From positions 12,283-45,395 of the forward strand of contig JAJTDO010000009.1 of assembly GCA_021300475.1 (NCBI GenBank): 33,113 nucleotides of DNA. Direction: 5' to 3'. A program made the translations under genes and the position numbers. Shown one piece after another: positions 1 to 33,113 of this stretch; position 1 is the first letter of the stretch; each line of letters begins with the position of its first letter. The notes under the pieces are model-generated. The model was given only the letters and a program-made list of their open reading frames with translations. It was not told the origin of the DNA and made no database searches. This stretch comes from Burkholderiales bacterium (GTDB lineage: Bacteria > Pseudomonadota > Gammaproteobacteria > Burkholderiales > Burkholderiaceae_B).

Positions 1-183
1 AAAGTTATCGCTGAAACCGCTGATTTGTGGTTTCACTGCATGGTGCTGCTGTCTTTCCATGGCCTTGAGCCTGCCCATGTTTTGGCTGAGTTGCAACGCA
101 GGGTAGGGGTGTCCGGTCTTGAAGAAAAGGCAAGTCGGAAAGCCATTGCCCGCGAACAGGAAGAAAAAGGAAAAACCCTATGA
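1..183 (+). CDS. hisE: Phosphoribosyl-ATP pyrophosphatase, C-terminal part (5' end outside window)
   Basis: Reading from base 1 in frame 1 gives 60 residues before a TGA. They include [20 protein letters not shown] and a following LEEKASRK stretch, which match the C-terminal helices of HisE, an all-alpha MazG-like pyrophosphohydrolase. HisE hydrolyses phosphoribosyl-ATP to phosphoribosyl-AMP in the second step of histidine biosynthesis. The start lies upstream of the window. The stop overlaps the hinT start as ATGA (180-183), so the two genes are probably translationally coupled at the end of a his operon. It could instead be the C-terminal half of a HisIE fusion, but in Burkholderiales hisI and hisE are normally separate. 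Confidence 0.85.
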
Positions 184-530
184 GCGACAACTGTATTTTT
201 TGCAAAATTGTGAAGGGCGAAATTCCGTCCCGCAAGGTGTATGAAGACGACGACATACTCGCGTTTCATGACATCAAGCCGGCTGCACCTGTGCATTTCC
301 TGATTATTCCGAAAATGCACATTGAGTCATTGGACACAGCCGACATGTCCCAACAACTGGTGTTGGGAAAAATGTTGGCCAAGGCCGGCGAACTCGCCAG
401 AAGCCAGGGACTCACAGATGGCTTTCGCACCATCGTGAATACGGGGCGTATCGGTTGTCAGGAGGTGTATCATTTGCATATGCACATTCTGGGCGGTCCC
501 AATCCATTGGGTGTGATGTTGGCGCACTGA
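180..530 (+). CDS. hinT: HIT-family nucleotide-binding protein (purine nucleoside phosphoramidase)
   Basis: A 116-residue protein opening with [20 protein letters not shown], the classic HinT N-terminus with two zinc-type cysteines (Cys5, Cys8). It carries the histidine triad HLHMH at His98/100/102 near the C-terminus. Family members hydrolyse AMP-lysine and other nucleoside phosphoramidates in the cytoplasm. Length is normal for the family. The ATG overlaps the hisE stop by four bases, and tatA follows 37 bases after the stop, so hisE-hinT-tatABC may be a single transcript. Confidence 0.95.
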
Positions 531-567
531 TCACGCGTATTTTTGGGTAAGTTGTAAGGAGTTAGTC

Positions 568-807
568 ATGGGTTCATTCAGTATTTGGCATTGGTTGATT
601 GTTCTGGTCATCGTAATGCTGGTGTTTGGTACAAAAAAACTGCGCAATATGGGGTCTGACCTCGGCGGTGCTGTAAAAGGCTTCAAAGAGGGCATGAAAG
701 ATGGCGGCGCCGAAGGTGCTGCTGCAGACACTTCAGCGCAAAAGTTGTCGGATCCGCATGCAGATAAAACCATCGATGTGGTGGCCAAAGAGAAGTCGTC
801 CTCCTGA
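568..807 (+). CDS. tatA: Sec-independent protein translocase subunit TatA
   Basis: A 79-residue protein with one N-terminal membrane helix (about residues 6-20) followed by the Phe20-Gly21 hinge, then a basic amphipathic helix ([20 protein letters not shown]) and an acidic, flexible tail. This is the standard TatA architecture. TatA oligomerises to form the conduit for folded twin-arginine substrates across the inner membrane. A strong AAGGAG ribosome site lies at 556-561, upstream of the ATG. tatB follows after 12 bases. The downstream petA product, a Rieske protein, is a classic Tat substrate, so the proximity makes functional sense. Confidence 0.95.
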
Positions 808-819
808 TCGGGTTTTGTC

Positions 820-1263
820 ATGTTTGATGTCGGTTTCTCTGAAATGATCGTGATCGGGATCGTCGCCCTTGTGGTGATCGGCCCCGAGCGTCTTCCCAAG
901 GTGGCCAGAACCGTGGGTCACCTGATCGGTCGGGCACAACGCTACGTCAGTGACGTCAAACGCGACATCGACCGCGAAGTTCAGATTGACGAGTTGCGCA
1001 AATTGCAGTCACAAATGCAGGACGCAGCACGAGAGATTGAAACCAGCGTTTCCAGTTCTGTGGCAGAGGTCAAGCAGGAACTGGACAAAACAGAGGGCGA
1101 GCTGACAGCGGTTGCCGATAGTCTGAATTCTGGCGACACCGTGGCAACGGCTGAAACAGTGACTGGGCCTGTCGCATTGTCGGATGCCGCCCCCGTTTTA
1201 AGTAACGATGAATCCAGGCCTGCAACATCCACTTCAGTTCCCACCCAACCAACGCAGGTTTAA
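820..1263 (+). CDS. tatB: Sec-independent protein translocase subunit TatB
   Basis: 147 residues. The N-terminus has the TatB-type membrane helix with Glu8 and the hinge [16 protein letters not shown] (Gly21-Pro22), followed by a long charged amphipathic helix (about 25-100). The C-terminal tail is Thr/Val/Pro-rich and of low complexity. TatB forms the substrate receptor with TatC. The Gly-Pro hinge and the length separate it from TatA. It sits 12 bases after tatA and 11 bases before tatC, in the usual tatABC order. Confidence 0.95.
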
Positions 1264-1274
1264 ACGCCGTATCC

Positions 1275-2015
1275 ATGAGTCAAGCAGAAGAGAGTTTCAT
1301 TTCCCACCTTGTTGAATTGCGCGACCGCTTGTTGCGGGCCGTAATTGCTGTGGGAGTTGTGTTTGCACTGCTCATGATCTGGCCGGGTGCTGCCTATTTC
1401 TGGGATCTGCTGGCAACACCCCTGCGGGCTGCCTTGCCTGAGGGTACAAAGATGATTGCCACGGGTGTCATCACACCTTTCATGATCCCCATCAAGCTCA
1501 CCGGCATGGTCGCCTTTGTCATTGCGCTGCCCTATATCTTGTTTCAGGTGTGGGCGTTTGTTGCGCCGGGCTTGTACCAGCATGAAAAACGTCTGGCCTT
1601 GCCTTTGGTGGTTTCAAGTACCTTGCTGTTTCTCATAGGCATTGCGTTTTGCCACTTCGTGGTGTTCGGCAGTGTCTTCAAGTTCATTTCAGACTTCGCG
1701 CCTGCCAGCATTACACCTGCACCTGACATTGAGGCCTACCTGAGTTTTGTGCTGACCATGTTCGTGGCTTTTGGCGTCACCTTCGAGGTGCCCATTGTGG
1801 TGGTGGTGCTGGTGTATTTTGGTCTGGTGACAACAGAAAAGCTTGTTGAGATTCGGGGCTATGTCATTGTTGTTGCGTTCATCATCGCTGCAGTGGTGAC
1901 GCCGCCCGATGTGCTGTCGCAATTGTTTCTGGCCATTCCACTGTGCGTGCTCTATGAGCTTGGCATTTTGGTGTCCAAAGCAGTGGGTAAGCGGGAACAG
2001 CACCTCGTTGAGTGA
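1275..2015 (+). CDS. tatC: Sec-independent protein translocase subunit TatC
   Basis: A 246-residue polytopic protein that starts SFISHLVELRDRLLRAV, the conserved cytoplasmic N-terminal motif contacting the twin-arginine signal. It has about six hydrophobic segments and the family-typical FxVP region at TFEVPIVVVV. It ends with the conserved helix containing TPPDVLSQLFLAIP. It is the core signal-peptide receptor of the Tat complex. It is the last gene of the tat cluster and meets the S1C protease gene convergently across 51 bases, in which I see no convincing terminator hairpin. Confidence 0.96.
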   Translation: MSQAEESFISHLVELRDRLLRAVIAVGVVFALLMIWPGAAYFWDLLATPLRAALPEGTKMIATGVITPFMIPIKLTGMVAFVIALPYILFQVWAFVAPGLYQHEKRLALPLVVSSTLLFLIGIAFCHFVVFGSVFKFISDFAPASITPAPDIEAYLSFVLTMFVAFGVTFEVPIVVVVLVYFGLVTTEKLVEIRGYVIVVAFIIAAVVTPPDVLSQLFLAIPLCVLYELGILVSKAVGKREQHLVE

Positions 2016-2066
2016 TTGCCCAAGTCAGACACCTTGCTGACGTTCGCCGCTTACACCGTGAAAAGC

Positions 2067-3245
2067 TCACTCCTCATCTTCGCGTCCGCGCAGCATTTTC
2101 GGGGGTGTTGGACGGCGTCCGATTTTAACGTCTGCAGTCACTTCCTTACCGTTTCGCAACACCAGCAGCTTGCTGTTTTGCTCGGGCTGCAATTGCGCAA
2201 TCATGTTGAGCATTTCCGTGGTGTCGCGCACTGGTGCATCGCCGACTTTCAGTAAAATATCACCGACCTTGATGCCGGCTTTGTCTGCCGGCCCGCCCCG
2301 CATGACGCCTGAAATAATGGTGCCTTCCTGCTTGGGCAATTTGAAAGCCTCCGCAAGCTCCGGTGTTATGTCTTGGGGTTCCACCCCAATATAGCCCCGA
2401 ACCACGGCACCCGTAGTGATGATGGCCTCCATGACCTGTCTGGCTGTGTTGGCGGGAATGGCAAAGCCTATGCCCAAAGAACCGCCGCTGCGCGAATAAA
2501 TTGCCGTGTTGATGCCCAATAAATTGCCCTGGGCATCCACAAGTGCCCCTCCTGAGTTGCCCGGATTGATGGCGGCGTCTGTCTGAATGAAATTCTCGAA
2601 GGTGTTGATGCCAAGGTGGCTACGCCCCAAGGCACTGATAATACCCATGGTGACTGTCTGACCAACGCCGAAAGGGTTGCCAATGGCCAGCACCATGTCG
2701 CCCACCTGCGCTTGGTTCACATGTCCAAAAACAATGGAGGGTGGGTCTTTTATGTCTATTTTCAGCACTGCGATGTCGGTTTCCGGGTCGCTGCCCACCA
2801 CTCTGGCAATCGCTTTGCGTCCGTCTGCCAATGCTACTTCGATTTCATCAGCAGATTCAATAACGTGGTGGTTGGTGAGAATGTAACCTTGAGGGCTGAC
2901 AATCACCCCTGAACCAAGGCTTGAGCTGCGTTCTTTGGGGTCTTTCGGATCTTCAGGCTCTCCGAAGTATTTGCGGAATTGCGGATCATCCAGCAAGGGA
3001 TGTTCCGCTGGCAGCCTGACCTGTTGCGTTGTAAAAATATTAACCACTGCTGGCATGGCACGTTTGGACGCTTCGCTGAAACCGAAAGCGCTGCCTTGAG
3101 GGTTGGGCCTTGCTTCAAAAACCTGCACAATAGAAGAAACCAACCTGAAGCCAGACCATTCCGGTTTAAGCGTTGTGACTACGAACATCACAGCCACCAC
3201 AACGGTGGCGGCCTGTGAAAAATACAACCATGTTTTTTTGAGCAT
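2067..3245 (-). CDS. S1C-family periplasmic serine protease (DegS/DegQ-like, one PDZ domain)
   Basis: With the ATG at 3245 the protein has 392 residues: an uncleaved-looking N-terminal membrane anchor (about 6-25), a trypsin-like domain (about 60-270) and one PDZ domain (about 285-375). The triad is visible as His127 in TNHHV, Asp157 in TDIAVLK and Ser231 in GNSGG. A single PDZ plus a membrane anchor resembles DegS more than the two-PDZ DegP/DegQ, so I give no symbol. It should act on misfolded or regulatory proteins at the periplasmic face. An upstream TTG at 3308 would add 21 residues, but these lie inside the divergent nif3 gene and look unlike a protease N-terminus, so I reject it. The start lies 13 bases from the nif3 start. 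Confidence 0.9.
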   Translation of the reverse strand: MLKKTWLYFSQAATVVVAVMFVVTTLKPEWSGFRLVSSIVQVFEARPNPQGSAFGFSEASKRAMPAVVNIFTTQQVRLPAEHPLLDDPQFRKYFGEPEDPKDPKERSSSLGSGVIVSPQGYILTNHHVIESADEIEVALADGRKAIARVVGSDPETDIAVLKIDIKDPPSIVFGHVNQAQVGDMVLAIGNPFGVGQTVTMGIISALGRSHLGINTFENFIQTDAAINPGNSGGALVDAQGNLLGINTAIYSRSGGSLGIGFAIPANTARQVMEAIITTGAVVRGYIGVEPQDITPELAEAFKLPKQEGTIISGVMRGGPADKAGIKVGDILLKVGDAPVRDTTEMLNMIAQLQPEQNSKLLVLRNGKEVTADVKIGRRPTPPKMLRGREDEE

Positions 3246-3258
3246 GAACGAGGAACCG

Positions 3259-4023
3259 ATGTTTGAAAGCGCCTGTATGACCCCGACTGAATTGGCGGGA
3301 GTGCTCAATAACGTCCTACAGCCGGAAAGAATATCCGATTATTGCCCAAATGGCCTTCAGGTGGAAGGACGCCGTGACATACGCAGGGTAATTACGGGGG
3401 TTACCGCCTCAATGGCCTTCTTGAAGGCCGCCACAGAAAAAGGGGCCGATGCTGTTCTTGTGCACCATGGTTTGTTCTGGAAGGGCGATCCGCCAACCCT
3501 GACTGGCTTTCGCAGACAGCGACTTGCGCATGTACTGGCTCACGATTTGAACGTGTTTGCCTACCATTTGCCTCTGGATGTGCATCCTGTGATGGGCAAC
3601 AACATTCAGTTGGGTCTGCAAATGGGCTGGGAGTTAAAAGCAACTGTCGGTGACAAGGGGTTGGTGTGCGTCGGTGAAGCCCCGCAGGCGATGACGGTGG
3701 CGCAGTGGTGCCGGGAGATTGAAAGCAAGTTCGGACGCCATGTGGAATGCATTGGTGATGCAAACCGAAGCATCAAGAAGTTTGCATGGTGTACCGGAGG
3801 TGCAGCCTCCTATGTTGAGTTGGCATCGCTTCAAGGCGTGGATGCCTACCTGACCGGAGAGCTCTCTGAACCGGCCGTGCACGTCGCAATGGAAACCAAC
3901 ACAGTGCTCCTCGGGGCGGGTCACCACGCCACCGAGCGAGGTGGGGTATTGGCAATCGGTGAATTTTTAAAACTTAATCACGGTTTGGATGTGGAATTCG
4001 TGGATTTTCCGGTTCCAGTGTGA
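3259..4023 (+). CDS. Nif3-like dinuclear metal-centre hexameric protein
   Basis: From the ATG at 3259 the product is 254 residues, normal for the bacterial Nif3/DUF34/YbgI family. Metal-binding motifs are present: VHHGLFW, HLPLDVHP and the C-terminal GHHATERGG. The PNGLQVEG motif near the N-terminus is also typical. The open frame extends further upstream, but 3259 has a GAGGA ribosome site at the right distance, while earlier starts run into the protease gene. The ATG at 3277 is another possible start. Family members are proposed to be metal-dependent hydrolases, including a role as GTP cyclohydrolase 1 type 2 in older annotations; the real substrate is unsettled. It lies divergently to the S1C protease and just upstream of petABC. 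Confidence 0.9.
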   Translation: MFESACMTPTELAGVLNNVLQPERISDYCPNGLQVEGRRDIRRVITGVTASMAFLKAATEKGADAVLVHHGLFWKGDPPTLTGFRRQRLAHVLAHDLNVFAYHLPLDVHPVMGNNIQLGLQMGWELKATVGDKGLVCVGEAPQAMTVAQWCREIESKFGRHVECIGDANRSIKKFAWCTGGAASYVELASLQGVDAYLTGELSEPAVHVAMETNTVLLGAGHHATERGGVLAIGEFLKLNHGLDVEFVDFPVPV

Positions 4024-4180
4024 ATTTTTGTCGGTTATACCCCTCTAAACTGTAACCAATTCATCCATGCTCGTTTCAAGGGCTATTCGGTTCAGGTAAA
4101 ATAGAGGTTTATCAAAGTACGCCCTCAATATTGGCGCTTGGTGCTTTGCTGGCTCGGTTTTTTTTAAGAATGGGGTTTTG

Positions 4181-4786
4181 ATGAGTAACAATCAACCTGA
4201 AGATGATGGTCGCCGCACGTGGATGATTGCCTGTGGCGCAATGGGTGGAGTGGGCGCGTTGGCGGCTGCCAACGTTCTGGTGGGTACACTGCCGCCGTCT
4301 GAACGCGCGAAGGCCGCTGGTGCGCCAGTTGAGGTCGAAGTGGGTGACATGAAGCCGGGCGAAATGCGCACGGTGGAATGGCGCGGCAAGCCGGTGTGGA
4401 TCGTTCGCCGCAATGAAGAAATGATGGCCAGTCTCAAGGTCACCGAAGACAAGGTTGCTGATCCTAAATCTGATCGCAAACCCTCAGAATTGACACCGGA
4501 ATACGCCAGAAATCAGGGTCGTTCCATCAAGCCGGAATTTCTGGTTGCCGTCGGCATCTGTTCGCACCTTGGTTGTTCACCCTCTGCGCGTTTCGCAGCC
4601 GGTGCCCAGCCAAGCTTGCCAGACGATTGGGTGGGAGGCTTTTTGTGTCCTTGTCACGGTTCAACCTTCGACATTGCCGGTCGCGTTTATAAAAATAAAC
4701 CAGCGCCCGACAACCTCGAGGTTCCCCCTCACATGTATTTGTCCGACACACGCATCGTCGTGGGTCTGGACAAGAGTGGCGCGTAA
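4181..4786 (+). CDS. petA: Ubiquinol-cytochrome c reductase iron-sulfur (Rieske) subunit
   Basis: Starts at the ATG at 4181 (an in-frame TTG lies one codon upstream), giving 201 residues. A GRRTWM stretch followed by a hydrophobic segment (residues 11-35) is the Tat-type signal anchor. The 2Fe-2S site is visible: Cys127 and His129 in CSHLGC, and Cys156 and His159 in CPCHGS, with Cys132 and Cys158 placed for the disulfide. It transfers electrons from ubiquinol to cytochrome c1 on the periplasmic side. It heads petABC, with petB 30 bases downstream. The 157 bases upstream include a possible TAAAAT -10 box at 4097-4102, but I see no good -35. Confidence 0.96.
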   Translation: MSNNQPEDDGRRTWMIACGAMGGVGALAAANVLVGTLPPSERAKAAGAPVEVEVGDMKPGEMRTVEWRGKPVWIVRRNEEMMASLKVTEDKVADPKSDRKPSELTPEYARNQGRSIKPEFLVAVGICSHLGCSPSARFAAGAQPSLPDDWVGGFLCPCHGSTFDIAGRVYKNKPAPDNLEVPPHMYLSDTRIVVGLDKSGA

Positions 4787-4816
4787 GCGTCTGTCATCTC
4801 CGAGAGCGAGGCATTC

Positions 4817-6082
4817 ATGGCTGCGGAAAAGCAAGTGGAAACAACGGGTTTGTTGGGATGGATCGATCAACGGTTCCCCCTGACATCCACATACAAAGCC
4901 CATTTATCGGAGTATTACGCTCCGAAAAACTTTAACTTCTGGTACTTCTTTGGTTCACTGGCGCTGTTGGTGCTGGTCATCCAGATTGTGACCGGTATAT
5001 TTTTGGTCATGCACTACAAGCCGGATGCAGAACGCGCATTCCAGTCGGTCGAATACATCATGCGAGATGTTCCGTGGGGTTGGTTGGTGCGCTACATGCA
5101 CTCAACAGGCGCCTCCATGTTCTTTGTGGTTGTTTACCTGCACATGACCCGCGCGTTGCTATACGGTTCTTACCGCAAGCCGCGTGAACTGGTCTGGATT
5201 TTCGGCGTTGCAATTTTCTTGTGCCTGATGGCTGAGGCGTTCATGGGCTACTTGTTGCCTTGGGGTCAGATGTCCTATTGGGGCGCTCAGGTGATTGTGA
5301 ACCTGTTCTCCGCCATTCCTGTGGTGGGTCCTGATCTGGCCATTCTGATTCGCGGCGATTATGTGGTGTCTGATGCAACCCTCAACCGGTTCTTCTCCTT
5401 CCACGTTATTGCAGTGCCTCTGGTTCTGCTGGGTCTGGTGGTTGCGCACATTGTGGCGTTGCACGAAGTTGGGTCGAACAACCCTGACGGCGTCGAAATC
5501 AAGCTGAAAAAAGACGCGCGTGGTGTGCCTTTGGATGGAATTCCGTTCCACCCTTACTACACAGTGCACGACATCATGGGTGTGGGCGTATTTTTGATGG
5601 TGTTTACTGCCATTGTGTTCTTCGCACCTGAGATGGGCGGCTATTTCCTTGAGTACAACAACTTTGTGCCGGCCGATCCTCTGAAAACGCCTGCGCACAT
5701 CGCACCGGTGTGGTATTTCACACCGTTCTACTCTGTGTTGCGTGCCAATACTTTCAACTTCTTCTGGCTGGATGCAAAGTTGTGGGGCGTAATTTTCATG
5801 GGTGCCGCCGTTGTCATTTTGTTTTTCCTGCCTTGGCTGGACAAGAGTGAGGTGAAGTCAATTCGCTATCGCCCCACGCTGCACAAAGTGATCTACACTG
5901 TATTCGCCATTGCCTTCATTATCTTGGGTTATTTGGGTACGCAGTCTCCATCACCTGTGGGTGAAGTGCTGTCTCAGGTTTGCACGCTGATTTACTTCGG
6001 CTTCTTCCTGACTATGCCAGTGTGGTCTCGACTGGGTGAATTCAAGCCCGTGCCAGACCGCGTGGTGTTTGTTCCCCACTGA
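4817..6082 (+). CDS. petB: Ubiquinol-cytochrome c reductase cytochrome b subunit
   Basis: A 421-residue polytopic membrane protein. Four heme-ligating histidines are visible: His95 and His109 in the first half of the bundle, and His196 and His211 in the matching helix (FHVIAVPLVLLGLVVAH). The quinol-oxidation site motif reads PVWY in place of the PEWY of mitochondria and alphaproteobacteria; I recall the valine form as common in beta and gammaproteobacteria. It carries both hemes b and both quinone sites of the bc1 complex. It is intact, full length, and 17 bases upstream of petC. Confidence 0.97.
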   Translation: MAAEKQVETTGLLGWIDQRFPLTSTYKAHLSEYYAPKNFNFWYFFGSLALLVLVIQIVTGIFLVMHYKPDAERAFQSVEYIMRDVPWGWLVRYMHSTGASMFFVVVYLHMTRALLYGSYRKPRELVWIFGVAIFLCLMAEAFMGYLLPWGQMSYWGAQVIVNLFSAIPVVGPDLAILIRGDYVVSDATLNRFFSFHVIAVPLVLLGLVVAHIVALHEVGSNNPDGVEIKLKKDARGVPLDGIPFHPYYTVHDIMGVGVFLMVFTAIVFFAPEMGGYFLEYNNFVPADPLKTPAHIAPVWYFTPFYSVLRANTFNFFWLDAKLWGVIFMGAAVVILFFLPWLDKSEVKSIRYRPTLHKVIYTVFAIAFIILGYLGTQSPSPVGEVLSQVCTLIYFGFFLTMPVWSRLGEFKPVPDRVVFVPH

Positions 6083-6099
6083 CCGACAGAGAGAGCTAA

Positions 6100-6855
6100 A
6101 TGAAGAAATTTCTAGCGATGTTGTTGTTGTTGCCGGCTCTGGCTTTCGGGTCAGAGGGTGGCATTACGCTTGACCGCGCACCAGATCGCTCCGGCGATCT
6201 GACAGCGCTGCAAAATGGCGCCAAGCTGTTTGTGAATTACTGCTTGAATTGCCACGGCGCTGCGCTGATGCGTTTCAACCGGTTGCGCGACATTGGTCTG
6301 ACCGAAGATCAGATCAAGGCCAATCTGCTGTTCACCACAGACAAAGTGGGCGAAACCATGAAAACTGCCATGACCTCTAAAGATGCGAAAGCATGGTTCG
6401 GTGGCGAACCGCCAGATTTGTCTGTGATTGCGCGTGCAAAATCGTCTGAAAAAGGTTCAGGTGCAGATTACCTCTACACCTACCTGCGTACTTACTATCG
6501 CGATGACACCCGTTCCACTGGTTGGAACAACCTGGCTTACCCCAATGTCGGCATGCCGCATGTTTTGTGGGAATTACAGGGTCAGCGCACGGCGAAGTAT
6601 GTTGAGGAAAAAGATCCGCACGATCACTCCAAAACCATACACAAGTTTGAAAAGTTTGAGCAACTCACGCCTGGCACCATGAAGCCCGGTGAATATGATG
6701 TTGCAATGGCTGATCTGGTGGGCTTTTTGCAGTACATGAGCGAACCGGTTAAAAATACACGTGTGCGTTTAGGCGTTATTGTGTTGCTGTTTTTAGGTAT
6801 CTTCACGGTTGCCGCATGGCGCCTGAATGTTGCATATTGGAAAGACATTAAGTAA
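6100..6855 (+). CDS. petC: Cytochrome c1
   Basis: 251 residues with an N-terminal signal peptide (MKKFLAMLLLLPALAFGSEG), a heme c attachment site CLNCH (Cys48, Cys51, His52), a plausible distal Met ligand in NVGMPHVLW, and a single C-terminal membrane anchor (about 225-245) ending in positively charged residues. It accepts electrons from the Rieske centre and passes them to a soluble or membrane cytochrome c. It is the last gene of petABC. A strong intrinsic terminator follows 20 bases after the stop. Confidence 0.96.
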   Translation: MKKFLAMLLLLPALAFGSEGGITLDRAPDRSGDLTALQNGAKLFVNYCLNCHGAALMRFNRLRDIGLTEDQIKANLLFTTDKVGETMKTAMTSKDAKAWFGGEPPDLSVIARAKSSEKGSGADYLYTYLRTYYRDDTRSTGWNNLAYPNVGMPHVLWELQGQRTAKYVEEKDPHDHSKTIHKFEKFEQLTPGTMKPGEYDVAMADLVGFLQYMSEPVKNTRVRLGVIVLLFLGIFTVAAWRLNVAYWKDIK

Positions 6856-6875
6856 CTGCTTAATGCTTACCAACG

Positions 6876-6906
6876 GCTGAGGCGTATTTACGCCTCGGCT
6901 TTTTTC
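6876..6906 (+). terminator. Rho-independent terminator after petABC
   Basis: The sequence GCTGAGGCG, loop TATTTA, CGCCTCGGC forms a nine-pair stem with one G-T wobble. It is followed directly by a run of seven T. It closes the petABC transcript and separates it from sspA, which starts 20 bases later. Confidence 0.9.
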
Positions 6907-6925
6907 ATTTAAGGGTAGTCACAAT

Positions 6926-7528
6926 ATGATGGTTCTTTATTCGGGAACAACCTGTCCGTTTTCCCAGCGCTGCCGTTTCGTGTTGTTCGAAAAAGGCATG
7001 GATTTTGAAGTCAAAGATGTTGATCTGTTCAATAAGCCAGATGACATCAATGTCATGAACCCCTACGGTCAGGTGCCGATTCTGGTGGAACGTGATTTGG
7101 TTCTCTATGAGTCAAACATCATCAACGAATACATTGATGAGCGCTTTCCCCATCCGCAATTAATGCCTGCAGACCCTGTCATGCGTGGTCGTGCCCGTTT
7201 GTTCCTGTTTAATTTTGAGCGAGAGTTGTTCGTTCACGTGACGACACTGGAAAAAGCAGGTAACCCCAAGGCAATGGAAAAAGCACGCCAAGCCATCCGT
7301 GAGCAACTGACGCAAATTTCCCCTATTTTTGTCAAGAACAAGTTTATGTTGGGTGAAGAGTTTTCGATGCTGGATGTTGCCTTGGCGCCGTTGTTGTGGC
7401 GTCTGCAGCATTATGAAATTGAATTGCCCAAGGCGGCTGCACCGGTCATGAAGTATGCTGAGCGCATATTCCAGAAGCCAGCCTTCATTGAGGCGCTGAC
7501 GCCCTCTGAGAAGGTGATGCGTCGCTAA
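6926..7528 (+). CDS. sspA: Stringent starvation protein A (glutathione S-transferase fold)
   Basis: A 200-residue GST-like protein: an N-terminal thioredoxin-fold domain with TTCPFSQRCR and the cis-proline motif GQVPILVERD, then LYESNIINEYIDERFPHP, followed by an all-alpha C-terminal domain. SspA binds RNA polymerase and lacks normal GST activity in characterised members; it supports stationary-phase and acid-stress gene expression. Pairing with sspB 47 bases downstream is the usual arrangement. The start is at ATGATG (6926); the second ATG is equally possible. Confidence 0.93.
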   Translation: MMVLYSGTTCPFSQRCRFVLFEKGMDFEVKDVDLFNKPDDINVMNPYGQVPILVERDLVLYESNIINEYIDERFPHPQLMPADPVMRGRARLFLFNFERELFVHVTTLEKAGNPKAMEKARQAIREQLTQISPIFVKNKFMLGEEFSMLDVALAPLLWRLQHYEIELPKAAAPVMKYAERIFQKPAFIEALTPSEKVMRR

Positions 7529-7575
7529 AAAGTGACCTTGTTGTTTGTTTTATATTCAGTGTTCAGAGAGTTGCC

Positions 7576-8139
7576 GTGACTGAAGTTTCAACCAAACCTT
7601 ATTTGATCCGCGCCATTTACGAATGGTGCTCAGACTGTGGCTACACGCCTTATATCGCTGTGGCGGTGGATGAGCGGACGCAGGTGCCACGTGAGTTCGT
7701 AAAAAATGGGGAGATCGTGTTGAATATTTCAGCAACGGCGACCAACCGGCTTGATCTGGGCAACGAGTGGATAGATTTTCAGGCGCGCTTTGGTGGGCGT
7801 GCCCGCGATCTCAGCATTCCGATCGAAAACGTGACCGCCATTTATGCCAGGGAAACAGGGCATGGTATGGCGTTTGATGTGCCCAAGGCGCTGGCGTTGG
7901 CACCTGACTTTGATGAGGCTGAACCCGGTTTTGATCAGGATGAATCCGCGGGCGAAATGACAAATCAAGTGACAAATCAGGTGTTGTTGCAAGATTCCAA
8001 CAGTAAGCCATTTCCCCCGGATCGCAGTGTTGGCAAGGGTTCTGAGGGACCCGACGATGAAGGCGGGGGCGGAAATCTCAAGCCGGATTCAGGTTCTCCA
8101 CCAAAGCGCAGCAAAAATCATTTAACTAGGGTAAAATAA
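7576..8139 (+). CDS. sspB: ClpXP protease specificity-enhancing factor SspB
   Basis: 187 residues from a GTG start preceded by an AGAGAG ribosome site. The folded substrate-binding domain (about 5-110) begins PYLIRAIYEWCSDCGYTPYI and contains the strand segment FGGRARDLSIPIENVTAIYA. A long low-complexity, acidic and Gly/Pro-rich linker follows, then a short basic tail. SspB tethers ssrA-tagged peptides to ClpXP: the folded part binds the tag and the C-terminal tail docks on ClpX. The tRNA-Thr gene starts eight bases after its stop. Confidence 0.93.
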   Translation: MTEVSTKPYLIRAIYEWCSDCGYTPYIAVAVDERTQVPREFVKNGEIVLNISATATNRLDLGNEWIDFQARFGGRARDLSIPIENVTAIYARETGHGMAFDVPKALALAPDFDEAEPGFDQDESAGEMTNQVTNQVLLQDSNSKPFPPDRSVGKGSEGPDDEGGGGNLKPDSGSPPKRSKNHLTRVK

Positions 8140-8147
8140 TGTTCTTC

Positions 8148-8223
8148 GCCGCTTTAGCTCAGTTGGTAGAGCAACCGCCTTGTAAGCGGTAGGTCGTCAG
8201 TTCGAATCCGACAAGCGGCACCA
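8148..8223 (+). tRNA. tRNA-Thr (anticodon TGT)
   Basis: A cloverleaf can be folded by eye. The acceptor stem GCCGCTT (8148-8154) pairs with AAGCGGC (8213-8219). The D-arm contains AGCTCAGTTGGTAGAGC. The anticodon stem ACCGC/GCGGT holds a CTTGTAA loop with anticodon TGT (Thr, reading ACA). The T-arm carries TTCGAATCC. The discriminator base is A8220 and the CCA end is encoded (8221-8223). No further tRNA follows. The next 187 bases up to ubiX hold no gene or clear signal that I can see. Confidence 0.96.
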
Positions 8224-8410
8224 ATATCTTTTTTCTGAATCAGCGCTGTGTGGGGTAAGTCACAAACTCACTTCAAACAGCGTTGTATTTCAGGCCTCTA
8301 CATCTCAAGTTTCTATCATCAAGATTAAAACTACCTTCAGCAGTTAAATACCCCGGGTTTTCAACCCAAAAAATTCAAACACCGATTTTCAATGAAATGC
8401 TGTTTTGCGC

Positions 8411-9010
8411 CTAAGCTTTGGTGCCCAAGCCTTGCCATTCCTGACGTGGGGTGTGCTCTGTAGTCTCCAGCAAATCAAACAAGTCCAAAACCCTTCTGGT
8501 GCTTTCTGCAAACAGATCGTTCATGGTTTCTGGCTTGTTGTAAAACGCGGGTACGGGAGGCATGATGACAGCGCCCATTTCTGTGGCGCTGACCATGTTG
8601 CGAAGATGGGCAAGATTCAGCGGGGTTTCCCTGGTTAGCAACACCAGGCGGCGCCGCTCTTTCAGCGTTACGTCAGCTGCACGGGCAATCAGGTTGTCTG
8701 AAAGGCCATTGGCAATGGCTGCAAGGCTGTGCATTGAGCAGGGGGCCACAACCATGCCCACTGTTTTGAAAGAACCGCTGGCAATGCTGTCACCTATGGA
8801 TTTTGGCGCGTGAACCACGTCTGCCAATGCTTCCACTTCCGCCTTGCCAAAATCGGTTTCTGACGACATGGTCAGCCAACCTGACGGTGACACCACCAAG
8901 TGGGTTTCAACGCCCGGATGCCGTTTTAATGTCTGCAGCAAATGCACCCCATACATGGCGCCGCTGGCGCCTGTGATCGCGATGATAAGGCGCTTGGGGG
9001 CATTTAGCAT
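8411..9010 (-). CDS. ubiX: Flavin prenyltransferase UbiX
   Basis: A 199-residue flavoprotein-fold enzyme starting KRLIIAITGASGAMYG (FMN/phosphate-binding loop), with the conserved VVAPCSMHSLAAIANG segment and a C-terminal AVIMPPVPAFYNKPETMNDL region. UbiX makes prenylated FMN from dimethylallyl phosphate, the cofactor that UbiD needs to decarboxylate the ubiquinone precursor. It is the last gene of the hemA-prfA-prmC-grxD-ubiX run, with only three bases between grxD and ubiX. No UbiD gene is visible in the window. Confidence 0.95.
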   Translation of the reverse strand: MLNAPKRLIIAITGASGAMYGVHLLQTLKRHPGVETHLVVSPSGWLTMSSETDFGKAEVEALADVVHAPKSIGDSIASGSFKTVGMVVAPCSMHSLAAIANGLSDNLIARAADVTLKERRRLVLLTRETPLNLAHLRNMVSATEMGAVIMPPVPAFYNKPETMNDLFAESTRRVLDLFDLLETTEHTPRQEWQGLGTKA

Positions 9011-9013
9011 GGT

Positions 9014-9328
9014 TTAGGACTTCTGGCCGAGCAAGGCCTGCAATTCACCGGCTTGGTACATTTCCGTCATGATGTCTGAGCCGCCAATGAACTCGCCATT
9101 CACATACAGCTGTGGCACGGTGGGCCAGTTTGAAAACTCTTTGATGCCTTGGCGGATTTCAGGGTCTTCCAGAACGTTCACGGTAAAAATGTTGTCCACG
9201 CCGCAGGCGCGCAGAATCTGAATGGCCCGACCGGAAAATCCGCATTGCGGAAAGCTGGCGGTGCCCTTCATGTACAGCACCACGGGGTTGGCTGAAACCG
9301 TGGCTTGGATTTGGTCTTTAATGCTCAT
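9014..9328 (-). CDS. grxD: Monothiol glutaredoxin (Grx4 type)
   Basis: 104 residues with the monothiol active site CGFS (Cys29), the KGT motif (residues 21-23) and the TVPQLYVNGEFIGGSD stretch that binds glutathione. CGFS glutaredoxins bind a glutathione-ligated 2Fe-2S cluster and act in Fe-S delivery rather than disulfide reduction. It sits 46 bases downstream of prmC and is tightly followed by ubiX. Length and motifs are entirely normal. Confidence 0.95.
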   Translation of the reverse strand: MSIKDQIQATVSANPVVLYMKGTASFPQCGFSGRAIQILRACGVDNIFTVNVLEDPEIRQGIKEFSNWPTVPQLYVNGEFIGGSDIMTEMYQAGELQALLGQKS

Positions 9329-9374
9329 GGTGATGGGTCCTGATGAATCAAGTTCGAAAGAAGTTTCAAGTTTA

Positions 9375-10217
9375 TCAGCAGGCGGGCCTGCGTGCGCATA
9401 TCATTCTGTCGAGTCCGGCGAGATCTTGATGGCTTTCACAGTCACATAGACCGGCTGCCGCAAAAATTTCCAGAATGGTTTCGCGCTGATGGTAGCCGTG
9501 CTCCACCCAAAGTATGCCGTCAGGGGTCAGATGTCGCATTGCCGCCTGCGCAAGCGCACGGTAGGCGGACAGTCCGTCTGAAAAGTCCGTTAGTGCCACG
9601 GCGGGCTCGAAACGCAAGTCGCCCTGGTGCAGGTGGGGGTCGCCGTAGACAATGTAGGGTGGGTTGCTGATGATCAGGTCAAAGGTGGCTTCGGTTTCAA
9701 AGGCTAGCAACCAGTCAGACGCTCTGAAATGTACTTCAGCTTTCAGTTGGACTGCGTTTTCTTGGGCGATGCACAGCGCTTTTTCACTGACATCGCAGGC
9801 GTGCACCTCAAGGCTGACCTTGCTTTCCAATGCGAGTGTAATTGCGATTGCGCCACTGCCTGTGCCCACGTCAAGTACCCGCAAGCGTTTCTTGGGGGGC
9901 ACGGGTTGCTGCAGGCTTGCGAGCACTTTTTCCAGCAGTTCTTCAGTTTCAGGTCTGGGTATCAGTACGGCGGGGCCGACCTTGAACGGGCGGCCGTAGA
10001 ACTCTTGGGTGCCGGTAATGTAGGCAATGGGCTCGCCCTCTACCCGTCTGGCCAGCAAGGCATGAAACTCGGCGTGCTGCTCGTCTGTAACGGGCTGGTC
10101 TTCACGTATGAGCAACGCTGCGCGGGTTAATTTGAGCAGATGTTGCGCCAGCAGACGAACCTCATTTAGAGGCAGTCCAGTTTCTGTGGCGCATGTGCGC
10201 AAAGCCAGCAAGGCCAT
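9375..10217 (-). CDS. prmC: Peptide chain release factor N5-glutamine methyltransferase
   Basis: 280 residues. An N-terminal helical domain (about 1-75) precedes a Rossmann methyltransferase domain with a SAM-binding loop DVGTGSG (116-122) and the catalytic NPPY motif (185-188). PrmC methylates the glutamine of the GGQ motif in RF1 and RF2, which raises termination efficiency. It lies two bases downstream of prfA, its own substrate gene, the classic prfA-prmC pair. Confidence 0.95.
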   Translation of the reverse strand: MALLALRTCATETGLPLNEVRLLAQHLLKLTRAALLIREDQPVTDEQHAEFHALLARRVEGEPIAYITGTQEFYGRPFKVGPAVLIPRPETEELLEKVLASLQQPVPPKKRLRVLDVGTGSGAIAITLALESKVSLEVHACDVSEKALCIAQENAVQLKAEVHFRASDWLLAFETEATFDLIISNPPYIVYGDPHLHQGDLRFEPAVALTDFSDGLSAYRALAQAAMRHLTPDGILWVEHGYHQRETILEIFAAAGLCDCESHQDLAGLDRMICARRPAC

Positions 10218-10219
10218 GC

Positions 10220-11302
10220 TTATTCTTCCTGTGTCATGGCGGCCAGTAGATCCGCCTGATGGGCGGTGGTCAGGCCTTCGATCATGTCGGAAATGTCACC
10301 GTCCATGATGTGATCCAGTTTGTAGAGCGTCAGGTTGATGCGGTGGTCTGTCATGCGGCCTTGCGGAAAATTGTAGGTGCGAATGCGTTCAGACCGGTCG
10401 CCGGAGCCCACCAGACTCTTTCTTTGTGAGGCTTCCTTGGCGTGTGCTTCTTGAGCGTATTTGTCTTTTAGCCGCGCAGCCAACACTTTCATGGCTTTGT
10501 CTTTGTTGCGGTGCTGCGAGCGTTCATCCTGGCATTCCACCACCAACCCTGTTGGCAAGTGGGTGATACGGATGGCGGATTCGGTTTTATTGACGTGTTG
10601 GCCGCCTGCGCCGGAGGCGCGGAAGGTGTCGATGCGCAAGTCGTCAGAGTTGATTTGCACCTCGGCCAGTTCATCGGCTTCTGCCAACACGGCAACCGTG
10701 CATGCAGAGGTGTGAATTCTTCCCTGCGACTCGGTAACGGGTATGCGTTGAACCCGGTGGGCGCCCGACTCGAATTTGAGTTTGGCGTAAACGTTTTCAC
10801 CGACAAGTCGCAGTATGACTTCCCGAAAACCACCGAGTTCGGACTCGTTGGCCGACATGGTTTCAATTTGCCAGCCTTGCCGTTCTGCATACCGGGTGTA
10901 CATGCGCAGCAGATCGCCAGCGAACAGGGCGGCTTCATCGCCACCGGTGCCGGCGCGAATTTCCAGAATGACGTTGCGGTTGTCGTCCGGGTCGCGGGGC
11001 AGCAAGAGCTGGGTCAGCGCGTCATCAAGCGCCTGCAAACGGGCTTGGGTTGCTGCGATTTCATCTTGCGCCATGTCTTTCAGGTCTGGGTCTGCAAGCC
11101 ACTCTTGTGCAGTTTCCAAATCAGATCGGGCTTTCAGGTAGACGGCAAAACGTTCGGTGGCGGGCAACAGATCGCTGCGCTCACGTGTGGCTTTCATGAA
11201 CATGGCCATGTCGTTGGCGGCGTCTTGGCGCGACAGATACTCGTCGAGGTCTTGCACGCGCTGAGACATGCGCTCAAGCCGTGCATAAAGAGAGGGTTTC
11301 AT
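10220..11302 (-). CDS. prfA: Peptide chain release factor 1
   Basis: 360 residues, the normal RF1 length. The GGQ motif that triggers peptidyl-tRNA hydrolysis is at 233-235 ([16 protein letters not shown]). The stop-codon recognition tripeptide reads Pro-Val-Thr (188-190) in [14 protein letters not shown], a variant of the common Pro-Ala-Thr of RF1 and clearly not the SPF of RF2. It recognises UAA and UAG. The gene begins one base after the hemA stop and is followed by prmC. Confidence 0.97.
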
Positions 11303-11303
11303 G

Positions 11304-12575
11304 CTAATTCGATTGGCGGGTGCTGAAGAGCTGCGGCAACAGTTTTAGCAGTGTGTCGCGGTTTTCTGGGCTGGATTGGTGAAGCACCGACAAAGGTCCG
11401 TGCATGAACTTGTTGGTCAGGCGGTGTGCGAGTTGCTCCAGCACGGCATCGGCAGATTCACCTTTGGCGAGCATTTTGCGGGCGTGCTCAAGCTCGAAGT
11501 TAGCCAACGCCTGCCCCTTTTCCTGCAGTTCGCGGATGGTGGGTACCAGCCTGCGTTCCTGCACCCAGCGCATAAAATTCTCAACGCTGGTTTCGATGAT
11601 GGCTTCTGCTTGTTCAACCGCTCCGCGCCGGCTTTCCCGGCCTTCTTGAACAATGCCGCTGAGGTCGTCCACGGTGTAGAGAAATACGTCGTCAAGCCGG
11701 CTGACTTCCGGTTCAATGTCTCTGGGTACGGCAAGGTCCACCATGAACATGGGTTCGTGTTTGCGTTGTTTGCAGGCGGTTTTTACCATGCCCAAGCCTA
11801 TCAGCGGCAGGGTGCTGGCGGTGCAGGACACAATGACATCGTATTTGTGCAGCAGGTTTGGCAGGTCTGCCAGCGCCACAGTGTCTGCATTGAAGCGTTT
11901 TGCGAGTTGCTGCCCACGTTCCAGCGTACGGTTTGCGATGGCGATGTGCTTGGGGTGTTGGGCTGCAAAGTGCGTGGCGCAGAGTTCTATCATTTCCCCA
12001 GCCCCCACGAACAACACGTTGCGATTGCGAAGATCGCCAAAAATACGTTGCGACAAACGCACGGCAGCAGCTGCCATGGACACCGAATGGGCACCAATTT
12101 CCGTGGTGCTTCTGACTTCCTTGGCCACCGCAAAGGTGCGTTGAAACAATTGGTGCAGCATCAGGCCGAGCGTGCCGGCTTCTTCTGCGTGCCGGGCCGC
12201 CTGTTTCATCTGGCCCAGTATTTGGGCCTCGCCGAGCACCATGGAATCCAAGCCGCTGGCCACGCGAAATGCGTGTCTGACCGCTTCGTCGGCGGGACGT
12301 GTGTACAAGTGGGAATCAAGGCGGTCTGAGCTGACTTGCCGCTCTGAGACAAACCAGTTGAGTAGTTCGATGCGGGTGCTTTCAGCGTGTTCGCTGGCGC
12401 AGTAAATTTCCGTGCGGTTGCAGGTGGAAAGAATGGCGGCCTCGAAAGGCCGTGACCCCCAGCGGCTGGACAATGACTGCAGTGCCTGCGCCAATTGTTC
12501 TGCTGAAAACGCCAAACGCTCCCGTACTTGTAGGGGAGCAGATTGGTGATTCAAACCGACAGCGAGTAACTCCAT
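11304..12575 (-). CDS. hemA: Glutamyl-tRNA reductase
   Basis: 423 residues. The catalytic cysteine is Cys52 in STCNRTEIY. An NADPH-binding Rossmann domain follows (about 175-320, with [13 protein letters not shown]), and then a C-terminal dimerisation helix region. It reduces glutamyl-tRNA to glutamate-1-semialdehyde, the first committed step of C5-pathway heme synthesis. It is the first gene of the minus-strand operon, with hemA and prfA separated by a single base, as in many proteobacteria. The upstream gap to the response regulator is only 39 bases, so read-through from that gene is possible. Confidence 0.96.
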
Positions 12576-12614
12576 GCCACGAAACCGAACGCTAACTCGC
12601 TATTATACGCAGCC

Positions 12615-13361
12615 TTATGCCTCTACTTCTACTGCCTCTTCAACTGAACTCTTGATGGCGGGTTGAAGCAGACTTTTATCCAACACTTCCAAGCGGTAAC
12701 CGTAGCTGTACACCGGCGCCAGACGGAAGCCCTGATCTGGGCGCAAACCCATTTTTGAGCGAACGCGTGAAACGTGGGTGTCCATGGTGCGCGAAGGAAT
12801 GACTTCCTCGTGGCCCCATACGCTTTCCTGGATGTGCGAGCGTGACAGCGGTTTGCCCAGATTTCTGAACAGCAGCAGGGCAAGGTCGAACTCTTTGTGG
12901 GTCAAATTAACGCGCTGGCCCTTGACGTTCACAATGGCAGCCTTGGGTTCGAAGATCATGCCGGCAATGTCAATGGTTTCAGGCGCGGTGTCTTCTGGGT
13001 AGGCTCTGCGCAGCAATGCGCCTACACGTGCCACCAACTCTGCGCGACGCAGGGGTTTGATCATGTAGTCGTCGGCGCCTGCGGAAAGCGCCTGAACAAT
13101 GCTTTCTTCATCTGTGCGTGAAGTGACGAAGAGAATCGGGATTTTGTGTTCGACGTGACTGCGAACCCAACGCATGACAGAAAGACCGTCGTTGTCGGGG
13201 AGCATCCAGTCCAGAACCAGAAGGTCGAAACTCTCTCTGCGCAAGTCGTGTTGAAACGCCTTGGCCGAGTTAAATACGTGGCAGTGGTGCCCGGCAGCGC
13301 TTAATACCCATCGAATCATTTCGAGTTGGGTTGCGTCGTCGTCAAGTATTGCAATGCGCAT
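12615..13361 (-). CDS. OmpR/PhoB-family response regulator (orphan)
   Basis: 248 residues: a receiver domain (1-120) and a winged-helix DNA-binding domain (about 130-228). Receiver residues are intact: the acidic pocket Asp7-Asp9, phosphorylation site Asp51 in LVLDWMLPDNDG, Thr80 and Lys102 in IKPL. The wHTH region contains LTHKEFDLALLLFRNLGKPL and a recognition helix with SRTMDTHVSRVRSKM. A strong AGGGG ribosome site precedes the ATG. No histidine kinase gene is adjacent, so its signal is unknown. I do not recognise a specific named orthologue. Confidence 0.9.
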   Translation of the reverse strand: MRIAILDDDATQLEMIRWVLSAAGHHCHVFNSAKAFQHDLRRESFDLLVLDWMLPDNDGLSVMRWVRSHVEHKIPILFVTSRTDEESIVQALSAGADDYMIKPLRRAELVARVGALLRRAYPEDTAPETIDIAGMIFEPKAAIVNVKGQRVNLTHKEFDLALLLFRNLGKPLSRSHIQESVWGHEEVIPSRTMDTHVSRVRSKMGLRPDQGFRLAPVYSYGYRLEVLDKSLLQPAIKSSVEEAVEVEA

Positions 13362-13494
13362 GATGATCCCCTGAGGTCACTCTAAATCTAAATTTTTTCG
13401 CTAAATGCGTGTAACAATTCTGCTTGAGAGATTGTTTTTCAAAAGCGTAAATAACAGTGAAATCGTAGGCTTATTCTGATCTGTTCTGTGTGTT

Positions 13495-14118
13495 TTAGCC
13501 CACAGACGGTGGATTAAAAGCGCGCGCGCCAGCAAACATCATGGAAATCATCTGCTCTGCGCTGTTGAAAATTGCGACCCTGTCTTTGGGGCGGTCGATG
13601 TAATCGATGGCCAGAAAAAATACATGGTGTGCGATGTGGGTGAGAATATCAGCGATCAACGGTTCGGGTATGCCCGCCAGAAGCCGGCTGATGTGCAGGT
13701 CTTTTGCAATTTCTTCCGCCACTTGCCGCAGGGCTGCGCGAATGGATTGGCGCATTTCCGGCATGGGTCCGTAGGCTTCGCAGGCACCAATAATGACGGC
13801 CCTCGGGTTTTCCAACACCAAGTCGAAAAAGCGCTTTAGCAGGAGGGGGCGGATGTCGAGGTTGATTTCGCCGGCTGCGGCGAGTCTGACTTCGCCAAGG
13901 GCTTTCAGGACATCTGCCTTGACTTGGTCGATAACAGCCATGCCCAAGGCGTTGAGTGTGTCGAAGTGTCGGTAAAATGCCGGTGCTGAAAGTTTGGCTT
14001 TGCGCGTGATTTCACGGATTCCCAAGCTACTGAAGCTGCGGTGCTCTTCGGCCAGTTCGAGGGCTGCCTCGATGATGCGTTGCTTTCCATGGCTAGAGGG
14101 GAGAGGGATAGGGGTCAC
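13495..14118 (-). CDS. TetR/AcrR-family regulator, FabR-like
   Basis: 207 residues from a GTG start. The N-terminal helix-turn-helix (about 12-60) reads IREITRKAKLSAPAFYRHFD. The Phe-Tyr-Arg-His-Phe recognition helix plus LNALGMAVIDQ resembles FabR, the repressor of unsaturated fatty acid synthesis genes. The ligand-binding C-terminal part is all helical. A lipid-related role would fit the nearby fatty-acid island, but that is inference from the family and location; no operator was proven. No ATG is available in a sensible place, so the GTG is the likely start. Confidence 0.8.
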   Translation of the reverse strand: MTPIPLPSSHGKQRIIEAALELAEEHRSFSSLGIREITRKAKLSAPAFYRHFDTLNALGMAVIDQVKADVLKALGEVRLAAAGEINLDIRPLLLKRFFDLVLENPRAVIIGACEAYGPMPEMRQSIRAALRQVAEEIAKDLHISRLLAGIPEPLIADILTHIAHHVFFLAIDYIDRPKDRVAIFNSAEQMISMMFAGARAFNPPSVG

Positions 14119-14191
14119 GGCGCTTTCGTTTCAGTTTGATGGGAACGTTTTAAAATACTTGCCCGAGAACAATAGCAGATTTGACCATAAG

Positions 14192-14247
14192 ACAAGAAAC
14201 CACCTAGCACGCTTGGGTTAGGGCCCTGCGCGCCGGTGGTTTCTTGT
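14192..14247. repeat. 13-base perfect inverted repeat between amt and the TetR gene
   Basis: ACAAGAAACCACC at 14192-14204 is the exact reverse complement of GGTGGTTTCTTGT at 14235-14247, with a 30-base spacer. On the minus strand, the direction of both flanking genes, it lies just after the amt stop. It is not followed by a T-run, so it is not a textbook intrinsic terminator. It could be a weak terminator, a processing hairpin or a protein-binding site. Confidence 0.7.
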
Positions 14248-14258
14248 GCGGGACAGGC

Positions 14259-15461
14259 TCAGGAATTGGTTTCGCGTTCTGGTGTGGCCGAGACGCGGTG
14301 TATGGACAAATCGGCGCCGTTGAACTCTTCTTCAGCGTCGAGTCTGATGCCGACGGTCATGCGCAACCCGGCGTAGACCACGGTGCCACCGATCACTGCC
14401 ACTGCAATGCCGCCCAACGTTCCGATGACCTGTGCTGTAAAGCTGACGCCACCCAGACCGCCGAGCGCTGTGGAGCCGAAAATGCCGGCTGCAATGCCAC
14501 CCCATGCGCCACAAATGCCGTGCAGGGGCCAAACGCCCAGTACGTCATCGATTTTCAGGCGGTTTTGAGTGATGGTGAACAACCAAGTGAAGAGCCAGCC
14601 TGCAATACCACCAACTGCAAGCGCACCAAACGGGTGCATGATGTCTGAGCCGGCACACACGGCCACCAGACCTGCCAAAGGCCCGTTGTGAACGAAGCCG
14701 GGGTCGTTGCGACCTGCAATTAAAGCCGTCAGGGTGCCGCCGGCCATGGCCATCAAGCTGTTGACCGCAACCAGACCTGAAATTTTGTCGATGGTTTGGG
14801 CGCTCATGACATTGAAGCCAAACCAGCCAACGCACAATATCCACGCGCCCAAGGCCAAAAATGGAATGGATGAGGGTGGGTGTGCTGCAACGCGCCCGTC
14901 TTTTGTATAGCGACCCACGCGAGGCCCGAGTTGCAGAACCGCCATCAGGCCTATCCAACCGCCCACGGCATGAACTACCACGCTGCCTGCGAAATCGTGG
15001 AATTTGGCGCCAAAATGCGTTTCCATCCAGGGCTGTATGCCGAAGTTGTCGTTCCAGGCGATACCCTCAAAAAACGGATAGACAAAGCCCACCAGAAGTG
15101 CAGTAGCTGCCAGTTGCGGACCGAATTTGGCACGCTCTGCAATGCCGCCCGAAATGATGGCTGGAATGGCGGCGGCAAACGTCAGCAGGAAGAAAAATTT
15201 GGTGAGGGCAAATCCGCTGTTCTCTGAAAGGCTCTGCGCGCTGCTGAAAAAGCCCGTTCCGTAGGCAACGCTGTAACCGATGACAAAATAAACCACGGTA
15301 CTCATTGAAAAGTCAGTCAGGATTTTTACCAGTGCATTGACCTGATTTTTGTAGCGGACAGTGCCGACCTCCAAAAACGCAAAACCTGCATGCATTGCCA
15401 GCACCATGATGGCGCCCAACAAAATGAACAGGGTATCGGTTGCTATTTTTAAGTTTTCCAT
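14259..15461 (-). CDS. amtB: Ammonium transporter (Amt/MEP/Rh family)
   Basis: With the ATG at 15461 the protein has 400 residues and about 11 membrane helices. The twin-histidine pore pair is visible: His164 in VVVHAVGGWIG and His314 in PLHGICGAWGG. The ISGGIAERAKF signature is also present. It imports ammonium at low external concentration. An upstream TTG at 15566 would add 35 residues without family resemblance, and the sigma-54 promoter lies within that stretch, so I reject it. No glnK gene is adjacent, unlike the common glnK-amtB pair. Control by NtrC and sigma-54 is supported by the two upstream sites. Confidence 0.94.
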   Translation of the reverse strand: MENLKIATDTLFILLGAIMVLAMHAGFAFLEVGTVRYKNQVNALVKILTDFSMSTVVYFVIGYSVAYGTGFFSSAQSLSENSGFALTKFFFLLTFAAAIPAIISGGIAERAKFGPQLAATALLVGFVYPFFEGIAWNDNFGIQPWMETHFGAKFHDFAGSVVVHAVGGWIGLMAVLQLGPRVGRYTKDGRVAAHPPSSIPFLALGAWILCVGWFGFNVMSAQTIDKISGLVAVNSLMAMAGGTLTALIAGRNDPGFVHNGPLAGLVAVCAGSDIMHPFGALAVGGIAGWLFTWLFTITQNRLKIDDVLGVWPLHGICGAWGGIAAGIFGSTALGGLGGVSFTAQVIGTLGGIAVAVIGGTVVYAGLRMTVGIRLDAEEEFNGADLSIHRVSATPERETNS

Positions 15462-15528
15462 GGGTGCAGGATCGTATGTGGGTTGAAGCCCCAAAACAGG
15501 GCGTAGGTTAAAGAGCCACCGCAAAACA

Positions 15529-15544
15529 CGCAAAACACATGCCC
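15529..15544 (-). promoter_or_regulatory. Sigma-54 (RpoN) promoter of amtB
   Basis: On the minus strand the sequence reads GGGCAT-GTGTT-TTGCG, against the RpoN consensus TGGCAC-N5-TTGCA. The invariant GG and GC dinucleotides have the exact spacing. Mismatches are only at the outer positions and the sixth base. Initiation about 12 bases downstream would give a leader of roughly 55 bases before the amtB ATG at 15461. Confidence 0.65.
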
Positions 15545-15572
15545 GAATTCGGTGCTGGATTTTCAAATATTT

Positions 15573-15589
15573 TGCACTGTCTTGGTGCT
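15573..15589. promoter_or_regulatory. NtrC-type enhancer site upstream of amtB
   Basis: TGCACTGTCTTGGTGCT matches the NtrC dyad TGCACC-N5-GGTGCA except at the sixth and last positions. Its centre lies about 60 bases upstream of the predicted sigma-54 start site, a normal enhancer position. The same gap carries the divergent thiolase promoter region, so an effect there cannot be excluded. Confidence 0.6.
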
Positions 15590-15733
15590 TTGCTTTTTTA
15601 GGCCGTAAACTTGATGAATTGAGACAAGCCTTGTTTGCAGGGCTTACTATTGTCTGCTTTTGTCTGTCGGCGTTTTTACTTGGTGTAAATTTAATTCAAG
15701 ATTTTTCGTCCGAATGACAATAGGAGATTTTCA

Positions 15734-16939
15734 ATGGCTGATGCCTACATATACGACGCGGTAAGAACACCCCGCGGCAAGGGAAAAAAAGATGGCAGCC
15801 TGCATCAGGCCACGCCTGTCTGGTTGATTCAAACTTTGCTGCGCGCACTGCAGACGCGCAACCATCTGGACACCTCTTTGGTCGATGACGTGGTGTTGGG
15901 GTGCGTCACACCCGTGGGCGAGCAGGGCGCTGACGTGGCCAGAACGGCTGTATTGGCCGCCGACTGGGCAGAGTCCGTGGCTGGTGTGACCTTGTCGCGT
16001 TTCTGCGCTTCCGGTTCCGAAGCGGTGAACCTGGCCGCAGCCAAGGTGATGAGTGGCATGGAAGACATGGTTGTGGCCGGTGGCATTGAGTCCATGAGCC
16101 GTTGGGCCATGGGCAGCGATGGCGGTGCGTGGGTGATGGATCCCTCTATCAATTCCAAGCTGAGTTTCATTCCTCAGGGTGTGAGTGCTGACTTGATTGC
16201 AACACTTGAAGGCTTTAGCCGTCACGATGTGGATTCGTATGCAGTTGAGTCGCAGCGCCGTGCGGCCAGCGCCCAAGCGGCGGGTCGTTTTGGCAAATCG
16301 ATTGTTCCGGTCAGGGACTTGAACGGTCTGATGATGCTGGACCGGGATGAAACCATCCGGGGTGAGGCCACCGTTGAGGGCCTTGGCAAACTTGATCCGT
16401 CTTTTGCAATGATGGGCGCCATGGGCTTTGATGCCACTGCCTTGGCCAAGTACACCACGGTCGAAAAAATCAACCACGTGCACCACGCGGGCAATTCGTC
16501 CGGCATTGTGGACGGTTCTGCGCTTATGCTGATCGGTTCAGCCGAGGCGGGTAAAAAAGCGGGTTTGAAGCCACGTGCCCGCATTCGTTCTTGTGCTGTT
16601 ATCGGTTCCGAACCCACCATCATGCTCACCGGTACAACACCGGCCTGCCACAAGGCCTTGCGCAAAGCCGGCATGTCGGCCGCTGACATTGACTTGTTCG
16701 AGATCAACGAAGCATTTGCAGTGGTTCCGATGAAAACCTCGCGTGACCTCGGTGTAAGCCTTGACCGCGTGAATGTGAACGGTGGTTCGATTGCCATGGG
16801 TCACCCACTGGGCGCCACCGGTGCCTTGATTCTGGGTGTGTTGCTTGACGAGTTGGAGCGTCAAAACAAGAGCACGGGTCTGGCGACGCTGTGCGTGGGT
16901 GCCGGTATGGGCATAGCGACCATCATTGAACGCGTTTGA
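15734..16939 (+). CDS. Acetyl-CoA C-acyltransferase (thiolase, FadA type)
   Basis: 401 residues. Thiolase active-site residues are all visible: nucleophile Cys91 in [10 protein letters not shown], His357 in GHPLGATGA and Cys387 in LCVGAGMG, plus INEAFAVVP. It cleaves 3-ketoacyl-CoA with CoA to release acetyl-CoA, the last step of beta-oxidation. A TAGGAG ribosome site lies just upstream of the ATG. It heads a plus-strand operon; the fadB-type gene starts 20 bases after its stop. Biosynthetic acetoacetyl-CoA thiolase is an alternative, but the gene context favours degradation. Confidence 0.92.
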
Positions 16940-16959
16940 AGGCTCAGGAGAATATTAAA

Positions 16960-19101
16960 ATGACAGCAGTGAAACTTGAATTGGGTGGCGATGGCATCGC
17001 AGTGATTACGCTGGACATGCCGGGTCGCTCCATGAATGTATTGAACGCCGAATTGACCGGTCCTTTTTTAGAGGCGCTCAAGCAGGTTGAGACAGACGCC
17101 AGCATCAAGGGTGCGATTCTGACCTCTGGCAAGAAGGAATTTTTGGCGGGTGCAGACCTGGATCAGGTCTTTGGCATTACCAATCCGCAGGACGCCTACG
17201 ATTTGGCTGAGGCTTTCAAGGCGCTGTTGCGTCGCATGGAAAAAACCACCAAGCCTTTTGTGGCTGCACTCAATGGCACCGCCTTGGGGGGGGGTCTTGA
17301 GTTGGCATTGGCTTGTAATTACCGCATTGCAATGAACGACCCGAAACTGAAGCTGGGTCTGCCGGAAGTCAAGCTGGGCTTGCTGCCCGGTGGCGGTGGT
17401 ACGCAGCGCCTGCCCCGTTTGGTGGGCATGCAGACCGCTTTGCAATTGATGGGCGAAGGCAAGGAGTTGCGTGTTGAAGAGGCCAAAGGCATGGGCTTGA
17501 TCAACGACATCGCTGCCAGCAAAGAAGAGATGATGGAAAAGGCACGGGCTTGGTGTCTGGCCAATCCATCGGTTCTACAGCCTTGGGACGAGAAAAAATT
17601 CCGTTATCCGGGTGGCGACAGCCGCACGCCGGCTGTGACGCAGATGATGGCAATTGCACCGGCCATGGCCAACGCCAAGGCACAGGGCAACTATCCGGCG
17701 ATCGGGCACATCATGTCCAGCGTTTGGGAAGGTGGCATCACTGACATTGACACAGGCTTGAAGGTTGAGTCCCGCTACTTCGCCGCGTGCGCGGTGTCTC
17801 AGGTTTCAAAGAACCTGATGACCTCGCTTTGGTATCAGCTCAACTCCATCAAGAAGGGGCAGTCGCGTCCGCGCGGGCCAGCCCAGTCTCAGGTGAAAAA
17901 GGTGGGCGTGCTGGGTGCAGGCATGATGGGCGCCGGCATTGCCTATGTCAGTGCCAAGGTGGGCATTGAGGTGGTGTTGCTGGACATGTCTCAGGAAGGT
18001 GCTGACAAGGGCAAGGATTATTCCCGCAACCTGATGGACAAAGCCTTGAAAAAAGGTCGCACCACGCAGCAAAAAATGGACGAGTTGCTGGGTCGCATTA
18101 CAGCCACCACATCGTATGAGGCTTTGGCCGGCTGTGATCTGGTGATTGAAGCGGTGTTTGAAGACCGCGGCATCAAAGCCGAAGTGACCAGAAAAACCGA
18201 GGCTGTGATTCCTGCCACTGCAGTGTATGCCTCCAACACATCCACTTTGCCGATCACAGGTTTGGCAACGTCGAGCGCACGCCCTGAGAATTTTATCGGT
18301 CTGCATTTCTTTTCTCCTGTGGACAAAATGCCGTTGGTTGAAATCATCATGGGCGATAAAACCTCGGATGAGACGCTGGCCAAAGGCTTTGACTATGTTC
18401 AGCAAATTGGTAAGACGCCGATTGTGGTTAATGACAGTCGCGGTTTCTACACCTCACGGGTGTTCGGCACCTATGTGATGGAAGGCGCCGCCTTGTTGAA
18501 AGAGGGCGTGCATCCGCGTTCCATCGAGGTGGCTGGTTTGAAATCCGGCATGCCCATGCCGCCGTTGGCACTGCACGATGAAGTGACGCTGAGCTTGTCT
18601 TTGCATGTCATGGATCAAACCCGCGCAGACTATGCCGCCGAAGGCAAGACATACACGCCCCACGTGGCTGAAGATGTTATTCGCACGCTGGTGAGCACGA
18701 AAAACCGTGTCGGTAAAAAAACCGGTCAGGGCTATTACGACTACAACGGCCGTGAAAAGTCGTTGTGGCCCGGATTGTCCGAGCTGTTCCCGTTGGCGGC
18801 CAACCAACCGAGTCAGCAGGAAATTATTGACCGCATGATTTTCGTGCAAGCCAATGAAACCGTGCGCTGCTATGAAGAAAAAGTGCTGCGCAGCGTGTCT
18901 GATGCCAACATTGGTGCCATTTTTGGCTGGGGCTTTGCGCCTCACCATGGCGGCCCTTTGCAGTTCCTCAATGCCTATGGCATTGAAAAGGCTGTAAAGC
19001 GTCTGAACGAACTGGCAGACAAGTATGGCGAGCGTTTCCGCCCTGCAGGTGTGTTGGTTGAGATGGCCAAAAAAGGCCAGACTTTTATGGATGCAGCGTA
19101 A
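16960..19101 (+). CDS. 3-hydroxyacyl-CoA dehydrogenase / enoyl-CoA hydratase (FadB/FadJ type)
   Basis: From the ATG at 16960 (CAGGAG ribosome site at 16945-16950) the protein has 713 residues. The enoyl-CoA hydratase domain (about 1-190) has the oxyanion motif GTALGGGLELALAC with catalytic Glu114, and Glu136 in GLPEVKLG. The dehydrogenase NAD loop VGVLGAGMMGAG starts near residue 315, and the catalytic His lies near 449 in IGLHFFSP. It carries out the hydration and NAD-dependent oxidation steps of beta-oxidation. Oddity: codons for the three glycines are written as a run of nine G (17286-17294). A racemase-like gene begins directly at its stop codon. Confidence 0.94.
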   Translation: MTAVKLELGGDGIAVITLDMPGRSMNVLNAELTGPFLEALKQVETDASIKGAILTSGKKEFLAGADLDQVFGITNPQDAYDLAEAFKALLRRMEKTTKPFVAALNGTALGGGLELALACNYRIAMNDPKLKLGLPEVKLGLLPGGGGTQRLPRLVGMQTALQLMGEGKELRVEEAKGMGLINDIAASKEEMMEKARAWCLANPSVLQPWDEKKFRYPGGDSRTPAVTQMMAIAPAMANAKAQGNYPAIGHIMSSVWEGGITDIDTGLKVESRYFAACAVSQVSKNLMTSLWYQLNSIKKGQSRPRGPAQSQVKKVGVLGAGMMGAGIAYVSAKVGIEVVLLDMSQEGADKGKDYSRNLMDKALKKGRTTQQKMDELLGRITATTSYEALAGCDLVIEAVFEDRGIKAEVTRKTEAVIPATAVYASNTSTLPITGLATSSARPENFIGLHFFSPVDKMPLVEIIMGDKTSDETLAKGFDYVQQIGKTPIVVNDSRGFYTSRVFGTYVMEGAALLKEGVHPRSIEVAGLKSGMPMPPLALHDEVTLSLSLHVMDQTRADYAAEGKTYTPHVAEDVIRTLVSTKNRVGKKTGQGYYDYNGREKSLWPGLSELFPLAANQPSQQEIIDRMIFVQANETVRCYEEKVLRSVSDANIGAIFGWGFAPHHGGPLQFLNAYGIEKAVKRLNELADKYGERFRPAGVLVEMAKKGQTFMDAA

Positions 19102-20214
19102 ATGGTGGCGAGCCTGAACAGGCCCGCCATGCTGGCCGGCCTCAAAGTGGTGGATCTGACAAGAAATTTGCCAGGTCCGTTTGCCACCTTGATGTTGGCC
19201 GACATGGGCGCTGAGGTTATGAAAGTGGAGCCGCCCCAAGGCGACGAGGCACGTTTGATGCCGCAGTTGTTCGAGGCGGTCAATCGCAACAAAAAGGGCT
19301 GCCGGCGGGACATCAAAAAACCTGCCGATCTATCAGAGCTGAAACGATTGATTGAAGGTGCCGATGTATTGGTGGAAGGTTTCAGGCCCGGTGTGCTGGA
19401 GCCTTTTGGCCTGAGCTATGCAGATTTGTCTGCCGTGAATCCGAAGTTGGTGATGTGTTCCATCACGGGCTACGGGCAAACGGGCTCTTGGGCGAACCGT
19501 GCCGGACACGACATCAACTTCATGGCAATGTCCGGCCTTTTGGACCAGTTGCGCACGCCCGAGGGTGAACTGGCAATGCCAAATGTGCAATTTGGTGACC
19601 TGCTGGGCGGCAGCGCGATGGCGGTGGTGGGTTTGTTGGCTGCTGTCATTGATGCGCGGGCTACGGGTCTGGGTCGACACGTGGACATCAGCATGACGCA
19701 CAGTTTGTTGCCGCATGCGGTGGGGCCATTCGGTTTCGCTCAGATGTGGGAGCAGTTCGGCCAAGTCGATGTGCCCTCCAACGAAGATTTGTTGGGCGGC
19801 GGCCTGCCTTGCTATGGTATTTACAAAACAAGCGACGGCAGATACCTGGCTGTAGGCGCTTTAGAATACAAATTCTGGGAAGCTGCAAGCCGGGCTTTCG
19901 GGCATGCGCAATGGGCTGATATTCATTGGCAACGCGGTGTTATGCCGCAATTGCCAGCGTCCAAAAGTTTGAAGAAAATGGTCGCAGACCTTGTTGCCAG
20001 CAAGCCTTTGGCGCATTGGGCCGAAGTTTTTTCTGAAGTCGATGCGTGCGTCACTCCGGTGCTGACACTCAAGGAGGCCATGGCTCACCCCTTGTTTGAA
20101 AACCGCGCAGTGTTGCGAGAGCAGGTGGAAAAATCATCTAAAGAGGTGGTATCGTTGGGGCATCCGATTGAATTTTCGGACTATAAAGTTGAGGTGCGCC
20201 AAAAAGCGCCCTAA
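19102..20214 (+). CDS. Alpha-methylacyl-CoA racemase-like CoA transferase family III protein
   Basis: 370 residues of the CaiB/BaiF fold, starting GLKVVDLTRNLPGPFATLML. Residues that align with the catalytic set of alpha-methylacyl-CoA racemase are retained: His136 (AGHDINF), Asp166 (FGDLLGGS) and Glu255 (GALEYKFW). This points to racemisation of 2-methylacyl-CoA rather than CoA transfer, and would let methyl-branched acyl chains enter beta-oxidation. The ATG follows the fadB-type stop with no gap (TAAATG), so translation is likely coupled. A true CoA transferase remains possible because the two activities share a fold and an aspartate. Confidence 0.85.
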   Translation: MVASLNRPAMLAGLKVVDLTRNLPGPFATLMLADMGAEVMKVEPPQGDEARLMPQLFEAVNRNKKGCRRDIKKPADLSELKRLIEGADVLVEGFRPGVLEPFGLSYADLSAVNPKLVMCSITGYGQTGSWANRAGHDINFMAMSGLLDQLRTPEGELAMPNVQFGDLLGGSAMAVVGLLAAVIDARATGLGRHVDISMTHSLLPHAVGPFGFAQMWEQFGQVDVPSNEDLLGGGLPCYGIYKTSDGRYLAVGALEYKFWEAASRAFGHAQWADIHWQRGVMPQLPASKSLKKMVADLVASKPLAHWAEVFSEVDACVTPVLTLKEAMAHPLFENRAVLREQVEKSSKEVVSLGHPIEFSDYKVEVRQKAP

Positions 20215-20255
20215 GAAAATCGACACCCAATCGACAAATACAGAGGAGACACCGT

Positions 20256-22013
20256 ATGTCGAGCACCGCCGTGCCAGCCACTTTTGGAGGCGGGCAGTTC
20301 GCTTCTGAACAAGCCCGTGAATTGTTTGAAAGCCGTTTCTGGCAAAAATCCTACCCTGAGGGCACTCCAAAAGAGATCGGCCCGCCAAAGCACGCTGGTA
20401 TTTTGGAAGTGCTGGAAGCGTCTATCGACCAATTCGCCGACCGGGTTGCCTTTGTATCCGCCGGGGTTGAAATTACCTATGAGGAAGTGGGTAAAAAAGC
20501 CACGGCGTTTGCGGCGTATTTGCAAAGCAAGGGTGTTAAAAAAGGTGATGTGGTTGCGGTCATGCTGCCCAATTGCTTTCAGTTCCCAGTTTGTATTATT
20601 GGAGCCATGAAGGCGGGCGCAATATTCACTGCGGTCAATCCGCTGTACACCCCGCGAGAGTTGAATCATCAGTTGAAAGACTCGGGTGCGCAAACCATTG
20701 TGGTGTTTGAAAGTTTTGCACACACGCTGCAACAATCGCTGGAAGGCACACAGGTTCGCAACATTGTGGTGACGCAACTGGGCGACTTGCTCGGTGGCGC
20801 CTTGAACATCAAGGGCCGTGTCATTAACTACGTTTTGCGCAACGTCAAAAAGATGGTGCCTGAATATGAGTTGCCCAACGCGGTCTGGATTCGCGATGCC
20901 TTGTCTGAAGGTGCTTCCCTGCCATTGAACAAAGCAAGCAGCAACATTGAAGACATTGCCTTGCTGCAGTACACCGGTGGCACCACCGGCTTGTCCAAAG
21001 GTGCCATGCTGACCAATTTCAGCTTGCTCTCCAACATGGAACAAGGCATGACCTTCATCAAGCCAGCGCTTGGCGAGGGCGACCACACCATACTCACCTT
21101 GCTGCCGCTCTACCATATTTACGCGATGGCGGTGAATTGCATGACCTTCATGATCTTGGGTGCCCGCAACGTTCTCATTGCCAATCCGCGCGATATTTCA
21201 CTGGTGGTTAAAACCATCAAGAATGAAAAAATCAGTACGCTGACGGCGGTGAATACCTTGTTCAATGCCTTTATGGAAAACGAGGATTTCCGCAACCGCG
21301 ATTTCTCTGATTTGAAGTTCGCAATGTCTGGCGGCATGGCTTTGCAAAAAGCCATTGCAGAGCGTTGGCACACCCTGACAGGCGTACCGATCGTGGAAGG
21401 TTACGGTATGACTGAAACCTCCCCGGTTATTTCCGTACCGCCCCTGTTTGGTGTTAATTTGCCGGTTTTCCGCGGCAATGTGGGTTTGCCCATTCCCGGT
21501 TGTGATGTTCGTTTGCGCCGGACAGACGGTTTGTGGGCGGATTTGAACGAACCTGGGGAAATTTGCATTCGTGGTCCACAGGTTATGAAGGGTTACTGGA
21601 ACCGGCCTGACGCAACCGCTGAGATGATCGATGCAGATGGCTGGTTGGCCACTGGAGATATCGGTGAAATGGATGCCGACGGATATCTCAAGATTGTGGA
21701 CCGTAAAAAGGACATGATCATTGTGTCCGGGTTTAACGTGTTCCCCAATGAAATTGAAGATGTTGTGGCGATGCACCCGGGCGTTCTGGAGTGCGGAGCC
21801 GTTGGCGTACCCGATGAAATTACGGGTGAGCAGGTCAAGATTTGCATTGTGAAGCGCGACCCTTCCTTGATGCCGAAAGACATTATTGAGCATTGCCGCA
21901 AACACCTGACCGGTTACAAAGTGCCGAAGTTTGTTGAGTTCTGGCCGGAAATCCCTAAAACTCCAGTTGGCAAAGTGCTTCGCCGCGAATTGCGGGTGAA
22001 GAAGCCAAGCTGA
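20256..22013 (+). CDS. fadD: Long-chain fatty acid-CoA ligase
   Basis: 585 residues of the AMP-forming adenylating family. The P-loop motif YTGGTTGLSKG lies at about 239-249. It also has VEGYGMTETSPV, the hinge and A8 region TGDIGEMDADGYLKIVDRKK and the C-terminal catalytic lysine in KTPVGKVLRREL. It activates free fatty acids to acyl-CoA for the enzymes encoded just upstream. A GAGGAG ribosome site precedes the ATG. It ends the four-gene beta-oxidation operon. Its probable terminator has been split by the inserted element starting at 22058. Confidence 0.93.
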   Translation: MSSTAVPATFGGGQFASEQARELFESRFWQKSYPEGTPKEIGPPKHAGILEVLEASIDQFADRVAFVSAGVEITYEEVGKKATAFAAYLQSKGVKKGDVVAVMLPNCFQFPVCIIGAMKAGAIFTAVNPLYTPRELNHQLKDSGAQTIVVFESFAHTLQQSLEGTQVRNIVVTQLGDLLGGALNIKGRVINYVLRNVKKMVPEYELPNAVWIRDALSEGASLPLNKASSNIEDIALLQYTGGTTGLSKGAMLTNFSLLSNMEQGMTFIKPALGEGDHTILTLLPLYHIYAMAVNCMTFMILGARNVLIANPRDISLVVKTIKNEKISTLTAVNTLFNAFMENEDFRNRDFSDLKFAMSGGMALQKAIAERWHTLTGVPIVEGYGMTETSPVISVPPLFGVNLPVFRGNVGLPIPGCDVRLRRTDGLWADLNEPGEICIRGPQVMKGYWNRPDATAEMIDADGWLATGDIGEMDADGYLKIVDRKKDMIIVSGFNVFPNEIEDVVAMHPGVLECGAVGVPDEITGEQVKICIVKRDPSLMPKDIIEHCRKHLTGYKVPKFVEFWPEIPKTPVGKVLRRELRVKKPS

Positions 22014-22057
22014 GCTTTCATTTCAAGGCTGGTTTGTTAGAAGAAAGCCTCGGTTAT

Positions 22058-22087
22058 ACCCAAGCCGTTCTTGTTTCGTGTTGCTAA
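22058..22087 (+). repeat. Left terminal inverted repeat, 30 bases
   Basis: Begins ACCCAAGCCGTTCTTG and runs to GTTGCTAA. It is the exact reverse complement of the right repeat. Sequence identity stops on both sides of the 30 bases. A further AAAGCC block, eight bases outside each end, is also inverted and probably belongs to the target site. Confidence 0.9.
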
Positions 22088-22103
22088 GAAATTGATTCAC
22101 CTG

Positions 22104-22134
22104 CTCCTCATGATTAACGTCATGAGGAGTTTTT
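22104..22134 (+). terminator. Intrinsic terminator inside the element, facing away from fadD
   Basis: CTCCTCATGA, loop TTAACG, TCATGAGGAG gives a perfect ten-pair stem, followed by TTTTT on the plus strand. It would stop transcripts coming out of fadD before they run antisense through the tnpB-like gene. On the minus strand it forms the same hairpin directly after the tnpB-like stop codon, but without a T-run. Confidence 0.85.
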
Positions 22135-22135
22135 A

Positions 22136-23995
22136 TTAGGCAGGAATCAACTTCAAATCAACCGCACAGCTGGCTTGTCGTGCTATGCTGCGCACCGTCT
22201 CCTCTATTCCCTTTTCAGGTTCAATATCCGCCACGACAGATATTGGCAAGGTGGTGGCGACCTGAGAAACAATCAGTTCTCGTAGATTTCTTTGCCACAA
22301 AAACCGATGTTGTCCCAAGGCCAGAGAAACAGTCCTCCATGTAAGCCCATCCGCCGCGCTCTTGCTCTGCTTTGCGCTGTACGGCTGGCCGTGAAGACCG
22401 AGTTTCTCTTTAAACAACTTCACCCCAAATTCATTGGAGCCCATTTCTCGTCGCTTGTACGTCTGTCCGTACAGTGCTTGTCTGGCAATCCAGTGAGAGG
22501 CAGCCTCGTCCACGGATGCTCTAGTCAAATAACCATACTTGGCGAATCCGCCTACGCTTGAGTAGCACGGATTTACAAAGTAAAGTCCGATGCCGTTTTC
22601 ACGGCAGTTTTTCTGCACCATCTCCTTGAACTTGCTACTGGCAAGCGAAGACAAAATCGCATTAAATTTACGACCTTTCGCATCAACGTAGGAGGCTGTT
22701 ACCTTGGCTTTGGTATTGGAGAAATCCAGGTTTTCAATCGCCATCGCCACGTTGTACTTAAGCGCTATTTGAGCCAGCCGCTTGGCAACCGTACCGACTT
22801 GAACTGACACGCTGCCTGAAGGCTCATTCCGAAGAGACCAGGGGATAAAACCTTGTTGGCCAGCTTCCAGGTTTCCGTCAGGTTTGACTACTGACCATGC
22901 CACGCCTTTAGCATTGAAGTCCAACCCAAGCGCGCCGCGTTCTCGCGTTGAGTGTGCGCTAGGCGCTGCTGTATTAACAGATATTTGAAGGTGGTATTTC
23001 CGCTCACCGTCGTTATCCCTTATGACGATTTTGGAGGTCATCGGTACTTTGCCAGACAGCGCTTGAAGATGTTGTCTTGCTTTGGACAAGCCTGAGGCTT
23101 TGTCCAAGTGTCCGCTGAAATCTACATTGGGTATTTCAATGAAACGCGCTTTCATTCGAAGATTGCAGCACTTAGGTGATTTTCCATTCAATACATCTTG
23201 GGCTGTTTGCTCTGCCAGCTCTTGCATTCTGACTTTTGCTTGTGAATCAGTCAGCCGGATACGTAAAACGTTTGAATCTGGATGCCATTGCACCTCGGGA
23301 TTGCCACACGGGGCGTCGGCACGCCCAATCGACACCAGTTGATTATGCCGACGCAAGTTCCACTCTGCTCTCCAACTTTCGTAAGAATCGAAGATGCTGT
23401 CCTTGTTATTCATCGGATTTTGCGCAAGCAGCCTCTTGGAACCAAAGCAAACTGAAACTTTGCCCTCGTTCAATTGCTCAGTTAGTTCAAGTAACTTGCG
23501 CTCTTTGTGCACGAGTCCCTTTTTCTTCATCGCAAGCCATCTGCATTTCCTCGCAATTTTGTCTTTAAGCGACCGTATATCAGATAAAGTATCAACGAAG
23601 CGCTTGGTCTTTTTTGAGATTACCGCAGGTGCAAGCTCCCCGGCTAACTGTTGCTTCGACTCCAGTTGCTTTGCGAAAGACTTCAAAGCCCTGTTTGCAT
23701 CTTCAATCGCTTCTTTTCGTGCTTTGATTCCAGCTTCAAGTTTGGAATTAAGGAACTTATCTGCTTCCAGTTGGCGCTTGTAGAGCATTTCTGCAACATT
23801 TTGTGCGGAGCCTACTTGCGCAGAGGTAAGTCCGAACTCCCGTTGAAGCAGGTAATAGGTTTCAGAGGAAGTCAGGCCATCGCGAAACTGGCAGGCAAAA
23901 GCCTGTCTAACCGCCTTCCCGTGAGTAGCACAAAGCTCAGAAATCAAAGATTCCTGAGCCTTATTCAGCCGGAGGCGAGTTTCGTAAGTGATCAA
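22136..23995 (-). CDS. Large TnpB-related RuvC-like protein (IS200/IS605 accessory protein relative)
   Basis: 619 residues, about 200 more than a standard TnpB. A TnpB-style N-terminus (ITYETRLRLNKAQESLISEL) is followed by a long charged helical insert (about 75-180). The RuvC core then appears: Asp359 in GLDFNAKGVAWSVV, Glu421 in VAMAIENLDF, and SVDEAASHWIARQAL with Asp496. The CxxC zinc ribbon normally found before the third motif is absent; NPCYSSVGGFAKYGYL stands there instead. A tail of about 120 residues follows. The start is TTG at 23995: no ATG fits, a stop lies six codons upstream, and no good ribosome site is visible. TnpB is an RNA-guided nuclease; activity here is unproven. Confidence 0.82.
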   Translation of the reverse strand: MITYETRLRLNKAQESLISELCATHGKAVRQAFACQFRDGLTSSETYYLLQREFGLTSAQVGSAQNVAEMLYKRQLEADKFLNSKLEAGIKARKEAIEDANRALKSFAKQLESKQQLAGELAPAVISKKTKRFVDTLSDIRSLKDKIARKCRWLAMKKKGLVHKERKLLELTEQLNEGKVSVCFGSKRLLAQNPMNNKDSIFDSYESWRAEWNLRRHNQLVSIGRADAPCGNPEVQWHPDSNVLRIRLTDSQAKVRMQELAEQTAQDVLNGKSPKCCNLRMKARFIEIPNVDFSGHLDKASGLSKARQHLQALSGKVPMTSKIVIRDNDGERKYHLQISVNTAAPSAHSTRERGALGLDFNAKGVAWSVVKPDGNLEAGQQGFIPWSLRNEPSGSVSVQVGTVAKRLAQIALKYNVAMAIENLDFSNTKAKVTASYVDAKGRKFNAILSSLASSKFKEMVQKNCRENGIGLYFVNPCYSSVGGFAKYGYLTRASVDEAASHWIARQALYGQTYKRREMGSNEFGVKLFKEKLGLHGQPYSAKQSKSAADGLTWRTVSLALGQHRFLWQRNLRELIVSQVATTLPISVVADIEPEKGIEETVRSIARQASCAVDLKLIPA

Positions 23996-24110
23996 AGCGT
24001 GGGTGTAGTTTTACTGTTAATAAAAACAGTGTAGCACAGGCATTTACGCGAAAGATTTATGTTAGCAGTAGGTGGCTCACAACCCTTGTTGAAAGCGGGA
24101 CTTACGGAAA

Positions 24111-24140
24111 TTAGCAACACGAAACAAGAACGGCTTGGGT
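24111..24140 (-). repeat. Right terminal inverted repeat, 30 bases
   Basis: TTAGCAAC through GGCTTGGGT, the exact reverse complement of the left repeat. It lies 115 bases upstream of the tnpB-like start. The region between (23996-24110) holds no other gene; a small CTGTT/AACAG hairpin at about 24013-24031 is the only structure I see. Confidence 0.9.
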
Positions 24141-24220
24141 TATGCAACGGCTTTTATTCATCCAAAAACAGCTTGGCGCAGTATTACTGACATTCCCCAC
24201 TTAACGATGGCAAAGATTCC

Positions 24221-25468
24221 ATGATTCCAATAACGCTTTCTGACGCTCTGACCCTGCCTTGCGGCGCTGTGTTGCCTAACCGAATTGCAAAATCTGCGAT
24301 GAGCGAAGCGCTCGCCACCATTGATCACAAGGTGTCCGATCAACTGGTCCGTTTGTATGAGGCCTGGTCTGAGGGCGGGTCTGGTTTGTTGATTTCCGGC
24401 AACGTGATGATCGACAGAAAAGCCTTGGGCGAACCTAAAAATGTGGTGGCTGAAGACGAGAGCGACCTTGACGGTTTGAAGCGCTGGGCCCGTGCCGGTA
24501 CCAAGGCGGGTAACCACTTCTGGATGCAGATCAATCACCCGGGCAAGCAGTCGCCCAAAGACTTGAATGAAACAGCGGTGGCGCCTTCTGCCATTCCCCT
24601 GAAAAAAGAGATTCGCCTGTTTTTCAGGGATGCCCGCGAACTGACAGAAACCGAAATCCTGGATCTGATCCAACGCTTTGGAAATGCAGCCAGACTGGCA
24701 AAGCAAGCGGGTTTCACCGGTGTTCAGATTCACTCGGCCCACGGCTATTTGGTCAGCCAGTTTTTGTCGCCCTTGCACAATCAGAGAACAGACCGCTGGG
24801 GTGGTTCACTGGAAAACCGCATGCGTTTTCTGATGGAAGTTTACGGCGCGATGCGCGCTGCTGTCGGTCCCGATTTTCCTGTGGGCGTTAAGCTCAACAG
24901 CGCCGATTTTCAAAAGGGCGGTTTTGCAGTGGATGAAGCCATTGAGGTGGCCAAGGTGCTCGATGCCGCGGGCATTGACATGATTGAAGTCTCCGGTGGC
25001 ACCTACGAGTCTCCCGTTGTGGCAACGGGTGTCAAGCCTGACCAGAAAGCCAGTACGAAGGCGCGGGAAGCCTACTTCGCTGAATATGCCCGACTCATCA
25101 GAAATGCGGTGAAGACGCCGGTGATGCTGACGGGTGGTTTCAGAACCGACGAGGCCATGATTGAAGCCCTCACCGAAGGTGATTGTGATGTGGTGGGTCT
25201 GGCGCGCAGCCTGGTGCTGGATTTGCAAGCACCGGCTAAAATGTTGCGCGGTGAGTCTTTCCTAAGTCTGGTCAAACCCCTGAAAACAGGCATTAAGGCC
25301 ATTGACTCGACGGGCATGTTGGAAATCTGGTGGTATGGTCGCCAAATGACCCGCATTTCGAACGGCAAACCTCCTCGCCCTTCTGAATCACCCATTTATG
25401 CATTTGTTGCAACGCTGCTGACCAAAGGCGCGCAAGCGTGGGCAACTCGCAAGTTACGCGCTAACTGA
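24221..25468 (+). CDS. NADH:flavin oxidoreductase, Old Yellow Enzyme family
   Basis: A 415-residue TIM-barrel flavoenzyme. The substrate-binding histidine pair lies in IHSAHGYLVSQFLSP (His171, His174), followed by the conserved NQRTDRWGGSLENR motif. MQINHPGKQSP and TGGFRTDEAM contribute to FMN binding. The absence of a C-terminal cysteine cluster and second nucleotide domain separates it from 2,4-dienoyl-CoA reductase FadH, so it is a short-form OYE acting on some activated alkene. It is the first gene after the inserted element and is followed 17 bases later by an SDR gene. It may once have been co-transcribed with fadD. Confidence 0.88.
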   Translation: MIPITLSDALTLPCGAVLPNRIAKSAMSEALATIDHKVSDQLVRLYEAWSEGGSGLLISGNVMIDRKALGEPKNVVAEDESDLDGLKRWARAGTKAGNHFWMQINHPGKQSPKDLNETAVAPSAIPLKKEIRLFFRDARELTETEILDLIQRFGNAARLAKQAGFTGVQIHSAHGYLVSQFLSPLHNQRTDRWGGSLENRMRFLMEVYGAMRAAVGPDFPVGVKLNSADFQKGGFAVDEAIEVAKVLDAAGIDMIEVSGGTYESPVVATGVKPDQKASTKAREAYFAEYARLIRNAVKTPVMLTGGFRTDEAMIEALTEGDCDVVGLARSLVLDLQAPAKMLRGESFLSLVKPLKTGIKAIDSTGMLEIWWYGRQMTRISNGKPPRPSESPIYAFVATLLTKGAQAWATRKLRAN

Positions 25469-25485
25469 TTTCGAGGTAATGGAAT

Positions 25486-26277
25486 ATGACAAATCGTAGA
25501 AACTGGGCATTGGTCACCGGTGCATCCGGCGGCATAGGCAAAGACATTGCATTGTTGCTGGCGCAGCGAGGTTACGACCTTATTTTGGTGGCGCGAACCG
25601 AAGACAAATTGCAGGCCCTGGCGCAGGAAATTGAAACCAGCCACCAGCGTACCGCACGCGTTATTGTCCAGGATTTGGGCGTGCACGGCAGTGTGGCTCA
25701 ATTGATGAACCGCATTGGCAGCGATGTATCGGACATTGAGGTATTGGTTAATAACGCCGGTTTTGGCTTGAACGGTGCGTTTGCAGATACAGAGGCCCAC
25801 CGCTTGTCGGAAATGGTGCAGTTAAATGTCACGTCCCTCATGGAATTGACCCGGGCAGTGCTGCCCAGCATGCAGGCCCGGCGCTGCGGCTACGTCATGA
25901 ATATCGCGTCGGTTGTGGCGTTTCAGCCCTGCCCGCATTTTGCTGTTTATGGCGCAACCAAGGCATTTGTATTGTCCATGACCGAGGCGCTGCAGTTGGA
26001 GTTGTCGGGCAGCGGCGTGAGTGCAACAGCGGTCTGTCCGGGCTCAACAGCCACCGAGTTTCACCAAGTGGCCGGCAGCGACCGTTCCCTGGTTGCAAAG
26101 CTGATGGACAGTTCCGCCTCTGTGGCGCAGCAGGCGGTCAAGGCAACCTTTGCCCGCCGTTCTTCAGTGGTGACCGGTTTGATGAACAAACCCATGCCGC
26201 TGATTAATCGCCTTGTTCCCAGAATGTGGATGGCCGCTGGCGTGGGTCAGTTATTCAAAAAGGCAGCGCGGCGCTGA
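25486..26277 (+). CDS. Short-chain dehydrogenase/reductase
   Basis: 263 residues of the classical SDR family: NAD(P)-binding TGASGGIG (11-18), NNAG (89-92), catalytic Ser142, Tyr155 and Lys159 (YGATK). The arginine after LVA (LILVARTEDKL) suggests NADP preference. The C-terminal extension with a hydrophobic stretch resembles the DltE/YqjQ-like subgroup. Substrate cannot be told from sequence. It is likely co-transcribed with the OYE-type reductase, preceded by a GAGG ribosome site. Confidence 0.88.
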   Translation: MTNRRNWALVTGASGGIGKDIALLLAQRGYDLILVARTEDKLQALAQEIETSHQRTARVIVQDLGVHGSVAQLMNRIGSDVSDIEVLVNNAGFGLNGAFADTEAHRLSEMVQLNVTSLMELTRAVLPSMQARRCGYVMNIASVVAFQPCPHFAVYGATKAFVLSMTEALQLELSGSGVSATAVCPGSTATEFHQVAGSDRSLVAKLMDSSASVAQQAVKATFARRSSVVTGLMNKPMPLINRLVPRMWMAAGVGQLFKKAARR

Positions 26278-26320
26278 GTCGGCACTTGGCAAGCGCAATA
26301 AATCCTTGCTTTTTTTCTTG

Positions 26321-26347
26321 ATGCCGGCGTTATCAAAGCGCCGGCAT
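26321..26347 (+). terminator. Probable terminator hairpin after the SDR gene
   Basis: ATGCCGGCG, a nine-base loop, CGCCGGCAT form a strong nine-pair stem. The sequence after it (TTGTGCTTT) is only moderately T-rich, so termination may be partial. It lies 44 bases after the SDR stop and 49 before the coiled-coil gene. Confidence 0.55.
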
Positions 26348-26395
26348 TTGTGCTTTAATGTGTCGTTAGATTCAAGTTACTGTATGTGATCACCC

Positions 26396-26719
26396 ATGAC
26401 CGTAAAAGATTTGCCAGATCCTGAACTCAACAATATTCGGGTTATAGAGCAGCTGAAAAAAACCGTCAATAGCATGCGCTCTTCGTTGGAAGACGCGGAA
26501 GCGGAACATCGCAATGCCTTGGGGGTCGTTCGAGACACCAAAGACAACGAAATCCGCTACCTGCAAGCAACGGTGAGCACCATCAGGCAGCAATTGGAAG
26601 AAACCAACGCGCTGCGCCTGACTGAAGTGCAAGAACTTAAAAATGCTCACGAAGCTGAGCGAAAACAATTGCAGCAAACTATCGTAGAGTTGCGCGCAAG
26701 GCTGGAGACCAAAGCATGA
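26396..26719 (+). CDS. Small coiled-coil protein coupled to an adenylate cyclase
   Basis: 107 residues, almost wholly helical and charged, with heptad-like spacing of Leu/Ile/Val from about residue 10 to 105 (for example IRYLQATVSTIRQQLEETNA). There is no signal peptide, membrane segment or catalytic motif, and I do not recognise a family. The last bases overlap the next start as ATGA (26716-26719), so the two proteins are probably made together. A role in dimerising, scaffolding or localising the cyclase is inference. Confidence 0.75.
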   Translation: MTVKDLPDPELNNIRVIEQLKKTVNSMRSSLEDAEAEHRNALGVVRDTKDNEIRYLQATVSTIRQQLEETNALRLTEVQELKNAHEAERKQLQQTIVELRARLETKA

Positions 26720-29028
26720 CAGACATTGTTCTGGCAGAAAAAAAACGGGGCAAAACCCCGCCCGCCTTTAGAGGCAACCGGGGCGTTGTGAATCCTGAGT
26801 GGTTATTGTGGGTATTGACGCAAGTGTCTTCCCAAGATGGCCTGGACATGCAGTTGAGAACCGTGGTGGATTACGCGCGCGAAGCGGTGGGCGCCACCCG
26901 GGGCTCGCTGTTCATGTTCGATGACTCCACCAATGAGCTCTACACCCGCATTGCAGACGGCATGTATCGCCGCGAAATCAGAATTTCATCTGAGGCTGGT
27001 GTGGCCGGCAGCGTTTATACAACCGGGCAACCCAGCATTGTGCTGGACGTGAGCAAAGACCCCAGATTTCTGGCCGAGGTCGACAAGGAAACAGGGTTTG
27101 TCACCACAGACATGCTGGCTGTGCCTGTGCGCACCTTGCGTGGCAATGTCATTGGTGTGGCGCAGATGCTCAACAAGATGGAAGGGCAGTTTGACAAGCG
27201 CGACTTGGTCTTGATGGAAGCGCTGACGCAGAATGTCGCCATTGTTCTGCACGGCTCCACACAGCTTGAGGCCAGTGTCATGCGGCGCAAGCAGGAAAGC
27301 GAAATGCTGGATGTGGTGTCCGAGGCCTCAACGGAAATCCACTTGGGCCCCTTGCTCAACCGCATTATCGGAACAGTGTCGCGCATGTTGAATTGCGAGC
27401 GTTCAACCCTGTTTCTCAACGATCCTAAAACCAAGTTCTTGTATACCGAAGTGGGGCAGGGGTTGGGCGTTACGCGCATCCGCTTTCCCAACCACATGGG
27501 TATTGCCGGTGCGGTGTTTTCCACCAGCAAAACCATCAATATTCCCTACGCTTATGCAGATCTGCGCTTTAACCCGTCGTTTGACCGCCAAACCGGTTTC
27601 TTTACACGCTCCATACTGTGCGTACCGGTGGTCAACAAAAAGGGCGAAGTCATTGGCGTGACGCAGGCACTGAACAAAATTGGCGGTGTATTCACAGATG
27701 AAGACGAGCAGCGTCTCAGAGCGTTTACCGCGCAAATTGCAATTGCCCTGGAAAATGCCAAGCTGTTTGACGACGTACAAACGGTCAAGAACTACAACGA
27801 GTCCATGCTGGAAAGTATGAGCAATGGCGTGCTGACGGTAGACGACAAAGGTAACTTTGGTGCGGTGAATGCAGCGGCGCAAAAAATACTGCGCAAGCGC
27901 GGTGCCGACCTGATTGGTACCCCTGCCAGCGCATTTTTTGTAGAAGAAAATCAATGGGTCGCAGACTCTTTGGCCCGAGTTCAAAGCAGCGGCATGCAAG
28001 ACATTGTGATGGACGCTGAAATTTTGGTTAAAGGTGCCCGCGAGGGTGAAGTGCCTGAAAAAATGTCAGTAAACCTGACAGTGCAGACACTGAAGAACAA
28101 CAAGCAGGAAAACATCGGCAACCTGATGCTCATTGAAGACATCAGCAGTGAAAAGCGGGTCAAGGCCACCATGGCCAGGTACATGGACCCCGCACTGGCA
28201 GACAAGTTGATTGCCGGTGGAGAGGAAATACTGGGCGGTACTTCAAGCGAGGCCACGGTGTTGTTCTCCGACATCCGAAGCTTCACAACGCTTACAGAGC
28301 AACTGGGTCCGCAAGGCACGGTGGCGCTGCTCAATGAATACTTTACCCTGATGGTGGACTGCATTACCCACGAAGGTGGCATGCTGGATAAATTCATCGG
28401 CGATGCCATCATGGCCGTGTTCGGTACACCGTTCCCGCACGATGACGATGAAGACCGCTCGGTGCGTGCCGGTATTGAGATGCTTCGCAGTTTGAACCGT
28501 TTTAATGAAGAGCGTGCGCTCAAGGGCCTGATGGCTGTTGATATGGGTTTGGGCATCAACACGGACAACATCGTGTCGGGCAACATCGGTTCTCCAAAGC
28601 GCATGGACTACACCGTGATTGGTGACGGCGTGAATTTGGCTTCACGTCTGGAAGGCGCCTGCAAAACCTACAGCGCAAAAATGCTGATTTCGGAAAGAAC
28701 CTGGAAGTTGTTACGCGGCAGTTACCGCTGCCGTGAAGTGGACTGGGTGATTGTGAAGGGTAAAACCGAACCTGTGGGCATTGTTGAAGTGCTCGACTGG
28801 CACACCGAAGAGTCCTTCCCCAATGTAATGGACACCATAGGCTTGTGGAAAATGGGCTTGGACGCTTACCGCAGTGGTAACTTCAGCGATGCGAAGCACC
28901 GTTTTGAAGAGACACTGAAAGTAAACCCCAAAGACAAGCTCTGCTACACCTACATTGAGCGCTGCAACGATCTCATGGCCGAACCGCCCACTGATTGGGA
29001 CGGTATCTACACCATGAAGTCCAAGTAA
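26716..29028 (+). CDS. GAF-GAF-PAS class III adenylate cyclase
   Basis: 770 residues: two GAF domains (about 30-180 and 205-355), a PAS-like domain (about 365-475), a class III cyclase catalytic domain (about 510-690), and a C-terminal TPR-like segment (about 710-770). Catalytic residues are present: metal-binding Asp519 (LFSDIRSF) and Asp563 (KFIGD), adenine-selecting Lys559 and Asp631 (MDYT), and transition-state Asn640 and Arg644 (GDGVNLASR). This pattern predicts cAMP synthesis rather than cGMP. There is no membrane segment, so it should be a cytoplasmic sensor cyclase with unknown GAF ligands. It meets the hydrolase gene convergently across 24 bases. Confidence 0.92.
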   Translation: MTDIVLAEKKRGKTPPAFRGNRGVVNPEWLLWVLTQVSSQDGLDMQLRTVVDYAREAVGATRGSLFMFDDSTNELYTRIADGMYRREIRISSEAGVAGSVYTTGQPSIVLDVSKDPRFLAEVDKETGFVTTDMLAVPVRTLRGNVIGVAQMLNKMEGQFDKRDLVLMEALTQNVAIVLHGSTQLEASVMRRKQESEMLDVVSEASTEIHLGPLLNRIIGTVSRMLNCERSTLFLNDPKTKFLYTEVGQGLGVTRIRFPNHMGIAGAVFSTSKTINIPYAYADLRFNPSFDRQTGFFTRSILCVPVVNKKGEVIGVTQALNKIGGVFTDEDEQRLRAFTAQIAIALENAKLFDDVQTVKNYNESMLESMSNGVLTVDDKGNFGAVNAAAQKILRKRGADLIGTPASAFFVEENQWVADSLARVQSSGMQDIVMDAEILVKGAREGEVPEKMSVNLTVQTLKNNKQENIGNLMLIEDISSEKRVKATMARYMDPALADKLIAGGEEILGGTSSEATVLFSDIRSFTTLTEQLGPQGTVALLNEYFTLMVDCITHEGGMLDKFIGDAIMAVFGTPFPHDDDEDRSVRAGIEMLRSLNRFNEERALKGLMAVDMGLGINTDNIVSGNIGSPKRMDYTVIGDGVNLASRLEGACKTYSAKMLISERTWKLLRGSYRCREVDWVIVKGKTEPVGIVEVLDWHTEESFPNVMDTIGLWKMGLDAYRSGNFSDAKHRFEETLKVNPKDKLCYTYIERCNDLMAEPPTDWDGIYTMKSK

Positions 29029-29052
29029 GAAGACTAAAACACCGCAGTGGTG

Positions 29053-30234
29053 TCAGGCATCGCTGCGGGTTGACAACCATTGGGCCGTTTTCGGCCAGAT
29101 GGTGGCGGTGGCTTCCCTGCCACCGAGTATTCCGATGTGCCCACCGGCCCCGATAAAAAATTCTTTGTCTGCACTGGACACCAGCGGCATCATTGCCTTG
29201 CAGCAGGCGATGTTGGACAAACTGTCTTTCCGGCCCGCAATGCACAACAAATTCGATGTGATTTTTTCCAGATGAATAACATCACGGCCCACGGTGAAGC
29301 GCCCCTTGGCCGTTTCATTTTCAAGCCATACACTGGCGGTCCAGTCGCGTATGACCGCACCCGGATAGGCTTCCAGGTTGTCGATGAACGCAGCCTGATT
29401 GGCATGTTGCTCCACGTACTGGCGGTTTTCCAGATGCATGGCCAAATTCAGGTAACCCTTGATGCTAGACACCGGGTCCAACAATTTAAAACCAATGACA
29501 TTCACCCAGCCCGGCGCGTAGGCCAAAGAGGCCGGCAGCTTGCGTAAACTCAAGCGGGCCAGTTTCATCAGTTTGTTCATCTGTTTGAAGTTGCGCCCCA
29601 TGGCGCCGTTGGCGTAGCCGTCCACAGGTGTGCCCAGCGTAATCAGATTGCGAACATCGTTTTGTTCAGAGCCTGCTGCATACAAGGCGGCCAGCATGCC
29701 TCCCATGCTCCAACCGTGCAGCGACACCTGCGCTGCACCGCTGTTTTCCTTGACAGCGGCAATGCATTTTGGCAGCCAATCCTTGACGTAGGTTGATAGG
29801 GTTTGCGCTGCGTTTTTCAGACTGGGTTTGCCCCAGTCAATAAGATAGACATCGTGCCCGTGGGCCAGCATGTATTTGATGAAACTGCGGTTCGGAAACA
29901 AATCGTAAATCAGCATGTTTACGGCCAAAGGTGAAACAATTACCAGTGGAATGCCATGCTTTTTTTCAGCCACTGGCAGGGTTGAGTCTCCGAATGGAAT
30001 TTCAGTTTCAGTCAGCGGTTTGTAATGCCTGACTTGCGCCAACCCTTGGGTATAAACAATGTCGTAGGGCAACTGACCGGCCACCACCATGGTGTCGGTT
30101 TTGAAAAAACGGTCACGTGCATTTCGTGTCACCGTCTTGATGCGCTTAGCGCTGGGTTTTTTTATCGGTAGCATCGCTGTGTTTCCCAATCTGTGATCTT
30201 CAGGGGCGGACAACGCCGCTTGTGATTTTTCCAT
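29053..30234 (-). CDS. Alpha/beta hydrolase related to PHA synthase
   Basis: 393 residues. The fold and the segments DVYLIDWGKPS, SLHGWSMGGMLAALYAA and LGTPVDGYA resemble PhaC. However, the lipase box is GWSMG with Ser176 where true PHA synthases have Cys. Asp337 (GRKDSLS) and His366 (GGHIGIL) complete a hydrolase triad. A serine suggests an esterase, lipase or acyltransferase rather than a polymerase; this is inference. Its ATG lies 35 bases inside the acyl-CoA synthetase gene. An alternative ATG at 30174 would avoid the overlap and drop 20 residues. The two genes form an operon, so an acyl-CoA or ester substrate is likely. Confidence 0.82.
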   Translation of the reverse strand: MEKSQAALSAPEDHRLGNTAMLPIKKPSAKRIKTVTRNARDRFFKTDTMVVAGQLPYDIVYTQGLAQVRHYKPLTETEIPFGDSTLPVAEKKHGIPLVIVSPLAVNMLIYDLFPNRSFIKYMLAHGHDVYLIDWGKPSLKNAAQTLSTYVKDWLPKCIAAVKENSGAAQVSLHGWSMGGMLAALYAAGSEQNDVRNLITLGTPVDGYANGAMGRNFKQMNKLMKLARLSLRKLPASLAYAPGWVNVIGFKLLDPVSSIKGYLNLAMHLENRQYVEQHANQAAFIDNLEAYPGAVIRDWTASVWLENETAKGRFTVGRDVIHLEKITSNLLCIAGRKDSLSNIACCKAMMPLVSSADKEFFIGAGGHIGILGGREATATIWPKTAQWLSTRSDA

Positions 30235-32017
30235 GTAACTCGGGTGTCAGTGGAACATAGCCGAGTTTTTTGTCGGTCAGCACATAAACCGGCTCTGTTA
30301 TTACCTGCAAATCAAAGCCGTCTTTTTTCAGTTGGCCTTTTTGGTATTTGAAGGTACCCGTGGTGTCTTGTGTGTCCCTGATGCGCATGAACACGGGAAC
30401 TGCGTAGGCGGGCAGCGTGGTCTGCAGTTGATGGGCGATCATGGCGCCGTCAAACTTGAAGCCGGGCTTCAAGGTGATGGCAGCCATGCCGGCCCGGCCA
30501 TCGGTGCCCGGAATGGCGACACCATAGACCACTGCGTGTTCCAGACTGTCCACCATGGCAAGCGCACCTTCCACTTCAGAGGTGGCCACGTTTTCGCCTT
30601 TCCAGCGGAACGTGTCGCCCAAGCGGTCAACGAACTGAATGTGTTGCCAGCCTTGCGCGCGCACCAGATCGCCGGAATTAAACCAGCAGTCTCCTTTTTT
30701 AAATACATTGCGAAGCAGCTTTTTTTCATTGGCTTCTTCGTCGGTGTAGCCGTCGAAGGGTTGGCGGTTACTGATCTCGCTGATCAGCAAACCCACTTCA
30801 CCCGACTTTACACGCGACATGCGACCGTTGTCTTTTCGAACCGGTTCTTCCGTGACGGGGTCGCATTGAACAATGGCAAAAGGCAGCGGTGTAAAGCCCA
30901 CGGTGTTGCGTTGTCCAAATACATTGATGAAGCCGATATTTGATTCGCTGGCACCGTAAAACTCGTAAATTTTTTCGATGCCGAAACGAGACTCGAATTT
31001 GTCCCAAAGTTCCGGTCTAAGACCGTTGCCGACTATCAAACGAACTTCGTGGTTCTGATCGTCCAGACTGGCTGGCCGGTTCAACAGGTAGCGCAGCAAT
31101 TCCCCAATGTAGCAAAATGCAGTGGCTTCATAGTGTCTGATGCGATTCCAGAACTGGCTGGCCGAGAATTTTTTGTCCAAGGCCAGTGTGGCGCCACACG
31201 ACAATACGCAACCCCAGCTAACAGTCAGTGCATTGTTGTGGTAGAGCGGCAAACAGCAATAAAACACGTCTTCGTGTTTTAGGCGTATGGCACTGCTAAA
31301 ACCGTTCATTGCACTGAGCCAGCGGTAGTGGGTCATTACCGATGCCTTGGGCATGCCGGTGGTGCCAGAGGTAAAAATGTAGAAGCAGGCATCACTGGCC
31401 ACAATTTCCTTGGTGATGCGGGGGTTGGTCTCAGGCTTGTTTTTTAGCAGTTTCAACAGGTCTTCAAAACCTGCAGGGCAGCGATCGCTGGGGTTCAGCG
31501 CCAACCACAAAGGCGTTGTTTTGTTGATCAGTTTGTTAAATTGCCCCAACTCCTTGAGTTGCGGTGTGCATTCATGCCCCACCACCACGCATTTGGGTTT
31601 GATCAGGTTCAAGCTGTGTTGCAGCGTTTCGTTTTTTTGGTTGGTGTTGATCATGCCGGCCACCGCGCCCAACTTTACAGTCGCCAGTACACAAGCGATC
31701 AGTTCCGGGCGGTTTTCCAGCAAAATGGCGACGCAGTCGCCCTTTCGAACGCCTTGCAAGGTCAGTGTATGAGCCATCTGGTTGGCCATCACATTGAGCT
31801 CTCGGTAAGAAAACGAAAGGTCGTTGAATTTTAGCGCCGGGTGGTCGGGAAAGCGGTCTACGCAATGCTCAAATACTTTGCCCAGCGATTGGCGACTGGT
31901 TCGGCGCAACGTCACCAGATCAAATAGATTGCTTGCGATCTGCTGCCAGTCGGGGGCCAGCGCCAAGGCGCCTTCGGCCAAGTCCAGCAGTCTGATTTGC
32001 TGCTTTTTATCGGTCAT
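30200..32017 (-). CDS. Long-chain acyl-CoA synthetase, FATP/FadD6-like
   Basis: 605 residues of the AMP-forming family. The ATP-binding motif FTSGTTGMPKAS is at about 215-226, followed by the YGASES motif. The FATP/very-long-chain type signature reads GDLVRAQGWQHIQFVDRLGD and then TFRWKGENVATSEVE. The C-terminus has TFKYQKGQLKKDGFD with a catalytic-type lysine. It activates long or very long fatty acids, and differs clearly from the FadD at 20256-22013. An SD-like GGAGA stands before the ATG but is part of an inverted repeat that could hide it. The downstream hydrolase gene overlaps its end. Confidence 0.9.
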   Translation of the reverse strand: MTDKKQQIRLLDLAEGALALAPDWQQIASNLFDLVTLRRTSRQSLGKVFEHCVDRFPDHPALKFNDLSFSYRELNVMANQMAHTLTLQGVRKGDCVAILLENRPELIACVLATVKLGAVAGMINTNQKNETLQHSLNLIKPKCVVVGHECTPQLKELGQFNKLINKTTPLWLALNPSDRCPAGFEDLLKLLKNKPETNPRITKEIVASDACFYIFTSGTTGMPKASVMTHYRWLSAMNGFSSAIRLKHEDVFYCCLPLYHNNALTVSWGCVLSCGATLALDKKFSASQFWNRIRHYEATAFCYIGELLRYLLNRPASLDDQNHEVRLIVGNGLRPELWDKFESRFGIEKIYEFYGASESNIGFINVFGQRNTVGFTPLPFAIVQCDPVTEEPVRKDNGRMSRVKSGEVGLLISEISNRQPFDGYTDEEANEKKLLRNVFKKGDCWFNSGDLVRAQGWQHIQFVDRLGDTFRWKGENVATSEVEGALAMVDSLEHAVVYGVAIPGTDGRAGMAAITLKPGFKFDGAMIAHQLQTTLPAYAVPVFMRIRDTQDTTGTFKYQKGQLKKDGFDLQVITEPVYVLTDKKLGYVPLTPELHGKITSGVVRP

Positions 32018-32018
32018 G

Positions 32019-32102
32019 TAGAAAAGTCTCCACCACGGTTGTTTCTTCAGTGTTTGTATAGCTGAATTGTAGTGAATAACCGTGTGTTACAGAGACTTTC
32101 TA
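32019..32102 (-). promoter_or_regulatory. Nested inverted repeat covering the acyl-CoA synthetase ribosome site
   Basis: Outer arms TAGAAAAGTCTC (32019-32030) and GAGACTTTCTA (32092-32102) pair except for one extra A. Inner arms CACGGTTGTT (32034-32043) and AATAACCGTG (32075-32084) pair nine of ten. In the minus-strand leader RNA the inner end of the outer arm contains the GGAGA ribosome site, so the folded form could block translation. A protein-binding dyad is the alternative reading. Confidence 0.5.
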
Positions 32103-32134
32103 ACCATTAGACATGTTTTTTCGTGCGCTTCTGT

Positions 32135-33113
32135 TCACCAGATGTTTTCACGTTTCAGCACGTCTTTTACGTACAGGTAGGTGACTGGCATCAAAATAAG
32201 CCCTGGTAAACCGAAGAGTGTCTCGCCAAAGACGATGCACGCCAGCAGCTCCGCCACGCTGGCCTGGTAGGCCGAGCTGAGGATTCTGGCGTTGATCAAA
32301 TATTCCATTTTATGAACAGAAATCAGGTATACCAGCGACAGTCCCAGAACCCAAGGTGGAAATTGCAGGCACAACACCATCATCAGGCAGTTGGCAATGA
32401 CGTTGCCCAGTGCGGGTATGAAACTTAGAAAAAACGTAGCAACCACCAAGGCTTCGCGCAGGGGCAGCGCCACGCCCAGCATCGGCAAAACAACAAACAC
32501 ATAAAGCAGGGTGACTGTCGTATTCCACAGGGCAACGTAGAGCTGTGCCGTCAGCAGGTGCGAGAAGCAATCCAGAAATCGGCTGCCTTCGCTTCTCAGC
32601 CCGTGCGACAAACCGGAAGCCTGCGTTTCAACAGTGGTGATTCTGAGTACCAGACTGACTGAAATCAGGCCGGCAAAGAACACCTGTGTGACCACTTTAA
32701 GGCCGCTGCCTGTCATGGCCATCCAGAATGCACCCTGATTGCCGGCCCAGTCTGTGATGGCATCCACCACTTCGGCGTTGTCCATGTCGCCATAGGCGTG
32801 CAGTATTTCAAAAGAAGACTGTCTGGCTGCCAAGCGGAGTTGTTCAAGAAAGTCCGGCAGCATTAACTGCGCCTTCAGCGCAATGAATTGCACAACGCTG
32901 GAACCCATGCCAATGGCCGACAGCAGCAGCAGCAAGGTAAAGCCCGCGCAAATAAGCGGTAGGGCTTTTTGGTTCACCCGGCTGCGCATCAGCCAGAACT
33001 GTAATTTCAGCGTAACCGCCACCAAGGCAAGTGTGGTGAGCAGTGCCGGCCCCAGCTTCAAGCTCAGGCTGAGCAGCAGTGCACCAAGCACCAGACTGGC
33101 GCACAGCAGTACG
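32135..33113 (-). CDS. AI-2E/PerM-family transporter, C-terminal part (5' end outside window)
   Basis: The reading frame stays open to the window edge, so the N-terminus is missing; the visible 326 residues are polytopic with about seven hydrophobic segments. The C-terminal segments FLSFIPALGNVIANCLMMVL and FGLPGLILMPVTYLYVKDVL, with EYLINARILS between them, match the family once called DUF20/UPF0118 (TqsA, PerM, PurR-regulated permease). Substrates differ between members, including autoinducer-2 export and cation/proton exchange, so none is assigned. A GTG at 33091 is only an internal codon. It is upstream of the acyl-CoA synthetase gene by 117 bases. Confidence 0.85.
   Translation of the reverse strand, partial: VLLCASLVLGALLLSLSLKLGPALLTTLALVAVTLKLQFWLMRSRVNQKALPLICAGFTLLLLLSAIGMGSSVVQFIALKAQLMLPDFLEQLRLAARQSSFEILHAYGDMDNAEVVDAITDWAGNQGAFWMAMTGSGLKVVTQVFFAGLISVSLVLRITTVETQASGLSHGLRSEGSRFLDCFSHLLTAQLYVALWNTTVTLLYVFVVLPMLGVALPLREALVVATFFLSFIPALGNVIANCLMMVLCLQFPPWVLGLSLVYLISVHKMEYLINARILSSAYQASVAELLACIVFGETLFGLPGLILMPVTYLYVKDVLKRENIW

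What the first reader, a model, noticed from the sequence alone, without database searches (positions are those of the whole stretch)
22058..24140. TnpB-related gene enclosed by perfect 30-base terminal inverted repeats, with no transposase
Seen: exact 30-base inverted repeats bound a 2,083-base segment whose only gene is a TnpB relative. Known: TnpB normally travels with TnpA Y1 (IS200/IS605) or a serine recombinase (IS607), whose ends lack long TIRs; TIRs of this kind belong to DDE-type elements. Inferred: a TnpB relative has been captured by, or has adopted, a TIR-type element that moves in trans, or it is a stand-alone RNA-guided system using TIR ends. The identical arms suggest recent movement or selection to keep them.
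Basis: partly seen in the sequence, partly recalled or inferred. Interest (0 to 1): 0.78.

Follow-up and report, generated by a model that had tools for sequence, protein, structure and literature searches.

The report
RNA-guided nuclease gene inside inverted-repeat ends
A bacterial gene for a relative of RNA-guided DNA-cutting proteins sits alone between two identical mirror-image ends like those of cut-and-paste jumping genes, and a sister group in soil bacteria shows matching insertion footprints, which is not the kind of element such bacterial genes are known to travel in.

Summary
A perfect 30-nt inverted repeat (22058-22087 / 24111-24140) bounds 2,083 bp carrying a 619-aa TnpB relative with a complete D-E-D site and a Cas12/TnpB-like predicted fold; the window's next longest perfect inverted repeat is 16 nt. 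It is single-copy. A congener has the flanking genes adjacent without it. No partner transposase was identified and the TIR was not found elsewhere beyond chance.

Relatives support the interpretation. Of 86 loci examined, 43 have an IS607-type TnpA nearby. One clade (Rhizobiales plus Aureimonas) does not; many of its members have about 25-nt TIRs. Of 11 Rhizobiales copies with both arms, 5 have exact 8-bp target-site duplications; Aureimonas and a 230-bp MITE do too. IS607 makes none, so that clade has moved by a TIR/TSD, presumably DDE, mechanism in trans. Its tnpB is under purifying selection (dN/dS 0.14-0.17) and its 3' end carries covarying RNA structure running into the TIR, as a guide RNA would.

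The window copy is probably a separate case of the same kind, but less certain: its duplication is only 3 bp (TAT) and its tree position is unsure. [quoted passage not shown]

The parts
22058..22087 (+). left terminal inverted repeat arm (right end, RE, with respect to tnpB); presumed 3' end of the guide-RNA scaffold
   Evidence: fold
24111..24140 (-). right terminal inverted repeat arm (left end, LE, with respect to tnpB)
22136..23995 (-). tnpB-related gene, 619 aa, TTG start; D359, E421, D496 of the RuvC site present
   Evidence: (D496 read from the printed alignment)
22058..22237 (-). putative right-end guide RNA (reRNA) region: 3' end of tnpB plus RE
   Evidence: -58.7 kcal/mol, z -3.9, 0 of 200 shuffles as stable; the hairpin at 22104-22129 accounts for much of this; transcription not tested
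22104..22134 (+). perfect 10-bp hairpin followed by five T on the + strand (terminator-like), just past the tnpB stop codon
   Evidence: sequence; folds
22055..22057 (+). TAT, candidate 3-bp target-site duplication, left copy (part of a direct repeat GGTTAT at 22052-22057)
   Evidence: weak, about 1 in 64 by chance
24141..24143 (+). TAT, candidate 3-bp target-site duplication, right copy (direct repeat GGTTAT at 24138-24143 overlaps the arm by 3 bases)
20256..22013 (+). flanking gene: long-chain-fatty-acid--CoA ligase (fadD-like); its stop lies 44 bp from the element
24221..25468 (+). flanking gene: NADH:flavin oxidoreductase (old-yellow-enzyme family)

Best explanation
The segment is a non-autonomous mobile element. 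A distant member of an IS607-linked TnpB family has been taken up between long terminal inverted repeats and moves when a TIR-recognising transposase, most likely a DDE enzyme, acts in trans. TnpB is expected to remain an RNA-guided nuclease: the 3' end of tnpB plus the right-end TIR would be transcribed as the guide-RNA scaffold, with flanking DNA as the guide, so the TIR serves both as transposase site and as the end of the RNA. Shown here: the perfect TIR, an intact tnpB, the element-free locus in a congener, and in a related clade TIRs with exact 8-bp target-site duplications, purifying selection and a covarying RNA structure ending in the TIR. Inferred: that the window copy moves like that clade, that the transposase is a DDE enzyme supplied in trans, and that TnpB and its RNA are active.
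For: Perfect 30-nt TIR. No TnpA in window 20059-26140. Element-free locus in G001. Of 74 usable loci of the family (86 looked at; 12 dropped for short flanks), those with an IS607 TnpA reach an IR score of at most 16 (n=42), those without reach 30 (window), 25, 22, 21, 18, 18 (five Rhizobiales loci) and 16 (Aureimonas). In the Rhizobiales set, 13 candidate loci gave 11 with both arms (L032 and L103, with one recognisable arm, dropped); the 8 bp outside the TIRs match 8/8 in 5, 7/8 in 1, 6/8 in 1 and 2-4 of 8 in 4; no 8/8 at shifts from -6 to +6 other than 0, and 0 of 110 cross pairs reach 7/8. Aureimonas L058: TIR 22 of 25, duplication GTGATGCG 8/8. A 230-bp MITE (L118) has the same TIRs and GGATCACC on both sides. 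dN/dS 0.157, 0.173, 0.172, 0.141 in four pairs. RNA: 45 pairs, 18 cells with two-sided change against 7.1 shuffled, 0/500; covariation 0.227 against 0.158, 0/500. Window RNA z -3.9. Catalytic residues and fold.
Against: Single copy; no second locus with the same TIR. No transposase with either TIR found. The window's duplication is 3 bp, not 8, and could be chance. The window protein sits on a very long branch (2.79) and is not placed in the TIR clade, so that clade's history cannot be transferred directly. Window TIR and Rhizobiales TIR are unrelated in sequence (best 9 matches). In the RNA control, the number of further pair types is no higher than shuffled (25 against 24.4, 242/500), and related sequences can exceed the shuffles without structure. 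No TAM-like motif shows in 12 left flanks.
Confidence: 0.6

Rival explanations
1. It is a tnpA-less derivative of an IS607-type element, moved by a serine recombinase in trans; the long inverted repeat is an unusually perfect version of the imperfect repeats that IS607 elements carry near their ends.
For: The protein family is IS607-linked in 43 of 86 loci. IS607-linked relatives have short inverted repeats spanning tnpA and tnpB (L009, L010, L011: 13-14 score). IS607 uses a GG dinucleotide core (PMC6188088, passages); both window junctions carry GGTTAT on the + strand, so a GG core is possible.
Against: The highest score among 42 loci with TnpA is 16, against 30 here. A GG crossover would put the repeat 4 bp from one end and at the very end on the other, and would need a 4-base chance match. 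The related TnpA-less clade has 8-bp duplications, which IS607 does not make.
Confidence: 0.2
2. A stand-alone or domesticated tnpB (for example a transcription regulator) whose flanking repeats are relics or are kept for another reason, such as bounding or terminating its RNA.
For: Single copy, no partner, the right-end arm lies within a strongly folding region.
Against: D-E-D is complete, whereas nuclease-dead regulators lose it (recalled). Absent from the congener at this locus. The arms are identical although only one could lie in an RNA end.
Confidence: 0.12
3. Chance or assembly artefact: the inverted repeat has no biological meaning.
For: None found beyond the draft state of the genome (118 contigs).
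Against: A perfect 30-nt repeat against a next longest of 16 nt in the window, flanking exactly the region missing from the congener.
Confidence: 0.03

Closest known systems
IS607-family TnpB elements
   Same: Nearest protein relatives; half of the relatives examined lie beside an IS607-type serine recombinase (43 of 86).
   Different: No TnpA; perfect 30-nt TIR; in the related clade 8-bp duplications. IS607 is described as lacking TIRs and duplications (PMC6188088, passages).
Fanzor-carrying eukaryotic DNA transposons (Fanzor1, Fanzor2*)
   Same: Element layout: a TnpB homologue alone or with a transposase between TIRs, with TSDs; some lack their own transposase but share TIRs with autonomous elements; TIR and TSD predicted to be part of the reRNA (PMC3627910 and PMC10711439, passages).
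   Different: Those are eukaryotic or viral; here the elements are bacterial, the proteins belong to an IS607-linked bacterial TnpB family, and a duplication of variable sequence cannot be a fixed part of the scaffold.
IS200/IS605 and IS1341-type elements
   Same: tnpB with a presumed guide RNA at its 3' end; IS1341 types have tnpB alone (recalled).
   Different: These have no TIR (recalled); no Y1 transposase gene in the element.
MITEs and passenger-gene transposons moved in trans
   Same: TIRs, no transposase; a 230-bp MITE shares the TIRs and 8-bp duplication of the Rhizobiales tnpB elements.
   Different: The cargo is an intact, selectively maintained RNA-guided nuclease gene.

Membership tests
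TnpB / Cas12-like nucleases | RuvC D-E-D triad in a Cas12/TnpB fold | tested here: met
   D359, E421 and D496 (D496 read from the printed alignment); model pLDDT 82.4; Foldseek E 2e-7 to Cas12m2; Z 13.0 over 286 residues to ISDra2 TnpB
TnpB / Cas12-like nucleases | Curated NCBIfam cut-off for TnpB families | tested here: not met
   34.1 of 100 bits (NF040570) and 30.4 of 32 bits (TIGR01766): hence 'TnpB relative'
IS607 family | serine recombinase TnpA in the element | tested here: not met
   none in window 20059-26140
IS607 family | no terminal inverted repeats | tested here: not met
   30-nt perfect TIR
IS607 family | insertion at a GG dinucleotide without duplication | tested here: inconclusive
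   GGTTAT at both junctions fits a GG core or a 3-bp TAT duplication
IS200/IS605 family | Y1 transposase gene and subterminal hairpins, no TIR | tested here: not met
   no room for a second gene beside tnpB; TIR present; no specific Y1 search was made
TIR-type (DDE) element, non-autonomous | terminal inverted repeats at both ends | tested here: met
TIR-type (DDE) element, non-autonomous | target-site duplication | tested here: inconclusive
   window: TAT, 3 bp. In the Rhizobiales/Aureimonas relatives: met, 8 bp
TIR-type (DDE) element, non-autonomous | autonomous element with the same TIR and a DDE transposase | tested here: inconclusive
   not found for either TIR in the searches made
TIR-type (DDE) element, non-autonomous | several copies at different loci with the same ends | tested here: not met
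   window: one copy. Rhizobiales relatives: two copies in G874 and three tnpB places on plasmid pRlX5
TnpB guide RNA (reRNA) | conserved structured RNA at the 3' end of tnpB up to the right end | tested here: met
   Rhizobiales set, 10 of 13 loci aligned. Window: fold only, z -3.9
TnpB guide RNA (reRNA) | expression and guided cleavage next to a TAM | not testable with these tools
   no RNA or activity data; no TAM-like motif in 12 left flanks

The most novel reading that the evidence does not exclude
Bacterial TnpB has left its IS200/605 and IS607 partners and been taken up by TIR/TSD (DDE-type) elements more than once: once in an ancestor of the Rhizobiales/Aureimonas clade (8-bp duplications, MITE derivatives) and separately in this Burkholderiales lineage. 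The new element's TIR doubles as the 3' end of the guide-RNA scaffold. This is the bacterial counterpart of the capture of Fanzors by eukaryotic transposons.
Probability: 0.55. Interest if true: 0.82.

Novelty: new variant of a known kind. Interest (0 to 1): 0.72.

Why it matters
[quoted passage not shown] A bacterial TnpB clade with TIRs and 8-bp duplications, and a second candidate in this window, would answer that they are not so restricted. It would give a bacterial system in which to test how an RNA-guided nuclease adapts its guide RNA to a new transposase, and whether RNA-guided cutting helps a double-strand cut-and-paste element to persist.

Tried and rejected
Partner searches that found nothing. 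Window TIR: exact 30-mer in genome contigs, 0; 20-mer in viral contigs, 0; up to 3 mismatches in 121 family genomes, only the own copy plus one single arm with 3 mismatches in G017, while the backwards control pattern also hit in 3 genomes; plasmids, only chance-level matches at E 9. Rhizobiales TIR: 0 of 398 genomes of the phylum (up to 1 mismatch); viral contigs 0; plasmids 31 records, of which seven matches were opened (H17, H19, H20, H21, H23, H24, H29): no transposase is annotated in the five stretches with annotation, and two had none. In the eight genomes, the TIR matches whose surroundings I fetched lie at tnpB elements, fragments, short inverted pairs or unrelated genes; Pfam on nine neighbouring ORFs showed no transposase; not every neighbour was scanned.

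Transposase families tried on recalled end signatures: IS1595 (PF12762) in 2 of 8 Rhizobium genomes, ends do not match; ISKra4 (NF033572) in 1 of 9, ends do not match; IS982 (NF033520) in 200 relatives, 53 with a match at E 0.001 but 1 over the cut-off. In the 30 loci kept, 13-base part-matches with up to 3 mismatches are frequent, as expected by chance, and none of the listed inverted repeats begins like the window's TIR. The Aureimonas TIR resembles IS6-family ends as I recall them; a plasmid search did not confirm it.

Split terminator: joining the window's flanks gives a terminator-like hairpin, but it is not better than chance (z -1.1; 1,100 of 2,000 random joins are as stable), so I do not use it. 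Restored reading frames: the flanks of L106 give a 349-codon frame when joined, but its two halves match no Pfam or NCBIfam family at the cut-offs and no other plasmid, so this is uninformative. Element-free sites for L106, L108 and L118 were not found in plasmids. Solved structures by sequence: no relative. Rfam: one sub-threshold match only. Phages: none. Close relatives of the window protein: none in viral contigs; in genome contigs the best full-length relative is 27% identical (one peptide pattern, 151 relatives, 80 kept).

Full report
Observation. The arms 22058-22087 and 24111-24140 are perfect 30-nt inverted repeats, far longer than the next perfect inverted repeat in the window (16 nt) and than the best repeat in 250 mismatched pairs of relatives' flanks (15). 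They enclose a 619-aa ORF on the minus strand that NCBIfam relates to TnpB below its cut-offs. An AlphaFold model built on an alignment of 48 sequences (mean pLDDT 82.4) matches Cas12m2 and Cas12f by Foldseek (E 2e-7 and 3e-7) and Cas12k, Cas12f and ISDra2 TnpB by VIA-align (Z 16.9 to 13.0; long helices can inflate Z). The RuvC residues D359 (D in 47 of 48 aligned sequences) and E421 (48 of 48) are conserved. The third position, read from the printed alignment, is D496 in the window protein and in the cyanobacterial and Aquificota rows, and H in most other rows.

It is an insertion. In the only other genome of the genus held, G001 (66% complete), the end of fadD and the start of the FMN oxidoreductase gene lie on one contig with 305 bp between the aligned parts, and no tnpB; in the window the same parts are 2,227 bp apart. 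The G001 spacer does not align with the window's, so the exact empty site cannot be read. The element and TIR occur once in the own genome. The candidate duplication is TAT, 3 bp; a direct repeat GGTTAT overlaps the right arm.

Relatives. In 200 relatives and in 399 genomes of the order, besides the own genome, only G167 and G196 have a match. Plasmids gave 16 records. A scan of genome contigs kept 80 of 151 relatives. Of 86 loci looked at (the 80, five plasmid loci, the window), 43 have an IS607-type TnpA by tblastn; three of these are the loci the queries came from. Several annotated plasmid copies sit beside an 'IS607 family transposase'.

A TIR-bearing clade. In 74 of the 86 loci the flanks were long enough to look for an inverted repeat spanning the gene. 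The 42 with TnpA reach a score of at most 16. Among the 32 without, the window scores 30, five Rhizobiales loci 25, 22, 21, 18, 18, and Aureimonas 16. In a tree of 80 rows (quick method, SH-aLRT) twelve Rhizobiales rows and Aureimonas form one fork with support 99, within a larger fork (95) that also holds rows with TnpA (Endozoicomonas, Gemmobacter). The window protein has an end branch of 2.79 and the program warns that its place is unsure. The Rhizobiales TIR reads GGGTATTCGTCACnAAnGGTTGA; the Aureimonas arms match it at 12 and 14 of 23 positions (shuffle p 0.011 and 0.0005), the window's TIR does not (best 9).

Target-site duplications. Thirteen Rhizobiales candidates were examined; L032 and L103 had one recognisable arm and were dropped. 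In the remaining 11 the 8 bp outside both TIRs match 8/8 in five (L071, L033, L041, L106, L108), 7/8 in L056, 6/8 in L164, and 2, 3, 4 and 2 of 8 in L035, L042, L036 and L081. At every other shift from -6 to +6 there is no 8/8, and 0 of 110 left-right pairs from different elements reach 7/8. Aureimonas L058 has GTGATGCG on both sides, and a 230-bp element without a gene (L118) has GGATCACC. A second short pair in L153 (406 bp) shows no duplication on inspection. IS607 transposition makes no duplications (PMC6188088, passages). This clade therefore moved by a TIR/TSD mechanism, and as no transposase lies inside the elements, in trans.

Function in that clade. Four pairs of tnpB genes give dN/dS 0.14 to 0.17; L108 has an internal stop. 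The last 180 nt of 10 elements (of 13; L103, L106, L108 left out as too different or reversed) fold into a common structure. Of 45 pairs, 8 have two-sided changes (5.0 shuffled, 9/500), 18 cells do (7.1, 0/500), and the covariation score is 0.227 (0.158, 0/500); the count of further pair types is not above shuffles (242/500). The best helix, columns 94-104 with 113-122, has five pairs with two-sided changes. For L071, L033 and L035 the stop codon lies at nt 124 of the 180, so much of the structure is inside the coding end of tnpB. The terminal CCC of the TIR is predicted to pair with an upstream GGG; this pairing hardly varies and so proves nothing, but a contact between the scaffold's last bases and an upstream loop is required in ISXfa1 (PMC10711439, passages). 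In the window the same region folds with z -3.9, partly because of one strong hairpin. No TAM-like motif appears in 12 left flanks; the strongest columns are a G at the first base of the duplication and an A four bases before the element.

Partner. No transposase with either TIR was found; details and limits are under Tried and rejected. The class 'DDE' is inferred from the TIR and 8-bp duplication, not from a protein.

Reading. For the Rhizobiales/Aureimonas clade I regard capture by a TIR/TSD element as well supported (about 0.85). For the window element I put the same reading at 0.6: its TIR is longer and more perfect than in any relative, and it is absent from the congener, but its duplication is short, it has no second copy and its tree position is unsure. 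The chief rival is an IS607-type end with an unusually perfect repeat (0.2).

Known work. Eukaryotic Fanzors lie in TIR/TSD transposons, some without their own transposase (PMC3627910, passages), and their TIRs and TSDs are predicted to be part of the guide RNA (PMC10711439, passages). [quoted passage not shown] Seven full-text searches listed no paper on bacterial TnpB in TIR/TSD elements; I saw listings for most papers, and passages of PMC10711439, PMC3627910, PMC6188088 and PMC10432273 only. The library lacks most subscription journals, so this is not proof of novelty.

Noticed in passing
L151 (G878:C6:297500-306500), 1967-7500: A Rhizobiales segment of about 5.5 kb lies between an outer TIR (1967, +) and the right TIR of a tnpB element (7478, -) and holds a C-5 cytosine DNA methylase gene (2299-4365) and a UvdE-like ORF besides tnpB; it may be a larger element with a methylase passenger..
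   Followed up: partly
L118 (R. leguminosarum pRL23b4), 5002-5231; L117/L120 (Sinorhizobium medicae pSymA), 5001-5779; L153, 2382-2787: Short gene-poor pairs of the Rhizobiales TIR (230, 779 and 406 bp), MITE-like; only the first shows a clear 8-bp duplication..
   Followed up: partly
L009 3281-3297/5700-5716; L010 3274-3292/5736-5754; L011 2942-2958/5445-5461: IS607-linked relatives in Pseudomonas and Photobacterium plasmids have 13-14-base inverted repeats at or near both ends of the tnpA-tnpB unit..
   Followed up: partly
A3 alignment, position 496 of the window protein: Most Proteobacterial members of this TnpB family appear to have H in place of the third catalytic D, and the usual TnpB zinc-finger cysteines are not evident; the window, cyanobacterial and Aquificota rows have D..
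   Followed up: no
L012 (Calothrix plasmid2), 3245-3268/5295-5318: A cyanobacterial tnpB without a detected TnpA also lies between imperfect inverted repeats (24 nt, 83% complementary), possibly another tnpA-less element..
   Followed up: no
window 4817-20214 and 25486-32017: The rest of the window looks like ordinary chromosome: cytochrome bc1 genes, prmC, glutamyl-tRNA reductase, an ammonium transporter, beta-oxidation genes and a GAF/adenylate cyclase protein; no other mobile element was seen among the ORFs scanned..
   Followed up: no
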